Assembly (NCBI RefSeq): GCF_040373385.1
Contig: NZ_JBDXXH010000005.1
Coordinates: 202,548 to 266,547, forward strand
Length of the DNA: 64,000 bases
Direction: 5' to 3'
Source: Nitratidesulfovibrio sp.
Lineage (GTDB): Bacteria > Desulfobacterota > Desulfovibrionia > Desulfovibrionales > Desulfovibrionaceae
Shown here: piece after piece, positions 1 to 64,000 of the stretch
Numbering within the stretch: the stretch's first letter is position 1
Layout: each line of letters opens with the position of its first letter
Position numbers and translations under genes: made by a program
Notes under the pieces: generated by a model
Seen by the model: only the letters and a program-made list of their open reading frames with translations
Told to the model about the DNA's origin: nothing
The model's database searches: none

Positions 1-860
1 AAATCCGCAACGAGTACGGCGCCACCTCCACCATCATGACCGAGTACCTGTACAACCTCGGCATCCGGCCCGGAAAGCTGCTGGCCACGGCGTTGCAGTT
101 CGGCATCAAGACCGACACCGCCAGCTTCGAACGCGCCTTCCACGACGTGGACATGCGCGCCTACCGCTACCTGACCAAATTCGCGGACCACAACCTGCTT
201 TCGCGCATCGTGCGCAGCGAATTCCGGCTGCACTGGCTGGACTACTTCTCGCGGGCGTTCATCAGCATGCACAAGCTGGGCACCGGCCAGTACGTGTACG
301 TGGGCGAGGTGGAAAACCCGGACATCCTGGTGGTCATTGCCGACTTCTTCATGCGGGTGCACGAAATCCGCTGGGCGGCGGTGTGTGGTGTGTACGGCGA
401 CACCATCGTGGTCATCCTGCGCGGCGACGGCATGGGGCGCGACCTTGGCCGCCACGCCAGCCTGCAATTCGGCGACGTGGGGTCCGCCGGGGGGCACCGG
501 GCCATGGCCCGGGCCGAGATTCCCCTGGCCGCCGCCGATGGCCGCAACGTGGAATTCTTCATCTACAAGCGGTTGCTGGCCCCCCGCAAGAAAATGCGGG
601 CCAAGGTGGAAGCGAAGCCGGAGCAGAAGCCCGACGCGAGACAGGACGCCAGGCCCGCTGCCGGGGCGGAACCCGCGCCCGGACAGAAGGCCGCCCCAAA
701 GGTTGCCCCGCAAGGTGACCGCAAGCCCGATCAGAAGGCCCCGGCCCCGCTGCCCGCCGGGCCATCCGGTGCGGCATCCGCTGCGCCGGATGGCGGAGCG
801 CCCGTGGCGGCGAGCGGTGTTGTCGCAATCCCCGCTCCGGTGTCTGCGGACGGCAAGTAG
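1..860 (+). CDS. DHH-family phosphoesterase, C-terminal part (5' end outside window)
   Basis: The reading frame is open from the first base, so the gene begins upstream; an internal ATG at 36 is not needed. The visible part looks like the C-terminal half of a DHH/DHHA1 phosphoesterase (RecJ or nano-RNase-like), which hydrolyses short nucleic acids or cyclic dinucleotides. The support is the motif GGHRAMARAEIP near window residue 165, matching the glycine-rich substrate-binding GGH of the DHHA1 domain, after an alternating beta/alpha stretch. The catalytic DHH part is not visible. The last 85 residues are a low-complexity Ala/Pro/Lys/Gln tail that is probably disordered. The family call is fairly firm; the substrate is unknown. 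Confidence 0.7.
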   Translation, partial: IRNEYGATSTIMTEYLYNLGIRPGKLLATALQFGIKTDTASFERAFHDVDMRAYRYLTKFADHNLLSRIVRSEFRLHWLDYFSRAFISMHKLGTGQYVYVGEVENPDILVVIADFFMRVHEIRWAAVCGVYGDTIVVILRGDGMGRDLGRHASLQFGDVGSAGGHRAMARAEIPLAAADGRNVEFFIYKRLLAPRKKMRAKVEAKPEQKPDARQDARPAAGAEPAPGQKAAPKVAPQGDRKPDQKAPAPLPAGPSGAASAAPDGGAPVAASGVVAIPAPVSADGK

Positions 861-1033
861 CGCGCCGTCGGGCCACCCCCCTCATTGGTAGCCGTTTCAA
901 CTGCGTGCGTGCTTCGGCCCGCGCGCCGATGCGTTGTGCGGCGTGCCGACGGGGCGTGCCAACGGGGCGCGGATGCGCGCAGCCAGTCCGTGCTTACCAG
1001 CGTCACGGCGTTCCCATGGAACCGTACCTGAAA

Positions 1034-1077
1034 ATGGCAAGGCCGCCCTCCGGGGTTCCGGGGGGCGGCCTTGCGTG
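1034..1077. terminator. Inverted repeat, probable bidirectional terminator
   Basis: A 12-bp perfect stem (1037-1048 with 1063-1074, GCAAGGCCGCCC) lies between the converging DHH and EAL genes. On the - strand it is followed by a short T-rich stretch, so it probably ends the EAL gene transcript. Confidence 0.5.
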
Positions 1078-1146
1078 CGGAGGGAAGGGATAGGGAGTCA
1101 GCCGGGCGCCGACATGGCAGCGCTGGCCTGGTGCCCGGTTCTGTGG

Positions 1147-2556
1147 CTACGCGCCGCGCCGCCTGCGGTCGGGGCGGCCCGCGTCGGCGCACAGCACATG
1201 GGGCGCGCCCATGGCATCGGTGAAGCGTACCGCCAGGGTCACGCACAGGTTGCCCGAAGCCCGCGAGATGTACGGGGCGGTCAGGCATTCCTCTATGCCG
1301 CTGCGCATGGGCAGGAAATATTCCTTCAGCGAATGGTCGGTGCCGCGCCGCGCGGGCTGGTAGATGAACCGCCTGCTGGCGGAAAGCCGGTAGGGGTTGC
1401 ACACCGTGTCCGATATCTGGCGGCCCGCGCCGTCCAGTACGTACAGGCACTCCAGCTCCGATTCCGCGTTCAGGTAGCGGGCCAGCAGCTTGTCGAAGTC
1501 GCCGGGGCAGGCGTGGTGCAAGTCCTCGCGCAGGCGGTGCACGGCGTTGCGCAGCGTGGCCACGCGGCGTTCCTCTTCCTCCACTTGGGCCAGGGTAAGC
1601 GCGGCGTAGGCGCGGGCCACGTTGTGCATGGCCGTGCCGCCCTCGGCCACCGCCCCTTCCGGCGAGGGGTGCGCGAACAGGAAGCCCTGCATCACGTCGG
1701 CACCCAGGTCCATCAGCAGGGCGGCCTCGCGCTCGTGCTCCACGCCTTCGGCCACGGTCATGGCCCCGATGCGCCGGGCAAGGCCCACCAGCGCCCGCAC
1801 CACCTCCTGGCGGTGGAACGAATCGGGCAGTCCGGATACCAGCGAACGGTCCAGCTTCAGCACGTCGGGCTTCAGGGCGGCGATGCGCTCCAGGTTGGAA
1901 TGCCCGGCGCCCACGTCGTCCAGCGCCACCAGAAAGCCCAGCCTGCGGTGGCGCGCGGCGAATTCCATCAGGGCGTCGGTGTCGTCCACCTGCGATTCCA
2001 CGATCTCCAGCACCACGTTGTTGGGGCTGATTCCCGTGGCTTCGGCCAGCCGCTGGATGTGCCCGGAACCCACCACGCCGCGTCGCAGCACGGCGGTGTC
2101 GATGTTCACGAACAGCAGCAGTTCCGGCCTGCGCCGCACCTGCGGGGCAAAGGCGGCAAAGGCCCGCTCGCGGCACAGGCGGTCCAGTTCCAAGGCGCTG
2201 CCACTGGCTGCTGCGGTGGAAAACATGAGGTCGGGCGGCATCACCGCGCCGCCGGGCACGCGGCCCCGGCTCAGGGCCTCCATGCCCACCACGGCGCGGC
2301 GGCGCACGGAAACCAGCGGCTGGAACAGGGTGAACACGTCGGCTATGGCCACGCCCGGCACGGGGGTGGCGTGGGCGTGCGCAGGGGGGCCGCAGGTTTC
2401 CCCGGCATGGGACGCGCTGGCACGGGTACCCCCGTCTGGGGCTGTTTCCTCAGGGGGCGCGCCAGCGTGTGCCGCGCCGCGCGCGGCGGAGGTGGCGTGG
2501 GTATGCGGTTTGGCGGGCGAGGGGCTGCCTTCGCGCGCCGTGGTCGTGGCGATCAT
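1147..2556 (-). CDS. EAL-domain c-di-GMP phosphodiesterase with C-terminal sensor-like domain
   Basis: A predicted cytoplasmic 469-residue protein that should hydrolyse cyclic di-GMP. After a 70-residue Ala/His-rich linker, the EAL domain begins with FTLFQP and the EALSR signature (residues 93-97). It keeps the other metal and catalytic motifs: FVNI, LEIVES, the DD pair in ALDDVGAG, the Lys in VLKLD and AEGVE. About 130 C-terminal residues resemble the PAS/Cache-like domain that follows EAL in YkuI-type proteins. The start at 2556 (MIATTTAREG) was chosen because the frame upstream is low-complexity Arg/Pro sequence. An active enzyme is predicted; its signal is unknown. Confidence 0.85.
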   Translation of the reverse strand: MIATTTAREGSPSPAKPHTHATSAARGAAHAGAPPEETAPDGGTRASASHAGETCGPPAHAHATPVPGVAIADVFTLFQPLVSVRRRAVVGMEALSRGRVPGGAVMPPDLMFSTAAASGSALELDRLCRERAFAAFAPQVRRRPELLLFVNIDTAVLRRGVVGSGHIQRLAEATGISPNNVVLEIVESQVDDTDALMEFAARHRRLGFLVALDDVGAGHSNLERIAALKPDVLKLDRSLVSGLPDSFHRQEVVRALVGLARRIGAMTVAEGVEHEREAALLMDLGADVMQGFLFAHPSPEGAVAEGGTAMHNVARAYAALTLAQVEEEERRVATLRNAVHRLREDLHHACPGDFDKLLARYLNAESELECLYVLDGAGRQISDTVCNPYRLSASRRFIYQPARRGTDHSLKEYFLPMRSGIEECLTAPYISRASGNLCVTLAVRFTDAMGAPHVLCADAGRPDRRRRGA

Positions 2557-2695
2557 GTGGTCGTCTCGTGGGCGCGGCAGCGCGCTGGCAAAAAAGGGCC
2601 GGACCGGGGCGGCGGGCGGGGGAAGGGTGCCCCGGTCCGGCGGAGGGTGCGGGCGGCGGGGGTTGCTGGGGTGTCGCCGCCCGTTCACGCCGTTG

Positions 2696-3418
2696 TCAGT
2701 TCCTTCGCCAAGGCGAGGAACCGTGCGTGATTCCGTCGGGTTGCAGGTGGAGCGGCAGGGTGCTCCTCCCGGCGGAACGCTGCACGGAAGGAACCGCGAA
2801 GCCGGGCGCAGAACCTGCGCCGGGGGCTTCCGGCGGAAAGCCACCACCCGTTGCGCCGGTGTGTTCCCCGTAGCGGGAAGTTCCGTGCGCACGGGCTGAC
2901 AATGGTGTCGCGTTGTCGAAAAGGCCTTCGCCAGCGTTCGGGCTGGCGTGCGGGGGCAGGTACAGCAGGCTGCGCAGCGAGGCGGCGACCACATGCATGG
3001 TGAACACCAGCCAAGCGCAGACCAGGGCCGCGCAGGCGATGCGGGCCGGGTCGCCGGGCAGGGCGGCGGCAATCACGCCCAGCCCGGCCGCCAGAAGGCA
3101 CGAGAGCCCCGGCGCAAGGCCGCGCGAGGTGTGGCCGGGCGTGTCGCAGGCACGTCCGGCGCCCGCGGGCGGCGCTGGAATGGTGGAGCCTTCGGTCGCA
3201 CCGTGGTACGTGAACGGCAGCACGTCCGCGTGGGCACCGGCAACCATGACCATGGCGCGCCCCGCGCCGTGGCGGCGGAGTGCATGGCTGGCTGGCGTGT
3301 GGCGTGGCGCGGCGTGCATGGCAGTGTCCCGTATCCGGGCGGCAGGGGCCCGCAAGATTCTGTTTCTGTCGATGCCCCTTCCGGCGGCAGCCGGTGCGGG
3401 GCGGCACGGCGGCACCAT
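2696..3418 (-). CDS. Hypothetical small membrane protein with two transmembrane segments
   Basis: No family recognised. The frame has the strong G/C third-position bias of real genes here over most of its length. It encodes two adjacent hydrophobic segments (GLAPGLSCLLAAGLGVIAA and IACAALVCAWLVFTMHVVAA) followed by a long polar Gly/Pro/Ser-rich tail. It lies 139 bp upstream of the EAL gene on the same strand and may be co-transcribed. No good ribosome binding site precedes 3418. An internal ATG at 3253 (MVMVAG) is an equally likely start and would give about 185 residues. It could also be a chance frame, so confidence is moderate. Confidence 0.45.
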   Translation of the reverse strand: MVPPCRPAPAAAGRGIDRNRILRAPAARIRDTAMHAAPRHTPASHALRRHGAGRAMVMVAGAHADVLPFTYHGATEGSTIPAPPAGAGRACDTPGHTSRGLAPGLSCLLAAGLGVIAAALPGDPARIACAALVCAWLVFTMHVVAASLRSLLYLPPHASPNAGEGLFDNATPLSARAHGTSRYGEHTGATGGGFPPEAPGAGSAPGFAVPSVQRSAGRSTLPLHLQPDGITHGSSPWRRN

Positions 3419-3631
3419 GCCGTCCGTGCTGAAAGGATAGCAAAACAGGGGCCAACGGCGGCAACCCGGCGAATTTCAAGGCGTCGCGGGTGGCGAGGCA
3501 GGCGTACGAGAGTCTGCGGCGTGTGTTATAATGACAAATTTGAACATGAAGCGCGTGCTTGCAGGAACAAAAACGTAAACTGAAGAGTGTTTTGCAGGGC
3601 GAAAAAGTGGGCGTTTTCCCGAACATTCCGC

Positions 3632-3662
3632 TTGACAGCCTTTGCGGGGCGGGCGTAGGTAT
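3632..3662 (+). promoter_or_regulatory. Candidate promoter of the aromatic cluster
   Basis: A perfect TTGACA (3632-3637) is followed about 18 bp later by the weak -10 candidate TAGGTA (3656-3661). Transcription would start about 30 nt before the leader peptide ATG, as expected for an attenuator leader. The 3480-3640 stretch upstream is more A+T-rich than its surroundings. Confidence 0.45.
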
Positions 3663-3703
3663 CGCGAAACACCTGAAACGGATAACGTCAGGACACCACG
3701 ACA

Positions 3704-3808
3704 ATGCATTCCACCTCCGCCACCTTCACCACTGCCTATCGTACCAACTATTACTTTTGGTACTTTTTTAGCTATGGAGAAGCCCGTGGCCGCATGGAGC
3801 GTGCGTAA
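3704..3808 (+). CDS. Aromatic leader peptide (34 aa) of the aro/trp supercluster
   Basis: A 34-codon ORF (ATG 3704, TAA 3806) whose residues 16-22 read YYFWYFF: seven consecutive aromatic residues covering Tyr, Phe and Trp. Phe8, Tyr12 and Tyr24 bring the total to ten aromatics. This is the composition of a transcription-attenuation leader sensing charged tRNA-Phe, tRNA-Tyr and tRNA-Trp together. A weak AGGA lies about 10 nt before the ATG. The ORF is followed by a terminator (3844-3885) and contains, just after the aromatic codons, a segment (3782-3791) complementary to the terminator's 5' arm. The peptide itself probably has no function beyond ribosome stalling. It sits directly ahead of the first aromatic biosynthesis gene. 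Confidence 0.88.
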   Translation: MHSTSATFTTAYRTNYYFWYFFSYGEARGRMERA

Positions 3809-3843
3809 GCATCTGACGAGGGTGTAAACACACGAAGACTCAA

Positions 3844-3885
3844 GGGGCCGCGGGCGAAAAGCCGGCGGCCCCTTTCTGTTTTTTT
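3844..3885 (+). terminator. Attenuator terminator of the aromatic leader
   Basis: The stem GGGGCCGCGGGC (3844-3855) pairs with GCCGGCGGCCCC (3861-3872) with one mismatch and a short GAAAA loop, then a T-rich run TTTCTGTTTTTTT. The alternative antiterminator pairs GCCCGTGGCC (3782-3791, inside the leader ORF) with GGCCGCGGGC (3846-3855): ten consecutive pairs including one G-U. A ribosome stalled at the aromatic codons (3749-3769) would leave 3782-3791 free and favour antitermination. Confidence 0.85.
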
Positions 3886-4112
3886 CGGCGGTGCGTTACG
3901 CGCGGCGCACCCCGAAAACGTGTGATCCGGAAGACCGGGCGCCCCGCAAGGCCGCCCGAGGTCCGACGCCTGACGCTGCCGCATCAGCAGTACCCGGTAC
4001 GCGGGGGGATTGCCCCCCGGCGCCCGCGACCCGACGGTCCGGGCGCAAGGCAAGGAAACACCACCACGGCCAGTTGCGCCGCAACCTTTCCGAAAGATCA
4101 GGGGAACATACG

Positions 4113-4910
4113 ATGCAAATCGGCAAAAGAATCAGGATGGAGCGCATTTTCAATCGAAAAACCGGGCGCGCCGTCATCGTGCCGCTGGACCACGGCGTGA
4201 GCGTGGGGCCCATCTACGGCCTTGTGGACATGCGTGAGACCGTGAACCAGGTGGCCGAGGGCGGCGCGGATGCCGTGCTCATGCACAAGGGCCTGGTGCG
4301 CTGTGGCCACCGCGAGGGTGGCCGTGACGTGGGCCTCATCATCCACCTTTCCGCATCCACCTCCCTTTCCCCCCGCCCCAATGCCAAGACCCTGGTCGCC
4401 ACCGTGGAAGACGCCATCAAGCACGGCGCCGACGGCGTGTCCGTCCACGTGAACCTTGGCGACGAGACCGAACGCGACATGCTGGCCGACCTTGGCCGCG
4501 TGGCCACCGTGGCCAACGACTGGGGCATGCCGCTTCTGGCCATGATGTACGCCCGCGGCCCCCGCATCAAGAACGAGTTCGATCCCGAAGTGGTGGCCCA
4601 TGCCGCCCGCGTGGGTGTGGAGCTGGGCGCCGACGTGGTCAAGGTGGCCTACACCGGCGACATGGACAGCTTCGCCCACGTGGTGGCCTCGTGCTGCGTG
4701 CCCGTGGTCATCGCGGGCGGTCCCAAGCTGGATTCCACCCGCTCGTTCCTGCAGATGGTCCACGACGCGGTGCGCGCTGGCGCTGCCGGTCTTTCCGTGG
4801 GCCGCAACATCTTTCAGCATGAACGCACCCCTGCCCTCGTCAAGGCCCTGCGCGGCCTGGTGCACGAGGATTGGGATGTGGAGCAGGCGATGGCTCTCGT
4901 CGGCGAATAG
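4113..4910 (+). CDS. 2-amino-3,7-dideoxy-D-threo-hept-6-ulosonate (ADH) synthase
   Basis: A 265-residue class I aldolase of the FbaB/DhnA group. In the archaeal-type aromatic pathway it condenses an aspartate-semialdehyde unit with a sugar-phosphate-derived unit to give ADH, replacing DAHP synthase. Support comes from [11 protein letters not shown] near residue 25, the [10 protein letters not shown] strand, and the Schiff-base lysine region VVKVAYTGD near residue 180, followed by the phosphate-binding IAGG and GLSVGRNIF motifs. The next gene is 3-dehydroquinate synthase II, the partner enzyme of this route. The start at 4113 begins [13 protein letters not shown]; upstream in-frame codons belong to the leader region. 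Expression is likely set by the upstream attenuator. Confidence 0.88.
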
Positions 4911-4950
4911 CTTCCCGCGGCGTATCGGCGCGCGGGCGGTGTCGGACGGC

Positions 4951-5083
4951 GGCTTCCGGTCGGTCACGTACCAAAGAGTACGCTCCCTCCCGGAATCCTT
5001 GTCCTCCTTGCCGGCGCACCGATACGCGCGCGGGAAGCGGTCGGGTTCGAGCGGTTGCCATCTCCTTGCCAGAGAACGAAATT
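4951..5083 (+). repeat. Foldback repeat element, copy 1 (left arm missing)
   Basis: The gene-free stretch 4911-5236 contains this element. Its core (4960-4988) has the hairpin CGTAC-CAAAGA-GTACG (4967-4982), enclosed by TTCCGG/CCGGAA. Its right end GCCAGAGAACGAAAT (5068-5082) matches the right arms of the other copies; no matching left arm is seen. A further imperfect inverted repeat of about 21 bp (4911-4931 with 5016-5037) encloses the core. It may attenuate or punctuate transcription between the two genes. Confidence 0.7.
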
Positions 5084-5236
5084 GCTCTGAATCCCGACAC
5101 GCCCGAAGAGGCCCGAGCTCCTCGCCTGATGAACTGGAATGTCCTTGTTCCTTCAGAATGGGCGGCCCCTGCTGTGGCCGCACTCTGGGTGGGTTGAAAG
5201 AGCGGTTCGCCGCCATGACAAAAATGTGAGGGGTTG

Positions 5237-6208
5237 ATGCGGACCATTCTTTTCAAGAGCGTGCCTTTCGACAAGGGTCTGGTGACCCTGGCCCTGGAGT
5301 CGGGCGTGGACGGCATCATCGTGCCGCGCGCCCAGGTGGATTCGGTGGCGGCGCTGGCCAGGTGCCGGGTGCTGGCCGACGAGGACGTGGCGACCATAGC
5401 GCTGGCGGCCAAGGCCGACGAAGAGGACGCCGCCGCGCGTCTGGCGCGGGGCGAAACCGTGGTGCTGGCGCGCGGGTGGGAGATCATTCCGGTGGAGAAT
5501 CTGTTGGCCCAGTCCGACGATGTGGCCGTGGAAGTGGCCGACCTTTCCGAGGCGCGCCTTGCGGCGGGCATTCTGGAGCGGGGCGTGTCCACCGTGGTGG
5601 TGCTGCCCGAGGGCGCAGGCGAACTGAAGTCCATCGTGGCCGACCTCAAGCTGTCGCAGGGCTGCATGGACCTGGTCCCCGGCGTGGTCACGGCGGTGGA
5701 GAACGTGGGCCTTGGCCACCGGGTGTGCGTGGACACCATGTCCATGCTGCGCCGGGGGCAGGGCATGCTGGTGGGCAATTCCAGCGCGTTCACCTTCCTG
5801 GTGCACGCCGAGACGGAACACAACGAATACGTGGCCGCGCGGCCGTTCCGCATCAATGCCGGTGCCGTGCACGCCTATGCCCAGATGCCCGGCGACAGGA
5901 CCACCTATCTTGAGGAACTGCGCGCAGGCGACGAGGTGCTCATCGTCAGTGCCGACGGTTCCACCACCGTGGCCACCGTGGGCAGGCTGAAGGTGGAGGC
6001 GCGCCCCATGCTGCTGGTGCGCGCGAAAGTGGGCGACGTGGAGGGCGCGGTGTTCCTGCAGAACGCGGAAACCATCCGCTTGACCCGCCCGGACGGCACC
6101 CCGGTGAGCGTGGTGAGCCTGAAGGAAGGCGACCAGATCCTGTGCCGCACCGATTGCGCGGGCCGTCACTTCGGCATGCGCATCAAGGAGGACATCAAGG
6201 AATGCTGA
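5237..6208 (+). CDS. 3-dehydroquinate synthase II (archaeal-type AroB')
   Basis: A 323-residue protein of the DHQ synthase II family, which converts ADH to 3-dehydroquinate with NAD by oxidative deamination and cyclisation. Family hallmarks are the N-terminal barrel (GVDGIIVPRAQVDSV), the central KSIVADLKLSQGCMDLVPGV region, CVDTMSMLRRGQGMLVGNSS, EYVAARPFRINAGAVHAY and the C-terminal beta region ending in CAGRHFGMRIKE. The ATG at 5237 follows GAGGGG at good distance; the TTG three bases earlier was rejected. It lies downstream of ADH synthase and 34 bp before pheA, so the cluster contains both first steps of the alternative pathway. No classical aroB is visible in the window. Confidence 0.92.
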   Translation: MRTILFKSVPFDKGLVTLALESGVDGIIVPRAQVDSVAALARCRVLADEDVATIALAAKADEEDAAARLARGETVVLARGWEIIPVENLLAQSDDVAVEVADLSEARLAAGILERGVSTVVVLPEGAGELKSIVADLKLSQGCMDLVPGVVTAVENVGLGHRVCVDTMSMLRRGQGMLVGNSSAFTFLVHAETEHNEYVAARPFRINAGAVHAYAQMPGDRTTYLEELRAGDEVLIVSADGSTTVATVGRLKVEARPMLLVRAKVGDVEGAVFLQNAETIRLTRPDGTPVSVVSLKEGDQILCRTDCAGRHFGMRIKEDIKEC

Positions 6209-6242
6209 TGCGCACCACGATGCAACGCCGGGGGAAGCGGCC

Positions 6243-7463
6243 ATGAGCCTCACCGACGACAAGGACCCCCATTGGCGCGGGGATGACGTAGCCGCCAGCG
6301 CCGCCCACTCCCCCAACGGCACGGACGACGGCGCAACCCCGGCCTCGCCGTCTGCCGATCCGGAAGCCGCCCTGGCCGGGCGTTTGGGGCAGATCCGCCA
6401 CGAGATCGACGGGCTGGACGGCGACCTGCTGCACCTGTTGAACCGCCGCGCCTCGCTGAGCCTGGAGGTGGGCCGCATCAAGGCCGACGACGCGGGCATC
6501 GTGTTCAAGCCCTTTCGCGAGCGCGAGGTGCTGGAAAATCTCATGGCCGCCAACGTCGGGCCGCTGCCCAACGAGCACCTGCGCTCCATCTGGCGCGAGA
6601 TTCTTTCCTCCTCGCGCAGCCTGCAACGGCCCCAGAAGGTGGCCTACCTTGGGCCGGAGGGCACCTTTTCGTACTTTGCGGGCGTGGAATTTCTCGGCAA
6701 GGCCGTGGAATACATGCCGCACAAGGATCTGGACGGGGTGTTCCGCGCCGTGCACGACCGGCAGTGCGAGCTTGGCGTGGTGCCGCTGGAAAATTCGCTG
6801 CACGGCACCGTGGGGCAGAGTCTGGACCTGTTCCTGTCGCACGAGGTATTCATCCAGTCCGAGCTGTTCTGCCGCATCAGCCATTGCCTGCTGACCACGG
6901 AAACCAGCCTGGCCGACGTGACCACGGTGTACTCGCACCCGCAGCCGCTGGCCCAGTGCGGCGGCTGGCTGCGCCAGGCCCTGCCGGGGGCGCGGATCAT
7001 CCCGGCGGATTCCACCGCATCGGCGGCGCGCCGGGTGGTGGGCGAGAAGGGCGCGGCGGCCATCGGACACCGCAGCCTGGCCACACTGCTGGGGCTGAAC
7101 ATTCTGGCGCGTGGCATAGAGGATCAGCCGGACAACTGGACGCGCTTCGTGGTCATCGGCCCCGCTCCGGCGGGCCAGCCCGGCACGGACAAGACCTCCA
7201 TGCTGTTCTCCGTGCCGGACAGGCCCGGTGCGCTGGCCGAGGTGCTGAACCTGCTGGCCCGCGAAGGCATCAACATGAAGAAGCTGGAATCGCGGCCCCT
7301 GCGTGGCGAAAAATGGAAATACGTGTTCTTCGTGGACGTGGAATGCGACCTTGGCAACGAGGACTACGGCCGGGTAGTGCATGAACTGCGCAGGCTGTGT
7401 CATACCCTCAGGATTTTGGGGAGCTACCCCGCCGGGCCGCAGCTTGATATGAGTGGTGACTAG
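6243..7463 (+). CDS. pheA: Chorismate mutase / prephenate dehydratase (P-protein)
   Basis: A bifunctional 406-residue enzyme converting chorismate to prephenate and then phenylpyruvate on the phenylalanine branch. The N-terminal chorismate mutase helix bundle (IRHEIDGLDGDLLHLLNRR) covers about residues 45-125. The prephenate dehydratase domain (YLGPEGTFS, VPLENSLHG, and the catalytic Thr in TRFVVIG) covers about 135-305. The C-terminal ACT domain (about 318-400) keeps the Phe-binding motifs GALAEVLN and ESRP, so end-product inhibition by Phe is expected. The first 40 residues are polar and variable. It follows the DHQ synthase II gene by 34 bp. Confidence 0.95.
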   Translation: MSLTDDKDPHWRGDDVAASAAHSPNGTDDGATPASPSADPEAALAGRLGQIRHEIDGLDGDLLHLLNRRASLSLEVGRIKADDAGIVFKPFREREVLENLMAANVGPLPNEHLRSIWREILSSSRSLQRPQKVAYLGPEGTFSYFAGVEFLGKAVEYMPHKDLDGVFRAVHDRQCELGVVPLENSLHGTVGQSLDLFLSHEVFIQSELFCRISHCLLTTETSLADVTTVYSHPQPLAQCGGWLRQALPGARIIPADSTASAARRVVGEKGAAAIGHRSLATLLGLNILARGIEDQPDNWTRFVVIGPAPAGQPGTDKTSMLFSVPDRPGALAEVLNLLAREGINMKKLESRPLRGEKWKYVFFVDVECDLGNEDYGRVVHELRRLCHTLRILGSYPAGPQLDMSGD

Positions 7464-7475
7464 CGCGGCGCGACC

Positions 7476-7503
7476 TTTTGTCCTCTGGCATCGTCAGGCA
7501 TCG
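7476..7503 (+). repeat. Foldback repeat element, left arm only (copy 5)
   Basis: TTTTGTCCTCTGGC (7476-7489) followed by the TCGTCAGG shared with other copies. No right arm is seen before aroA, so this is a remnant in the pheA-aroA gap, which is filled with other palindromic repeats. Confidence 0.5.
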
Positions 7504-7570
7504 CCTTTCCTTACCGCGCGTGCCGTCGATGACGGTGGCAGGCACGGCAGGGTGAATCAAGGTTCTCCAA

Positions 7571-7697
7571 CCCCCAAATAAAAAGTTTGGGGGGAGCGGC
7601 AGCCGTTAGGCGAGCGCGCAGCGCGAGCCTTACGGATGGCGACAGCAAAGCTGGGGTCCGGGGGAAGGAGACCCTTTCCCAAAGGGTCCCTTCCCCC
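7571..7697 (+). repeat. Palindromic intergenic repeat cluster between pheA and aroA
   Basis: Three hairpin units in 130 bp: CCCCCAAA/TTTGGGGG (7571-7593); a module with CCGTTAGGCGAGC and GCGAGCCTTACGG (7603-7635); and a long stem GGGGGAAGG.ACCCTTT / AAAGGGT.CTTCCCCC (7660-7697). Units one and three recur together at 48712-48778 and, inverted, at 51209-51272; the middle module recurs at 25250-25278 and 56100-56127. They may act as partial terminators or mRNA 3'-end stabilisers within the aromatic cluster. Confidence 0.7.
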
Positions 7698-7738
7698 GGT
7701 GGCTCTTCTTCCCATACGGATTGCCAAAAGGATTCATG

Positions 7739-9091
7739 ATGGAAAGCAAACGTGAAACCGTGATCGTGGCGGCGCCGCCGTCCAAGTCGGTGTCGCACCG
7801 CATGTTGATCGGGGCGGCACTGGCGGCGGGTGATTCGGTGGTGGAGCACGTGCTGGAAAGCCGCGACATCGAGCGCACGGCGGACATCTTGCGGGCTGCG
7901 GGCGCGCGCATAGAGCGGCAGGGCGACGGCAGGTTCGCGGTGTCGGGCGTGGCGGGCACGCCTGCGGGCGGATTCGACGCGCCGGCATCGTGCGACGTGC
8001 ACGAATCGGGCACCACTTGCCGCCTGCTGACGGCGGTACTTGCGGCGGGCAAGGGCCAGTTCCGCATCCACGGTGCGCCGCGCATGCACGAACGGCCCAT
8101 CGGCGAACTGGTGGACGTGCTGCGCGGGCGCGGGGTGCGCGTGACCTATGAAGGCCGCGAAGGCTGCCCGCCCCTGCTCATCGATTCCGACGGCATGTCC
8201 GGCGGGGCGACCGCCATCGGCCTTGGCGAATCCAGCCAGTACCTGTCGGGGCTGTTGCTGGCCGCGCCGCTTACCAGCGGGCTGACCATCGAGGTTTCCG
8301 GCGACAAGGTGGTGTCGTGGCCGTACGTGGCCCTGACCCTGCAAGCGCTGGAAGACTTCGGCATCGGCTTTCGCGTGGAAACGCGCGAAACCCCGCGCGG
8401 CAAGTGGCAGGCCGACGACTGGAGAATGTTGCGTGAAGTTCGGCCCGGCCTGGTACGCTTCGTGGTGTCGCCGGGGGTGTACCGCGCGGGCAACTACCGC
8501 GTGGAGGGCGACTGGTCCAATGCCTCGTACTTCCTGGCGGCGGGGGCCGTGGGGCCGCGCCCGGTGCGCGTGGCGGGCCTGCGGGTGGATTCGTTGCAGG
8601 GCGACAGGGCCATGCTGGACATCCTTGGCCGCATGGGCGCGCGCTTCGAGCGGGCCGACAACGGCGTGGTGGTGGCGCCTTCCAGCCTGACCGGGGTGGA
8701 AGTGGACATGGGCCACTGCCCGGACCTGGTGCCCACGGTGGCGGCCACGGCGGCCTTTGCGCAGGGCGTGACCACCATCCGCAACGTGGCGCACCTGCGC
8801 ATCAAGGAATGCGACCGGCTGTCCGCCCCGGCGGCGGAATTGCGCAAGGCCGGGGTGCGGGTGGAGGAACTGGACGACGGCCTCGTGGTGCACGGTTCGC
8901 TGCGTAGCGGCGGTCCGGCCCCGGTTGTTGACGAAAAAGTGATGCCATTTTTGTCATACGGCGATCATCGCATGGCCATGAGTCTTGCGCTTCTGGGGTT
9001 TGCCGGGGTACAGGTGGCTTTGGACGACCCGGCCTGCGTGGCCAAGTCGTTCCCGCATTTCTGGAACGAGTGGGAAAAGGTACGCGCATGA
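7739..9091 (+). CDS. aroA: 3-phosphoshikimate 1-carboxyvinyltransferase (EPSP synthase)
   Basis: A 450-residue enzyme joining phosphoenolpyruvate to shikimate 3-phosphate, the penultimate step to chorismate. Diagnostic motifs are PPSKSVSHR near the N-terminus, ESGTTCRLLTA (PEP-binding loop), YRVEGDWSNASYFLAAG, HLRIKECDRL and SYGDHRMAM near the C-terminus. The length fits the family. Two adjacent ATGs (7736, 7739) follow AAGGA; 7739 was chosen because it gives normal 6-nt spacing. It overlaps tyrA by ATGA, so the two are translationally coupled. Confidence 0.95.
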   Translation: MESKRETVIVAAPPSKSVSHRMLIGAALAAGDSVVEHVLESRDIERTADILRAAGARIERQGDGRFAVSGVAGTPAGGFDAPASCDVHESGTTCRLLTAVLAAGKGQFRIHGAPRMHERPIGELVDVLRGRGVRVTYEGREGCPPLLIDSDGMSGGATAIGLGESSQYLSGLLLAAPLTSGLTIEVSGDKVVSWPYVALTLQALEDFGIGFRVETRETPRGKWQADDWRMLREVRPGLVRFVVSPGVYRAGNYRVEGDWSNASYFLAAGAVGPRPVRVAGLRVDSLQGDRAMLDILGRMGARFERADNGVVVAPSSLTGVEVDMGHCPDLVPTVAATAAFAQGVTTIRNVAHLRIKECDRLSAPAAELRKAGVRVEELDDGLVVHGSLRSGGPAPVVDEKVMPFLSYGDHRMAMSLALLGFAGVQVALDDPACVAKSFPHFWNEWEKVRA

Positions 9092-9879
9092 ACGCAGTGA
9101 AAATCGCGCTGGTCGGCGCGGGGGGCCGCATGGGCCGCCTGTTCGCCGACAGGCTCTCCGCCGCAGGATACGCGGTGGGGGGCGTGGACCGTCCGCTGAC
9201 GCAGGATGTCTTGCGTCATGCCGTGGACGGTGCCGCCGCAGTGCTGTTGTGCGTGCCCGTGGAGGCCATGGATGAGGTGCTGCGCCAGCTGGCCCCGCTG
9301 CTGAACGGCATGCAGGTGCTGGCGGACATCACGTCCGTCAAGGCGCGCCCCATGCAGGTCATGGAGCGCCACTACGCGGGCCCCGTGGTGGGCACCCACC
9401 CCCTGTTCGGGCCGGTGCCGCCTGCGGGTGATCCTGCGGAAAACCTGCGCGTGGCCATCACCCCCGGCGATGCGGCCCACGAAACGGACGTAGCGCTCAT
9501 CGAGCGCGTGTTCGCCGACATGGGCTGCGTGCCCTTCCGCACCACCGCCGACGAGCATGACGAGGCCGCCGCCTGCATCCAGGGCCTCAACTTCATCACC
9601 AGCGTCGCCTATCTTGCCACGCTGGCCCACCGCGACGAGCTGACCCCCTTCATCACCCCCTCGTTCCGCCGCCGCCTCGACGCGGCGCGCAAGATGCTCA
9701 CCGAGGACGCATCCCTCTTCGAAGGCATGTTCGAAGCCAATCCCCACAGCCAGACCGCTGTCCGCAGCTACCTGTCGTTCCTCAACTTCGCCGCCGCCGG
9801 CGATGTGGACGTGCTGGTAGACCGCGCCCAGTGGTGGTGGCGTTCGCACACCGAAAGGGGAGGAGTGCGTCCGTCATAG
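9088..9879 (+). CDS. tyrA: Prephenate dehydrogenase
   Basis: A 263-residue enzyme oxidising prephenate to 4-hydroxyphenylpyruvate on the tyrosine branch. The NAD-binding motif VGAGGRMGRLFADRL is at residues 7-21; VLADITSVKARPMQVM and GPVVGTHPLFGP are the family catalytic regions; the helical dimerisation domain follows. ATG 9088 overlaps the aroA stop. The C-terminus reads AQWWWRSHTERGG: three consecutive TGG codons (9832-9840), 39 nt before the stop and about 80 nt before a terminator hairpin that precedes trpE. The 3' end therefore seems also to serve as a Trp-sensing leader. No ACT domain is present. Confidence 0.93.
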   Translation: MNAVKIALVGAGGRMGRLFADRLSAAGYAVGGVDRPLTQDVLRHAVDGAAAVLLCVPVEAMDEVLRQLAPLLNGMQVLADITSVKARPMQVMERHYAGPVVGTHPLFGPVPPAGDPAENLRVAITPGDAAHETDVALIERVFADMGCVPFRTTADEHDEAAACIQGLNFITSVAYLATLAHRDELTPFITPSFRRRLDAARKMLTEDASLFEGMFEANPHSQTAVRSYLSFLNFAAAGDVDVLVDRAQWWWRSHTERGGVRPS

Positions 9880-9955
9880 CTGCACGCGAGTAGTAGAGTA
9901 ACGGACAAGGCAATTGCAGGCCGCGCTCCCTCCCCGGGAGCGCGGCTTTTTGTTT
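9857..9955 (+). promoter_or_regulatory. Trp attenuator overlapping the end of tyrA
   Basis: The terminator stem CCGCGCTCCC (9921-9930) / GGGAGCGCGG (9936-9945) is followed by CTTTTTGTTTT. The competing antiterminator pairs GGGGAGGAGTGCG (9857-9869, in the tyrA 3' end) with CGCGCTCCCTCCCC (9922-9935): 13 pairs with one bulge and one G-T/U. The same 9857-9869 region can instead pair with CGCAC (9845-9849) just after the Trp codons. A ribosome stalled on TGG TGG TGG would mask 9845-9849 and favour antitermination; one that reaches the tyrA stop (9877-9879) would cover 9857-9869 and let the terminator form. Confidence 0.82.
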
Positions 9956-9999
9956 TCAATGCACCACTCACGGCACGCCGAACTTGAAGGAGAACCCAG

Positions 10000-11568
10000 A
10001 TGGAAATGCCCGAAATGCCCAACACGCCTGATCAGACTGGTACGCCCGAGCAGGCGGAAACCCCGGAACCCGCCACGATCACCATGGCCGCACCCACTCC
10101 CGCCAACGGCTGCGCCCCCACGGGTGCGGCGGATGACATTCCCCCGCTGCCCGAAGGCGGCGAGATCGTGCTGCGCCAGACGGGCCGCTGGCTGGAGGCC
10201 GACGTGGACACCCCCATCAGCGTCTTCCTCGGCATGGTGGGGTCCGGGCAGGGCATCCTGCTGGAAAGCGCCGAAGTGGATGGCCGCTGGGGCCGGTACA
10301 GCGTCATTGCCTTCAACTTCCTGCTGCGGCTTGGCTGCCGCGACGGCAAGCTGGAAGTGGCCGTGCGCGATCCGCGCCTTGCCCCGTTGCGCAGGTTTGA
10401 CGGCATGGACTTCATCGAGGGCACCCGCGCGGTGATGCGCGCCCTGCGCATCGAACCGGACGCGGCCTTCGCCGACCAGCCTCCCATCACCCGCGCCCTG
10501 TACGGCTACTTCGGCTACGGCGTGTCCGGGCTGTTCGAGCCCAAGCTGGCCAAGGTGCTGCCGACCTCGTCGGCGGAAGCCTGCCTGGCCCTGCCCGGCA
10601 CCGTGGTGCTGTTCGACCACCTGTACAACCGGCTGTGCCAGCTTTCGCTCACCGACCTGCCGGGGGCCAGGGTGGACCGCAGCCAGGTGGATCGTACCCC
10701 CGAACCGCCGGAAGTCGGCCCCGTCGCCAACGTGCCGGAAGAGGCCGTGTACACCCGCGCCGTGGCCCGGGTGAAGGAGATGATCCGCCAGGGCGAGGCC
10801 ATTCAGGTGGTGCTGTCCACCCGCTTCCAGGCCTCGTTCAGCGGCGATCCGTTCACCCTGTACCGCCGTCTGCGCCGCATCAACCCTTCGCCGTACATGT
10901 TCTTCATGCGGCTGCCCGGCGTCTCGCTGCTGGGTTCCTCGCCGGAGGTCATGGTGCGCTGCCGGGCGGACAAGTTGCAGGTCAGCCCCATTGCGGGCAC
11001 CCGCCCGCGCGGCACGGACGATGCCCACGACGCCGCCCTTGCCCAGGAACTGCTGGAAGACCCCAAGGAACGCGCCGAGCACGTCATGCTGGTGGACCTG
11101 GGCCGCAACGATCTTGGCCGCATTGCCGCGCCGGGCACCGTGCAGGTGGAGCGGTTCATGGACGTGGAAAAGTTTTCGCACGTCATGCACCTGACCTCGC
11201 GCGTCACCGCGCAGATCGAACCGGGGCGCGATGCGCTGGACGTGCTGGCCGCCACCTTCCCGGCGGGCACCGTCAGCGGCGCCCCCAAGGTGCGGGCCAT
11301 GGAAATCATCTCCGAGGCGGAAGGCCTGGCGCGCGGCCCCTACGCCGGGGCCATTGGCTGGCTGGGACTGGACCGGGACAGCGTGAACCTGGACACCGGC
11401 ATCACCATCCGCTCCCTGTGGGTGCGCGACGGCCAGGTGCACTGGCAGGCGGGCGCGGGCATCGTGTTCGATTCCGTGCCCGAGATGGAATGGAAGGAAT
11501 GCAACAACAAGGCCGCCGTCATCCGCGCCGCCGTTACCGGAGGGGAATATGTTCCTGTTAATCGATAA
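10000..11568 (+). CDS. trpE: Anthranilate synthase component I
   Basis: A 522-residue chorismate-using subunit, active with TrpG in the first step of tryptophan synthesis. The Trp feedback motif LLES-X10-S is intact at residues 87-101. The catalytic domain shows GEAIQVVLSTRF, SPIAGTRPRG, DLGRNDLGR, SHVMHLTSRV, GTVSGAPKVRAME and AGAGIVFDS. GAAGGAGAACCC gives a good ribosome binding site before ATG 10000. The first 40 residues are a Pro/Thr/Ala-rich extension beyond the usual N-terminus. It overlaps trpG by 20 bp. Expression is probably gated by the attenuator just upstream as well as by the distal aromatic leader. Confidence 0.96.
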   Translation: MEMPEMPNTPDQTGTPEQAETPEPATITMAAPTPANGCAPTGAADDIPPLPEGGEIVLRQTGRWLEADVDTPISVFLGMVGSGQGILLESAEVDGRWGRYSVIAFNFLLRLGCRDGKLEVAVRDPRLAPLRRFDGMDFIEGTRAVMRALRIEPDAAFADQPPITRALYGYFGYGVSGLFEPKLAKVLPTSSAEACLALPGTVVLFDHLYNRLCQLSLTDLPGARVDRSQVDRTPEPPEVGPVANVPEEAVYTRAVARVKEMIRQGEAIQVVLSTRFQASFSGDPFTLYRRLRRINPSPYMFFMRLPGVSLLGSSPEVMVRCRADKLQVSPIAGTRPRGTDDAHDAALAQELLEDPKERAEHVMLVDLGRNDLGRIAAPGTVQVERFMDVEKFSHVMHLTSRVTAQIEPGRDALDVLAATFPAGTVSGAPKVRAMEIISEAEGLARGPYAGAIGWLGLDRDSVNLDTGITIRSLWVRDGQVHWQAGAGIVFDSVPEMEWKECNNKAAVIRAAVTGGEYVPVNR

Positions 11569-12127
11569 CTACGACTCGTTCACCTTCAATCTGGTGCAGG
11601 CGTTCTACGGCCTTGGGCTGAAGCCGGTTGTCGTCCGCAACGACGACCCCGCCGTGCCCGCCATGGCCGAAGACCCGGCGCTGGAAATGGTGTGCATCTC
11701 GCCCGGCCCCAGCCACCCGCGCAACGCGGGCTTCTGCCTTGATTTCCTGTCCCGCCTGCCGCACCGCGTACCCGTGCTGGGCGTGTGCCTGGGCCATCAG
11801 GTGCTGGGCCTGTTCGCCGGGGCCACCGTGGATGTGGGCCCGCGCATCATGCACGGCAAGACCTCGGACATCACCCACGACGGGCAGGGCCTGTTCCACG
11901 GCGTGCCCAGCCCCATGCAGGTGGGCCGCTACCATTCGCTCATCGTGCATGCCGAGGAACGCCCCGACCTGCTGGCCGTCACCGCCCGCGCCCCCGAAGG
12001 CGAGGTGATGGCCCTGCGCTACACCGACCGCCCGTGGGTGGGCGTGCAGTTCCACCCCGAATCCGTGCTGACCCCCGACGGCGTGCGCATGCTCGCCAAC
12101 TTTCCCGCCCAGGTGGCGGGGAAGTGA
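11549..12127 (+). CDS. trpG: Anthranilate synthase component II (glutamine amidotransferase)
   Basis: A 192-residue class I glutamine amidotransferase supplying ammonia to TrpE. It begins FLLIDNYDSFTFNLVQ and carries the catalytic Cys in LGVCLGHQ (about residue 80) and the His/Glu pair in VGVQFHPES (about residue 170). It is a free-standing subunit, not fused to TrpD. The start overlaps the end of trpE, with AGGGG as ribosome binding site, indicating coupled translation of the two subunits. Confidence 0.95.
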   Translation: MFLLIDNYDSFTFNLVQAFYGLGLKPVVVRNDDPAVPAMAEDPALEMVCISPGPSHPRNAGFCLDFLSRLPHRVPVLGVCLGHQVLGLFAGATVDVGPRIMHGKTSDITHDGQGLFHGVPSPMQVGRYHSLIVHAEERPDLLAVTARAPEGEVMALRYTDRPWVGVQFHPESVLTPDGVRMLANFPAQVAGK

Positions 12128-12150
12128 GAGCGGGGCGACGAAGAGGTTTT

Positions 12151-12193
12151 TTGTTCGCCTCCGGCGGGCAGGGGGCAGGCCCCCTGCACCCCC
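12151..12193 (+). repeat. GC-rich palindromic repeat between trpG and trpD
   Basis: Contains the inverted repeat GCAGGGGGC-AG-GCCCCCTGC (12169-12188) in a longer unit (CGCCTCCGGCGGGCAGGGGG...CCTGCACCCC). A similar unit lies at 48650-48688 between other genes. Its role is unknown; it may punctuate the trp transcript. Confidence 0.6.
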
Positions 12194-12240
12194 TTTAGGT
12201 GGGCTGCCCGTCAACAAGGAACTCCTGAAGGAGACAGCAA

Positions 12241-13257
12241 ATGCAGACTGCAACGTCCACCATACTGGAAACACTGGCCACGGGCATGGACCTTGCCCCG
12301 GAAATGGCCGAGGCCGGGTTCTCGCGCCTGATGGATGGCGAGATGACCTGTGCGCAGGCGGGTTCGTTCCTGATGGGCCTGCGCATGAAGGGCGAGACCC
12401 CGCAGGAACTCACCGAGGCGGTGCGCGCCGCGCTGGCCCGCGCCGTGCGGGTGACCGGCATTGACGGTCCCACCATTGACATCGTGGGCACCGGCGGCGA
12501 TGGCCGCTCGTCGTTCAACTGCTCCACGGCAACGGCGCTGACCCTTGCGGGCATGGGCCACCGGGTGGTCAAGCACGGCAACCGCGCGGTGTCATCCTCG
12601 TGCGGGGCGGCGGACGCGGTGGAGGGCCTGGGCCTGCCGCTGGAACTGGACCCGGAGGACGTGCGCAACCTGGTGGCGCAGCGCAACTTCGCCTTCCTGT
12701 TCGCACCGCGCTTCCACCCGGCGTTCCGCAACGTCATGCCCATCCGGCGCGAAATGGGCGTGCGCACCCTGTTCAACCTGCTGGGGCCGCTGCTCAACCC
12801 GGCCCGGCCCACCCACATGCTGCTGGGCGTGGCCCGCGCCGAACTGCTGCCCCTGATGGCCCAGACCCTGCTGCTGACCGGCGTGCGCCGGGCGGCGGTG
12901 GTGCATGGCGCGGGCGGCTACGACGAACTGACGCCCATGGGCCCCGCGCACATCATGCTGTTGGAGGGCGACGGCGAAGGCCACGGCACGCTTACGGAAA
13001 TCAGCATGGACCCGTCGGACTACGGCATTTCGCCGTGCACCCCGGAGGAACTGGCCGTGCCCGACCGCGACACCGCCGTGCGCGTGCTGCGCGAACTGCT
13101 GTCCGGCGGCGGCCCCGCCCCCATGCGCGACATGCTGGTGCTGAACGTGGGCATGGCCCTGCACCTGCTGGAACCGGGCCTGGCCCTGCCCGATGCCATG
13201 GCCGCCGCGCGGCTGGGGCTGGCCGCCGGGGCAGGGGGGAAGGTGCTGCATGCTTGA
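12241..13257 (+). CDS. trpD: Anthranilate phosphoribosyltransferase
   Basis: A 338-residue enzyme transferring phosphoribose from PRPP to anthranilate. Family motifs are DIVGTGGDGRSSFNCST (PRPP-binding glycine loop, residues 80-96), VKHGNRAVSS, FAPRFHPAFRNVMPIRREMG, TLFNLLGPLLNP and the C-terminal acidic/Gly helices. AAGGAGACAG precedes ATG 12241. The stop overlaps the start of trpC by 8 bp. The 113-bp gap upstream contains a GC-rich palindromic repeat. Confidence 0.95.
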   Translation: MQTATSTILETLATGMDLAPEMAEAGFSRLMDGEMTCAQAGSFLMGLRMKGETPQELTEAVRAALARAVRVTGIDGPTIDIVGTGGDGRSSFNCSTATALTLAGMGHRVVKHGNRAVSSSCGAADAVEGLGLPLELDPEDVRNLVAQRNFAFLFAPRFHPAFRNVMPIRREMGVRTLFNLLGPLLNPARPTHMLLGVARAELLPLMAQTLLLTGVRRAAVVHGAGGYDELTPMGPAHIMLLEGDGEGHGTLTEISMDPSDYGISPCTPEELAVPDRDTAVRVLRELLSGGGPAPMRDMLVLNVGMALHLLEPGLALPDAMAAARLGLAAGAGGKVLHA

Positions 13258-14203
13258 TCGTTTCCGCATCGCCAAGCAGCCGGAACTGGACCGGTTGCGC
13301 AAGCTGGCCGAGGCTGGCGGGCTGCCCGCGCCGCTGGCTGTAGGCACCCCGCGTCCCGACTTCCTGCGGGCACTGCTGGACCGCTCGGGGTACCGGGGGG
13401 CGCCGGTGGCGGTCATCGCCGAATACAAGCGCGCCTCGCCCTCGCGCGGGGTCATCGAGACGGGTGTGTCGCCCGAGGACGCGGCCACGGCCTACGCCAC
13501 CGCCGGGGCCACGGCCATCTCGGTGCTGACCGAGGAGGCGTACTTCGGCGGTGACCTGGCCTATCTGGGGCGCATGGCGGGCGTCGATCCGTCCATTCCC
13601 CTGTTGCGCAAGGACTTCATCATGGACCCGTTGCAGGTGACGGCCACGGCGGCCACCCCGGCGGCGGCGCTGCTGCTCATCGTGCGGTTGACGCCCGATG
13701 CGCGCACCCTGCGCGACCTGCGCGAGCAGGCCGAAGCGCACGGCATGCACGCCGTGGTGGAGATCTTCGACGAGGCGGATCTGGCGCTGGCCCGCGAATC
13801 CGGCGCGCGGATCATCCAGGTGAACAACCGCGACCTGGAAACCCTGGCCGTGGACCGCACCGCCTGCCTGCGCCTGGGGCCGCTGAGCCAACCCGACGAA
13901 GTGTGGATAGCGGCCAGCGGCATCAGCGAGAACCGTCACTTGGCGAAAGCCGCCGATGCCGGGTATGACGCGGCATTGGTGGGCACCGCGCTCATGGACG
14001 GCGGAGACCTTGAAGGTTCGCTGCTGCGTCTTCTGGGGCGCGAGGGCACTCCGTCCTTTCGCCCTCCGGCGTCGTCAGGCTGCGCCGCCTGCTCCGGTCA
14101 CGTACGGTCAGAGTACGCTCCCTGCGCGTCGGGCTCGCCTTCCTTGCCGGAGAACGAAAATCCTGTCGTGCCAGATTGCGGCGGGAGTGAAGGTGCCCAA
14201 TGA
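13250..14203 (+). CDS. trpC: Indole-3-glycerol-phosphate synthase with repeat-derived C-terminal extension
   Basis: Closes the indole ring by decarboxylating CdRP. The TIM barrel is complete: AVIAEYKRASPSRG (substrate/catalytic Lys), SVLTEEAYFGGDL, LLRKDFIMDP, HAVVEIFDEADL, IIQVNNRDL, AASGI and ALVGTALM. The enzyme should end near residue 266, but the frame continues for 51 more residues to 317. These codons (14048-14200) coincide with a copy of the dispersed foldback repeat, so the tail is very probably acquired sequence of no enzymatic role. The start overlaps trpD and the stop overlaps trpF (ATGA). Confidence 0.94.
   Translation: MLDRFRIAKQPELDRLRKLAEAGGLPAPLAVGTPRPDFLRALLDRSGYRGAPVAVIAEYKRASPSRGVIETGVSPEDAATAYATAGATAISVLTEEAYFGGDLAYLGRMAGVDPSIPLLRKDFIMDPLQVTATAATPAAALLLIVRLTPDARTLRDLREQAEAHGMHAVVEIFDEADLALARESGARIIQVNNRDLETLAVDRTACLRLGPLSQPDEVWIAASGISENRHLAKAADAGYDAALVGTALMDGGDLEGSLLRLLGREGTPSFRPPASSGCAACSGHVRSEYAPCASGSPSLPENENPVVPDCGGSEGAQ
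14055..14163 (+). repeat. Foldback repeat element, copy 2 (inside the 3' end of trpC)
   Basis: Left arm TTTCGCCCTCCGGC (14057-14070) and right arm GCCGGAGAACGAAAA (14146-14160) pair with two C-A mismatches. The core hairpin is CGTAC/GTACG (14101-14117) with a GGTCAGA loop. It is read in frame as the TrpC tail. Confidence 0.75.
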
Positions 14204-14904
14204 GTGCGTCAAAACCAGCCGCCCTGTTCGATAGTCCCTCCCGCCTGCTGGTGAAGGTCTGCGGCCTGACCCGGCAGCAGGACGCGGACGCCTGCGCAGA
14301 GGCCGGGGTGGACCTGTGCGGGTTCATCTTTCACCCGGCCAGCCCGCGCGCGGTAACGCCCGCCGTGGCCGCCGGGCTGCACAGCCACGGCATGGCGCGG
14401 GTGGGGGTGTTCGTGAAGCAGTCCGCCGACGAGGTGCTGGCCATCATGGACGCGGCCCGGCTGGACTTTGCCCAGTTGCACGGCGGGCAGGATGCCGCCT
14501 TCTGCGACCGGGTGGGGGCGGAGCGGGTCATCCGCGTGGCATGGCCGCAGCGCCATGTGGATGCATCGGGCCTGAACGCAGGGGCGGGCCTCGCTTCGCT
14601 GCACGCCGAACTGGCCGGGCTTGCCCCGCACGTGCGCTGCTTTCTGCTGGATGCGGGCACCAGCGGCGGCGGGCACGGCGCCACCATGGACTGGGCCGCG
14701 CTGCGCGGGCTGGCCCCCGGTGCCCCATGGCTGCTGGCAGGCGGGCTGACCCCGGACAACGTGGCCAGCGCCGTTGCCGCCTGCGGCGGCCATGACCCTG
14801 CCATGCTGATCGGCGTCGATCTCAATTCGGGGGTGGAAAGCGCCCCCGGCCGGAAGGATGCACCCCGCGTGGCCGCCGCCCTTGCGGCGCTGCGCACGGC
14901 GTAG
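14200..14904 (+). CDS. trpF: Phosphoribosylanthranilate isomerase
   Basis: A 234-residue TIM-barrel enzyme converting phosphoribosylanthranilate to CdRP, acting before TrpC. The general-base Cys is in VKVCGLTR (about residue 21), followed by GFIFHPASPR, DFAQLHGGQ, the general-acid Asp in LLDAGTSGGGHG, and the phosphate-binding LLAGGLTPDNV and GVDLNSGVE. The first 15 residues are an extension before the barrel. ATG overlaps the stop of trpC, giving coupled translation even after the trpC tail. Confidence 0.94.
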   Translation: MSASKPAALFDSPSRLLVKVCGLTRQQDADACAEAGVDLCGFIFHPASPRAVTPAVAAGLHSHGMARVGVFVKQSADEVLAIMDAARLDFAQLHGGQDAAFCDRVGAERVIRVAWPQRHVDASGLNAGAGLASLHAELAGLAPHVRCFLLDAGTSGGGHGATMDWAALRGLAPGAPWLLAGGLTPDNVASAVAACGGHDPAMLIGVDLNSGVESAPGRKDAPRVAAALAALRTA

Positions 14905-14943
14905 TCGATACCAACTGGCGCCCCGGCGCCAAAGGATACCACC

Positions 14944-16128
14944 ATGAAAAAAGGCTATTTCGGCGAGTTCGGCGGGCAGTTCGTGCCCGAGCTGCTCATG
15001 CCGCCGCTGCGGGAACTGGAAGCCGCCATGCGCGACATCCTGCCCTCGGACAAGTTCCGGGCGGAACTGGACGACCTGTTGCGCAACTTCGCGGGGCGCG
15101 AAACCCCGCTCACGGCCTGCCCCACGCTGTCGGCGGAACTGGGCGTGCACCTGTGGCTGAAGCGCGAAGACCTGCTGCACACCGGCGCGCACAAGGTCAA
15201 CAACACCCTTGGGCAGGCGCTGCTGGCCAAATACATGGGCAAGACCGCGCTGGTGGCGGAAACGGGCGCGGGCCAGCACGGCGTGGCCACGGCGGCGGCT
15301 GCGGCCCGGCTGGGGCTGGAATGCGTGGTGTACATGGGCGCGACGGACGTGGTGCGCCAGGCCCCCAACGTCATGCGCATGAAGCTGCTGGGGGCCAAGG
15401 TGGTGCCTGTGCAGAGCGGCACCAAGACCCTGAAGGACGCCATCAACGAGGCCCTGCGCTACTGGATAGCCCAGCAGGATTGCACCCACTACTGCTTCGG
15501 CACGGCGGCGGGCCCGCACCCCTTCCCCACGCTGGTGCGCGACCTGCAATGCGTCATCGGGCGTGAAACCCGCGCCCAGATGCTGGAACGCGTGGGCCGA
15601 CTGCCCGACATGGTGGTGGCCTGCGTGGGCGGCGGCTCCAACGCCATCGGCATGTTCCACCCGTTCGTGGATGACGCCTCGGTGCGCATCGTGGGGGTGG
15701 AGGCGGCAGGCACCGGCGAGCCGGGCTGCTACAACTCCGCGCCCATCAACCTGGGCCGCCCCGGCGTGCTGCACGGCCAGATGACCATGCTGCTGCAGGA
15801 CGGGGACGGGCAGATCGAGCCGTCGCACTCCGTGTCCGCCGGGCTGGACTACCCCGGCGTGGGGCCGGAGCACGCGCATCTGGGGGCCACTGGCCGGGCG
15901 ATGTACGGCATGGCCACCGACAGTCAGGCGCTGGAAGCCTTCCAGGCCCTGACCCGGCGCGAGGGCATCATCCCCGCGCTGGAATCGTCGCACGCGCTGG
16001 CGTGGGTGCTGAACAACCGGGACAAGCTGCCTGCCGGGGGCCACGTGGTGGTCAACCTTTCGGGTCGGGGCGACAAGGACATGGAAATCGTGCGGGAAGT
16101 GCTGTTCCGCGAAGGAGAGCTGGCATGA
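14944..16128 (+). CDS. trpB: Tryptophan synthase beta subunit
   Basis: A 394-residue PLP enzyme joining indole to serine, in an alpha2-beta2 complex with TrpA. It is of the TrpB1 type: [12 protein letters not shown] at the N-terminus, [16 protein letters not shown] with the PLP lysine, [13 protein letters not shown], the PLP-phosphate loop [29 protein letters not shown] and LSGRGDKD at the C-terminus. AAAGGA precedes the ATG. The stop overlaps the trpA start. Confidence 0.96.
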
Positions 16129-16937
16129 GCGCGGCCATTCATACCGACATGAACGACATGCTGCCCGATGCCCCGGTGTCGCGGCTGGAAGCCCGCGTGG
16201 CCGCCGCCAACGCGGCGGGGCGGCCCGCGCTGGTGCCCTTTCTGACGGCGGGCTTTCCCACCCTGGACCGCTTCTGGGAGGAAATGGACGGCCTTGATCG
16301 CGGCGGCGCGGACGTCATCGAAATCGGCGTGCCGTTCTCCGACCCGGTGGCCGACGGCCCGGTAGTGGAGGCGGCATCCCTGCGGGCGCTGGAAAACGGC
16401 GTCACCCTGCGCTGGATACTGGACGGCCTGAAGGCCCGCGCGGGCCGCTACGACGCCGAGCTGGTGCTGATGGGCTACTACAACCCGTTCCTGCAATACG
16501 GGCTGGAAAACCTGGCGGTGGACGCGGCGGCGGCGGGGGTGGCGGGCTTCATCGTGCCCGACCTGCCGCTGGAGGAAGACGGCGAGATGCGCGCACTGTT
16601 GGCCGCGCGGGGCATAGACCTCATTGCCCTTGTCGGCCCCAACACCAGCGAGGAACGCATGGCCGAATATGCCGCCGTGGCCTCCGGCTACGTGTACGTG
16701 GTGTCGGTGCTGGGCATCACCGGCGTGCGCGAAGGCCTGCCGCCGGAAGTGCCGCAGACGCTGGCCCGCGCCCGCAAGGCCTTCCGCCTGCCGCTGGCGC
16801 TGGGCTTCGGCATCAAGGAGCCGAAGCAGCTGGAAGGCTTTCCCGACAGGCCCGACGCCGTGGTGTTCGGCTCTGCCCTGTTGCGCCACATCGACGCGGG
16901 CAACAGCGCGGAATCGTTCCTGGCCGCGTGGAAGTAG
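16125..16937 (+). CDS. trpA: Tryptophan synthase alpha subunit
   Basis: A 270-residue TIM-barrel enzyme cleaving indole-3-glycerol phosphate to indole for TrpB. Catalytic acids are visible in [17 protein letters not shown] (Asp and Glu). Other motifs are [31 protein letters not shown] and [10 protein letters not shown]. It is the last gene of the cluster, with ATG overlapping the trpB stop (GGAGAGCTGGC ribosome binding site), and is followed by a terminator at 17045-17083. Confidence 0.95.
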
Positions 16938-17044
16938 CGGGGCGGGACAGACGAGCGGGGCCGGGCCGGGTAGAGTAGGAGAGGATTGGACAGGATTGGG
17001 CCTTGCCCGCCGCGCCGCTGCGGCGCAACAGTATTCGCAATCAT

Positions 17045-17083
17045 CGGGACCGTCCTGTCCTGCGCGGGGGGCGGTCCCGTTTT
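17045..17083 (+). terminator. Terminator after trpA
   Basis: Stem CGGGACCG (17045-17052) / CGGTCCCG (17072-17079), then TTTTC. The rest of the 369-bp gap (16938-17306) holds a TTGACA (17132-17137) with a weak TACCGG 17 bp downstream, a possible icd promoter, and no gene. Confidence 0.65.
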
Positions 17084-17306
17084 CATGCCCGAGGAGGGGG
17101 GGGACAGGGTGATTCCCTGCGCGGCCCCGTTTTGACAAAATCCGCCAAACCGGCTACCGGAACTGACCCCCAAGGGTACACCGGATCCCACCGGAAGCAC
17201 GTGATACAAGGCCGGGCGGTACGCCGTCCGGCCGCTTTTCGGCAGCACGACATCAGCACGACAGTACGGCCCCGCCCCGGCGGGGCCAGCGCAAAGGAGC
17301 GCCTCC

Positions 17307-18455
17307 ATGCGGAAGACGGTCTACTGGATTGAAGGCGACGGCATCGGCCCCGACGTATGGAAGGCCGCCCGTCCCGTCATCGATGCGGCGGTGGCGAAAA
17401 CCTACGGCGACGCGCGCTCCATCGAATGGAAGGAACTGCTGGCCGGTGAAAAGGCCTACGCCGCCACCGGCGAATACCTGCCAGAGGCCACCATGCAGGC
17501 CCTGCGCGGCGCGGAACTGGCCATCAAGGGGCCGCTGGGCACCCCGGTGGGCAAGGGCTTTCGCAGCCTTAACGTCACCCTGCGCCAGACGCTGGACCTG
17601 TACGCCTGCATCCGGCCCATCCGCTACTTCGAGGGCATCATGTCGCCCGTGAAAAGGCCGGACCTGGTGGACATGGTGGTGTTTCGCGAAAACACGGAAG
17701 ACGTGTACGCGGGCATCGAATACAAGGCGGGCACGCCGGAAGCCAAGCGGCTCATCGACTTTCTGCGCAACGAACTGGGCGCCAACGTGGACCCGGAAAG
17801 CGCCGTGGGCATCAAGCCCATGACCGCGCGCGGCTCCAAGCGGCTGGTGCGCCGCGCCATGGACTTTGCCGTGGCCCAGAAGCGGTCCAGCCTTACGCTG
17901 GTGCACAAGGGCAACATCATGAAGTTCACGGAAGGCGGCTTTCGCGAATGGGGCTATGAAGTGGTGCGCGACGAATTCACCGACGCCGCCGTGCTGGAAG
18001 CCGACGCCGGGGGCGCGGCAGGCAAGGTGGTGGTGAAGGACCGCATTGCCGACGCCATGTTCCAGGAAGTGCTGATCCGCCCCGACCAGTACAGCGTGAT
18101 CGCCACGTCCAACCTGAACGGCGACTACCTGTCCGATGCGCTGGCCGCGCAGGTGGGCGGGCTTGGCCTTGCGCCGGGCGTGAACATGTCCGACTCGCTG
18201 GCCTTCTTCGAAGCCACCCACGGCACCGCGCCCACCATTGCCGGGCAGGACAAGGCCAACCCCGGCAGCCTCATTTTGTGCGGCGCGCTGATGCTGGAGC
18301 ACATGGGCTGGAACGATGCGGCCACCCGCATCTACAACGCCATCAACACCACCATCGGCAACCGCACCGTTACCGTGGACCTTGCCTCGCAGATGGCCAG
18401 CGCCACCACCGTGGGCACCGTGGCGTTTGGCGAGATGGTGGAAAAGGCCCTGTAG
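17307..18455 (+). CDS. icd: Isocitrate dehydrogenase, NADP type
   Basis: A 382-residue enzyme oxidising isocitrate to 2-oxoglutarate, which in these incomplete-oxidiser bacteria mainly serves glutamate synthesis. It shows EGDGIGPDVW, the substrate-serine motif FRSLNVTLRQ, FRENTEDVYAGIE, KGNIMKFTEG, DRIADAMFQ, NLNGDYLSDALA, ATHGTAPTIAGQDKANP and the C-terminal helices. It is somewhat shorter than the E. coli enzyme. AAAGGAGCGCC precedes the ATG. It is a single-gene unit with a terminator at 18501-18534. Confidence 0.93.
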   Translation: MRKTVYWIEGDGIGPDVWKAARPVIDAAVAKTYGDARSIEWKELLAGEKAYAATGEYLPEATMQALRGAELAIKGPLGTPVGKGFRSLNVTLRQTLDLYACIRPIRYFEGIMSPVKRPDLVDMVVFRENTEDVYAGIEYKAGTPEAKRLIDFLRNELGANVDPESAVGIKPMTARGSKRLVRRAMDFAVAQKRSSLTLVHKGNIMKFTEGGFREWGYEVVRDEFTDAAVLEADAGGAAGKVVVKDRIADAMFQEVLIRPDQYSVIATSNLNGDYLSDALAAQVGGLGLAPGVNMSDSLAFFEATHGTAPTIAGQDKANPGSLILCGALMLEHMGWNDAATRIYNAINTTIGNRTVTVDLASQMASATTVGTVAFGEMVEKAL

Positions 18456-18808
18456 AGAACGAGAAGAATTGGGTAGATACGACAGATTGGTGAAAGATGA
18501 CGCCCCCGGAAGCGGTGAGCTTTCGGGGGCGTTTGTGCGCAGTTTACATGTAGCGAATTTGGCGTGAAAAATTCATCCGTGTTCCTTTCTGCTGTAGGGA
18601 TGGCATGGTTTATGGCGTGTTAGTAGTAGTTTCAGTAGATAAGGCGTTGAAATTAAACAGTGTTCATTTTAATACCGGAAGTTATCGATGGCTGGCATCT
18701 GTTTTGTTGTTTACCTTGTGCGTCATTTTTGTGAAAAGTTTGATTGTGTGGTGTGTTAATTAGAAGCCGTGCTAGATATGAGGCAATTCGATAAGGAGTT
18801 TTTTGGGT
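18456..18808. other. Gene-free boundary of the AT-rich island, with icd terminator
   Basis: The first 80 bp carry the icd terminator. From about 18536 the base composition drops abruptly to an A+T-rich sequence with many TTT/AAA runs, unlike the rest of the window. It probably holds the promoter of the next two genes, but I cannot fix the boxes. No integrase, att-like repeat or tRNA is seen. Confidence 0.6.
18501..18534 (+). terminator. Terminator after icd
   Basis: Stem CGCCCCCG (18501-18508) / CGGGGGCG (18524-18531) with a 15-nt loop, followed by TTTG. Confidence 0.65.
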
Positions 18809-19570
18809 ATGGCTATATCACCGCGGAATGTTATTAATAATGGTTTTGTCATTGATGGGACTGCATCTAATCTTAGGAGTGGATCTTATGACGTCATTGT
18901 TGATGCGATAGTTTGTGATGGTAATGTTGTAGAATCTGGAGAGTATACTCTTGAACCGCAGCAGATGGTCGTTGTTGTTTCTAAGGAGAGAATATGTTTG
19001 GACGATAGCCATATTGCTTTTGCGCATCCTAAAACGTCGCTTTGTAGAAGTGGAATATTGGCGTTAAATACTGGTATTATTGATCCTGGATATGATGGGC
19101 ATATTTCAACTGTTATTATTAATTTTAGAAAGAGGGCGTATACTATTAAAAAAGGAGAAAGTTTTTTAAGGATAGTCTTTCATAAATTTTGTGAAGATAA
19201 TGCGATTATGTTTGGGAGAAGGGGTAGCGGTAGATCTAAATATATAAAAAGTGTTATTGAGGACACAAAGGTTTATCCTTCAACATTTCTTGATGTAGAG
19301 GGTGTTGCTGATGGAGTCGTGAAACGTGTACATGAAGAAGTTTTTGGGAAATTTATAACAAAGATAGTGAGTTATACGTCTCTATTTGTTGCTGTGGTTA
19401 CAGCGTTTGGGTTTTATGTCGCGTGGATGCAGTATAATATGCAGAATAGAGCGCTGGACTTCGTACAGGTTGAAGCTCGTGATGATATAAAAAGCATGAA
19501 CGTCGAGATTTCACGGCTTAAGGAGCGTTTATCTGTGGTTGAAGGGGGCGGAGATGTACATAGAAAGTGA
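18809..19570 (+). CDS. dUTPase/dCTP-deaminase-fold protein with C-terminal membrane anchor and coiled coil
   Basis: A 253-residue protein in strongly A+T-rich sequence. Residues 1-130 resemble the trimeric dUTPase/dCTP deaminase fold: LRSGSYDVIVD near residue 22, HPKTSLCRSGI (residues 73-83, in place of the RSSLAR motif) and IDPGYDGHI (91-99), the family's most conserved motif. The deaminase catalytic Glu two strands later appears replaced (VIINF where VLEF is usual), so it may be a dUTPase, a nucleotide sensor or inactive. Residues 183-207 form one transmembrane helix, then a coiled coil (about 212-245), an arrangement unusual for a housekeeping enzyme. ATG 18809 has AAGGAG 10 nt upstream. 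It overlaps the next gene by 17 bp. A role in nucleotide-based defence is inference. Confidence 0.7.
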   Translation: MAISPRNVINNGFVIDGTASNLRSGSYDVIVDAIVCDGNVVESGEYTLEPQQMVVVVSKERICLDDSHIAFAHPKTSLCRSGILALNTGIIDPGYDGHISTVIINFRKRAYTIKKGESFLRIVFHKFCEDNAIMFGRRGSGRSKYIKSVIEDTKVYPSTFLDVEGVADGVVKRVHEEVFGKFITKIVSYTSLFVAVVTAFGFYVAWMQYNMQNRALDFVQVEARDDIKSMNVEISRLKERLSVVEGGGDVHRK

Positions 19571-20426
19571 ATCTATTTCTGAATCGTTAGTTGCATTATC
19601 CCGCCTGCTGATTTCTGAAGGTTTTCCAGCGTCACCGAGAGATATTCCTACACTTGAGTTGCGAGGAGTGCTTATTCGTATAAAGGACCCGAGAAACCGT
19701 ATCGTGTGTGTGCCTGAGAGAAGGTGGAGCGCATCGTATGCTGTCGGAGAATTTTGTTGGCACATGTCTGCTGATAATAGTCTTGAATTTATAAAATACT
19801 ATTCTGAAGCCTGGAGAGCATTTTCGGATAATGGGGTGGAGATTAGTGGAAGTTGCTATGGAAGGCATATTTTTTCTGGTGGAAATGCATCACAATGGAG
19901 CACTGTTAAGAATCTCTTGCGCTCCGATGTGAACTCCAGGCGTGCGGTGTTGTACTTTGCAGATCCTGGGTATGATCTGGAGTCAGCAAAGGACGTTCCA
20001 TGCATTTCTAATATGCAATTTATGGTAAGAAATAGAAAAATTGATTGTTTTGTTAGCATGCGTAGTAATGATCTTATATTAGGCTACTGCTATGATGTGT
20101 ATTTCATGACCATGCTGCAAGAAATGATGGCGGTGGAATTGGGGCTTGATATTGGAGAGTATACGCATTTTGTGGCGTCTATGCATGCGTATTGCGATAA
20201 GCTTGATGTTGTTCGCAACGTATCGAGCAGTGCAATGTCTATATGTGAGCCAATGAGTCCAATGTGCTGTGTTGATGAAATAAGCACTGTATTAGAAGTT
20301 GAGAGAATGTTGCGGTCTGGTGATGCTAATGGGTTGAATTTGATAGGTAATCTTAGCGAGTACTGGAAAGATTTTTGTAGCCCGTTGATAAATAAGTTTT
20401 ATAAGAAGCATGGTTGTTCCATGTGA
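19554..20426 (+). CDS. Thymidylate-synthase-family enzyme, possibly dCMP hydroxymethylase-like
   Basis: A 290-residue protein of the ThyA superfamily, which transfers a one-carbon unit from methylene-tetrahydrofolate to a pyrimidine nucleotide. Key residues align: Glu66/Trp69 (GEFCWHM), Arg129-Arg130 (SRRAVL), nucleophile Cys150 (DVPCISN), Arg170-Ser171-x-Asp173 (MRSND), and His211/Tyr213 (SMHAY). At the position that is Asn in dUMP-specific thymidylate synthases (Asn177 in E. coli) it has Asp181 (GYCYD), as in dCMP/CMP hydroxymethylases. Low G+C and A/T-ending codons mark it as foreign. ATG 19554 overlaps the preceding gene, with GGGGGCGGAG as ribosome binding site. A diverged dUMP enzyme is the alternative. 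Confidence 0.75.
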   Translation: MYIESESISESLVALSRLLISEGFPASPRDIPTLELRGVLIRIKDPRNRIVCVPERRWSASYAVGEFCWHMSADNSLEFIKYYSEAWRAFSDNGVEISGSCYGRHIFSGGNASQWSTVKNLLRSDVNSRRAVLYFADPGYDLESAKDVPCISNMQFMVRNRKIDCFVSMRSNDLILGYCYDVYFMTMLQEMMAVELGLDIGEYTHFVASMHAYCDKLDVVRNVSSSAMSICEPMSPMCCVDEISTVLEVERMLRSGDANGLNLIGNLSEYWKDFCSPLINKFYKKHGCSM

Positions 20427-20555
20427 TATTTATTTTTATACGCCTGCACCAGTGTTCTTTCTGATAAATCGACTTAGCTTGGCTGGGTGGGGCCGGGGCC
20501 GTACTGTGCTGCCCGTTCCGAGGCCGTCATGCACCCCGGCAGGCAGGAGAATACC

Positions 20556-21155
20556 ATGAACACCAGCCTTCGCACGCTCACCCTCGCCGCCGTGCTGGCG
20601 GCGTTTGCCGTTACGGGGTGCGCCACCACCAGCATGCACGCCTCGTCGCAGATGGAGGAAGGGCAGTTCCGTCAGGCGGCGGAAACCTACGCCGCCGCCC
20701 AGCGTGAAAATCCGGATGACTGGCAGTCCGGCGTGCGGCGCGGCTATGCGCTGTACCGCGCCGGAGACTATCAGGCCGCTCAGGACGTTCTGAAGCCCCT
20801 GTGGACCAACCGTCGCGCCGCCGAATACGCCCGGTTCTGGGCGGGCATTGCCGCCATTGCCGCCCGCGATGAAGCCGCCGCCCGCACCGCGTGGTCGGAA
20901 TGGACCGCCAGCCGCTTCGAGATCGTACGGGCCATCCGGCCCCGCGTGGAACAGCTGATGTCCGGCGAACTGCCCCTCGGCCCGCAGGCCGCCAGCGGCT
21001 ATGTTGCCGAGGCCGCCACGGCCAACGGGCGCGAGGCCCATGCCGATGCCCGCTACGGCTGGCGGCCCCTGTCGCCGGGCTACTCGCGGTCCTACGAGCG
21101 CGACGCCTTTTCCGACACCATGCTGCCGGTGACGCCCCAGCCGTATCTGCCGTAG
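20556..21155 (+). CDS. Predicted lipoprotein with TPR-like repeat
   Basis: A 199-residue protein beginning with a lipoprotein signal peptide (hydrophobic LAAVLAAFAVTGC, lipobox VTG-Cys at about residue 23). Residues 35-110 look like one or two tetratricopeptide-type helical repeats (FRQAAETYAAAQRENPDD, ALYRAGDYQAAQDVLKPLW), suggesting a protein-interaction role in the envelope. The C-terminal part is Tyr/Pro-rich. CAGGAGA precedes ATG 20556. G+C is back to normal, so it lies outside the island. Specific function unknown. Confidence 0.75.
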   Translation: MNTSLRTLTLAAVLAAFAVTGCATTSMHASSQMEEGQFRQAAETYAAAQRENPDDWQSGVRRGYALYRAGDYQAAQDVLKPLWTNRRAAEYARFWAGIAAIAARDEAAARTAWSEWTASRFEIVRAIRPRVEQLMSGELPLGPQAASGYVAEAATANGREAHADARYGWRPLSPGYSRSYERDAFSDTMLPVTPQPYLP

Positions 21156-21168
21156 AAAAAGTCACCCC

Positions 21169-21203
21169 GAAGCCCCAGCGCGTGAAACATCCGCCGGGGC
21201 TTT
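21169..21203 (+). terminator. Terminator after lipoprotein gene
   Basis: Stem GAAGCCCC (21169-21176) / GGGGCTTTC (from 21195) with an 18-nt loop and a short T run. Confidence 0.55.
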
Positions 21204-21270
21204 CGCATTCCCCGGTTGCGCATCCTCTCCCACCCTTCCCAACCAACCCCGCGCCTGCTATCCGTAAGCC

Positions 21271-21999
21271 ATGAAGCTGGCGGTCATTTCCGACATTCAC
21301 GGCAACCTCGGTGCGTTCAAGGCGGTGCTGGCCGACATGGACGCGCAGGGGGCCACTTGCGCCGTGTCTCTGGGCGACAACGTGGGCTACGGGCCGGATC
21401 CTGGCCCGGTGCTGCGCCTTGTGGCCAGTCGGCACATCCCTTCGGTGGCGGGCAATCACGAGATGGCCGTGGCCGACCCCCGCTGGCTGCGCGAGTTCAA
21501 CAGCCAGTCGCGCGATGCCGTGCGCATGACCATGGACTGGCTGGACGACGAAGAGGTGGAACTGGCCCGCGCCATGCCCCGCGTGCTGGTGCGCGAAGGC
21601 TGCCGCTTCGTGCATGGCATGCCGCCCGATTCGCCCTTCACCTACCTGTACGAATTTCACGGCAAGCGGCTGGCGTCGGTGTTCGACCTGTTCCCGGAGC
21701 CCATCTGCTTCGTGGGGCACACCCATGACCTTGAGCTGGTCCGGCGCGATGCCGACGGCGTGGTGGCCCGCGAACCGCTGACAGAGGGCGCGCGCGTGCC
21801 GCCCGCGGGGGGGCGTTACCTGATCAGCGCGGGCAGCGTGGGCCAGCCGCGCGACGGCGACAACCGCGCCAAGTACCTGTTGTGGGAACCCGCCCAGCGC
21901 CGCCTGACGGTGCGCTTCGTCCCCTACGACGTGCAGGACGCCGCCCGGCGCTTCCGCGAGGCGGGGGTGAATGAGCGGTATGTGCTGCGATTGTTGTAA
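21271..21999 (+). CDS. Calcineurin-like metallophosphoesterase
   Basis: A 242-residue metal-dependent phosphoesterase. All family blocks are present: VISDIHGN (residues 5-12), SLGDNVGYGP (33-42), AGNHE (about 64), a conserved His in FVHGMPPDS, and VGHTHD (about 150). The compact single domain resembles the YfcE/serine-threonine phosphatase branch of bacterial phosphodiesterases. It is followed after 224 bp by a protein kinase gene, so a linked phosphorylation role is possible, but the substrate cannot be told from sequence. Confidence 0.88.
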   Translation: MKLAVISDIHGNLGAFKAVLADMDAQGATCAVSLGDNVGYGPDPGPVLRLVASRHIPSVAGNHEMAVADPRWLREFNSQSRDAVRMTMDWLDDEEVELARAMPRVLVREGCRFVHGMPPDSPFTYLYEFHGKRLASVFDLFPEPICFVGHTHDLELVRRDADGVVAREPLTEGARVPPAGGRYLISAGSVGQPRDGDNRAKYLLWEPAQRRLTVRFVPYDVQDAARRFREAGVNERYVLRLL

Positions 22000-22223
22000 G
22001 GGGTGCCCGACGCCATGTTGCAGAGAACCCCGTCCCGCCACGTCATGCGCCGACCCATCATGATCCCCCCCGCCACGATGCGTCCGGCCATGCCCTGCAA
22101 CGTCCTGTCCCGCTCCCTGCCGCAGGGGGGCCGCCACTCCGGGGACATTCCGGCGGGCGCGCCCGCTCTTTTGCCACTTCTCTCCCCGCGCGCCCCGCGC
22201 ATCCCGTCCCGAGGATTTTCCCC

Positions 22224-23993
22224 ATGCGCATAGGTCGTTACGAGGTGTGCGGACTGCTGGGCCGGGGCGGCATGGGCGCGGTGTACAAGGTGCGCCAGCC
22301 GGTCACCGGGCGCATCGCCGCGCTGAAGCTGCTGCGCCCCGCCGACGCGTTGGCCGACCTTTCAGATATGGACGATCTGCGCCGCCGCTTCCTGCACGAG
22401 GCGCAGGTAATGGCCGCGCTGGACCACCCCCACGTGGCGGCGGTGTGGGACGTGGACGTGGCCCCGGCGGGCACGTTGCGCCTGCCCTCCGGCGACGATT
22501 TCTGTCCGCCGCCCGCTGCATGGGGCGGGGGCGCGGGGACTCCGGTTGTGGGAGACGCAGGGGATTCCGGGAGTGTGGGAGACACGGATTCCGCCCCCCC
22601 GGAGGACTGCTACCCGGAGCGCGACCGCGCTGCCCGCGTGGCCCGCTTCGGCGATCTGCCCTTCTTCGTCATGGAATACTACTGCCTGAACCTGGGCCTG
22701 CTGATCGGCGAAAGCTACCGGGTAGAGGCCCCCACCCGCCGCCTGCCGCTGGAGCGCGCCTGCCGCTACGCCGCGCAGACGCTGGACGCGCTGGCCCGCA
22801 TGCATCACGCCGGGGTGATCCACCGCGACGTGAAGCCCTTCAACATCATGGTCACCGCCGAAGACGACGTGAAGCTCATCGACTTCGGCCTGTCGCGGTT
22901 GCGGGGCGAAACGGGCGTTCTGTCGGGCCTGCGCGGCGATGTCCGGCCCCTGCCGCGCGGGGTCAAGGTGGGGTCGCCGTACTACGCCGCGCCGGAGCAG
23001 GAGCGCGACCCGGACGCGGCGGATGGCCGGGCCGACCTGTATGCCGTGGGGGTGATGCTGTTCCGCATGCTGACCGGCGTGCTGCCCACGGACGAATCCT
23101 TTGGCGGGCGCATCCCCCGCGCCAGCAAGCGCCATGCGGATATGGACACGGCGTGGGACGACTTTTTCGCGCGGGCCATGGCCCGCGACCCGGCACAGCG
23201 CTTTGCGGACGCCCGGACCATGGCGGCGGAACTGGACGCATTGGTGGCCGCGTGGCGCCAGCGGGTGGACGCGGTGTGCCTGCTGCCGGAAGGGGACGGC
23301 GCGCCGGGGGCTGGTGGCGGGGATGAATCCGCATCGGCGGGCGGCGATGTTTCGGATACGGCTGGCCGTGCGGCGGCGGACTCCATCTTGTCCGGACAGG
23401 TTCGCCCGGTCAGGACCACCCCGGTTCGGTCAGCCCCGGTAAAGGTCGTGCCGCACCATGCCCGCGCCCTGTTCTGGCTGGACGAACTGTGGCGGCCCGC
23501 CGGGGTGTTTGCGCCGCTGGCGGATGGCCGCACCGGCGGCCCCCCCTGCGGGGTGCTGCCGGGGCTGCCCGTGCCGGACGCACACGCCGCCGGTGTGCAG
23601 GCCCCGCCGATTGATCTTGCCGCGCTGGTGGCGTACCAACCGGCCACGGGGCTGCTGTGGCAGCGTGGCGGCAGCGAGTGGGGCCTGACCCTGGCCGAGG
23701 CCCGCGAACACGTGGCCGACATGAACGCGGCGCGGTTTGCCGGGTACGACGACTGGCGGCTGCCCACCGTGGACGAGCTGTGCACCCTGCTGGCCCCGCC
23801 GCCGGAAGGGGGCGGCCACTGCGTGCCCCCCGCGCTGGACCCGGCCCCCGACCCGCTGTGGACGGCGGATCGCAAGTCGTTCACGGCGGGGTGGTTCGTC
23901 AGCACGTCCATGGGCTTCGTGGGCTGGCAGGACGACACCTGTCGTTTCCATGTGCGTGTGGTCCGGAATATGCTTAGCGACATTCCGGCGTGA
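22224..23993 (+). CDS. Serine/threonine protein kinase with C-terminal DUF1566 domain
   Basis: A 589-residue protein. The Hanks-type kinase domain begins at residue 1 (GLLGRGGMGAVYKV; Lys in IAALKLL), with HRDVKPFNIM (catalytic loop), DFGLSR, an APE-like SPYYAAPEQE and the C-lobe DLYAVGVMLFRMLTG, so it should be active. About 65 residues of low-complexity sequence are inserted before the hinge (FVMEYY). After a Ser/Ala/Gly linker, residues 470-589 form a DUF1566-type lectin-like module (GLLWQRGGSEWGLTLAEA, DDWRLPTVDEL). No transmembrane helix is seen between the two. The role of DUF1566 here is unknown. Confidence 0.88.
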   Translation: MRIGRYEVCGLLGRGGMGAVYKVRQPVTGRIAALKLLRPADALADLSDMDDLRRRFLHEAQVMAALDHPHVAAVWDVDVAPAGTLRLPSGDDFCPPPAAWGGGAGTPVVGDAGDSGSVGDTDSAPPEDCYPERDRAARVARFGDLPFFVMEYYCLNLGLLIGESYRVEAPTRRLPLERACRYAAQTLDALARMHHAGVIHRDVKPFNIMVTAEDDVKLIDFGLSRLRGETGVLSGLRGDVRPLPRGVKVGSPYYAAPEQERDPDAADGRADLYAVGVMLFRMLTGVLPTDESFGGRIPRASKRHADMDTAWDDFFARAMARDPAQRFADARTMAAELDALVAAWRQRVDAVCLLPEGDGAPGAGGGDESASAGGDVSDTAGRAAADSILSGQVRPVRTTPVRSAPVKVVPHHARALFWLDELWRPAGVFAPLADGRTGGPPCGVLPGLPVPDAHAAGVQAPPIDLAALVAYQPATGLLWQRGGSEWGLTLAEAREHVADMNAARFAGYDDWRLPTVDELCTLLAPPPEGGGHCVPPALDPAPDPLWTADRKSFTAGWFVSTSMGFVGWQDDTCRFHVRVVRNMLSDIPA

Positions 23994-24206
23994 ATTCGGG
24001 CTCGGGTTGCACGGGGCCACGAGCATGGCGTCGCCAACCCGACGCCGCGCAGGCTGCTCCCGCCTCGCCCGCGCTCCGGCCTCCATTCCGCCGCCCGACC
24101 GCAGCATTGCGAACGCTGCGCTCGACCTACCCGCACTGGCCCGCGCTCGATTTGACCGCGCACAACTGGCCTGCTCTCAACGCTTTTCATCCCTCACGGA
24201 ATCCGG

Positions 24207-25154
24207 ATGCACAACGAACACGACATGCCCGCCCTGGCCCCGCAAGCCGACGACACCGACATCGACTGCCGGGGCTGCGGCACCTGCTGTCGCAAGGGCG
24301 GACCGGCCCTGCACACGCAGGATCTGGAGCTGTTTCGGGCCGGGCACCTGGCTCCGGAACATTGCCTGACGCTGCGCGCGGGGGAACTGGCCCGCGAGTT
24401 GAGCGGCGACCTGCGCCCGCTGGAGCGGGAACTGGTGAAACTGCGCCCGCGCCAAATTTTGGGACAATCGGCCCGCAATGGCGACTGGTCCTGCCTGTTC
24501 CTGAATCAGTCCGACAGCCGGTGCGGCGTCTACGCACACCGGCCCGCCGAATGCCGCGCCCTGCTGTGCCGTGATACCTGGGCCATCAAGACCCTGCACG
24601 CCGTGGACCGGGTGACCCGGCTGGACGTGCTGGCGGCCTGGGCGGAAGGCGCGGCAGAGCGCGCCAGCCGGACCTGTCAGACAGAACCCGCAAGCCGGGC
24701 GGATTCGGCAAGCCAGACATATTCGGCAAGCCAGGCCGATTCCACGGGTCAGGTTCTCGCTGGCTGCGTCGACCCCGGTGTGCCGTGGGCAGACATTCTG
24801 GCCGCGCACGAGGAACGTTGCGGCTACGCGGTACTCGCCCCCGTGGGCGCTACCCTGCAACGCGCGGCGGACCAGTTGCGCGCCCGCAACCCCGGCATGG
24901 CGGACCCGATCCCCCTGCCGGAATATCCGGACGATACGGTGGCACCGGACGAGGTCGCCCACGCCGTGGATGCGTTTCTGGAAGCCGTGCGCTTCGATTT
25001 CGCCTTCCGGTCCATCGTGCGCGAGCGGGCCGGGGCGGCCATGGAAGAACTGGACTTTCTGCTGGGGCGCACCGTTGCGGCCACGGCGGCCATGTATGGG
25101 GTGGCCGTGCGCATGGGGGCCGATGGCCCGGAAGTGGTGGTCTTCCCCACCTAG
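24207..25154 (+). CDS. YkgJ-family cysteine-cluster protein
   Basis: A 315-residue protein with the YkgJ (zinc/iron-chelating) signature: CRGCGTCCRKGG at residues 21-32, then WSCLFL, CGVY and CRALLCRDTW, eight or more cysteines likely binding an Fe-S cluster or metal. Between residues 150 and 180 there is an imperfect Ser/Ala/Gln repeat (units like DSASQ) absent from the usual family core. The C-terminal half is helical. The start at 24207 places the cysteine motif at the normal distance. Biochemical role unproven. Confidence 0.8.
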   Translation: MHNEHDMPALAPQADDTDIDCRGCGTCCRKGGPALHTQDLELFRAGHLAPEHCLTLRAGELARELSGDLRPLERELVKLRPRQILGQSARNGDWSCLFLNQSDSRCGVYAHRPAECRALLCRDTWAIKTLHAVDRVTRLDVLAAWAEGAAERASRTCQTEPASRADSASQTYSASQADSTGQVLAGCVDPGVPWADILAAHEERCGYAVLAPVGATLQRAADQLRARNPGMADPIPLPEYPDDTVAPDEVAHAVDAFLEAVRFDFAFRSIVRERAGAAMEELDFLLGRTVAATAAMYGVAVRMGADGPEVVVFPT

Positions 25155-25171
25155 GCCCGCCTCCACTGCGG

Positions 25172-25332
25172 CCTTTTTGCCCTCTGCCGTCGTCAGAATG
25201 GTTTTTTATTCCGGTCGAATACCACAAAAGTACGCTCTGCGGTCCTCATCCGTAAGGTTCGCTCCGCTCGCCCAACGGCTGAGGCACTCCCTTCACAAAA
25301 AACGATTCTTCCTAGGCAGAGAACAAAAATTC
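25172..25332 (+). repeat. Foldback repeat element, copy 3
   Basis: Left arm TTTTTGCCCTCTGCC (25174-25188) and right arm GGCAGAGAACAAAAA (25315-25329) form a 15-position stem with two C-A mismatches. The core ATAC-CACAAAA-GTAC lies at 25219-25233. An internal palindromic module (25250-25278) matches 7603-7635 in inverted orientation. It occupies most of the 342-bp gap before hldD; the remainder shows no gene. Confidence 0.78.
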
Positions 25333-25496
25333 TCGCAGTGGAAACGGGCCTGAGAAGTCGCTTTCATGGTTGCAAGGCACGCTGGTGCCGGTAGTGCGGC
25401 CATCCACGCGCCGCCCCCTTGCCCTGCGGGCCGCATCGCGGCATCATGCCGCACGCCCGGCGCGCCTGCCGGGCAGCCTTCGCAAAGGAGCCTGAA

Positions 25497-26480
25497 ATGT
25501 ACATCGTCACCGGCGGCGCGGGGTTCATCGGAAGCGCCATGGTCTGGAAGCTGAACCGCATGGGCATCGACGACATCATCATCGTCGACAACCTGGCCAC
25601 CACGGAAAAGTGGAAGAACCTCGTCAACCTGCGCTACGCAGACTACATCCACCGCGACGGGTTCATGGACATGGTCCTGCACGGCGACCTGCCGTGGGAA
25701 GTGGACGCCATCGTGCACATGGGGGCGTGCTCGTCCACCACGGAACGCGACGCCGACTTCCTGATGGAAAACAATTTCCGCTACAGCCGCATGCTGTGCA
25801 CGCTGGCCATGCAGTCCGGCGCGCGCTTCGTCAACGCCAGCAGCGCCGCCACCTACGGCGATGGCACGCTGGGCTTTTCCGACGACGACGCGCTGATGCC
25901 CCGCCTGAAGCCCCTGAACATGTACGGCTACTCCAAGCAGCTGTTCGACCTGTGGGCGCGGCGCGAAGGCCTGCTGGATTCCATAGCCAGCCTGAAGTTC
26001 TTCAACGTGTACGGCCCTAACGAATACCACAAGGACGACATGCGCAGCGTCATCTGCAAGTCGTTCCACAACGTGAACAACGCGGGCCGCATCACCCTGT
26101 TCCGCTCCAACCACCCGGACTACGCCGACGGCGGCCAGATGCGCGACTTCGTGTACGTGAAGGACTGCGTGGAAGTGATGTGGTGGCTGCTGGAACACCC
26201 CGACGTGGGCGGCGTGTTCAACGTGGGCACCGGCACCTCGCGCACGTGGAACGACCTGGCCCGCGCCGTGTTCGCCGCCATGGACCGCCAGCCGGTCATC
26301 GAATACATGGACATGCCCGCGCACCTCGCGGGCAAGTACCAGAACTACACCCAGGCCAGCATGGACAAGCTGCGCCGGGCCGGGTGCGACGTGGGCTTCC
26401 GGTCGCTGGAAGAGGGCGTTGACGACTACGTGCGCGGCTACCTGGCCACCGATGATCCGTACCTGAGCCCGGAAGCGTAA
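25497..26480 (+). CDS. hldD: ADP-L-glycero-D-manno-heptose 6-epimerase
   Basis: A 327-residue short-chain dehydrogenase that epimerises ADP-heptose for lipopolysaccharide inner core. The NADP-binding GGAGFIGS is at residues 6-13; MGACSSTTERD, NASSAATYGDG and the YGYSKQLFD catalytic Tyr/Lys pair follow; FFNVYGPNEYHKDDMRSV is typical of this subfamily. The C-terminus (AGKYQNYTQASMDKLR) also fits. AAAGGAG lies 6 nt before ATG 25497. Single gene with a strong terminator downstream. Confidence 0.93.
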   Translation: MYIVTGGAGFIGSAMVWKLNRMGIDDIIIVDNLATTEKWKNLVNLRYADYIHRDGFMDMVLHGDLPWEVDAIVHMGACSSTTERDADFLMENNFRYSRMLCTLAMQSGARFVNASSAATYGDGTLGFSDDDALMPRLKPLNMYGYSKQLFDLWARREGLLDSIASLKFFNVYGPNEYHKDDMRSVICKSFHNVNNAGRITLFRSNHPDYADGGQMRDFVYVKDCVEVMWWLLEHPDVGGVFNVGTGTSRTWNDLARAVFAAMDRQPVIEYMDMPAHLAGKYQNYTQASMDKLRRAGCDVGFRSLEEGVDDYVRGYLATDDPYLSPEA

Positions 26481-26520
26481 GGGCGGGAGACCTCTCCCCC
26501 CCAAAAAAAGAAGACAGCAA

Positions 26521-26565
26521 AACGGGGCGGACTGCGCGATGTGCGCGGTCCGCCCCGTTGTTCAT
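26521..26565. terminator. Bidirectional terminator between hldD and hynA
   Basis: Stem AACGGGGCGGAC (26521-26532) / GTCCGCCCCGTT (26548-26559), extended inward by TGCGC/GCGCG, with TTGTTC on the + side and a TTTGCTGTC run on the - side. It separates converging genes. Confidence 0.8.
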
Positions 26566-26692
26566 TTGTGGTGTCTTTTGAGGGCGGGGTACCGCAGGTC
26601 TGTCAGACAGCGGCGAACTGTCAGTCCGCCGGATTGCCTGCCGGATTGCCCGCTGGTCAGGCCGCCGCCCTGATCGTTCGTCGCGTCAAGTG

Positions 26693-28342
26693 CTACAGAA
26701 TGCGGAACGACCGCTTGCCCCCCGCGTGCAGCACATGCACGGAGCAGGCAATGCACGGGTCGAACGAATGCACCGTGCGCAAGAGTTCCACCGGGCGGTC
26801 GGGGTCCAGCACGGGGTTGCCCATCAGCGACTGTTCCACGGCGGAAGGTTTGCCCTTGTCGCAGCGCGGGCCAAGGTTCCAGGTGCTGGGCACCACCATC
26901 TGGTAGTTGGCGGTCTTGCCCTTTTCTATGCGTATCCAGTGCGAAAGCCCTCCACGCGTCACCGCGCAGAAGCCCACGCCCCTGGCTTCGTCGGGCATGG
27001 TCCATTCCTTGTAGATTTCCACGGGACCGGCCTTGGCACGGTCTTCCAGGTCGTTCAGCCAGCCCTGCACGCGGTTCATCAGGATGACGCTTTCCACCAT
27101 GCGCGCGGCGGTGCGGCCCATGGTGGAGAACAGGTTCTCCTGCTTCAGCTTGCAGGCGGCAAGCCAGGCGTCCATGCGGGTGACGGTTTCCTTTTCCCCG
27201 CGGGAATAGGCGATAAGGCGGCGGGCCAGCGCCCCGGTTTCCACGGCCTCGCCCTTGTAGCGCGGGGCCTTGGACCAGGAGTAGTGGCCGTCGGGGTCGT
27301 AGCCGGTGTAGTCCGGGTCGGTCACGCCGTCATAGGGATGGGCGGGCGGACCCGGCTTGTACCAGCCGCGCGACAGGTGTTCCTGAATCTGCGCGGGGTC
27401 CAGGTCCTCGGCCTTGCCGATGGCGTGGCCCCACAGCACCCCGCCCCGGAAGAACGGGTCCTTGCCGGTTTCCGGGTCGTGGAAGTCGGAAAAGTCCATG
27501 TAGTTGGTGGTACGTCCGTAAGATGCCACCTCCGGGTAGCGGCGCCCGATGATGGTCAGGTCGCCCAGGTAGTTGTGGTTGATGAAGGTGCGGCACTCCT
27601 CGTACAGGGCGCGGAATTCCGCCAGCCGTTCGGGGCGCAGGGCCTCGTAGCAGGTCACCCCGCCCACGCGCATGGTCTGCGAATGGGGGTTCTTGCCCGC
27701 GAAGATGGCCATGGCCTTGGCGATCTTCATCTGCACGCGCAAGGCTTCGATGTAGTTGGCGGCCAGCACCAGATTCTCTTCCGGCGACAGGCGGTAGGCC
27801 GGGTGCCCGCCCAGGAAGTAGGCGTTGTCCAGCCAGCCCAGCTGCCCGGCATCCACGAACTTCTTCAGTCTGCCCTGCACCACGAACAGGTCGCCGGGGG
27901 GCACATCGCGCCCGGAAACCTGGGACGCCAGCTTTGCCGCCGCCACGGGGTCGGCCTTCAGGGCGTTGGCCACGTCGCAGAAATCCAGCGAATGCAGGTG
28001 GTAGAAGTGCACCAGGTGGTCGTGCACGATGAGCGTGGCAAGGATAAGGTGGCGCACCAGTTCCGCCGCCGGGGGGGCCTTGAAGCCCATGGCGTTTTCC
28101 ACGGCGCGGATGCTGGTGAGCGAGTGGGTGGTGGTGCACACGCCGCAGGCGCGCTGCACGTAGTTGTGCACGTCTTCGGGCGGGCGCCCCTTGACGATGA
28201 TCTCCAGCCCCCGGAACAGCTGGGTGCTGGACCATGCGTTGTCCACCACCCCGTTCTTGACCGAGACGTCGATCTTCAGGTGTCCCTCGATGCGGGTGAC
28301 CGGGTCCACCACGATGCGGCCGGTATAGGCTTTGTCAGCCAT
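26693..28342 (-). CDS. hynA: Periplasmic [NiFe] hydrogenase large subunit (isozyme 2-like)
   Basis: A 549-residue catalytic subunit taking up or producing H2 in the periplasm. Ni ligands are in RACGVCTTTHS (about residue 64) and DPCIACSVHV near the C-terminus. All four are Cys, so this is not the selenocysteine enzyme. The precursor keeps a 14-residue tail (LHAGGKRSFRIL) after the conserved HV, to be removed by a maturation protease whose gene is not in the window. It has no signal peptide; it is exported with the Tat-bearing small subunit encoded 11 bp upstream. GAGGAGGC precedes the ATG. The order cytochrome c3-hynB-hynA matches the HynAB-2 locus known from Desulfovibrio. Confidence 0.95.
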   Translation of the reverse strand: MADKAYTGRIVVDPVTRIEGHLKIDVSVKNGVVDNAWSSTQLFRGLEIIVKGRPPEDVHNYVQRACGVCTTTHSLTSIRAVENAMGFKAPPAAELVRHLILATLIVHDHLVHFYHLHSLDFCDVANALKADPVAAAKLASQVSGRDVPPGDLFVVQGRLKKFVDAGQLGWLDNAYFLGGHPAYRLSPEENLVLAANYIEALRVQMKIAKAMAIFAGKNPHSQTMRVGGVTCYEALRPERLAEFRALYEECRTFINHNYLGDLTIIGRRYPEVASYGRTTNYMDFSDFHDPETGKDPFFRGGVLWGHAIGKAEDLDPAQIQEHLSRGWYKPGPPAHPYDGVTDPDYTGYDPDGHYSWSKAPRYKGEAVETGALARRLIAYSRGEKETVTRMDAWLAACKLKQENLFSTMGRTAARMVESVILMNRVQGWLNDLEDRAKAGPVEIYKEWTMPDEARGVGFCAVTRGGLSHWIRIEKGKTANYQMVVPSTWNLGPRCDKGKPSAVEQSLMGNPVLDPDRPVELLRTVHSFDPCIACSVHVLHAGGKRSFRIL

Positions 28343-28353
28343 GAAATGCCTCC

Positions 28354-29322
28354 TCAGGCGTCATCGCCCTTTTCGCGCACGTCGCGGTTGAAGGGGGCAA
28401 GCTGGTCCCAGAATCCGGGTTCGCTGCATCCGATGCAGGGCGCGCCCGAGCGCACCGGCCAGGTGGTCTGGTTGAACAGCGCGGTTGGACAGTTGTTGTA
28501 CGTCCACGGGCCACGGCACCCCAGCTTGTGCAGGCACCAGCCGTCGCGCGCCTGCTGCGATGAGAACGTGGGAGCGAATTCGCCCTTGTCGAAGTGGGGC
28601 CGCCGTTCGCACAGGTCGTGCACGGTCTTGCCGTAGAACAGCTTGGGGCGGCCCGAGGTGTCGAGGGCGGGCAGGCCCTTGGTCAGCAGGTGCACCACCG
28701 TGCCCACGAAGTTCACGGGGTTGGGCGGGCAGCCGGGCAGGTTGATGGGCGCGATGCCCAGCGGCTTCAGCGCGGCGCCAACACCGATGGCCTTGGACGG
28801 ATTGGGCGCGGCGGCCTGGATGCCCCCGTAGCTGGCGCAGCTGCCCATGGCGATGACGCCCTTGGCCTTGCCCGCCACCTCGGTGAACAGCGAGAGCATG
28901 GTCTGTCCGCCCACCTGGCCGTACACTCCGCCGTCGCGCGTGGGTATGGCCCCCTCGATGACGCAGAAGTAGCCGTCCGGATTCTTCATGGCCTTTTGCA
29001 GCGCCGCGTGGGCGGCATGCCCGGCGGCGGCCATGACCGTCTCGCAGTAGTCCAGCGAGACAACCTCCATGATCAGCACGTCGAAGTACGGGTCCACCAG
29101 GCGCAGCAGCGCTTCCGTGCAGCCGGTGCATTCCGCGCCGTGCATGTAGATGACCGAAGGCTTCTTCTTGCCTTCCAGCGCGCGGGCGATCTGCGCGCCC
29201 ATGGAGGCCTCCAGCCCCATGGCCACGGCCACCATGCCGCAGAATTTCAGAAAGTCGCGCCGCGAGACGCCGCGTTCTTCGGCCTCTGCACGGCGCGCCA
29301 CGAATTGGGCGAGAGCGTTCAT
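28354..29322 (-). CDS. hynB: Periplasmic [NiFe] hydrogenase small subunit (isozyme 2-like)
   Basis: A 322-residue electron-transfer subunit. It starts with a Tat signal (SRRDFLKFC, residues 20-28, then a hydrophobic stretch to about 48). Cluster ligands are visible: proximal [13 protein letters not shown] and GCPPNP; distal His/Cys in VHDLCERR with WCLHKLGC; medial NNCP and CIGC. It carries H2 electrons from HynA to a c3-type cytochrome. The ATG overlaps the cytochrome stop (ATGA) with GGAGG upstream; the longer open frame upstream is rejected because the Tat motif begins here. Confidence 0.95.
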
Positions 29323-29723
29323 TGGGCCTCCGTCTTCTTGTGGCAGCCACGGGTGCACGAGAGGGGCGGCATCTTTCCGGCCTCGCGCATCTTGCGGTGG
29401 CAACCGAGGCAACTGTGGGTGCTGTCGTTGTGCCAGGCCATGTAGAACGACGAGGTTTCCGTGACCGTGGGCTTGTTGTGGCACTGGGTGCAGGGCAGGA
29501 ACTGGCCGAGGGTCCTGTCCGACTCTTCGTGGTGGCACGAATCGCAGGAATTCAGCACGGCATGCTTGCCATGAGGAAAGGTGACCGCCTTCACCCATGC
29601 GGCCATGGGCTGGTTCTTTTCCGGCCGCTTGATGATGATCTCCTTGGGCACCTCGTACGCCAGCAGCGCCGTGGGCAGCAGGAGCAGGAGGAAAGCCGCC
29701 GCAAGACATCGGATACGGTGCAT
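29319..29723 (-). CDS. Periplasmic tetraheme cytochrome c3-type protein
   Basis: A 134-residue protein with a Sec signal ([22 protein letters not shown], cleavage before YEVPKE). Four heme sites follow: CDSCH, CTQCH, CLGCH and CTRGCH. The last is CX3CH instead of CX2CH or CX4CH, confirmed codon by codon. Spare histidines (FPHGKH, the second His of CHH, AWHN) can serve as distal ligands, so four bis-His hemes are expected. It is the first gene of the hydrogenase operon and probably the direct electron acceptor of HynAB. AGGGAGGCG precedes ATG 29723; upstream open frame is Pro-rich noise. Confidence 0.9.
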
Positions 29724-29785
29724 CGGGTTCGCCTCCCTGATGGGGGTTGTGGATGTTCGACCGTAGGTGGGGCGGCAAGGGCGGC

Positions 29786-29798
29786 GAATGATAATCAT
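29786..29798. promoter_or_regulatory. Fur-box-like palindrome upstream of the hydrogenase operon
   Basis: AATGATAATCATC (29787-29799) matches 12 of 13 positions of the centre of the classical Fur consensus (GATAATGATAATCATTATC). It lies 62 bp upstream of the cytochrome start, within the expected promoter. Confidence 0.5.
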
Positions 29799-29979
29799 CG
29801 GGCGGCACGAACGGGGCAAGCGTGCCACCGGAGGTGGCAGGGGGATGGGGGCGGGAATGATGCCGGGAGGGGGCGGGGACGGCGGGCAGGGAGGCGGCAT
29901 GGAGGGGGTTGGACGGGCGCGGGCACGCCCGAACAGATGCGCCCGAACAGATGCGCCAGACAGGTCGCATCGGGCAAAG

Positions 29980-30013
29980 GAAAGGCCCGGCGCACTGAAG
30001 AGCCGGGCCTTGG
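29980..30013 (-). terminator. Terminator of the REC-PAS-HisKA gene
   Basis: Stem AAGGCCCGGC (29982-29991) / GCCGGGCCTT (30002-30011), reading on the - strand into TTCCTTTG. Confidence 0.6.
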
Positions 30014-30065
30014 GGGGGCAGGATGCAGGGAAAGGGGCGGAAAGGGGCCGAAGGACGTTGCGGCG

Positions 30066-31625
30066 CTATTCTTCGGCCAGCAGGTCGGCCACGTCGCCGG
30101 GGTCCACGGGTACGGCCAGCATCAGCAGCAGGCCGTCCGGTTCGCGCCGCACGTGCAGCAGACAGCTCAGGTCACGGGCCAGCTTGTAGCTGACGGCCAG
30201 CGGCTGCGGTCCCTGCTGGTCGCCGAAGGGCATCAGCGACAGTTCCGCGTCGTGGGCCAGGGGCGATTCGGTGCGCAGCAGCACCTCCACCAGTTGACCA
30301 CGGCCCACGTCGCGGCAGCGCAGCACGGTTTCGCTGCCGGGCGCGCCGTGCTCCACGGCCAGCCCCGCCATGCCCACCACGATCTGGGCCAGCAGGTCCG
30401 GGTCCGACTGCACGGACGGCAGATCAGCGGCAGCCTCCACCCGCAGTCCCACCCCCTTGCGCTGCAAGGGGGCGTGCAGCAGGTCCGCCGCAAAATCCAG
30501 CACGGCGGCCAGGCTGCACGGGCGGGACGCGATGTCCACGGGGGCCAGGTACCGCTGCACCCGGTTGATCAGGGCTTCCAGCCGGGTGGCTTCCTCCAGC
30601 ACGACCTCCGCCTCGTGGGCGTCGGGAAACTTGCGGTGCAGGGTGCGGGCAAAACCCGCCAGGGCAAAGACCGGGTTGCGGAATTCGTGGGCGATTTCGT
30701 CCACCAGCGCGCCCAGGGTGTTCAGCTTTTCGCGCTGTACCAGCAGCCGTTCCAGAAACACCCGGCGCGAAAGGTCGATCAGTACCCCCTCGATGCGCCC
30801 CGGCATGCCGCGCGCAAGGTCGGGCGAGGCCACGGCGGTGGAGCGGGCCTGCACGAACAGGGGCACCCCGCGCGGGTTTATCATGCGAAATTCCAGCGAA
30901 AAGGGCGTGCTGGCGGCAAACGCGCCGGAAAACGCGGCGCGCACCCGCTCGCGGTCTTCGGGGAACACGTTGTCCATGAACCAGCCGGGTTCCAGCAGGG
31001 CCTGTTCCGGCGTCCAGCCCAGCACGGTGCGGCAGGCCTCGTTGACGAAGGTGAGCTCCAGCGTGTCGTCGAGGCTGAAGACCACCACCGGCAAGCCCTG
31101 CACCAGCCCGGAGTAGCGCGACTCCATGGCGGAGAGCCGCTCGCGCAGGCGGCGGCGTTCCATACAGTTGCGCACCGTGAGCGCCAGCATGTTCATGTTC
31201 AGGATGGGCTTGGTGATGTAGTCCCACGCGCCCAGCTTGAAGGCGTTGATGGCGTCGCCGATCTCCGCCCGGCCGGATACCACCACCACCGGCACTTCGG
31301 GCGATTCCTGGGCCATGCGTTCCAGCACCGCATCGCCGGAAATGCCGGGAATGCCCAGGTCCAGCAGCACCACGTCGGGCCGTTGTTCGCGTACCACCCG
31401 CAACGCCGAGATGCCGTCCTCTGCCTCGATGACCTGATAGCCTTCATCGGAAAGCCACGCGGCGATGGATTGGCGGATGACCGGATCGTCCTCCACCGAC
31501 AGCACGCAGGCGGGGCGGCCATGCGGGTGAGGGGCGCCGGGAGCGCGGGGTGGAGGGAACGGCGGGGACTGGGGTGACTGGGGTGACTGGGGCGATTGGG
31601 GCGGCTGCGAGGACTGTGGGCACAT
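30066..31625 (-). CDS. Response regulator-sensor hybrid: REC, PAS, HisKA with degenerate ATPase domain
   Basis: A 519-residue cytoplasmic signalling protein. After a Pro/Gln/Ser repeat ([10 protein letters not shown]), a receiver domain ([12 protein letters not shown] with the acidic pair, phospho-acceptor in [16 protein letters not shown], Lys in ITKP) covers residues 38-155. A PAS domain ([20 protein letters not shown]) follows at 170-290, then the HisKA helix with [13 protein letters not shown]. The ATPase region lacks the N-box Asn ([15 protein letters not shown]) and recognisable G1/G2 boxes, so ATP binding is doubtful. AAGGAG lies 10 nt before ATG 31625. It may be a scaffold, or receive phosphate rather than make it. 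Confidence 0.82.
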
Positions 31626-31869
31626 GGGGGCCGGGCTCCTTGCGGCCGCGCGGCACGGGCGCGCGGGCAGGCGTTGCGGACACGGGCGGTGTCCGGCGGC
31701 AAAGGGCTCAAGGCGTGGACAGGGCCGGAACGGCGAGGCTCCGGCACCTGCGCGAGGGTATCCCGTGCAGAGTACCCCGGCGGTGGCGCCGGGTAAAGGG
31801 GCTGAGTGGAATTGGCGCGAAAGGGCGGGCGCGGAGGGCAGGGGGAAAACGACAACCTGGAACCAGCCC

Positions 31870-34161
31870 CTAGGCTTTCCGCTTGAACATCCGCTCCATC
31901 TCGCCGGGAGTGAAGGTAAGCACCGCCGGGCGGCCATGCGGGCAGAAGTCGCGCCCCGGCGTGGCCAGCCACTGGGCCACCAGTCCGGCGGCCTCGTCGG
32001 AGGTCAGGCGCTGCCCGGCCTTGATGGCGCCCTTGCAGGCCATCATGGCCCACAGTGCATCCAGGCTGTTGGTGCGTCCGGCCACCGCCTCGCGCAGGAA
32101 GGCGGCGGCTTCGGAACGGTCCAGCAGGGCGGGCACGGCGCGGGCGCGCACCGTGGTGCCGGTGGTTTCCAGCGCAAAGCCCAGGGCTTCCAGGTCGGCG
32201 CGCAGTTCGTGCAGCCGTTCCGCCTCCGCCGGGTGCAGGGGCAGTTCCACGGGCAGGGCCAGGAACTGGCCGCCGCCCGCCGTGCCGCGCCGTTTGATGC
32301 GCTCGTGCAGCACGCATTCGTGGGCGGCGTGCTGGTCCACCAGCAGCAGGGTGTCGCGGCCCCGGCGCAGCACCAGATAGGTGTCCGCGATCTGGCCGAG
32401 GTAGGTGTACTCGCCGATGCGTACGCCGCCCTCGCGGGTGTCCTCAGGGATGAAGTCCGCTGGATATGGCTGCGCGGCGGGGGCGTCCGCATCGGTAAAG
32501 GGGCGGCTGCCGTCCGAAAGCAGGCCGGGGGACGCGGCAAGGCCCGCTTCTTCGGCCACCAGCAGGGCGGGTGCGGGGCCGTCGCGCCGCGCGCCGGGCA
32601 GGCCGGGGCGGAAGTCGATGCGCGGGTCTGCGGAGTCCGAAAGATGGGCGGGGTCTGCACCAGTCGCAACACCGGAGCCGGATGGTCCGAACGGGTCGAG
32701 CGGAGCGGGGGCGGCGTGGCCGCCAGCGCCGTCGGGGCCAGCGGCGTCATTGCCGACAGGGGCCGCGTAAGGATCGTCCTCGCGCTGGCGCTTGTCGATG
32801 ATCACGTCGCGGGCGTCGGCCTGCCCCCAGAAGCCCAGCGGGCGCGCCTCGCGCCGGGGGGCGTCCGGATCGGAAAGAGTGTGGCCGACGGCGCCAGCCT
32901 GCGGGGGCTGCCCGTGATTCCCGGCCCGCCAGTCGTTCGGCTGTTGCCCCATGCCCGCGAACGGGTTCTGCCCCGGCTGCGCCCCCGACGCTTCATCGCC
33001 AGCGCCCATGGCAGGCATGCGGTCCAGCGACTCGCCCAGCGCGCGCAGCACGGCCACGAACACGGCGCGCTCGTCGCGAAAGCGCACCTCGCTCTTGGCC
33101 GGGTGCACGTTCACGTCCACCTCTTCCGGGTCGATGTCCAGGAACAGCGCCAGTTGCGGATATTCGCGGGCCAGCAGGCGGCCCTTGTACGCCTCGCGCA
33201 CGGCTTTGAGCAGCAGGCGGTCGTTGACGGCGCGGCCATTGACGTACAGCAGCATGCGGTCGGGCCGGGGCTGGGCGCCGCGCGGGTCCGCCGCCAGGCC
33301 GTGCACGCGGATGCCGTCGGTCATGCGGTCGAAGGGGTGCAGGGTGTCCACCACCGCCGGGGGCCACAGCACCGCCAGCCGTCGGGCCAGGGTCTGCCCG
33401 GCGGGAAAGCGCAGCACCTCGCGCCCGCCTGCGGTCAGGGTGAAGGCCACGTCGGGCCGGGTCAGGGCCAGCCGCGCGAAGAGTTCCTGGGCGCGCTTCA
33501 GTTCGGTGGCCTGGGTCTTCAGGAATTTCAGGCGCGCGGGCACGTTGGCGAACAGGTCGCGCACCTCGACGATGGTGCCCCGGTGCAGCGCCGCCGGACC
33601 GGCGGAGACCACGTGGCCGTGCGCCACCTCTATGTAGGTGGCCTCGCCGGGGGTGCCGTCTGGAGCAACCGGGGCGGAGGTCATGCGGAACCGCGACACC
33701 GAGGCAATGGAGGGCAGCGCCTCGCCCCGAAAGCCGAAGCTGCCGATGCGGGCCAGTTCGGCGAGGTTGGCCACCTTGCTGGTGGCGTGGCGGGTGACGG
33801 CCAGCTCCAGTTCTTCCGCCGGGATGCCGGTGCCGTCGTCGCGCACCATGATCAGCGACTGGCCGCCGTTGTCCAGGGCCACTTCCACGGTGGTGGCCCC
33901 GGCGTCCAGGCTGTTTTCCACCAGTTCCTTGACCACGCTGGCCGGGCGTTCCACCACTTCGCCTGCGGCAATCTGGTTGCGCAGGTCGGCGGGCAGCACC
34001 TGGATGCGGCGGCGCGGGCCGCGCGGCCCGCTATTGCCGGACGTGCCGGATGAGGCGGATGTGGCGGATGAGGAGGACGTGCCGGACGTGGCATCCGGGG
34101 CGGAGGCTGCGGCGTTGCCGGAAACGGGGGCTGGTGCGGTGTCGTGGTCGTGCGTGTGCAT
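31870..34161 (-). CDS. mutL: DNA mismatch repair protein MutL with endonuclease motif
   Basis: A 763-residue protein. After a 50-residue Ser/Thr/Gly-rich leader, the GHKL ATPase domain carries [38 protein letters not shown] and SFGFRGEAL. Residues 350-560 are a variable Ala/Gly/Pro linker. The C-terminal domain carries [12 protein letters not shown], fitting the DQHA(X)2E(X)4E nicking-endonuclease motif, plus ACKGAIKAG and CPHGRPAVL metal-site elements. It should therefore nick DNA itself, as in bacteria without MutH. No strong ribosome binding site is seen before ATG 34161. It is transcribed divergently from the fetA-like gene. Confidence 0.94.
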
Positions 34162-34321
34162 GGTTCATCTGTAGCCACTCGGGCGGGCAAGGTAAAGCGG
34201 CGGCGGGGAAGCCCGCAGGGCAGTCGGCACGGTATCGGCGGGCAACCATGCGGCTGCGCGCGCCCATCGGCCCGGATGATAGTTGATGACACCCCCGCGC
34301 GCCCGGCGGTAGATTGGGGGC

Positions 34322-35185
34322 ATGCAGCCACTTCTTCAGTTCGATGACGTGTCGTTCGCGTATGCGTCCGGCACGACGGGGAATGGTGCGGCCAAGCCGT
34401 CCGCGCAGCCCATGGCGTCCGCCGTGCCATCCGTGGGCACGTCCGCCGTGCCATCCGTGGTCACGTCCGCCGTCGCGCCCTCCGCTCCTGCCTTGCAGGC
34501 AGGGCCCCCCGGCCTTGCCCACGTGAACCTTGCGGTGCACCCCGGCGATTTCGTCATGCTCACCGGGCCTTCGGGCGCGGGCAAATCCACCCTGCTGCGG
34601 CTTGCCGTGCGGCTGGAAGAGGCAGACGCAGGGGTGGTCCGATGTGGGGGCCGACCGGTGGCGGACATTCCACCGGCGGAACTGCGTCGCGCCCTTGGCT
34701 TCGTGCAGCAGACCCCCACGGTGGGCGCAGGCACGGTGCGCGACAACCTGCTGCTGCCGTTCACCTTTGCCGCCAACAAGGGACTGACCCCGCCCGACGA
34801 CGCGGAACTGGCCGGGTGGCTGGCCCGTTTCCGGCTGGCCGGGGTGGGGCTGGACGCTGTTGCGGCGTCGCTGAGCGTGGGGCAGCGCCAGCGGGTGTGC
34901 ATCATCCGCACGATGCTGCTGCGCCCGGCAGCCCTGCTGATGGACGAACCCACCAGCGCGCTGGACCAGGAAAGCAGCGCGGTGGTGGAAGCCCTGACCG
35001 AGGAACTGAACGAGGACGGGGTGACCGTGCTCATGGTCACCCACGGGGCCTACCGCCCGGTGCGCCGCCCCTGGCGCAACGTGCGCGTGCAGGACGGCGG
35101 GGTGCAGGAAGCGGCGGTGGCGGCTTCCGATGTTGCCGGTGCCGCCGCAGTGGCCGCCGCAATGGCCGCCGGAGACGCCGCATGA
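34322..35185 (+). CDS. ABC transporter ATP-binding protein, FetA-like
   Basis: A 287-residue ATPase paired with the UPF0014 permease that follows. Walker A GPSGAGKST, Q-loop FVQQTP, signature LSVGQRQR, Walker B LLMDEPTSALD and H-loop VTHG are all present. Between the first strand (FDDVSFAY) and Walker A there is an extra stretch of about 45 residues containing a duplicated unit (SAVPSVGT, SAVPSVVT), an in-frame tandem duplication in the DNA at 34428-34476. The partner family (E. coli FetAB/YbbLM) is linked to iron homeostasis; the substrate here is inferred only from that. The stop overlaps the permease start. Confidence 0.85.
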   Translation: MQPLLQFDDVSFAYASGTTGNGAAKPSAQPMASAVPSVGTSAVPSVVTSAVAPSAPALQAGPPGLAHVNLAVHPGDFVMLTGPSGAGKSTLLRLAVRLEEADAGVVRCGGRPVADIPPAELRRALGFVQQTPTVGAGTVRDNLLLPFTFAANKGLTPPDDAELAGWLARFRLAGVGLDAVAASLSVGQRQRVCIIRTMLLRPAALLMDEPTSALDQESSAVVEALTEELNEDGVTVLMVTHGAYRPVRRPWRNVRVQDGGVQEAAVAASDVAGAAAVAAAMAAGDAA

Positions 35186-35979
35186 ACGATCCGCTGGGCA
35201 TGGCCTACATCCAGATCGGCCCGTGGCAGATGGCCGTGGCCGTGGTGTTCGTGCTGCTGGCGGGCGCGCTGTCGCTGGTGCACCACCTGAAGCTGGAACG
35301 CGACCTGGCCATCGGCACGCTGCGCACCTTTGTCCAGTTGTTCGCCATGGGCTACCTGCTGCGCATCCTGTTCGGCCTGCAATCGGCGCTGCTGGTGGTG
35401 GGTATGTACATGGTGATGACATGGTTCGCCGCGCGCATCGTCAAGGGGCGGGTGCGCGAGAAAAGCGTGGACTACTTCATGCCCACCCTGCTGGCGGTGC
35501 AGGTGACCTTCTTTCTGGTCACCTTCGTGGTCACGGGGCTGATCATCGGGGCCAAACCGTGGTGGGAGCCGCAGTACTTCATCCCCATCGGGGGCATGGT
35601 GGCGGGCAATTCCATGAACGCGCTGGCCGTGGCGCTGGACCGGCTGTTTGCCGACCTGCGCGCCCACCGGGCAGAGGTGGAAATGCGCCTGTGCCTTGGC
35701 GCGGACAGGGACGAGGCCAGCGCCGACATCTTTCGCGAAGCACTGCGCGCGGGCATGATTCCCGCCATAAATTCCATGATGGGCGTGGGCCTGGTGTCCA
35801 TACCCGGCATGATGACCGGCCAGATCATGGCCGGGGCGGACCCGGCGGACGCCGTGCGCTACCAGATAGTGGTCATGCTGATGATAGTGGCCTCCACGGC
35901 GCTGGCCACATTTATCGTGTTGCACCTGGTGCGCAGGCGTTGCTTCGGACGCGCGCATAACTTACTGTTAAAGGCATAG
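35182..35979 (+). CDS. ABC transporter permease, FetB/UPF0014 family
   Basis: A 265-residue integral membrane protein with about six transmembrane helices (MAVAVVFVLLAGALSLVHHL, TFVQLFAMGYLLRILFG, ALLVVGMYMVMTWFAA, VQVTFFLVTFVVTGLIIGA, and two near the C-terminus). The family motifs PIGGMVAGNSMNA and INSMMGVGLVSIPGMMTGQI are conserved. ATG overlaps the ATPase stop (ATGA), so the two subunits form one transporter, by analogy an iron or metal exporter. Confidence 0.9.
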   Translation: MNDPLGMAYIQIGPWQMAVAVVFVLLAGALSLVHHLKLERDLAIGTLRTFVQLFAMGYLLRILFGLQSALLVVGMYMVMTWFAARIVKGRVREKSVDYFMPTLLAVQVTFFLVTFVVTGLIIGAKPWWEPQYFIPIGGMVAGNSMNALAVALDRLFADLRAHRAEVEMRLCLGADRDEASADIFREALRAGMIPAINSMMGVGLVSIPGMMTGQIMAGADPADAVRYQIVVMLMIVASTALATFIVLHLVRRRCFGRAHNLLLKA

Positions 35980-36131
35980 CGCGTGGAACAGGTGGACGGC
36001 CCGGTTTACGGACGGTGCCGAACGCCTGCCATGGAGCGCTGCACGGGAACAATCGGGAGGACGAACGACCAACAATTCCGCGACCATCAAAAGGTTCGGC
36101 ACGAGCCGGGCACAAGCCAGGGAGGAACGCC

Positions 36132-36455
36132 ATGCGCCAGATTGACCGCATTGATCGCGTTGTTGAGCGGCAGCCCCACGTGCCATCGCAGCCGAAAGGC
36201 TATGACCCTGAATTGATGTTTGTGGAATGCGCCCGTTGCGGCAGGCCGGTGATGTGGGAACATGGCCGCGCAACCGTGGTACTGCATGGCGTGGGCGTAC
36301 GCGCCGCCGATCTTGACGAGCATTGCATGATCGTCACCGACGGCTGCGCGCACTGCCACCCGGAAGAAGACGAGTATCGGCTGAAGGTCATCCGTATCAG
36401 CGAGATTGTGTACCGCGACCTGCTGCGCGACGGTGAGCCCGTGGGCAACGCCTGA
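36132..36455 (+). CDS. Small protein with two CxxC motifs (zinc-ribbon-like)
   Basis: A 107-residue protein of unknown function. CARC (about residue 33) and CAHC (about residue 77) could bind one zinc ion. Between them is a beta-rich segment (ATVVLHGVGVRAADLDEHC). The C-terminus is a charged helix (RISEIVYRDLLRDG). GGAGGAACGCC is a strong ribosome binding site. It stands alone between the transporter and a repeat-rich gap. I do not recognise a named family. Confidence 0.72.
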   Translation: MRQIDRIDRVVERQPHVPSQPKGYDPELMFVECARCGRPVMWEHGRATVVLHGVGVRAADLDEHCMIVTDGCAHCHPEEDEYRLKVIRISEIVYRDLLRDGEPVGNA

Positions 36456-36625
36456 GCGTACGCACCGGATTGACGGAGTGCCTGCCCAGAATGTGCCGCC
36501 ATCAGGATAGCCGAGTGGAGAGGCACGGGGCCAGGACGGAGCATCGAGCGATTGCATCGCCCCCCCCCAACAGGCGTCCGGTCAGGCCAAAGGGCCACGG
36601 CCTGCGGGGGCAGACAGCGAGAGGA

Positions 36626-36700
36626 CCAGACACGAGGACTCCAGACACGAGAGGCCCGGACACGAGAGGCCCGGACACGAGAGGCCCGGACACGAAAAGT
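36626..36700 (+). repeat. 15-bp tandem repeat, five units
   Basis: Units of the type CCGGACACGAGAGGC: two identical central copies (36656-36685), one with a single change (36641-36655), and diverged outer copies (36626-36640, 36686-36700). Confidence 0.85.
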
Positions 36701-36802
36701 CGGGCAGCCACGTGTCGGCCACCAGAGGTTTTGACGGGTTCGCAACCCCTCCCGGTTGCCCCACGGCAAAGGGTCGATTCCTTTCCGAAACGGATATAAC
36801 GC

Positions 36803-36837
36803 ATGACGGCCGCGTCCCGATGGGATGCGGCCGTCAT
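36803..36837 (-). terminator. Hairpin downstream of hicB
   Basis: Stem ATGACGGCCGC (36803-36813) / GCGGCCGTCAT (36827-36837), extended inward by GTCCC/GGGAT. It has no clear T run, but is placed just after the - strand hicB gene. Confidence 0.4.
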
Positions 36838-36858
36838 TGCGTTGAGGGGGGGGGCGGG

Positions 36859-37266
36859 CTACGCGCCTGCGGCCTTGCCCGGCCCGGCGGCACGCAGTGC
36901 GCTTTCCACCATGAACGCTGATCGGCTCATGCCGCGCGCCTTGGCAGCGCGGTCGATGGTGTTGCGAATGTGCACGGGCATGGTGATGTTCACCGGCACC
37001 GATGTCGTATCCAGAAAGGACAGGTCGATATTCGCCAGCAGCACGGCGCCGTCGCGGGCATCCTCGCTGCCGAGCACCGCATCGATGGGGGAAGGGGGAG
37101 GGGCCACGGCGTCGCGTTCCCCCTCGAAATACAGTTCCACGGCCTCCTGCGCGTTGGTGAGGGCTTCTTCCAGAGTATCCCCCGCCGTGAAGCAGCCGGG
37201 AAAGTCGGGCAGGATCACGCTACAGGCGCTGCCCGCATCCTTGTGGATGATGACCGGGTAGAGCAT
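36859..37266 (-). CDS. hicB: HicB-family antitoxin
   Basis: A 135-residue antitoxin for the HicA gene just upstream. The N-terminal HicB fold (YPVIIHKDAGSACSVILPDFPGCFTAGD, then TLEEALTNAQEAVELYFEG) should bind and block HicA. The C-terminal ribbon-helix-helix (VPVNITMPVHIRNTIDRAAKARGMSRSAF) should bind operator DNA. It is followed after 22 bp by a hairpin. Only 5 bp separate it from hicA, and its start was chosen from the conserved N-terminus with GAGGTG upstream. It probably represses the operon through the palindromes at 37486-37540. Confidence 0.9.
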   Translation of the reverse strand: MLYPVIIHKDAGSACSVILPDFPGCFTAGDTLEEALTNAQEAVELYFEGERDAVAPPPSPIDAVLGSEDARDGAVLLANIDLSFLDTTSVPVNITMPVHIRNTIDRAAKARGMSRSAFMVESALRAAGPGKAAGA

Positions 37267-37271
37267 GGTAT

Positions 37272-37478
37272 TCACCTCTTGTTGTCCGTTGCGGCACGCA
37301 GTTGTACGCCGGACTGCCGTTCGATGCTGCGCAGGGTGCCCAGGGGCAGATCCTTTTTGGGCTCGGGGATGATGACCGTGCGCCCGTCCGGGTGGCGCAG
37401 CTTGAGGTGGCTGCCCCGCTTCCCCATCTCTTCGAACCCTGCGGCGCGAAGGCACCGGATGACGTCCCTGCTGTGCAT
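37272..37478 (-). CDS. hicA: HicA-family mRNA interferase toxin
   Basis: A 68-residue toxin of the double-stranded-RNA-binding-like fold that cleaves mRNA when unbound. It has SRDVIRCLRAAGFEEMGKRGSH with the catalytic His in GSHLKL, then RTVIIPEPKKDLPLGTLRSI, all typical. Length is standard. ATG 37478 has no obvious ribosome binding site, which would suit low toxin expression. It is the first gene of the pair, the usual order for hicAB. Confidence 0.9.
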   Translation of the reverse strand: MHSRDVIRCLRAAGFEEMGKRGSHLKLRHPDGRTVIIPEPKKDLPLGTLRSIERQSGVQLRAATDNKR

Positions 37479-37485
37479 GTACGTA

Positions 37486-37540
37486 TGATGCGCATGGTGC
37501 GCAGAATGGTCAAGAAAAAAGGATGCGCATGGTGCGCATC
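37486..37540. promoter_or_regulatory. Two operator-like palindromes upstream of hicAB
   Basis: GATGCGCA-TGG-TGCGCATC is perfect at 37522-37540 and recurs nearly intact at 37487-37503, 35 bp apart (about three helical turns), immediately before the hicA start. This is the expected layout for cooperative binding by the HicB ribbon-helix-helix domain. Confidence 0.65.
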
Positions 37541-37588
37541 CCTTCAGGTGCAAGGCTGACCCCACACGCGGGGAGCGGCGAAAGCAGG

Positions 37589-38107
37589 CTACTTCCGGTA
37601 CCGCGCTTCCAGTTCTTCCCCGGCTTTTTCGGCGTCGGCCTTCATCTTGGCGCGGGCGGCGGCAAGGCGCTGCGACAGGGCCGGATCGGCCAGGGCCAGG
37701 ATTTGCGCGGCCAGCCAGGCGGCGTTGCGCGCGCCTGCCTTGTCCAGCGCCACCGTGGCCACCGGGAAGCCGGGGGGCATCTGCACCGTGGCCAGCAGGG
37801 CGTCCATGCCGCCAAGGGCGGACGCCGCCACGGGAATGCCGATGACCGGCTTCTGGGTGCGCGCGGCCACGGCCCCGGCCAGATGGGCGGCCATGCCCGC
37901 CGCGCAGATGAACACCTGGCAGCCTTCGGCTTCCAGCCTGGTCACCAGCGCCTCGGTGCGTTCCGGGGTGCGGTGGGCGGAGCTGACGGTGAACAGATAG
38001 GAAATGCCCAGGCTGTCGAGCACTTCGGTGCAGGGCTTCACGGTGGGTTCGTCCGAGGCGGAGCCCATGAAAACGGCAACCTGGGCCGGGGTGGTCATGG
38101 AGGTCAT
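37589..38107 (-). CDS. purE: N5-carboxyaminoimidazole ribonucleotide mutase
   Basis: A 172-residue class I PurE that moves the carboxylate in de novo purine synthesis. Motifs are [21 protein letters not shown] with the catalytic His, [13 protein letters not shown], and [30 protein letters not shown] precedes ATG 38107 at 8 nt; a second ATG three codons later is possible. It lies 298 bp after purD on the same strand; that gap shows a GC-rich hairpin (38347-38384) and no convincing gene. Confidence 0.94.
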
Positions 38108-38405
38108 GGCTGGTCTCCTGGTGTCGATAAGGGTTCGGTAACCTGGCGTTCCATGCCGTCGTGTGCCGGTTCAGGGCTGACAGGCATGTTGGACGGCGTG
38201 GCGAAACGCGCGGCAATGCCGGTAACGTCGTGTGCGGCTTGTGCTGAATCGGTCGGGTTCGGTCGTGCCCGCTTGGCCCCGGCTGCTTCGGGCGAAGCCA
38301 GCGGGACCTGGCCGGACTGGCCCGATCGGTCTGACCTGATCGGTCGGGGCCGGGTGGCGGCTCGCCGCTCCCGGCCTTTCCCCGCAGATTTACCCGCGCG
38401 CGGGG

Positions 38406-39683
38406 CTATCCCCCGCGCTTCAGCCCCTTGGCGCCGATGTCGCTGCGGTAGTGGGCATTGTCCATGCGCACTTTCGCCACGGCCTTGTACGCCAGCGCCT
38501 GCGCGTCGGCCAGGGTGTCGCCAAGGGCGGTGACGCACAGCACGCGCCCGCCGCGCGACACGGCAACGCCGTCGCGCTGCTCGGTGCCCGCCTGGAATAC
38601 CTTGACCGGGCCCAGCGCCTCGGCATCATCGATGCCGGAAATGGTCATGCCCTTGGCGTAGCTGCCGGGGTAGCCCTTGGCCGCCACGACCACGCCCAGC
38701 GCGGTTTCGCGCTTCAGGGGCAGGGTGGTTTCGTGCAGGCGGCCCTGCGCACCCGCCACCATGATGGCGGCAAGGTCGCCGTCAAGGCGCATCAGCAGCG
38801 GCTGGCATTCCGGGTCGCCGAAGCGGGTGTTGAATTCCAGCACCATGGGGCCATCGGCGGTCATCATCAGGCCCGCGTACAGCACCCCGGTGAAGGGGTG
38901 GCCGCGCTTGATCAGTTCGCGCAGCACGGGGCGGATCACGAGGTCGATCATTTCCTCGTAGCGCGATTCGGGCAGCACCGGCGCGGGGCTGTAGGCACCC
39001 ATGCCGCCGGTGTTGGGGCCTTGGTCGTTGTCGAACACGGCCTTGTGGTCCTGCGCCGAGGGCAGGGGGATGACCGTTTCGCCGTCGCACAGGCACAGGA
39101 AGGATGCTTCCTCGCCCGCCAGCGCGCTTTCCACCACCACGCGGTCGCCTGCGTCGCCAAAGGCGCGCTTGACCATCATGTCGTCCACGGCGTCCAGCGC
39201 CTCGTCCACGGTGCGGGCCACCACCACGCCCTTGCCTGCGGCCAGGCCGTCGGCCTTGACCACCACGGGCGCGCCGTTCTGGCGGATGTACGCGCGGGCC
39301 GCATCGGCATCGTCGAACACGCCGAAGGCGGCGGTGGGCACGCCCGCCGCGCGCATGATTTCCTTGGCGAAGGCCTTGCTGCCTTCCAGTTGGGCGCCGT
39401 AGGCGTCGGGGCCGAAGCAGGGCACGCCCGCCGCGACCATGGCGTCCTTGATGCCCAGCACCAGCGGCAGTTCCGGACCGGGCACCACGAGGTCGATCTT
39501 TTCGTCCAGCGCAAAGCGCACCAGCGCGGGCAGGTCGCCATCGGAAATGGGCACGTTGGTGCCTTCAAGGGCGGTGCCGCCGTTGCCGGGCGCGATGTAG
39601 ATGTCCTTGACGAGGGGGCTCTGGCGCAGCTTCCAGGCCAGGGCGTGTTCGCGCCCGCCGGATCCGACGATGAGTATCCGCAC
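38406..39683 (-). CDS. purD: Phosphoribosylamine-glycine ligase (GAR synthetase)
   Basis: A 425-residue ATP-grasp enzyme of purine synthesis. It begins MRILIVGSGGREHALAWKL and shows GPELPLVLGIKD, GSKAFAKEIM, VVVKADGLAAGKGVVVA, DHKAVFDNDQGPNTGGMGAYSP, EFNTRFGDPECQP and the C-terminal TSVALGD-like region. The start is GTG 39683 preceded by CAGGAGG; the longer frame upstream lacks similarity. It is transcribed toward purE. An ATTGTATACAAT palindrome lies about 105 bp upstream. Confidence 0.95.
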   Translation of the reverse strand: MRILIVGSGGREHALAWKLRQSPLVKDIYIAPGNGGTALEGTNVPISDGDLPALVRFALDEKIDLVVPGPELPLVLGIKDAMVAAGVPCFGPDAYGAQLEGSKAFAKEIMRAAGVPTAAFGVFDDADAARAYIRQNGAPVVVKADGLAAGKGVVVARTVDEALDAVDDMMVKRAFGDAGDRVVVESALAGEEASFLCLCDGETVIPLPSAQDHKAVFDNDQGPNTGGMGAYSPAPVLPESRYEEMIDLVIRPVLRELIKRGHPFTGVLYAGLMMTADGPMVLEFNTRFGDPECQPLLMRLDGDLAAIMVAGAQGRLHETTLPLKRETALGVVVAAKGYPGSYAKGMTISGIDDAEALGPVKVFQAGTEQRDGVAVSRGGRVLCVTALGDTLADAQALAYKAVAKVRMDNAHYRSDIGAKGLKRGG

Positions 39684-40248
39684 TGTGGGCCTCCTGATGC
39701 GGCAAGGGGTGATGGTGCGGGGGCCGCGCGGCGGCTGGCCGGGGTTTTCCCCCGCGAGGATTCGTGGTAGCTCTCTGGAGCGCCCCGGATTGTATACAAT
39801 ATGCGGGCGCCGCGCGACGGCGCAATCCGGTGTCATGCTGACTGGTTGTGGCAGCCGGTTGTCGTGCCGGTTTCCACGGGCCGCCTGCCCCGTCGGGGTG
39901 CAGCCTGCGGCAAATCACCGGAGGCTTGCCGGTGGGTTGCCGGTGTCCCCGCGCAAAGGGGGGGGCTGGCCGGTGCGTCGCGTGGGCCTCAGATACAGGC
40001 TTTTGCGCCGCCGCACAAGCCGCGCCGCCTGCATGGAATACCGTTCGGAACGCAGTCCGGAACACCGTGTGGAGCCCTGTTCGGCCTCGCTCGGCCAGCC
40101 CGGCTCCGCCGGATTCCTCCCATTTTCGCCCAGTTTCGTCCGGTCCGCCCGGTCCGCCCGGTCCGTTGCTAACGCTCGATCGCACGCAGTTGCCGCGCAG
40201 CTGCCGCGCCGCGCCCACATAGTCCGCCGTCCCCAGGAGTCCGCTTCC
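39684..40248. other. 565-bp divergent intergenic region between purD and the CoA ligase gene
   Basis: Should contain the promoters of both divergent genes. The only clear element is the perfect palindrome at 39789-39800. The + side has short direct repeats (GGTCCGCCC three times near 40140-40165). No gene or RNA recognised. Confidence 0.5.
39789..39800. promoter_or_regulatory. Perfect palindrome ATTGTATACAAT
   Basis: A 12-bp perfect palindrome in otherwise GC-rich sequence, 106 bp upstream of the purD start. It resembles operators of GntR/FadR-type repressors (TTGTATACAA), but no such regulator is in the window. Confidence 0.5.
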
Positions 40249-41544
40249 ATGTCGCAGCATCGCTTCCTGCCCCATCTCGACCCGGAAACCCTGCACCGCG
40301 TGCAGACCGAGGGCCTGCGCTGGACCGTGCGCCACGCCTACGCCAACTGCCCGGCCTACAAGGCCAAGTTTGACGCGGCGGGCGTGCACCCCGACGACAT
40401 CCGCACCCTGGACGATATCGTGCGCCTGCCCACCGCCAGCGTGGAAGACCTGCGCGAGGGCTATCCCCTGCCGTTGCTGTCCGTGCCGGAGAGCGACGTG
40501 GTGCGCATCCACGCCTCGTCGGGCACCACGGGCAAGCGCAAGATACTGGCCTACACCCAGAACGACGTGGACACCTTTGCCCTGCAAATGGCCCGTTGCT
40601 ACGAACTGGCTGGCCTTACCCGCGAAGACCGCGTGCAGATCGCCGTGGGTTACGGCCTGTGGACGGCGGGGGCCGGGTTCCAGCTGGGGTCCGAGAAGTT
40701 CGGCGCGCTCACCGTGCCGGTGGGGCCGGGCAATCTGGAGATGCAGTTGCAATTGCTGGTCGACATGGGCGTGACCTGCCTGGGGTCCACGGCCTCCATG
40801 GCCCTGCTGATGGCAGAGGAAGTGGAGCGCAACGGCCTGCTGGACAAGGTGAAGCTGCGCAAGGTGATCTTTGGCGCCGAAACGCACAGCCCGCGCATGC
40901 GCGCCGCCTTCGAGCAGAAGCTGGGCCTGACGGGCAGCTACGACATCGCGGGCATGACCGAAATGTACGGCCCCGGCACCGGGCTGGAATGCGATGCGCG
41001 CGAGGGCCTGCACTACTGGGCCGACCTGTTCGTCATCGAAATCCTGGACCCGGCCACCCTGCAACCGGTGGCCCCCGGCGAGGTGGGCGAAATGGTGGTC
41101 ACCTCGCTGCGCAAGGAAGCCTCGCCGCTGGTGCGCTACCGCACCCGCGACCTGACGCGCATGCTGCCCGGCCAGTGTTCGTGCGGGCGGTGCATTCCCC
41201 GGCACGATCATATCCTTGGCCGTTCGGACGACATGATCATCTTCCGGGGGGTGAACATCTACCCCGGCCAGATCGCCGACGTGCTGCACGAGTTTCCGGT
41301 GCTGGGGTCCGAGTACCACATCCAGCTCACCCGCACCGATGGCCGGGACGCCATGCTGTTGCAGGTGGAACGGCAGGAAGGCGCAACGGCGGATGCCGAC
41401 GCGGGCCTCACGCGCGAGGTGGGCGACCGCCTGCACAAGAAGCTGATGGCCCGCGTGGCCGTGCAGGTGGTGGACCCCGGCGTGCTGCCGCGTTCGTTCG
41501 GCAAGTCCAAGCGGGTGACCGACCAGCGTATGACTGATGGGTAG
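40249..41544 (+). CDS. Phenylacetate-CoA ligase-like AMP-forming enzyme
   Basis: A 431-residue adenylate-forming enzyme of the PaaK family, which activates an aryl or related acid to its CoA thioester. It shows the ATP/AMP loop HASSGTTGKRK (about residue 86), GYGLWTAGAGFQLGSEKFG, FGAETHSPRMR, GMTEMYGPGTGLEC, RTRDLTRMLPGQCSCGRC, and GRSDDMIIFRGVNIYPGQI before the C-terminal lid. CAGGAG precedes ATG 40249. No other degradation genes are nearby; in sulfate reducers such genes often act in aromatic-acid or indole-related metabolism, so the substrate is open. Confidence 0.88.
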   Translation: MSQHRFLPHLDPETLHRVQTEGLRWTVRHAYANCPAYKAKFDAAGVHPDDIRTLDDIVRLPTASVEDLREGYPLPLLSVPESDVVRIHASSGTTGKRKILAYTQNDVDTFALQMARCYELAGLTREDRVQIAVGYGLWTAGAGFQLGSEKFGALTVPVGPGNLEMQLQLLVDMGVTCLGSTASMALLMAEEVERNGLLDKVKLRKVIFGAETHSPRMRAAFEQKLGLTGSYDIAGMTEMYGPGTGLECDAREGLHYWADLFVIEILDPATLQPVAPGEVGEMVVTSLRKEASPLVRYRTRDLTRMLPGQCSCGRCIPRHDHILGRSDDMIIFRGVNIYPGQIADVLHEFPVLGSEYHIQLTRTDGRDAMLLQVERQEGATADADAGLTREVGDRLHKKLMARVAVQVVDPGVLPRSFGKSKRVTDQRMTDG

Positions 41545-41618
41545 GTACTCTGCATAGGGTACCCAAACCCTTTTGGAGTGGCTGGTGCTAACGCACCGTC
41601 TTCCATAGGTATTGAATG

Positions 41619-41652
41619 CAAAAGGGGCACACCGATGGTGTGCCCTTTTTGC
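41619..41652 (+). terminator. Terminator after the CoA ligase gene
   Basis: Stem AAGGGGCACACC (41622-41633) / GGTGTGCCCTTT (41637-41648) with a 3-nt loop and TTTTT; effective in both directions because of the A run on the other side. Confidence 0.85.
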
Positions 41653-41706
41653 GTTCCCGAACGCCCCCCCCCGTGCCGGAAGCCGAGGGATGTTTGCCGT
41701 GCCCCG

Positions 41707-42945
41707 CTAACTCAGTATCCGGCTGGCCCACACTTGCGCCTCGATGCTGCTGCGGGCCACGTCCACCGGTGAAAATTCCAGCTTGGCCATCAGCGGCAGG
41801 GCCTCGTCCCAGGCACCGCGTTCCAGCAGCACGGCCAGGTGCAGTTCGTCGTGCATGGGTGAAGGCTCGCCGGAAAGGGCGGCGCGAAAGTCCGCGTCCA
41901 GCGGCAGGTGGGCCAGCAGGACGGGCATGGGGATGCCCAGCAGCGCGTCCAGTTGCGACAGCAGCCCGAGCAGGAACATGGATTCCGGCGCGTGGGAGCA
42001 GGTGCGCACCAGGCCGCACAGCAGTTCCAGGAAGCGTGCGCGGGTCACGGCCAGCCGCATGACCTCCGCCGGGGCGGCGCTGCCCGCCGTGTCGGCCAGG
42101 GTAATCACCAGCAGCCACTTGCGCAGCGTCTCGAAGCCCAGCAGCGATGCCGCGTGCTGGATGGATGTCACTTCCTTCAGCAGGGCGAACCATGCGGAGT
42201 TGATGTACCGCAGCAGACGATAGGTCAGGCCGGGGTCCACGGTCACGGCGCGTACCAGCTTGTGCGGGTCGGCCTCTCCGGTCAGCGATTGCATCAGGTG
42301 CAGGCGCGAGGCCTGGGCCGACGACAGGGTGCGCCCCGGCACGATGACCGGCCGCGCGAAGTGGTAGCCCTGGAACAGGGTGTAGCCCAGCATGCGGCAC
42401 TGGCCGAACATTGCCGCGCTTTCCACCTTTTCCGCCAGCAGCAGGGCGTGGTGGCGCTTGCGCAGTCCCGTGGTGAGCGCGGGCAGTTCCGCCGGGGGCA
42501 CACCCAGCACGTCCACCTTGATGATGTCCGCCAGCCCCAGCAGCGGCAGGGCCTGGTCCTGCCCCACGAAGTCGTCCACGGCCAGCCGGTAGCCCGCACG
42601 TTTCAGGGTGCGCAACGCCTCCACCAGTTCGGGCGTGGGGTGCACCGTTTCGAGGATTTCGGGGATGCACCGGTCCGGCGGCAGCACTTCCGCCGCGCCG
42701 GACAGCAGCAGGCCTTCGGGAAAGTTGATCAGGAAGGGGGTGGTGCCGGGTATGGTCTCGCTGGCGATGGCGTAGCCGTCGGCGATGACGGAGGCCGTGG
42801 CCGCGTCCGGGTCGTCGATGCGCGCGGGGCCGCTGGGGCTGTCGCGGAACAGCAGTTCGTGCCCCCACAGCGCCCCCGATGCGTCGAAGATGGGCTGCCG
42901 GGCGATGAAGATGGTGGGCTGCTGCGTGGGATTCTGGGCCTGCAT
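41707..42945 (-). CDS. EAL/HDOD signalling protein with degenerate EAL domain
   Basis: A 412-residue YuxH-type regulator. The N-terminal EAL fold (IFIARQPIFDASGALWGHELLFR) has HELL in place of the catalytic EALxR and lacks the other metal ligands, so it should not cleave c-di-GMP. From about residue 205 an HDOD domain follows (LMQSLTGEADPHKLVRAV, PGLTYRLLRYINSAWF, SIQHAASLLGFETLRKW). Such proteins act as scaffolds in motility and chemotaxis networks. The start at 42945 gives the standard N-terminus; the open frame further upstream is just translated tandem repeat. Confidence 0.88.
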   Translation of the reverse strand: MQAQNPTQQPTIFIARQPIFDASGALWGHELLFRDSPSGPARIDDPDAATASVIADGYAIASETIPGTTPFLINFPEGLLLSGAAEVLPPDRCIPEILETVHPTPELVEALRTLKRAGYRLAVDDFVGQDQALPLLGLADIIKVDVLGVPPAELPALTTGLRKRHHALLLAEKVESAAMFGQCRMLGYTLFQGYHFARPVIVPGRTLSSAQASRLHLMQSLTGEADPHKLVRAVTVDPGLTYRLLRYINSAWFALLKEVTSIQHAASLLGFETLRKWLLVITLADTAGSAAPAEVMRLAVTRARFLELLCGLVRTCSHAPESMFLLGLLSQLDALLGIPMPVLLAHLPLDADFRAALSGEPSPMHDELHLAVLLERGAWDEALPLMAKLEFSPVDVARSSIEAQVWASRILS

Positions 42946-43415
42946 GGGGGTGCGGGCTCCGCCCCGCGTGCGCGTTGAGCAAGGACGGTGGCGCACCTGC
43001 GGCCCGTCCGGTGATCCATGACGGTGGCGCGCCTGCGGTCCGTCCCGTTGATCTGTGGACGGTGGCGCACCCTCGGCCCGTCCTGTGGTCTGTGGACGGC
43101 GGCGTCTTCGGCGGCCCGTCCGGTGATCCATGACGGTGGCGCGCCTGCGGCCCGTCCATGTGGTCTGGAGCTGGTATTTCAGTATGGCAGGTGCCGCGGT
43201 CTCGGGCAAGGTGGTGATACCCCCAGAGCCGCAGGAAGGGAGTACCGTCACATGGGGGGGAGCCTGCATTGCACCAAAGGGTGTTGCGGTGGCACTTCAT
43301 TCGTACGCCCTTCCGAAGCCGAAACGCCATGCGAGTAGTTGTTTTTTGCTGGGAATATACGTAGATGCAAAGGGTCGCCGCACCGGCGGCAGCAGGGGGA
43401 GAGAAGGAGGGACCG
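42946..43415. other. 470-bp divergent intergenic region with 37-bp tandem repeats
   Basis: Lies between divergent EAL/HDOD and HD-GYP genes. The half near the HDOD gene is filled by five tandem units (42983-43168). The rest shows a slightly AT-richer stretch near 43335-43370 that may hold the HD-GYP promoter. No gene recognised. Confidence 0.5.
42983..43168 (+). repeat. 37-bp tandem repeat, five imperfect units
   Basis: Units begin GACGGTGGCGC at 42983, 43020, 43058, 43095 and 43132 (spacing 37, 37, 38, 37) and contain the conserved middle TGCGGCCCGTCC followed by a variable GTGATCCAT or TGGTCTGTG end. Confidence 0.85.
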
Positions 43416-44624
43416 GTGCTCAAGAAGATCTCCACGCGGGATCTCAAACCCGGCATGTACGTGGTGGACATGGGCCTGTCGTGGCTCGAGAACCCGTACT
43501 TGTACAGCCAGGTGGGGGTCGTCGGTTCCGAGGGCGACGTGCTGCGCATCCAGCGCGAAGGCTTCATGGAGGTCTTCGTGGATACGCGCCGTTCGCTGGG
43601 GGGCGACGGCACCGACGGCCTGAGCGACGAAGAAGCCATTTCCGCCGAACTGGCGCGCGACCTTGGCGACGAGGACCCGCTGGCGCCCACCGTGGCCCTG
43701 GCCGAGGAAATGCCCCAGGCCCGCGCGCTGTACGACGATTCCGTGGGCTTCGCGCGCAAGGCCATGGACGTCATGCGCAAGGACGGCTTTGTGGACGTGC
43801 AGGCCGCCCAGCCCATGGTCGAGGGCATCCTCACCAGCGTCACCCGCAACGCCAGCGCGCTGCTGGGCCTTTCCAAGCTGCGCTCGGTGGACGAATACAC
43901 CTACACCCATTGCATCAACGTGGCCGTGCTGGCTGTGGTCTTCGGGCGACACCTGGGCTTTGGCGACATCACCCTGAGCCGGGTGGGCCTGGCCGGTCTG
44001 TTCCACGACCTCGGCAAGGCCCGCGTGCCCGATGCCATCCTGAACAGCCCGCGCCGCCTGACGCCCGACGAATTCAGTGTCATGAAGCGCCACCCCGAAC
44101 TGGGGTGGGAGCAGGTGCGTGACAATCCCATGGTGTACGACGAGGTGCTGGCGGGCATGCTGGAGCACCACGAGAAGTACAACGGCCTCGGCTACCCGCG
44201 CGGCCTCAAGGGCGAGGAAATCAGCATCATCGCCCGCATCCTGGCCGTGGTGGACGTGTACGACGCCCTTACCAGCCGCCGGGTGTACAAGGCGGCCATG
44301 CTGCCGCACAAGGCGCTGGGGCTGATGTACGGCATGCGCGGGCAGGATTTTCACCCCGGCTTCGTGGAACGGTTCATCCGGTGCCTGGGCATCTACCCCG
44401 TGGGCAGCGTGGTGGAACTGAACACCGGGCAGCGCGGCGTGGTCAGCAAGGCCAACGCGCGCGAACCGCTGCTGCCGGAAGTGATCGTGGTGCGCGACCC
44501 CAAGGGCCGCCCGGCCCAGCAGCGCAGGCTGGACCTTTCCGGCCAGACCGCCGTGAAGGTGGTGGCCTGCCTGGACCCGCGCGAGGCAGGCATCGACCCC
44601 GGCCAGGTGCTGGGCGTTTCCTGA
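43416..44624 (+). CDS. HD-GYP domain c-di-GMP phosphodiesterase
   Basis: A 402-residue protein. The N-terminal 120 residues match the DUF3391-type domain often preceding HD-GYP (LKKISTRDLKPGMYVVDMGLS). The HD-GYP domain shows THCINVAVLAVVFGRHLG, the metal motif HDLGKARVP, HPELGWE, HHEKYNGLGYPRGLKG and VVDVYDALTSRRVYK, all consistent with an active enzyme. The start is GTG 43416 behind GAAGGAGGG; an ATG at 43365 lacks a binding site. It is divergent from the EAL/HDOD gene, and both belong to c-di-GMP-linked signalling. Confidence 0.9.
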   Translation: MLKKISTRDLKPGMYVVDMGLSWLENPYLYSQVGVVGSEGDVLRIQREGFMEVFVDTRRSLGGDGTDGLSDEEAISAELARDLGDEDPLAPTVALAEEMPQARALYDDSVGFARKAMDVMRKDGFVDVQAAQPMVEGILTSVTRNASALLGLSKLRSVDEYTYTHCINVAVLAVVFGRHLGFGDITLSRVGLAGLFHDLGKARVPDAILNSPRRLTPDEFSVMKRHPELGWEQVRDNPMVYDEVLAGMLEHHEKYNGLGYPRGLKGEEISIIARILAVVDVYDALTSRRVYKAAMLPHKALGLMYGMRGQDFHPGFVERFIRCLGIYPVGSVVELNTGQRGVVSKANAREPLLPEVIVVRDPKGRPAQQRRLDLSGQTAVKVVACLDPREAGIDPGQVLGVS

Positions 44625-44717
44625 CCGCCGGGCCGCTGACGCGGCGTCACCCGGCCTTTGGTCCACGGCATCCCGGACCTTCCGTCTTTCGTCATTGCAC
44701 GTCATGTCGCGAACAGA

Positions 44718-44746
44718 ACCGGGGCGCTCCAGTGGGGCGCCCCGGT
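44718..44746. terminator. Terminator between converging HD-GYP and chemoreceptor genes
   Basis: Stem ACCGGGGCGC (44718-44727) / GCGCCCCGGT (44737-44746) with a 9-nt loop. No long T run. Confidence 0.6.
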
Positions 44747-44861
44747 TCGTTGGTGTTGGTCTCTTTTGCGGCCAGTTTCGTTCGCGGCGGGTTTCGTGCG
44801 TGGTCTGGCGTGGGGGGGCCGATGGACGCGTGCCGATGGACGAGTGCCGCGCCAAGCGCGG

Positions 44862-46853
44862 TCAGGCGGTTATCTGCACGATGAGCGCCTGCAACCGGTC
44901 GGCCTGCTGGCGCAGCCCGTCCACGGCGCTGGCCGCCTCGTGCATGCCCTGGGCCATGCCCTCGGCCACCTCGCGGATGACGTCGATGGCCATGGCCGCC
45001 CGGGCCGCCTGGTCGGCCTGAAAGCCTGCCCCGTCGGCAATGGAGCCCACCTCGTCGGTGGTGGCCCCCACCAGATGCACGATGCGCTCCAGCGCCTCGC
45101 TGGATTCACCGGCCAATTGCGCGGTTTCGTCGATGGCCCCGCCCGATGCGTCCACCCGGTTCATGCTTTCGCGCACCCCGTGCTGAATGGCGGTGATGGC
45201 CGCGTGCACCTCGCTGGTGGCCTGCATGGTCTTTTCGGCCAGCTTGCGCACCTCGTCCGCCACCACGGCAAAGCCGCGCCCGGCGTCACCGGCCCGTGCC
45301 GCCTCGATGGCGGCGTTCAGCGCCAGCAGGTTGGTCTGGTCGGCGATGTCGGCGATGACGGCCATCACCCGGCCAATGGATTCCGCCTGTCCGCCCAGTT
45401 CGCGCATGCCGCCGCGCAATTCTTCCGACCGCTCCACCACGCCGCGCATGGCCTCGCGCATGCGGCGCACCTTGTCCGACCCGGCCCGTGCCTCGTCCAC
45501 GGCCTTTTCCGCCGCGTCGGCGGCGCGCCCGGCCAGCCGGGTGGCGTCCACGGCGGCGGCGCTGACGTCCTGCATGACCGTGGCGGTCTCGTCCACCCGG
45601 TCGCGCTGGGTTTGCGCGCCCAGGGCCGCGTCGCGCACCCGTTCGGCCAGCGATTCGGAGCCGTCCACCACTTGGCGCGAAATGCCGTCCGCCTCGCGGG
45701 CGGCCTGGGCCAGCCGCTCGTTGCGGCCCTGGGCGTCCGCTTCCGCCCGGCGCAGTTCGGAGATGTCGGAATACAGGCAGATGGCCCCGATAAGGGAACC
45801 GTCGAGGGTGTTGCGCAACTGTGAGGCGGCAACGTTGACCTTGCGCACGCTGCCGCGCCGGGCGTGCAGGTCTACCTCCTGCAATACCGACTTGCCGTCG
45901 CGCAGCACCTGTCCCACCACGGTCTGGCGACCGGGTTCGCCATAGAAGAATTCCGAAACGCCAATCCCTTGAAATTGCGCGGGGTCACCGTTGTGCTCCA
46001 GCAACTGGAGCAGGGCAGCGTTGCATCGCACGACCCGTTCTTCGGTATCAACCACGAGGTAGGGTGTCTCTATGCTGAGCAGAATGCCTTCGGCAAAGCC
46101 CAGCGCCTTGGTGAGGTTGGCGGTCATGGCACACAGGGCGTCGGCCACCTCGCGCAGTTCGCGGTGGAAGTTGCCCGCAAGGTCCATGCAGCGGGCGCCC
46201 TGGGCCTGCTCCCGCGCGAAGTCGCGGATGTCGTGCAATGGCCGGATGACCTGGCGGTGCAGCACCAGCACCGCCGCCGTGCCCAGCAGCAGGGCCAGGC
46301 ACAACCCGGCGAGTTGGCTGACCAGCAGTGTGGACACCCGGCTTTCCGATTCGCCCTGCATCAGGGTGACGGCCTTGTTCATGGCGTCCAGCACGCCGTC
46401 GCTGGCGGCCAGCAGGGCGGGTGCCGTTTCAGGTGCCGGAGCCGCCCCTTCGGGAAGGGCGGCCTCCACCAGGCCGCGCAGGCGCAGCCATTCGCCGCGC
46501 ACGGTCAGCAATTGGCCGCGTACCACGGCGCTGGGCGGGGGCAACTGGCCCGTGGGGCCGTCTGCCTTCAGGGTGAGCGGGGCCTGCCCGCCGTCGATGA
46601 AGGCCGTCAGCGTGAGGTCGAACACGCGGATCTGGTTGGCGATGGATTGGCGTAGCGTGGCCGGGCCGCCATGCAGCAGGGCCAGCGCCTCTTTAGTCAT
46701 CTTCTGGCTGAGCATGCGCTGCCGCCCGGCCAGGTTGACCGCCATGCCATCGGTGGCCTGGCGGTTGGAAATGACGATGACCGCCGTGCAAAGAGCCATG
46801 GCCAGTAGCGCCTGTCCGAGGACGGCGAGCAGGATGCGCAGCCGGATACTCAT
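44862..46853 (-). CDS. Methyl-accepting chemotaxis protein with type-IV-pilus-like sensor and PAS domain
   Basis: A 663-residue membrane receptor. TM1 (residues 5-27) is followed by a periplasmic region with [18 protein letters not shown], the PilJ-type/NarX-like sensor motif. TM2 is at about 180-200, then HAMP ([16 protein letters not shown]), a PAS domain ([30 protein letters not shown]), and the coiled-coil signalling tip [20 protein letters not shown] at about 495-515. It should signal to CheA. GGGGGAG precedes the ATG. A Fur-like palindrome lies 50 bp upstream. Confidence 0.93.
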
Positions 46854-46903
46854 ATACGCTCCCCCCTATGGTTCCGTGTATGGCAGGGCGGGGGATGGTG
46901 GCC

Positions 46904-46916
46904 CATGATTATCATG
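46904..46916. promoter_or_regulatory. Fur-box-like palindrome upstream of the chemoreceptor
   Basis: CATGATTATCATG, a perfect palindrome apart from the central base, 50 bp upstream of the chemoreceptor start. Its core ATGATTATCAT is identical to that upstream of the hydrogenase operon read in the gene direction. Confidence 0.45.
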
Positions 46917-47076
46917 CGCGCGGGCGGCGTCGGGAAGAGGGGACCACGCACGGCGGATGGTGAGAGCGCGCCAGGGTGGTGCCTGGTGAGCGGACTGACG
47001 GGAGGCTGCCCGACAGGCAGGCAGACAGGCAGGCTGCCGGGCGCATCCGCGCGGATGCTACCCGTCGCGCGGGCGC

Positions 47077-47107
47077 AAAAAGGGGCGCCCCGTACCGGAG
47101 CGCCCCC
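47077..47107 (-). terminator. Terminator of argC
   Basis: Stem GGGGCGC (47082-47088) / GCGCCCC (47100-47106), followed on the - strand by TTTTT (47077-47081). Confidence 0.75.
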
Positions 47108-47137
47108 TTGCATGAACGATGGTTGCCGCGCCGCGCG

Positions 47138-48190
47138 TTACGGCATCAGCGGGGCCAGCATCAGCCCGGTTTCCACGGGCAGGCCGAACATCAGGTTGGC
47201 GTTGGCCACGGCCTGGCCGGAAGCGCCCCGGCACAGGTTGTCGATGGCGGACAGGATGACCAGGCGATTCGTGCGCTGGTCCGTCACCACGCCCACGTCG
47301 CAGAACATGGTGCCGCGCACGTGGCGGGTTTCCGGCAGTTGCCCGGCGGGCAGCACGCGCACCCAGCGCGACCCCTGCCAGGTCTGCTCGAAGGCGGCCT
47401 GCACGTCCTGCGGGCTGACGGATTTTGCCAGCTTCGCATAGATGGTGGTCAGGATGCCCCGGTTGATGGGCAAGAGATGCGGGTTGAACGACACCACCAT
47501 GGACGTGCCCGCGATGGCCGACAGTTCCTGCTCGATTTCCGGGGTGTGGCGGTGCTTGCCGATGTTGTACGCCCGGAAGGTGTCGGACACCTCGCAGAAC
47601 AGGGTACCCACGGCGGCCTTGCGCCCCGCGCCGGTGGCGCCGGACTTGGCGTCCACCACGATGTCGCCGGTTTCCACCAGCCCGTGTTTCAGCGCCGCGT
47701 ACAGGCCGAGGATGGTGGCCGTGGGGTAGCAGCCCGGGTTGGCCACCAGCCCCGCCTTCTTCACCTGCTCGCCGTACAGTTCCGGCAGGCCGTACACCGC
47801 CTGGGGCAGTTCGGCCCGGCGGGTGTGGGGCACCTTGTACCAGGCCTCGTACACGTCGGGGTCGCGCAGGCGGAAGTCCGCCGAAAGGTCCACCACGCGC
47901 AGGCCGCGTTCGCGCAGCGTCGCGCCCATTTCCATGGCCGCCCCGTGGGGCACGGCCAGAAAGGCCACGTCACAGTTGGCGGCCAGGTCGTCCGGGTCGG
48001 GCGTGGTCATGACCACGTCGCCGCCGGGCAGCCCGCGCAAAAAGGGATAGATGTCGGACAGGGGGCGGCCCGCCTCGGTGCGCGAGGTGGCGCGCACAAG
48101 GCGCATGTTCGGGTGGCCCGCCAGCAGGCGGGTAAGTTCCATGCCCGTGTAGCCGGTAACGCCCACGAGGCCGGCGCGGATGCTCGTCAT
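47138..48190 (-). CDS. argC: N-acetyl-gamma-glutamyl-phosphate reductase
   Basis: A 350-residue NADPH enzyme of arginine synthesis. The Rossmann motif GVTGYTGMELTRLL is at residues 9-22. The catalytic Cys is in VANPGCYPTATILGL (about residue 150), with DAKSGATGAGR, FNPHLLPINRGI and CDVGVVTDQRTNRLVILSAI as family blocks. The start at 48190 gives the normal N-terminus MTSIRAGLVG. It is followed by a terminator; the upstream DUF1844 gene is on the same strand 85 bp away. Confidence 0.95.
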   Translation of the reverse strand: MTSIRAGLVGVTGYTGMELTRLLAGHPNMRLVRATSRTEAGRPLSDIYPFLRGLPGGDVVMTTPDPDDLAANCDVAFLAVPHGAAMEMGATLRERGLRVVDLSADFRLRDPDVYEAWYKVPHTRRAELPQAVYGLPELYGEQVKKAGLVANPGCYPTATILGLYAALKHGLVETGDIVVDAKSGATGAGRKAAVGTLFCEVSDTFRAYNIGKHRHTPEIEQELSAIAGTSMVVSFNPHLLPINRGILTTIYAKLAKSVSPQDVQAAFEQTWQGSRWVRVLPAGQLPETRHVRGTMFCDVGVVTDQRTNRLVILSAIDNLCRGASGQAVANANLMFGLPVETGLMLAPLMP

Positions 48191-48275
48191 GCCGTGGTCC
48201 TTGCGCTGTTTGATCTGTTGGGTTCGTGCGGTCCGTGGGATCTGTGTGATCTGGGGAACCTGTGGAATACGGCGG

Positions 48276-48611
48276 TTACTTCCGGTGCACCACGTACTTC
48301 ATGCGCAGTTCGTACAGCACGCCTTCCAGCAGGCGCGCCTCGTCCGCGTCGGCGCAGCCGCGCGTCTTCTCTTGCAGCATGGTGAGCACGTCGATGGTGT
48401 GCTTGGCCATCAGCAGGTTCTCGCTGGTGCGCCCGGTGTCGGGGTCGGGCACTTCGCCCAGTTGCACCAGCGCCGACGAGGCCAGCGACAGGATGAAGGT
48501 GGAAAAGGTCACCTGCGGCATTTGGGGCGCGCCGTCCTGCGCGCCGCCCTTGCCGCTGTCCTTGTCCCCGCCAGCCGCGCAGCCGCAGCCGGTGCGTTCG
48601 TTGTCGGTCAT
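48276..48611 (-). CDS. DUF1844 family protein
   Basis: A 111-residue protein. The conserved DUF1844 core FSTFILSLASSALVQLGEVPDP, then NLLMAKHTIDVLTMLQEKTRG and LLEGVLYELRMKYV, occupies residues 38-108 and is helical. The N-terminal 30 residues are Cys/Gly/Asp-rich (CGCAAGG). Function unknown across the family. GAGGATG precedes ATG 48611. Confidence 0.85.
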   Translation of the reverse strand: MTDNERTGCGCAAGGDKDSGKGGAQDGAPQMPQVTFSTFILSLASSALVQLGEVPDPDTGRTSENLLMAKHTIDVLTMLQEKTRGCADADEARLLEGVLYELRMKYVVHRK

Positions 48612-48649
48612 GGTCACATCCTCGCGTTTGGGGGCCGGGCAGGCTTTTG

Positions 48650-48778
48650 GGTGCCCCCGGCGGGCAAGGGGCACGCCCCCTGCACCCCAGTCAAAAGATG
48701 ATGGCAGCCCCAACTCTCAAAAAGTTTGGGGGGGAGGGGTTCGGGGAGGGAGACCCTTTCCAAAGGGTCCCCTCCCCG
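48650..48778 (+). repeat. Composite palindromic intergenic repeat
   Basis: Contains a copy of the GC-rich unit of 12151-12193 (48650-48688), then CCCCAAC...GTTTGGGG (48709-48730) and the long stem CGGGGAGGG.ACCCTTT / AAAGGGT.CCCTCCCCG (48742-48778), as at 7571-7697. It lies between the aminotransferase gene end and the DUF1844 gene start. Confidence 0.75.
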
Positions 48779-48784
48779 TATTTC

Positions 48785-49954
48785 CTAAATCTCCGTGCCT
48801 GGCGTAACCGCCAGTCCGGCCTGGTACGCGGCCAGGGCCTGTTCCAGCACGTCGCGCGTGCCGATGTACCCGCCGCAGGCCCGGAAGCCCTCGGCCAGGG
48901 CATGCAGTCCGGCGGCCAGGTCCGCCCAGTCCAGCCAGCCCATGTGGCCGATGCGGATGATGCGTTCCTTCAGGTGGTCCTGCCCGGCGGCCATGATGAC
49001 CCCGTAGCGTTCCGCCGCCACGCGCAGCACGCCGGTGGCGGGTACGCCCTCGGGCAGCAGCACGCTGGTCAGGCCCCATGTGTAGCCTTCCTTCACCAGC
49101 GGCTCAAGGCCCATGGCCGCCACCCCGCGCCGGGCCATCTGCGTCAGCGCCCACTGCTTGCGGTACACGGTGTCCAGCCCCACCTCGCGGAACATGTCCA
49201 GGCTTTCGTTCAGCCCTATGATAAGGCTGACCGGCGTGGTGAACAGGGTCTGCTGCTTTTCCTGGTTGGCCAGTTCGCCCCGGAAGTTGAAATAGAAGCA
49301 CGAGGGCGGCACGGTGTCCGCCTTGCGCCAGGCCCGCTCGGACAGCGCGATGAGCGCCAGGCCCGGCGGCAGCATCAGCCCCTTTTGCGAGCCGGTGAGC
49401 AGGCAGTCGATGCCCCATTCGTCCATGGGGCAGGGCGAGATGCTGACGGCGGAGATGCCGTCCACCACCAGCAGGGTGTCGCGCCCGGCGGTGAGCCTGG
49501 CGATTTCGCGCACCGGGTGCAGGGTGCCGGTGGACGTTTCCGACGCCTGCACCAGCACGCCAGCGGCGTCCGGGTGTTCGTCGAGGGCGGCTTCCACTTC
49601 CGCCGGGGTGACCGGGCGGCCCCAGTCCACCACCACGGAAACCACGGAGAGGCCGCGCACGGCGGCGATTTCGCGCCAGCGCTGGCCGAACTTGCCGCCT
49701 TCGACCACGATGACCTTCTCGCCCGGCTTGAACAGGCCATGCACGGCGGCGGTCATGACGCCCGAGCCGGAACAGGCCATGGGCAGCACCGGCTGGGCCG
49801 TGCCGAACAGATCGCGCAGCTTGGGCTGCACCGCCGCCATGATGGCCTTGAAGGCGGGCTTGCGGTGGTGGATCATGTCATGGGCCATGGCCAGCCGCAC
49901 CCGTTCGGGCGTGGGTGTGGGGCCGGGGGTGAGCAGGCGGGGCTTGTCGAGCAT
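48785..49954 (-). CDS. Class V aminotransferase (serine/alanine-glyoxylate aminotransferase family)
   Basis: A 389-residue PLP enzyme with LTPGPTPTPERVRLAM at the start, CSGSGVMTAAVHGL, VVVEGGKFGQRW, HPDAAGVLVQASETSTGTLHP, the cofactor Asp in LLVVDGISAVS, and the PLP lysine in TGSQKGLMLPPGLA (about residue 195). The family includes serine-glyoxylate, alanine-glyoxylate and phosphoserine-type enzymes; in these bacteria it is often annotated as serine-pyruvate/glyoxylate, but the substrate cannot be fixed. It is encoded 17 bp after the RlmI-like gene, so they share a transcript. GGAG lies 9 nt before the ATG. Confidence 0.9.
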   Translation of the reverse strand: MLDKPRLLTPGPTPTPERVRLAMAHDMIHHRKPAFKAIMAAVQPKLRDLFGTAQPVLPMACSGSGVMTAAVHGLFKPGEKVIVVEGGKFGQRWREIAAVRGLSVVSVVVDWGRPVTPAEVEAALDEHPDAAGVLVQASETSTGTLHPVREIARLTAGRDTLLVVDGISAVSISPCPMDEWGIDCLLTGSQKGLMLPPGLALIALSERAWRKADTVPPSCFYFNFRGELANQEKQQTLFTTPVSLIIGLNESLDMFREVGLDTVYRKQWALTQMARRGVAAMGLEPLVKEGYTWGLTSVLLPEGVPATGVLRVAAERYGVIMAAGQDHLKERIIRIGHMGWLDWADLAAGLHALAEGFRACGGYIGTRDVLEQALAAYQAGLAVTPGTEI

Positions 49955-49971
49955 GCCGCAATGTCTCCGGT

Positions 49972-51177
49972 TCAGGCGCGGAATATCCGCGCGGTGAAGG
50001 ATTTCAGGTAGTCGGTCTCGGCCATGGCCGGGTGTACCGGATGGTCCGCGCCCTGATGCCCCTGTGCGATGATCTGGGCCTGCATCTTCCGTTTTGCGGC
50101 GGCATGGGTAAGCACGCGGCGCAATTCTTCCCTGTCGAGGTGCTGCGAGCAGGAACAGGTGACGAATACACCCCCATCGGCCACCAGGTCGAGTGCCAGT
50201 TCGTTGGCCCGCTGGTAGGCCGTCAGACCCTGCTTGGCGTCCTTCTTGCGCTTGATGAACGCGGGCGGGTCCAGGCAGACTAGGCCGAACTTGCGGCCCT
50301 CGCGCCGCAGTTCCGTCATGGCCTCGAAGGCGTCGCCTTCCAGTCCGTCGGCGTCGTCCACACCACCCGGCCCGTACGCGCGACCATTGGCTTTCACGTT
50401 TTCCACCGCCAGTTCGACGGCAGGCAGGGAGGCATCCACCAGCGTTACCGAGGCCGCGCCCGCGCGCGCCGCCGTGGCGCCAAAGCTGCCCACGTAGCAG
50501 AACACGTCCAGCACGTCCTGCCCCTTGGCGAAGCGGGCGGCAAAGGCACGGTTGTCGCGCTGGTCGTAGAACCACCCGGTCTTCTGTCCGGCGGTGAGCG
50601 GCACGGTGAAGGTGCAGCCGTTCTCGGAAATTTCCACCGTGTCGGGCACGGAGCCGTACGCCACGCGCACCTCGCGGGTCAGCCCTTCCAACTCGCGCGA
50701 GGCCGTGTCGTTGCGCAGCAGCACCCCGGTGGCCCCGGTGGCCTCCACCAGCGCGGCAACCACCGCGTCGGTCTGCACGTCCATGCCCGCCGTGGTGATC
50801 TGGGCCACCAGCGTATCGCCGTAGCGGTCCACCACCAAGCCGGGCAGCATGTCGCCCTCGCCGAAGCACAGCCGGTAGTGCGGCGTGTCGAACAGCGCCT
50901 GCCGCAAGGCCAGCGCGCGGTCAATGCGCGTTCTGAGCATGTCCGCGTTGAGCGGCTCGTTCTCGCGGCGGCTCACCATGCGGGCGCAGATCAGCGAGGC
51001 CGGGTTCACGTAGGCCGTGCCCAGGCAGCGGCCCCCGTCGTCCATGACCAGGGCGGCCTCGCCCGGCGCAAAGTCCTTGAGCGGCGTGCGCTGCACGTCC
51101 ACTTCATTGCTGAACACCCACAGGTGCCCCACGCGCAGTCGGCGCTCTTCCCCGCGTGTCAGGATCAGTGTCTTCAT
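49972..51177 (-). CDS. RlmI-like class I SAM-dependent rRNA methyltransferase
   Basis: A 401-residue protein. The N-terminal PUA-like domain (LTRGEERRLRVGHLWVFSNEV) precedes a middle domain and a Rossmann methyltransferase with TGWFYDQRDNR, VLDVFCYVGSFGATAARAGA, VTLVDAS, FGLVCLDPPAFIKRKKD and VTCSCSQHL. This is the architecture of the 23S rRNA m5C1962 methyltransferase. AAAGGA precedes ATG 51177; the open frame upstream runs into a repeat. Confidence 0.9.
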   Translation of the reverse strand: MKTLILTRGEERRLRVGHLWVFSNEVDVQRTPLKDFAPGEAALVMDDGGRCLGTAYVNPASLICARMVSRRENEPLNADMLRTRIDRALALRQALFDTPHYRLCFGEGDMLPGLVVDRYGDTLVAQITTAGMDVQTDAVVAALVEATGATGVLLRNDTASRELEGLTREVRVAYGSVPDTVEISENGCTFTVPLTAGQKTGWFYDQRDNRAFAARFAKGQDVLDVFCYVGSFGATAARAGAASVTLVDASLPAVELAVENVKANGRAYGPGGVDDADGLEGDAFEAMTELRREGRKFGLVCLDPPAFIKRKKDAKQGLTAYQRANELALDLVADGGVFVTCSCSQHLDREELRRVLTHAAAKRKMQAQIIAQGHQGADHPVHPAMAETDYLKSFTARIFRA

Positions 51178-51208
51178 GCGGTCCTTTGATGAAATAAGGA
51201 AAGCGTTG

Positions 51209-51272
51209 CGGGGGAAGGGACCCTTTGGAAAGGGTCTCCTTCCCCCGTACCCCCATCCCCCCAAACTTTTTA
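51209..51272 (-). repeat. Palindromic intergenic repeat, inverted copy
   Basis: Stem GGGGGAAGG.ACCCTTT / AAAGGGT.CTCCTTCCCCC (51209-51247) then CCCCCCAAACTTTTT, the reverse orientation of the arrangement at 7571-7697 and 48709-48778. Confidence 0.75.
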
Positions 51273-51336
51273 ATGGTGAGGGCAAACGCCGTGGCGTCAG
51301 CCCCATTTGAAAAGTTTGGAAGGGTGGAGAGGGGGT

Positions 51337-51386
51337 GTGGGGGAGAGGCGGGAAACTTTTTCAAAAGTTTCCCGCCTCTCCCCCAC
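51337..51386. repeat. Perfect 24-bp inverted repeat between polA and the RlmI-like gene
   Basis: The arms 51337-51360 and 51363-51386 are perfectly complementary over 24 bp (GTGGGGGAGAGGCGGG then AAACTTTT) around a 2-nt centre. It is preceded by AAAAGTTTGGAAGGG, resembling the other repeat family. It probably ends or protects the polA mRNA. Confidence 0.8.
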
Positions 51387-51409
51387 GTGATGTCTTCCAA
51401 CAGATTACG

Positions 51410-54028
51410 TCAATGTGCAACGCCCCAGTTCTCGCCCTGCCCCCAATCGACGGCAAGGGGCACATCCAGCGCAACACCGCCGGGGCGCACGCCGGACATG
51501 AGCGCGGCTAGGCGCTCGCCGGCGGCGGGGGCGTTGTCGGCGGGCACTTCCAGCAGCAGTTCGTCGTGTACCTGCAGGATGAGCCGGGCGTTCAGCGCGC
51601 GCAGGTCCGGGTCGGCGTGGGCGGCCAGCATGGCCAATTTGATGATGTCGGCGGCGCTGCCCTGGATCAGGGTATTGATGGCCTGGCGGCGGGCCTGTGA
51701 CTTCAACTGGGTGTTTTCGGAATGGATTTCCGGCAGCAGGCGGCGGCGGCCCGCCATGGTGGTCACGTAGCCCAGTTCGCGGGCGGTGGTTTCCGCCTCG
51801 TCGTAGAATTCGCGCAGCTTTTGCAGCTTGCTGAAGTACCGCTCGATGAACGCCTTGGCCTCGGTGAGCGGGATGCGCAGTTCCTGCGCCAGCTTCTGCG
51901 GCCCCATGCCGTAGATGAGCCCGAAGTTGATGGTCTTGGCGTTGCGGCGCTGGTCGATGGAAACCTGATCCTGCGCCACGTCGTACAACAGGCTGGCGGT
52001 GCGGCTGTGGATGTCCGCCCCCTCGCGGAAGGCGGCCAGCAGCGTGGGGTCTTGCGACATGTGGGCCAGCACGCGCAGTTCCACCTGCGAATAGTCGGCG
52101 GACACCAGGCGCAGGCCCGGCGCGGCGGTGAAGCAGGTGCGCATGCGGCGGCCAAGGTCGCCCCGCACGGGAATGTTCTGCAGGTTCGGGTTGCTGGACG
52201 ACAGCCGCCCGGTGGCCGTGGCCAGCTGGTTGAAGGTGGTGTGGATGCGCCCGGCGCCGTCCACAAGGCGGGGCAGCGGTTCCAGATAGGTGGAGCGCAG
52301 CTTCTCCAGCTTGCGGAATTCCAGGATGGCATCCACCACCGGATGGCGGCCGGACAGCTTTTCCAGCACGTCCTGCGCGGTGGAGGTCTGGCCGCCCTTG
52401 GTCTTGCCGCCCGTGGGCAGGCCCAGCGTGCCGAACAGCAGTTCGGCCAACTGCTGCGAGGAGCGGATGTTGAATTCGCCCCCGGCGGCCTTGTAGACGT
52501 CGCGCGTCAGGCGGTCCAGTTCGCCCTGCACCTCGCGCAGAAAGGCGGCAAAGGCGTCCAGGTCCACGGCGATGCCTGCGGCCTCCATGTCGGCCAGCAC
52601 GGGGATCAGCGGCATTTCCAGCGTGCGCATCAGGCGCGAAAGTTGCGCCCCGGCCAGACGGCCCGACAGGGCGCCCGCCATTTCCAGCGCCAGCAGACCG
52701 GGGTTGCCGGACGAACGTTCCAGTTCGTCGCCCCAGCGGGCGGCCAGACGCGGCCAGCCGTAGTCGCGCTCTTCCGGGTTCAGTAGATAGGCGGCCAGCC
52801 CCAGGTCGAACCAGCGGGCCGGGTCCACGCCGCCCCACGCCGGGTCGGTGCGCAAGAGGTGCTTCACGTCGGGCGCGGCCACCTGCGCGGCCTTGGAAAG
52901 GTGGCGGGCAAGGGCCTCCACCGGGCCGGAGTAGCGGCTTTCGCAGTCACCGGCGGCCACGGCGTAGGCGATGACGGCCCCGTTGTCGAACAGTGGCACC
53001 ACGGCGGCGGCCACGCCTTCGCAGTCGGGCAGCTTGCCGGGGTCCTGGCAGGTGTTCACCGGGTCGGCCCGGCGGCCCTCGTCGCCGAACAGGCTGGCCT
53101 GCACCTGGCTGGTGGAGCGCGGGGCGGACGTGACGCTGCCGTTCTCGATCATGCCGGACAGTTCGCGGGTCAACTGGCGCAGCTCGAATTCGCGCAGCAT
53201 GGCCCCGGCCTCCGCCGGATCCAGCGGGCGCACGGCCAGATCGGGCAGGGTCACTTCCGGGCAGGCGTCGGTGGTCAGGGTGGTCAGCTGGCGGTACAGG
53301 AACATGGTTTCAAGATGCGGCTCGAACTTGGCGCGCAGCTTTTCGGGCAGTTCGCCCACGTGGTCGCGGATGTCTTCCAGCGATCCGAAGTCCTTGAATA
53401 TCTTTTCCGCCGTCTTGGGGCCCACGCCGGGGATGCCGGGAATGTTGTCCGACGAATCGCCGATGACCGCCTGAAAGTCGGGCCAGCGGGCGGGCGCAAG
53501 GCCCGTTTCCGCCGTGAAGTCCTTGAGCGTGACCAGCTTTTCTTCCTTGGCCGCCGGGTCCCACAGCACCACGTTGTCGTGCAGGCACTGCTTGAGGTCC
53601 TTGTCCGTGCCCACGATGACCACGGGCCGCTCGCTGCGGTGGCGCGCCGCCAGCGAGGCGATGCAGTCGTCGGCCTCGCACCCGTCGGACACGACCAGCG
53701 GGAGGCCCAGCGCCCTTACCATGCGCTTGATGGGGTCCAACTGCTGCACCAGCGGTTCCGGCGTCACGGCGCGCTGCATCTTGTACGGCGGGAACAGCTC
53801 GTGCCGGAAGGTCGGTCCCTTGCCGTCCAGCACGAAGCAGAAATTCGTGGGGCGTTCCTCGCGCAGGAGGCGCAGCAGGATGCGGGTGACGATGAACAGC
53901 GCGTTGGTGGGAAACCCGTCCGAACGCTGCATGCTCTGGTAGGCGTAGAAGCCCCGGAAGATGAAGGCCGAGCCGTCCATGAGCCACAGGGGCTCGCCGC
54001 GAAGGCCGAGGCGTTGGGTGAGCGACAT
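51410..54028 (-). CDS. polA: DNA polymerase I
   Basis: An 872-residue replication/repair polymerase. The 5'-nuclease domain (residues 1-290) has LMDGSAFIFRGFYA, CEADDCIASLAA, VGTDKDLKQ and GDSSDNIPGIPGVGPKTA. The middle segment corresponds to the 3'-5' exonuclease position but lacks the acidic DxE and later Asp residues, so proofreading is probably lost. The polymerase domain has FNQLATATGRLSSSNPNLQNIP, SADYSQVELRVLAHMS (motif A), RRNAKTINFGLIYGMG (O helix) and LQVHDELLLEVP (motif C). No strong ribosome binding site. The start is placed at the normal family N-terminus. Confidence 0.95.
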   Translation of the reverse strand: MSLTQRLGLRGEPLWLMDGSAFIFRGFYAYQSMQRSDGFPTNALFIVTRILLRLLREERPTNFCFVLDGKGPTFRHELFPPYKMQRAVTPEPLVQQLDPIKRMVRALGLPLVVSDGCEADDCIASLAARHRSERPVVIVGTDKDLKQCLHDNVVLWDPAAKEEKLVTLKDFTAETGLAPARWPDFQAVIGDSSDNIPGIPGVGPKTAEKIFKDFGSLEDIRDHVGELPEKLRAKFEPHLETMFLYRQLTTLTTDACPEVTLPDLAVRPLDPAEAGAMLREFELRQLTRELSGMIENGSVTSAPRSTSQVQASLFGDEGRRADPVNTCQDPGKLPDCEGVAAAVVPLFDNGAVIAYAVAAGDCESRYSGPVEALARHLSKAAQVAAPDVKHLLRTDPAWGGVDPARWFDLGLAAYLLNPEERDYGWPRLAARWGDELERSSGNPGLLALEMAGALSGRLAGAQLSRLMRTLEMPLIPVLADMEAAGIAVDLDAFAAFLREVQGELDRLTRDVYKAAGGEFNIRSSQQLAELLFGTLGLPTGGKTKGGQTSTAQDVLEKLSGRHPVVDAILEFRKLEKLRSTYLEPLPRLVDGAGRIHTTFNQLATATGRLSSSNPNLQNIPVRGDLGRRMRTCFTAAPGLRLVSADYSQVELRVLAHMSQDPTLLAAFREGADIHSRTASLLYDVAQDQVSIDQRRNAKTINFGLIYGMGPQKLAQELRIPLTEAKAFIERYFSKLQKLREFYDEAETTARELGYVTTMAGRRRLLPEIHSENTQLKSQARRQAINTLIQGSAADIIKLAMLAAHADPDLRALNARLILQVHDELLLEVPADNAPAAGERLAALMSGVRPGGVALDVPLAVDWGQGENWGVAH

Positions 54029-54295
54029 GCTGGTTCCGGTTGGCGGTTGGGTGTGAGGGGATGGCGCGACTGGGTGCGAAGTGGCGCGAAGGGGGTGCGC
54101 ACGAGCTGGCACCGGCTGCGCGCCTGGGTCGGGGCAACCTGCGCAAAGGGTATACGTCACGCCGCGCCCGAAGCAAAGCCGTTCGAGAGGGCGTGTACTG
54201 GCCCGGGCTGGTGGAGACTGGCCGGGAACGATGACGAATCGGGGGGGGGGCTGGGTCGCGTGCCGAACCCCGCACCGGAAGGGGCGGGGCCACCG

Positions 54296-54553
54296 TCACA
54301 ACGGCCTCACCCGCTCCCGCACATCCTTGCGCCAGCGGTTCAGCGGGCGGCGGCAGCCTTCCCCCACCTGCAACACGGCGGCGGCCTGCGCATCGGTCAT
54401 CACCAGGCGGCAGCGGTAGCGCGCCCCGTCCCAGAACAGGCCGGGGCAGCGGCGGCGGTCGCCGTAGGCCTCGCGGCCCGGCGGGCACTGGGCCTTGGCG
54501 CAGCAGAAGCCGCAGCCCACGCAGGGGCGTTGCAGAAACAGCAGGGCGAACAC
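54296..54553 (-). CDS. Small cysteine-cluster protein (YkgJ-like)
   Basis: An 85-residue protein with CVGCGFCCAKAQCPPG at residues 11-26, then RRCPGLFW, YRCRLV and GCRRPLNRW: about eight cysteines, the pattern of short YkgJ-type Fe-S or zinc proteins. The start is GTG 54553 preceded by GGAAGG; no ATG suits. It lies upstream of polA on the same strand, separated by 267 bp without a recognisable gene. Function unknown. Confidence 0.68.
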   Translation of the reverse strand: MFALLFLQRPCVGCGFCCAKAQCPPGREAYGDRRRCPGLFWDGARYRCRLVMTDAQAAAVLQVGEGCRRPLNRWRKDVRERVRPL

Positions 54554-54975
54554 GGCGCACCTTCCTTCCCCGTGCGGCGCCGCATTCCGTGGTGGATGCC
54601 CGGTGTGATCCGTGCGTGTGCTCTCCAAGCGCGGGGCGGGCGGCAGGGACGGGGATGCTTTTCCCATATCCCGGTGCGCGCGGGTTGTCAGCAGGAGGGC
54701 AGGGCGCGTGTGGTCCGTCCCGTTCTTCTCCATCGGTGCATAACACACTGCCGGTGCATGCTTTTACGTTTCGTCCCGCCCCCCTGTCGCCTTTTTTCAC
54801 CCCCGTTTCGTCATGTTTCCTCCGTTTATCGTCCCCGCGATAGAACCCTTCCCCCCTCCGCGCTACTCCCATGGCTCACGATGCATGGTCCGCGTCCGGC
54901 TGCCCGATTTCGGAAGCCCCGGCGAGGCGGACACACTCACCAACACAAGCACTTCAACCAGCAAGGGAGGCGGGA
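54554..54975. other. 422-bp divergent intergenic region
   Basis: Separates the small cysteine-cluster gene (-) from the TSUP gene (+). A less GC-rich, pyrimidine-rich stretch around 54740-54860 could hold promoters, but no box is convincing. No RNA gene or repeat recognised. Confidence 0.4.
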
Positions 54976-56040
54976 ATGGCGGATACGAACAACACGGGCG
55001 CAGCGGCGGGCGCGGCCCCGGCAAACGGAGCGGCGGACGCCGACGTCACCTGTTCCCCGTTTCTCACGGGCATCCGGGCGGTGCTGGGCGAACGCACCCC
55101 CGGCAACATGGCCCTGTGGGCGCTGACCGCCGTGCTGCTGCTGGCGCTGATCAAGGAATCGGTTGCGCCCTCGTGGACCGTGGCCTGGAGCCACCCCAAC
55201 TGGGGCACCGTCAACGTGGTGCCGGTGCTGGGCATCGGCGTGGGCATGGTGGCCGGGTTCCTGGGCGGCATGGTGGGGGCGTTCATCAGCCTGTTCTCCG
55301 TGCCCCTGTACACCCTGTGGCTGGGCCTGCCGGTCAAGGTGGCCCTGGGCACCAACAGCCTTGCCTCTGCCGTCATCGGCCTGATGGCCGCCATGGTGCA
55401 CCTGTCCAAGAAGACCCCCAACATGAAGGTGGCCTTTCCCATGATGGCCACCGGCTTTCTGGGCGCGGGCGCGGGCGCGTATCTTTCTCTGGGCATGACC
55501 CCGGAACAGCTGAAGATGTACTTCTCCGTGCTGGTCTTTGGCGCGGCGTTCTGGATGCTGTGGCGCGCCTTCCGCCCCGGCACGGGCAAGGGCGCAGGCT
55601 TCGTGGCCACCGAAAAGCAGGGCCCGCTGTACGCTGGCGGCGAATGGAACGGCGTGCCCTACCGCACCAACATCCTGTACCCGGCCTTCGGCAACTTCTT
55701 CATCGCCGCCGTTACCGGCATCATCGGCGTGGGCGGCGGCTTCCTGTTCACCCCCATGCTGCACGCGGCCTTCGGCCTGCCCATGATGGTGGCCGTGGGC
55801 ACCGGCAACTTCGTCAAGGTGGCCAACATCAGTTCGCAGTTCATTGTGCGCGGCGTGGCCGACACCGTCATCTACCAACTGGCCGTGTTCGCCATGATGG
55901 GCGGCTACTGCGGGGCCAACTTCGGGCGGCGTCTGGGCTGCGTGGTGGACACCCGCTACCTGCGCCTCTTGTTCGGCATCCTGCTGATCTTCGTGGGGTT
56001 GCAGTATATGGGCATTAAGCTGGGCCTTGGCAGCGCCTAA
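54976..56040 (+). CDS. TSUP (TauE/SafE) family membrane transporter
   Basis: A 354-residue protein with about eight transmembrane segments in two similar halves, each with a Gly-rich loop (GFLGGMVGAFISLFSVPLYT; GIIGVGGGFLFTPMLHAAFG), the TSUP signature. Members move sulfite, sulfoacetate or other small organosulfur anions. It is followed by adenylylsulfate-reductase-like genes on the same strand, making a sulfur oxyanion a reasonable substrate guess. AAGGGAGG precedes ATG 54976. A 452-bp repeat-filled gap separates it from the next gene. Confidence 0.85.
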   Translation: MADTNNTGAAAGAAPANGAADADVTCSPFLTGIRAVLGERTPGNMALWALTAVLLLALIKESVAPSWTVAWSHPNWGTVNVVPVLGIGVGMVAGFLGGMVGAFISLFSVPLYTLWLGLPVKVALGTNSLASAVIGLMAAMVHLSKKTPNMKVAFPMMATGFLGAGAGAYLSLGMTPEQLKMYFSVLVFGAAFWMLWRAFRPGTGKGAGFVATEKQGPLYAGGEWNGVPYRTNILYPAFGNFFIAAVTGIIGVGGGFLFTPMLHAAFGLPMMVAVGTGNFVKVANISSQFIVRGVADTVIYQLAVFAMMGGYCGANFGRRLGCVVDTRYLRLLFGILLIFVGLQYMGIKLGLGSA

Positions 56041-56492
56041 TGTATCGCGACTTGTCTTTTTGTCCGCTGGCAGACCGATCCGAAGGGCGCGAAGCGTGGC
56101 CGTTAGGCGAGCTTGCGAGCCTTACGGACATCGAGAGCAACGCGTTGAACTTCGCCTGTCATGTCGGTCAAATACCAAAGAGTATATTCCCTCATGACAG
56201 GCTTGTTCTCCTTGCCAGCGAACAAAAATCCTGCGTCGCGAAAAGATAGCCCGAATCAGACCAAAGAAGACTCCTGCGTTCCTGCGCCGCAGGGTGGCGG
56301 TGGCGCGGGACTTCAAACCAGAGAAGATTCATTGAGATCCTGCGCCGCAGCAAGGCGGCGCGCGTCAGCCCAAAGAACATTCATGAGCCCCTGCGCCGCA
56401 ACGGGCTAGGGCGCGTGAAAGACGAAAAGAATGATGCGGTGGCCCCTGCGGCGCATCTGTAACGTATCCAAATCAACGTCGGGAGAAACGAC
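56041..56492. other. Repeat-filled gap before the AprA-like gene
   Basis: Left half is foldback copy 4 (56055-56230). The right half has four imperfect direct repeats of about 35 bp sharing AAAGAA...TTCATGAG...CCTGCGCCGCA (near 56258, 56318, 56368 and 56421), spaced 50-60 bp. The region is expected to hold the promoter of the AprA-like gene. No ORF convincing. Confidence 0.6.
56055..56230 (+). repeat. Foldback repeat element, copy 4 (most complete)
   Basis: Left arm TTTTTGTCCGCTGGC (56057-56071) pairs with right arm GCCAGCGAACAAAAA (56214-56228) with one mismatch. Inside are the palindromic module 56100-56127, an enclosing stem GCCTGTCATG/CATGACAGGC (56154-56163, 56193-56202) and the core hairpin ATAC-CAAAGA-GTAT (56172-56185). 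Confidence 0.82.
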
Positions 56493-58277
56493 ATGGCGAA
56501 CAGAAAGGCCAGCAGGGCCGTGGACATCGCGCCGCGCAGCCTTGCAGAGGTGCGCACGGAAACGGTGGAGTGCGATCTGTTGATCATCGGCGGCGGCAAC
56601 GCCGGGTGTTTCGTGGCCACCGAGGCCAAGCGGCTTGATCCGTCGCTGCGCGTGGTGATCATGGAAAAGGCCGAGATCATGCGTTCCGGCGCGTGTTCGG
56701 CGGGCATGGACGCCCTGAACACCTACATCCCCGAAGGCAAGACCCCCGAAGACCTGGTGCGCTGGAGCCGCGCCCAGGTGGGCGGCGGTCCCCTGCGCGA
56801 AGACCTGGCCCTCAGCAACGCCGAGGAACTCAACGAGGCCATCGACGACCTAGAACGTTGGGGCCTGCCCATCCTGCGCGACGCGGACGGCAAGATCCGC
56901 TATCGCGGCAAGTGGGACATCTCCATCCACGGCGAACAGCTGAAGCCCATCATGGCCGAAAAGGCCATCGAGGCCGGGGCCGAAGTGTACAACCGCGTGG
57001 CGGGCACCGGCCTGCTGATGGACGGCGGGCGCTGCGTGGGCGCCACGGGCCTTGGCGTGCGCGACGGCGCGTTCTACGTGTTCCGCGCCAAATCCGTGGT
57101 GGTTTCCACCGGCGGGGCGGGCACCCTGTACAAGTCGTACACCGCCGATTCCACCGACAGCGGCGCGCAGATCTGGATGTGCCCCTACTGCGTGGGGTCC
57201 GGCTACGCCATGGGCTTCCGCCAGGGCGCGGAACTGTCGTCGCTGGAACAGCGCTGGGTGGCCACCCGCACCAAGGATTTCTGCGGTCCCGTGGACACCA
57301 TTTCGGTGGGCTACAAGGCCCCCATCATCAACTGCAAGGACGAGCGGGTCATGAGCCGCTACGCCCACCTCGGCGGCGACGCAGCCCCGCGCTTCATCCG
57401 GGCCAACGCCCCCATGGAGGAGTGGCTGGCCGGGCGCGGCCCCTGCTACTGCGACACCCGCAACATGGCCCCCGAACTGGTGCAGGCCATGATGACCGAC
57501 TACCTCAACGAGCGTCCGTCGTTCGTGCTGTTCCTGGCCAGCCGGGGGCAGGACGTGACCAAGGAACCCATCGAGATATACGGGTCCGACCCGTACATCA
57601 TGGGCGGCCACACCATGGGCGGCTTCTGGGTGGACATGCAGCGCATGACCACCGTGCCCGGCCTGTTCGCGGCGGGTGAAACGGCAGGCGGCAACCCCAA
57701 CAAGTTCGTGGGCGGCTGTGCGGCGGAAGGCAAGCTGGCCGCGCGCGGGGCCATGGCCTACATGGCGGCGGGCCTTGCTGCCCCCGACGAAGCCGCCGTC
57801 AACGCGCAGGTGGCGTCCGAAAAGGCCCGCGTGTACGCGCCGCTGCTGCGCGGCAAGGATTATGACGGCGTGACCCCCACCGAAATGAAGGAACGCCTCC
57901 AGCGTCTGATGGACGAGTACGCGGGCGGCAGCTCGCAGTTCTACCGCACCAACGAGGAGCGCCTGGACTACGCCCTGCGCCACATCAAGATGCTGCAATC
58001 GCAGTTTGCCTACCTGAAGGCCGCCGACCTGCACGACCTGATGCAGGCCAACGAGACCATGGACCGCGTGGACGTGGCCGAGGCCGTGGTGCACCACCTG
58101 AAGGCCCGCCGCGAAACCCGCTGGGCCGGGTGGCAGACCCGCAGCGACTACCCCGGCCGCGACGACGCCAACTTCGACTGCTTCGTGGAAACCCGGCGCG
58201 ATCCGGCCACCGGCGAGGTGACCGCCTTCACCCGGCCCTACGAGCAGTTGGTCCCCGGCGACCGGTTCAAGGTCTAA
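56493..58277 (+). CDS. Adenylylsulfate reductase alpha-subunit-like flavoprotein
   Basis: A 594-residue FAD protein of the AprA/fumarate-reductase flavoprotein family. It shows the dinucleotide motif LLIIGGGNAGCFVATEA (residues 31-47), MEKAEIMRSGACSAGMDALN, KWDISIHGEQLKPIMAEKA, VVVSTGGAGTLYKS, GGHTMGGFWVDMQRMTTVPGLFAAGETAGG and a C-terminal helical domain. It is shorter than dissimilatory AprA (about 650-670 residues). The gene order alpha then beta is the reverse of canonical aprBA, so it is a paralogue with a different role. It probably transfers electrons with the ferredoxin-like protein encoded 27 bp downstream. Substrate unproven. Confidence 0.85.
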   Translation: MANRKASRAVDIAPRSLAEVRTETVECDLLIIGGGNAGCFVATEAKRLDPSLRVVIMEKAEIMRSGACSAGMDALNTYIPEGKTPEDLVRWSRAQVGGGPLREDLALSNAEELNEAIDDLERWGLPILRDADGKIRYRGKWDISIHGEQLKPIMAEKAIEAGAEVYNRVAGTGLLMDGGRCVGATGLGVRDGAFYVFRAKSVVVSTGGAGTLYKSYTADSTDSGAQIWMCPYCVGSGYAMGFRQGAELSSLEQRWVATRTKDFCGPVDTISVGYKAPIINCKDERVMSRYAHLGGDAAPRFIRANAPMEEWLAGRGPCYCDTRNMAPELVQAMMTDYLNERPSFVLFLASRGQDVTKEPIEIYGSDPYIMGGHTMGGFWVDMQRMTTVPGLFAAGETAGGNPNKFVGGCAAEGKLAARGAMAYMAAGLAAPDEAAVNAQVASEKARVYAPLLRGKDYDGVTPTEMKERLQRLMDEYAGGSSQFYRTNEERLDYALRHIKMLQSQFAYLKAADLHDLMQANETMDRVDVAEAVVHHLKARRETRWAGWQTRSDYPGRDDANFDCFVETRRDPATGEVTAFTRPYEQLVPGDRFKV

Positions 58278-58304
58278 CCGCACTTCATCCGGACGGAGGA
58301 ACAC

Positions 58305-58661
58305 ATGCCGCCAAGAATACTGACCGAAAAATGCAACGGCTGCGAAGGGCTGCCCGAATCGCGCTGCGAAGAAGCCTGCCCCGGCAACCTGATGGTGGTG
58401 GACGCAGCCACGGGCAAGGCCCGCTGCCGCTGCACGCGCGACTGCTGGGACTGCATGTCCTGCACCAAGGCCTGTCCCCGCGCCGCCATAGAGACGCGCA
58501 TCCCCTACCAGTTGGGGTACCACAAGGCGTCCCTGCGGCCCATCATGGGCAAGGACCACATCACCTGGAAATGCGTGGACATCCACGGCGTGGAAACCAT
58601 GTACAAATACCGCAACCGTCTGGCCGCTGCCCAGGCCATCCGGACTGACAAGGACGCGTAA
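58305..58661 (+). CDS. AprB-like 2[4Fe-4S] ferredoxin subunit
   Basis: A 118-residue iron-sulfur protein. The two cluster motifs CNGCEGLPESRCEEACP (residues 10-26) and CWDCMSCTKACP (about 50-61) have the spacing of AprB, including its insertion between the second and third cysteine. AIETRIPYQLG and ITWKCVDIHG also echo AprB. It lacks the long C-terminal tail by which AprB grips AprA, so the complex may be looser. GGAGGAAC precedes the ATG. Confidence 0.88.
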   Translation: MPPRILTEKCNGCEGLPESRCEEACPGNLMVVDAATGKARCRCTRDCWDCMSCTKACPRAAIETRIPYQLGYHKASLRPIMGKDHITWKCVDIHGVETMYKYRNRLAAAQAIRTDKDA

Positions 58662-58765
58662 TCACACGCCGGGGGGCGGGGGCGGCACGGACATCCGGTG
58701 TCCGATACCGCCTTTGCCCCTTGCCATATGCCGCAGGAGCACTACGCTCTCCGTCAGGGGGGCCC

Positions 58766-59455
58766 ATGGAACGCAACTGGCATCTCTGGACCGAGGATTT
58801 TTTCGCCGACCTGCCGGACGAGCGGGCGGCGTTTCTGGCGTTGTCGCGCCGGAGGGACTTTGCGAAGAACGACATGGTGTTCTTCGAGGAGGACTCCGGC
58901 GATTCGTGCTTCTACGTGGAGCAGGGCATCGTGCGCATCTTCCGTATCGCGCCGTCCGGCAAGGAACCCATCTTCTTCCTGCGCAGGCGGGGCGAGATGT
59001 TCGGCCTGGCAGAGGTGCTGGATTCGGTGCCGCGCAAGGCCAATGCCCAGGCCCTTACCCCTTGCGTGCTGCGCGAGGCGGGACGGGACGAGTTCGAGAA
59101 GTTCCTGTCCGGCCATTTCGGCGCGGCGCGCAAGGTCATTGCCACGCTGGGCGGGCGGGTGCGCTATCTGGGCGAGCAGGTGGGCAACCTGATGACCTGC
59201 GACGTGGGCACCCGGCTGGCCAAGCTGCTGGTGTACATGGCCTACGAGGTGCTGGGCGACGAGGCGGCCTGGCTTGAACCGGCGGTGATCCCCGTGCGCC
59301 TGACCCAGGAGCAGATGGCCGCCATGACCGGCTCGTGCCAGCAGACCGTCAGCGATTTTCTGCGCGAGATGCAGGACGAGGGACTGGTGCGGGTGACCCG
59401 CCGCGAGGTGGTTGTGGTGCATCCGTTGAAGCTGCTGGAGCGCGCGGAATTGTAG
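58766..59455 (+). CDS. Crp/Fnr-family transcriptional regulator
   Basis: A 229-residue regulator. The cyclic-nucleotide-binding-type beta roll (NDMVFFEEDSGDSCFYVEQGIVRIF ... RRRGEMFGLAEVL) covers residues 20-120 and the winged helix (LTQEQMAAMTGSCQQTVSDFLREM) covers 170-215. It has no Fnr-type N-terminal cysteine cluster, so the signal is not an oxygen-labile [4Fe-4S] of that type. It lies 104 bp after the AprB-like gene and is the obvious candidate regulator of that cluster. Confidence 0.9.
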   Translation: MERNWHLWTEDFFADLPDERAAFLALSRRRDFAKNDMVFFEEDSGDSCFYVEQGIVRIFRIAPSGKEPIFFLRRRGEMFGLAEVLDSVPRKANAQALTPCVLREAGRDEFEKFLSGHFGAARKVIATLGGRVRYLGEQVGNLMTCDVGTRLAKLLVYMAYEVLGDEAAWLEPAVIPVRLTQEQMAAMTGSCQQTVSDFLREMQDEGLVRVTRREVVVVHPLKLLERAEL

Positions 59456-59560
59456 GGGGACCGGCCCTTTTCCGGCCTTTGCCGCCCGCCGTGCCCAAAG
59501 ACGCAGCAACGTCGCGGAGCCGCTGTTGCTTCGGTGCCCACCGCATGCTAGCACCGCGAC

Positions 59561-61129
59561 ATGAGTACTCCTGCCCGTTCATCGCGCCGCCCCCTCCATC
59601 ACTCTGCCCGACCGGTGCTGCGCCGTGCCGCATCGCGTATTGCCTCTCCCTGCGGCGGCTGCCCCGGTGCCGCAGGCACACCGTGCGAGGCTGATGGCTC
59701 CGGCTTACCCAATCCCGTCGATCCCTTCGCTCCAACGCCTTGCGCGGGGTGTCCCTCCGCCCGTGCCGAATTCATGCACGATGGCCCCGCTGCACAGGCA
59801 GAGGGGACGAACCCTGTCGCATATTCGGCGGCGGGAGTTCCGTCCGTAGCGTCGGGTTCATCCGAATCATCCGGCCTGTCCGGCTCATCTGGATCATCCG
59901 GCCCGTCCGGTCCATTCGGGCCGCCAATGCCGCCGACACCATCCGGGGACGGCCATGCCGCGCCCACGCGGGTCTGGCTGGCCCTGCTGGCCGTGGTGGC
60001 CGTGGGCATCGGCTGGCTGCTGGCCCGTCCGTTCATCCACACGTTGGCCGTGGCCATCGTGGTGGCGGCGCTGGCCGCGCCCCTGCAGGAACGCATCGCC
60101 CGCCGGGTGCGCCAGCCCGACCTTGCCGCGGCGTCCACCATTCTCACCCTGTTGCTGGGCGTGGCCGCGCCGCTGGCCGTGTTCGTGGCTGCGCTGATTC
60201 CCCAGGCCCGCGCCCTGGCCCGCGCGGCCATGGCCTTTTACGCCGCGTCCGGGAACGGTGCGGGTGAGGCGACCGCAGGCGCTGCCGCGGGTGTTGCGTC
60301 CGGTGCCGCCACTGCGGCAGGTTCCCTGCCTGCGCCAGTGGAACTGGGGCTGGCCCGGCTGCACGAGCTTTCGGTGTGGTTCACCCAGACCCTGGCCGAT
60401 TTCGGCATCGACGCCGCGGACATCGCCGACTTCGACCCCGCAAGCCTGCGCGGCACCCTGCTGGGCGCGGCCCGTCAGGCGGGCGAGGTGGTGCTGCACT
60501 CCATTACCGCCGGGGTGGGCAATGCCGTGTACCTGTTCGGCCACTTTCTGCTGATGCTGTTCATCCTGTACTTTCTGCTGCGCGACGGGCGGCAGATGAT
60601 GGCCTTTGTCAAGCGCGTCTCGCCGCTGGCCCACACGCAGGAGGATCGCCTGCTGTCCGCCCTGCGCGGCGTGGCCCGCTCGGTGTTCATGGGCGGGGTG
60701 CTGGTGGCCGTGTTCCAGGGCGTCATCGGCGCAGTGGGTTTTGCCTTGGTGGGCCTGCCCGCGTTGTTCTGGGGCTTCGCCATGTCCTTCGCGGCCATGA
60801 TCCCCGTGGTGGGCACCGCGCTGATCTGGGCGCCCGCCACGGCCTACCTGTACCTGTCGGGCGAGACGTGGCGGGCGGTGTTCCTGCTGGGGTGGTGCGC
60901 GGTGCTGGTCTCCAGTTCCGACGGCCTGCTGCGCGCGTGGTTCATGAGGGAGGGCGCGGGCATTCCCATGCTTTACCTGTTCCTGGCCATCCTGGGTGGG
61001 CTGAACATGTTCGGCATCCTGGGGTTGCTGTACGGGCCGCTGCTGCTCACCTTCGCCATGGTGGCCCTGACCATGTACGCCGAGGTGGCGGCGGAGATGG
61101 CCCCCAAGGATGCCGGGGCAGTGCGCTAG
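59561..61129 (+). CDS. AI-2E family (YdiK/TqsA-like) transporter
   Basis: A 522-residue membrane protein. After about 130 polar residues, with cysteine pairs (CGGC, CAGC) and a Ser/Gly tandem repeat (SSG units), it has the family's eight helices: VWLALLAVVAVGIGWLLARPF, TLAVAIVVAALAAPL, TILTLLLGVAAPLAVFVAAL, and after a soluble loop FGHFLLMLFILYFLLRDGRQ, MGGVLVAVFQGVIGAVGFAL, FWGFAMSFAAMIPVVG, and two more. Members export small solutes or autoinducer; the substrate is unknown. No good ribosome binding site precedes ATG 59561, so the true start may be further in. Confidence 0.85.
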   Translation: MSTPARSSRRPLHHSARPVLRRAASRIASPCGGCPGAAGTPCEADGSGLPNPVDPFAPTPCAGCPSARAEFMHDGPAAQAEGTNPVAYSAAGVPSVASGSSESSGLSGSSGSSGPSGPFGPPMPPTPSGDGHAAPTRVWLALLAVVAVGIGWLLARPFIHTLAVAIVVAALAAPLQERIARRVRQPDLAAASTILTLLLGVAAPLAVFVAALIPQARALARAAMAFYAASGNGAGEATAGAAAGVASGAATAAGSLPAPVELGLARLHELSVWFTQTLADFGIDAADIADFDPASLRGTLLGAARQAGEVVLHSITAGVGNAVYLFGHFLLMLFILYFLLRDGRQMMAFVKRVSPLAHTQEDRLLSALRGVARSVFMGGVLVAVFQGVIGAVGFALVGLPALFWGFAMSFAAMIPVVGTALIWAPATAYLYLSGETWRAVFLLGWCAVLVSSSDGLLRAWFMREGAGIPMLYLFLAILGGLNMFGILGLLYGPLLLTFAMVALTMYAEVAAEMAPKDAGAVR

Positions 61130-61160
61130 GCCGACCACGCGTTTTACCCCCCCAAAAAAA

Positions 61161-61197
61161 ACGAAAGGCCCCCGCCGCACGGGGGCCTTTTTCGTTC
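61161..61197. terminator. Bidirectional terminator between AI-2E permease and lrgB
   Basis: Stem AAAGGCCCCC (61164-61173) / GGGGGCCTTT (61181-61190), with TTTTCGTT on one side and a TTCGTTTTTTTT run on the other strand. Confidence 0.88.
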
Positions 61198-61259
61198 AGG
61201 GGGAAGATGCCGGGCGGGTGCACACCCATTTCTTCCCGTGCGGGAATGGCCCGCGAAAT

Positions 61260-62003
61260 TCAGTGCAGCGACGGGCTTATGGACGAGCCCAGCGCCGGGT
61301 TCAGCAACAGGCCCAGCAACGGGGCGGCCAGCACGTTGACCAGCCCCGCCAGGATCATCACCAGACTGGCGATGGCGCCTTCCTCGTCGCCTACGCGGCG
61401 GGCCTGTGCTACGCCCGCGCCGTGCGCGCCCATGCCCAGCAGCGCCCCGCGCGCAAGGCTGGTGCGCAAGGGCAGCCGCGCCAGCAGCAGTTGGCCCAGC
61501 GCCGCGCCGAATACGCCCGTAAGCACCACGAATACCGCCGTCATGTCCGGCACACCTCCAAGGCTGCCCGAAACGGTCATGGCGAAGGGCGTGCTGATGG
61601 AGCGCGGCAGCAGGCTTTGCCGCATGGCACCCGAAACACCGAGCAGGGTGGCCAGACCCCAGGCCGAGAGCATGGCCAGGCTGCTGCCCGTGGCGACTCC
61701 CGCCAGCAGCACCGGCCAGTGGCGGCGGATCAGCGCGCGCTGCTCGAAGATGGGCAGGGCGAAGGCCACGGTCACCGGGCCCAGCATGACCATCAGCCAG
61801 TGGGTGGAGCGGATGTAGTCGCTGTAGGTGGCATGCAGGGCGATGGCCAGCGCCAGCAGCAGCAACGGCGCAAGGCACAGGGGTGATGTCCACCAGCGGC
61901 CCATGCGGGCGTGGACCCATCGGGCCACGAGGTACAGGGCGATGGTGGATGCCGACCAGAACAGGCCGGAAAGCAGGGGCAGGGCGGCAGGGTAAAGGTT
62001 CAT
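61260..62003 (-). CDS. lrgB: LrgB-family membrane protein
   Basis: A 247-residue integral membrane protein encoded 8 bp after lrgA. It has about seven transmembrane segments and the family motif MRQSLLPRSISTPFAMTVSGSLGGVPDMTAVFVVLTG at residues 125-160, followed by LLGMGAHGAGVAQARRVGDEEGA. With LrgA it forms the holin/antiholin-like pair studied in cell lysis and carbon-overflow control; related proteins export glycolate or pyruvate. The role in this organism is inferred only from family. Confidence 0.9.
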   Translation of the reverse strand: MNLYPAALPLLSGLFWSASTIALYLVARWVHARMGRWWTSPLCLAPLLLLALAIALHATYSDYIRSTHWLMVMLGPVTVAFALPIFEQRALIRRHWPVLLAGVATGSSLAMLSAWGLATLLGVSGAMRQSLLPRSISTPFAMTVSGSLGGVPDMTAVFVVLTGVFGAALGQLLLARLPLRTSLARGALLGMGAHGAGVAQARRVGDEEGAIASLVMILAGLVNVLAAPLLGLLLNPALGSSISPSLH

Positions 62004-62011
62004 GGCATTGC

Positions 62012-62479
62012 TCACGAAGGGTGCCGGGCCGAACCGGACAGGGTTGCGCAGGTATGGGCCAGACCGGCAGAAGCGTGACCGGCGCCACGGAATTGCAACC
62101 GGCAGCAGGCGTCCACCACCAGCGCCGTGCCGCCCATGACCGTCAGCGTGCCCAGCAGCACCACGGCCAGCAGCTTGAGCCCCAGCAGACTCAGGAATTC
62201 CCGGTGATCCAGCACCGCCAGCACGGCGGGCACGAAGAACAGCAGCATTTCGGCCATCAGCCACCGGGCGCCGCGTTGCAGGTCCACCACGTTCACCCTG
62301 CCAGAGGCCAGCAGCAGCAACACCAGCACAAGGCCCACCACCCCGCCGGGCACGGGCAGATGGGCGTATCGGGCCACGGCTTCGCCCGCCAGCCACAGGG
62401 CGGCGAGGAACAGACACTGGATCAGGCGGCTGCGGCGGGCGGCCAGCCGCAGGGAAAGGGAAAGCTTGCGAACGGACAT
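62012..62479 (-). CDS. lrgA: LrgA/CidA-family holin-like protein
   Basis: A 155-residue protein with four transmembrane segments and the CidA/LrgA hallmarks GEAVARYAHLPVPGGVVGLVLVLLLL and LMAEMLLFFVPAVLAVLDHREFL. The C-terminal 30 residues are polar and longer than usual. It is the first gene of the lrgAB pair, divergent from a LysR-type regulator, as in CidR-controlled systems. Confidence 0.88.
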   Translation of the reverse strand: MSVRKLSLSLRLAARRSRLIQCLFLAALWLAGEAVARYAHLPVPGGVVGLVLVLLLLASGRVNVVDLQRGARWLMAEMLLFFVPAVLAVLDHREFLSLLGLKLLAVVLLGTLTVMGGTALVVDACCRLQFRGAGHASAGLAHTCATLSGSARHPS

Positions 62480-62584
62480 GTGATGCTCCTTGGCGCTGCT
62501 TGGCGTCGATATCTACGTATGCCCGGCGCATGTGGTCGTAAAATGAATTGACAGCATGGATGGTATCTCTGTTAGGAATAGATT
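62480..62584. promoter_or_regulatory. Divergent control region of lrgAB and the LysR gene
   Basis: A 105-bp gap, more A+T-rich next to the LysR gene. ATCTCTGTTAGGAAT contains a possible LysR-type T-N11-A site (62560-62576), but the boxes are weak. Autoregulation and lrgAB control from here are expected from the layout. Confidence 0.45.
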
Positions 62585-63490
62585 ATGGAGTTCAGAACGT
62601 TGCAGGCTTTTGTGGAAGTGGTGCGCCACGGCGGATTTTCCGCCGCGGCAAGAGCGCTGTTCACCACCCAGTCCAACGTGAGCAAGGCCGTGCGCCAGTT
62701 GGAGAGCGAACTGGGCGTGGTGCTGCTGGACCGCATGGGCAGCAGAAGCCAGCTTACGGATGCTGGCGAGGTGGTGTTTCGCCGGGCGCGGGGCATTCTG
62801 GCCGCCACGGAGGACATCCAGGGGGAACTGGACGACCTGCGGGGGCTGCGGCGCGGAACGCTGCGGCTGGGCGTGCCGCTGTTCGGCAGCCGCGTCCTGT
62901 TTGCGCCGGTGTTTGCGTTGTTCCGCACCCGCTACCCAGGCGTGGACGTGGGACTTGTGGAGGACGGCAGCAGGCGGCTGGGTGAATTGCTGCACGCGGG
63001 CGAGGTGGATCTTGCGGCATCGCTGACGCCCATATCCGGGGAATTCGAGTGGCAGCATGTGCGCGCGGAGCCGCTGGTGGCGCTGCTGCCTCCGGGTCAT
63101 GCCCTGTCCGGCAGGTGCGGCCTGCGCCTGCGCGAGCTTGCGGGTGAGCCGTTCATCCTGTTCGGCGAGGCGTTTCAGTTGAATCAGATCATTCTCGACG
63201 GGTGCGAGCGCAACGGCTTTCGTCCGAAAGTGGCGGCGCGCAGCGGTCAGATGGATTTCATCATCGGGCTGGTGGAGGCGGGCCTGGGGGTGGCGCTGCT
63301 GCCCCGGCTGATGGTGGCGGACCATACCACCACGGCGGCGCGGGTTCTGCTGGACGAACCGGACATGTGGTGGCGCATGGCGCTCATCTGGCGGCGCGGC
63401 GGCTACCTGTCGCATGCGGCGCGTGCCTGGCTGGACCTTGCGCGCGAGGTACACGGCACTGTGGATGATGCCCCGGCCAGCCCCGAATGA
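62585..63490 (+). CDS. LysR-family transcriptional regulator
   Basis: A 301-residue regulator. The winged helix-turn-helix (LQAFVEVVRHGGFSAAARALFTTQSNVSKAVRQLESELG) occupies residues 5-43, followed by the linker helix and the two-lobed effector domain (LRLGVPLFGSRVLFAPVF, LPPGHALSG, GLVEAGLGVALLPRLM). Its position divergent from lrgAB makes that operon the likely target. The effector is unknown. Confidence 0.93.
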   Translation: MEFRTLQAFVEVVRHGGFSAAARALFTTQSNVSKAVRQLESELGVVLLDRMGSRSQLTDAGEVVFRRARGILAATEDIQGELDDLRGLRRGTLRLGVPLFGSRVLFAPVFALFRTRYPGVDVGLVEDGSRRLGELLHAGEVDLAASLTPISGEFEWQHVRAEPLVALLPPGHALSGRCGLRLRELAGEPFILFGEAFQLNQIILDGCERNGFRPKVAARSGQMDFIIGLVEAGLGVALLPRLMVADHTTTAARVLLDEPDMWWRMALIWRRGGYLSHAARAWLDLAREVHGTVDDAPASPE

Positions 63491-63517
63491 CCGGCTGCGC
63501 ATGGCTGAAAAAACGAA

Positions 63518-63552
63518 CGTCCCCGCCACAATCGTGACGGGGACGCACTGTT
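63518..63552. terminator. Terminator between LysR gene and converging chemoreceptor gene
   Basis: Stem CGTCCCCG (63518-63525) / CGGGGACG (63538-63545) with TTTTC on the + side and a TTCGTTTTTT run on the other strand. Confidence 0.75.
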
Positions 63553-63588
63553 TTCCCGCACCGCGTGGGCGCGCGCAGCCTCGCTGGG

Positions 63589-64000
63589 CTAAACCCGCTT
63601 CAACTCCTCGACCAGGCCGCGCAGTTCGCCCGCCATGCGGGCAAGCTCTGCCACGGCGGCGGCGGACTGGTTCATGGCGTCGGCGGTTTCCACCGCGATG
63701 CGGTTCACTTCTTCCGTGCCCCTGTTGATCTGCTCGCTGGCGGCGGACTGTTCCTCCGAGGCGGTGGCGATGGAGCGCACCTGGTCGGCGGTGGTCTGCA
63801 CGATGGTCACGATGTCGCCCAGCGAACGCCCGGCAACGGTGGCCAGTTCGGTGCTGCGGCCCACCGCGCCCGAGGCTTCTTCCATGCCCCGGATGTTCTC
63901 GCGGGTGCCGGTCTGGATGGCGCGTACGGCCTCGTCCACCTCTCGGGTGGCGTTCATGGTCTTTTCGGCCAGCTTGCGCACCTCGTCGGCCACCACGGCA
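63589..64000 (-). CDS. Methyl-accepting chemotaxis protein, C-terminal part (5' end outside window)
   Basis: About 137 C-terminal residues of a chemoreceptor signalling domain; the frame is still open at the window edge. [23 protein letters not shown] is the conserved region just after the CheA/CheW-binding tip, followed by the methylation helix (SIATASEEQSAASEQINRGTEEVNRIA). The sensor part is not visible. It ends with ELKRV, without the CheR-tethering pentapeptide. Confidence 0.9.
   Translation of the reverse strand, partial: AVVADEVRKLAEKTMNATREVDEAVRAIQTGTRENIRGMEEASGAVGRSTELATVAGRSLGDIVTIVQTTADQVRSIATASEEQSAASEQINRGTEEVNRIAVETADAMNQSAAAVAELARMAGELRGLVEELKRV

Follow-up and report, generated by a model that had tools for sequence, protein, structure and literature searches.

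The 3′ end of tyrA as a probable tryptophan-sensing leader of trpE in Desulfovibrionales

The sensors of attenuation systems are normally tiny throw-away peptides. In the E. coli trp operon, trpL carries tandem Trp codons, an antiterminator strand that starts about 14 nt after them, and an intrinsic terminator with trpE downstream. At E. coli rph-pyrE, the 3′ end of a structural gene leads the next gene through transcription–translation coupling, and the signal is the supply of pyrimidine nucleotides to the polymerase. The junction between tyrA and trpE in Nitratidesulfovibrio sp. resembles the first system in all of these parts and the second in that a structural gene leads its neighbour; it differs from rph-pyrE in that the putative signal is read at cognate codons for the amino acid of the pathway itself. 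It also differs from trpL: in place of a dedicated short peptide, the end of an enzyme gene of 263 codons in the middle of the operon serves as the putative leader, the antiterminator strand embedded in tyrA lies before the stop codon in many genera, and no strong 1:2 protector hairpin is seen in the predicted fold of the locus. On the features gathered in silico, the tyrA–trpE switch reads as trp-type attenuation, in which the new element would be the use of an enzyme gene as leader: tandem control codons in a translated leader, an intrinsic terminator, an antiterminator that excludes it in predicted folds and the codon-to-strand spacing are all present. A dedicated short leader peptide is usual, though perhaps not defining; here TyrA takes its place, and free leaders are found at unlinked trpE genes.

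Searches of the open-licence literature in PMC yielded no description of a tyrA–trpE attenuator. For rph, only a putative terminator is mentioned in the available part of one article (PMC5892946). Attenuators are usually sought as short leader ORFs in the untranslated 5′ region; should enzyme genes also be able to lead their neighbours, switches internal to operons may have escaped notice. An Rfam search of the window (the whole 64,000-nucleotide stretch of DNA analysed) gave no match at gathering score, and the Rfam Trp leader (RF00513, the accession as given in the available part of PMC3766115) was absent at 9700–10050 even at E values up to 5. Four sub-threshold Rfam matches at 9700–10050 were considered as a known leader or riboswitch and rejected, as they belong to plant-virus, miRNA and Burkholderia sRNA models.

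The genes of the cluster are, in order, ADH synthase (TIGR01949), dehydroquinate synthase II, pheA, aroA, tyrA, trpE and more trp genes, the last being named from their translations alone. The features discussed here are presented in Table 1. Besides its Pfam match, the window TyrA is matched by NCBIfam prephenate dehydrogenase models, all under their own cut-offs; its C-terminus reads ...AQWWWRSHTERGGVRPS. Four relatives with 95–97% TyrA identity to the window are named Nitratidesulfovibrio or Desulfovibrio. The initial annotation had placed three consecutive TGG codons at the end of tyrA and a terminator hairpin ahead of trpE; both are present, the codons in frame and the terminator as GGCCGCGCTCCC-TCCCC-GGGAGCGCGGCT (9919–9947, -26.8 kcal/mol) followed by the T-rich sequence TTTTGTTTT. 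The first 54 or so residues of TrpE (window 10000–10161) lie beyond the matches of most relatives, which begin near residue 55, and represent either a lineage-specific extension or a wrong start.

Table 1. Features of the aromatic cluster in the window and the basis on which each was placed
Feature	Position	Strand	Basis and remarks
Aromatic leader peptide MHSTSATFTTAYRTNYYFWYFFSYGEARGRMERA (F, Y and W), at the supraoperon head	3704..3808	+	ORF, relatives
Terminator of the upstream aromatic leader	3836..3877	+	Rank 3/277 in chance control
tyrA (prephenate dehydrogenase)	9088..9879	+	ORF; Pfam PDH_N, E 1.2e-17; 3′ end is also the putative leader coding region
Three consecutive Trp codons TGG TGG TGG (putative control codons)	9832..9840	+	In tyrA frame
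Antiterminator 5′ strand	9857..9869	+	Codes the TyrA tail, residues about 256–260 of P0001
Intervening hairpin across the tyrA stop, between the two antiterminator strands	9869..9906	+	Folds; presumed role as spacer or pause
tyrA stop codon TAG	9877..9879	+	Sequence; a ribosome there would mask part of the antiterminator strand (presumed footprint)
Antiterminator 3′ strand (terminator 5′ arm and loop)	9922..9935	+	Folds
Intrinsic terminator: hairpin 9919–9947 and T tract	9919..9957	+	Scan, fold, compensatory changes in relatives
trpE (anthranilate synthase component I), first of the putatively regulated trp genes	10000..11568	+	ORF, searches

We propose that the ribosome translating the end of tyrA very probably senses Trp on behalf of trpE and the trp genes downstream of it, by attenuation at the Trp codons. 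When charged tRNA-Trp is scarce, the ribosome would stall on the three TGG codons with its leading edge short of 9857; the strand 9857–9869 would be left free and would pair with 9922–9935 once that is transcribed, before the 3′ arm of the terminator exists. The antiterminator so formed would block the terminator, and RNA polymerase would read into trpE. With ample Trp, the ribosome would instead reach the tyrA stop and cover part of the same strand, so that the terminator would form and transcription would end before trpE; tyrA and the genes preceding it would be unaffected. In silico support for this comes from the parts themselves, from the mutual exclusion of the two structures, from their conservation, co-variation and spacing, and from the free leaders at unlinked trpE genes, whereas the stalling, the footprint, the timing and the direction of regulation are inferred.

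Concerning the RNA, 9857–9869 pairs with 9922–9935, which the initial annotation had named as complementary, over 12–13 pairs with one bulged C. The fold of 9856–9935 reaches -39.0 kcal/mol (z -4.81), a value that 0 of 200 shuffles equalled, and the folding check that the annotation had recommended gives two structures, terminator and antiterminator, which as predicted are mutually exclusive. The RNA that a ribosome at the tyrA stop would leave uncovered folds into the terminator. The terminator state is the more stable one at equilibrium (-44.0 kcal/mol, against -40.2 for the antiterminator), so the switch would have to be kinetic, with antitermination set by the order of synthesis; in known attenuators the outcome does depend on the order of RNA synthesis. 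The further pairing suggested between 9857–9869 and 9845–9849 does exist, as 9846–9849 with 9865–9868 in the fold of the ribosome-free transcript, but it is weak. No strong protector hairpin that would force termination without translation is found at the window locus, and with this weak protecting pairing alone untranslated messages may read through, unlike those of E. coli.

A terminator scan of 3400–17500 gave seven matches, among which the tyrA–trpE terminator has the longest stem (13 pairs); 7.4 matches were expected from shuffles, so the count alone proves nothing. A chance control was based on the complementarity of the 5′ arm of each hairpin with the 70 nt upstream of it, scored for 277 hairpins that resemble terminators (-16 kcal/mol or better) in the window and 20 stretches of 20 kb from the same genome (both strands; 464 kb, 11% of the genome). 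The tyrA–trpE hairpin ranks 2 of 277 (z -3.75), the terminator of the aromatic leader at 3836 ranks third (z -3.26), and z -2.5 is reached by seven of the 277.

The distribution of the switch was examined across the family and order. A TyrA match was obtained from 132 of the 149 genomes sampled from the family, from 138 of the 150 sampled from the order (the two samples overlap) and from 16 of the 17 sampled from genus g8, each sample being drawn from a larger group. Loci were called linked when a same-strand TrpE tblastn match lay within the 1.5–2 kb fetched downstream of tyrA; after removal of duplicate genomes, and of one incomplete TyrA, the linked set comprised 131 complete tyrA genes with trpE. 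A switch was called on two features counted from the last Trp codon: a terminator of -14 kcal/mol or better that starts no more than 85 nt from it, and a complementary arm (z of -1 or lower) that starts 5–22 nt after it. A terminator by this rule is found in 97 of the 131 linked loci and a complementary arm in every one of those 97, with a median z of -2.98; z is -2 or lower in 86 and weaker in the other 11. L081, which is counted among the 97, looks spurious. With a stricter arm-start window of 10–22 nt, five loci of genus g30, admitted at 5–22 nt, count as lacking the switch. Three or more W are present in 95 of the 97. TyrA tails with WWWW occur in L199, L202, L203, L204 and L271 (genera g53 and g51), and all five loci have the switch. 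Families f2 to f6 of the order carry the switch, as does the family of the window. Nine further order-level loci lie outside the 131: five carry the switch, and four have xWW and no TrpE match in the stretch. Outside the order, 20 of the 57 genomes of a phylum sample with a TyrA match were fetched; neither WWW in the last 60 TyrA residues nor a TrpE match in the stretch was found in any of the 20.

Relatives with the same gene order that lack the Trp codons or the hairpin had been named as a possible refutation. Linked loci without a switch do occur: 34 of the 131 have none by the rule, against the 97 that have one, and they may represent either losses or other solutions. The distance from the tyrA stop to the start of the TrpE match is under 60 nt in 21 of the 34; L098 and L078 are among these 21 because their TrpE match reaches further into the N-terminus. 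In L098, which the rule counts as lacking the switch, inspection by eye shows one whose T tract is imperfect. A further 11 linked loci (genera g11, g14, g15, g23, g33 and g43) retain WWW and have no recognisable switch. The g14 loci (L064, L073 and L088) keep WWW and are followed by trpE, with GC-rich hairpins that have no T tract; this arrangement may be a decayed or a different switch.

The position of the arm was compared across 98 tyrA loci of 24 genera, namely the 97 less L081 plus L177 and L182, which have the switch on contigs that run on for less than 200 nt past the tyrA stop. From the last TGG to the arm start the distance is 16.4 nt on average (sd 2.1, range 11–28); the 5–22 nt window for the arm belongs to the admission rule, but it excluded no linked locus with a terminator. 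The distance from the stop codon to the arm varies from -25 to +8 nt (sd 8.6). Since the distance from the codons is nearly constant while the stop moves, the arm appears to take its position from the Trp codons, which a stalling mechanism would need, and these lie about one ribosome front (12–20 nt) ahead of the antiterminator strand.

Co-variation was sought in both structures. In a 31-sequence alignment of relatives, compensatory changes are found in 10 of the 12 pairs of the terminator stem. A column scan of the antiterminator helix was not clear because its register differs between genera, and arms were instead swapped between genera. Cognate arms pair at -22.4 kcal/mol and swapped arms at -17.6 kcal/mol (n=30), a result that 0 of 20,000 permutations equalled; in 19 of the 30 cases the cognate arm ranks third of 30 or better, and its lowest rank is 22. 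The result holds for the tyrA-embedded loci only (-23.0 vs -17.8 kcal/mol, 0 of 20,000, n=24; best three in 16 of 24). In genus g22, TyrA tails ending ...GGVRQ/H go with terminator arms that contain CGCGTTCC and those ending ...GEVHQ with arms that contain GCACTTCT. Concerning conservation within genera, the 48 nt from WWW to the stop are identical in all seven genomes of the genus of the window, while 39-nt windows of the tyrA body vary there at 5–33% of sites. Reduced variability of the arm is clear in g1 and mixed elsewhere; in g5, g45, g48 and g56 the arm varies no less than the body of the gene.

In 57 genomes the stretch downstream of tyrA gave no trpE; it is at least 1 kb long in 54 of them. 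Loss of both the Trp codons and the pairing segments had been predicted where tyrA lies elsewhere. For the switch this was borne out, as it occurs in none of the 54 unlinked tyrA loci; the WWW did not follow the prediction, being kept in 30 of the 54 TyrA proteins. In 30 of the 57 genomes, chosen by us, trpE was sought and found in 25; in 24 of these 25 it is preceded by a small ORF with WW or WWW and then a terminator. WWW is present upstream of 23 and WW upstream of one (L205), and one (L228) has no leader by the rule. The median distance from the Trp codons to the arm of these free leaders is 16 nt, and the z of the arm is -2 or lower in 22 of the 24. The leader ORFs have 27–37 aa (57 aa in L225 from the most upstream start), and typical ones end in ...GWWWRIQLRGGDVRA or ...RWWWRVVDVKGGVRPA, resembling the TyrA tail WWWRSHTERGGVRPS. 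These leaders indicate that the unit which goes with trpE consists of the codons, the arm and the terminator, whether or not the ORF is tyrA. We lean slightly towards the view that the TyrA C-terminal tail across Desulfovibrionales has been shaped by the work of its mRNA as a Trp sensor, so that changes in TyrA (such as ...TGGVRQ vs ...TGEVHQ in one genus) track compensatory changes in the terminator, and that, where the cluster was split, as in the lineages of several genera, the sensor remained at trpE in the form of a free leader peptide (about 27–37 aa), derived from the end of the enzyme gene, or, in reverse, a leader was captured by tyrA. The switch would then suggest selection on a protein C-terminus for RNA reasons, and the natural series of embedded, free and lost forms offers material for studying the origin of leader peptides.

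The reading of the tyrA end as a Trp-sensing leader has to be weighed against two others. One is that an ordinary terminator ends the aro–tyrA operon, that trpE has its own promoter, that WWW is purely structural in TyrA and that the pairing is incidental. Part of the behaviour of the three W fits this. Their persistence in unlinked TyrA led us to reject WWW as a diagnostic of the switch, and the 11 linked WWW loci without a switch point the same way. In an alignment of 185 TyrA sequences the second W is present in 180 (97/97 with the switch, 34/34 linked without it and 49/54 unlinked), and being kept almost everywhere it looks like a feature of the protein. In an AlphaFold model of TyrA (mean pLDDT 89.6) WWW lies in the last helix (239–255), which together with its retention in unlinked TyrA suggests that the codons are partly there for the protein; residues 257–262, mostly encoded by the antiterminator strand, have pLDDT under 50. 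In a tree-corrected test of WWW against the switch, which is underpowered, the direction was never opposite, but the association is not significant: on average 1.6–1.7 of the 4–7 supported pairs agree, with no difference within the others (median p 0.5). Against this explanation, the first W is present in 96 of the 97 TyrA with the switch, 12 of the 34 linked without it and 31 of the 54 unlinked, so that it alone of the three appears to track the switch, with exceptions. The arm found at every linked locus with a terminator, its co-variation with the terminator, the constant codon-to-arm spacing and the recurrence of the module as a free leader at unlinked trpE also speak against incidental pairing. 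Concerning a separate promoter, only about 42 nt separate the T tract from the trpE ATG; a promoter scan of 3400–17500 found none anywhere, with 0.9 expected, and is too blunt to exclude one for trpE. Taking these points together, we consider an ordinary terminator very improbable.

The other explanation accepts a real attenuator and lets it sense general transcription–translation coupling at the tyrA end, in the manner of E. coli rph-pyrE, which is a precedent, instead of stalling at Trp codons. The same parts would indeed answer any slowing of the ribosome or polymerase. Against this, nearly all switch-bearing linked loci have three or more Trp codons and some members have four, WWW recurs in 23 of the 25 stretches upstream of unlinked trpE, the position of the arm is set by the Trp codons and not by the stop codon, and the regulated gene is trpE. 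Sensing of coupling alone has, in our judgement, very little chance of being the right account. Sensing of Trp at the codons is thus preferred, and the proposal of the initial annotation that the tyrA end serves as the leader of trpE is upheld in silico by the conserved anatomy, the co-variation of the arm, the codon-to-arm spacing and the free leaders at unlinked trpE.

The annotation had also placed the cluster under upstream control by all three aromatics, and this too gains support. The upstream leader peptide, which with its terminator occupies window 3704–3877, contains YYFWYFFSY, and an F/Y/W-rich leader with a terminator ahead of the aldolase gene is found in this genome and in 9 of 10 stretches from relatives. 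The aromatic leader is also present in L288, where trpE is unlinked, and in L289, which is linked without the switch; by the rule there is none in L280. A putative attenuator ahead of aroA′ in D. vulgaris is listed in Table 7 of Song et al. 2005, from the Merino database (PMC1173090), and probably corresponds to the upstream leader at 3704–3877; it belongs to the same supraoperon, and the available part of that article mentions neither a tyrA–trpE attenuator nor the Trp codons of TyrA. From the leader in relatives and the listed aroA′ attenuator, the head of the cluster probably responds to the aromatic amino acids as a group and the tyrA end to Trp. If this is true, the switch would add Trp-specific control within a cluster that is governed at its head by all three aromatics.

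Expression data bearing on the junction come from D. hydrothermalis, which we take to belong to genus g8, where all 16 TyrA-bearing genomes have the switch; the strain is tied to the switch only through this presumed genus. In the available part of an RNA-seq study (PMC4162548), trpE, trpG and trpD are down by log2 2.6–2.7 at 10 vs 0.1 MPa, while aldolase, dehydroquinate synthase, pheA, aroA and tyrA, and also trpC and trpF, are not listed there as changed. At 26 vs 0.1 MPa, the same source has all ten genes from aldolase to trpF down. In these data a step in expression falls at tyrA/trpE, suggestive of the switch, with pressure and not Trp as the stimulus; the same part of the study does not speak of attenuation.

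Further small elements were seen at and beyond this junction. In genus g5 (L054, L070, L072, L086 and L099), the sequence just 3′ of the terminator holds, before trpE, a site that resembles a Shine-Dalgarno sequence and a very short ORF of ATG, a few codons and TGA; in L072 and L099 the short ORF is followed, still before trpE, by a GAAAACCGGAA-like stretch. Elsewhere in the genome of the window, two more strong terminators are unusually complementary to the sequence upstream of them, at L231 5430 (+ strand, z -2.89) and L242 8382 (- strand, z -2.76), and these are possible further attenuators.
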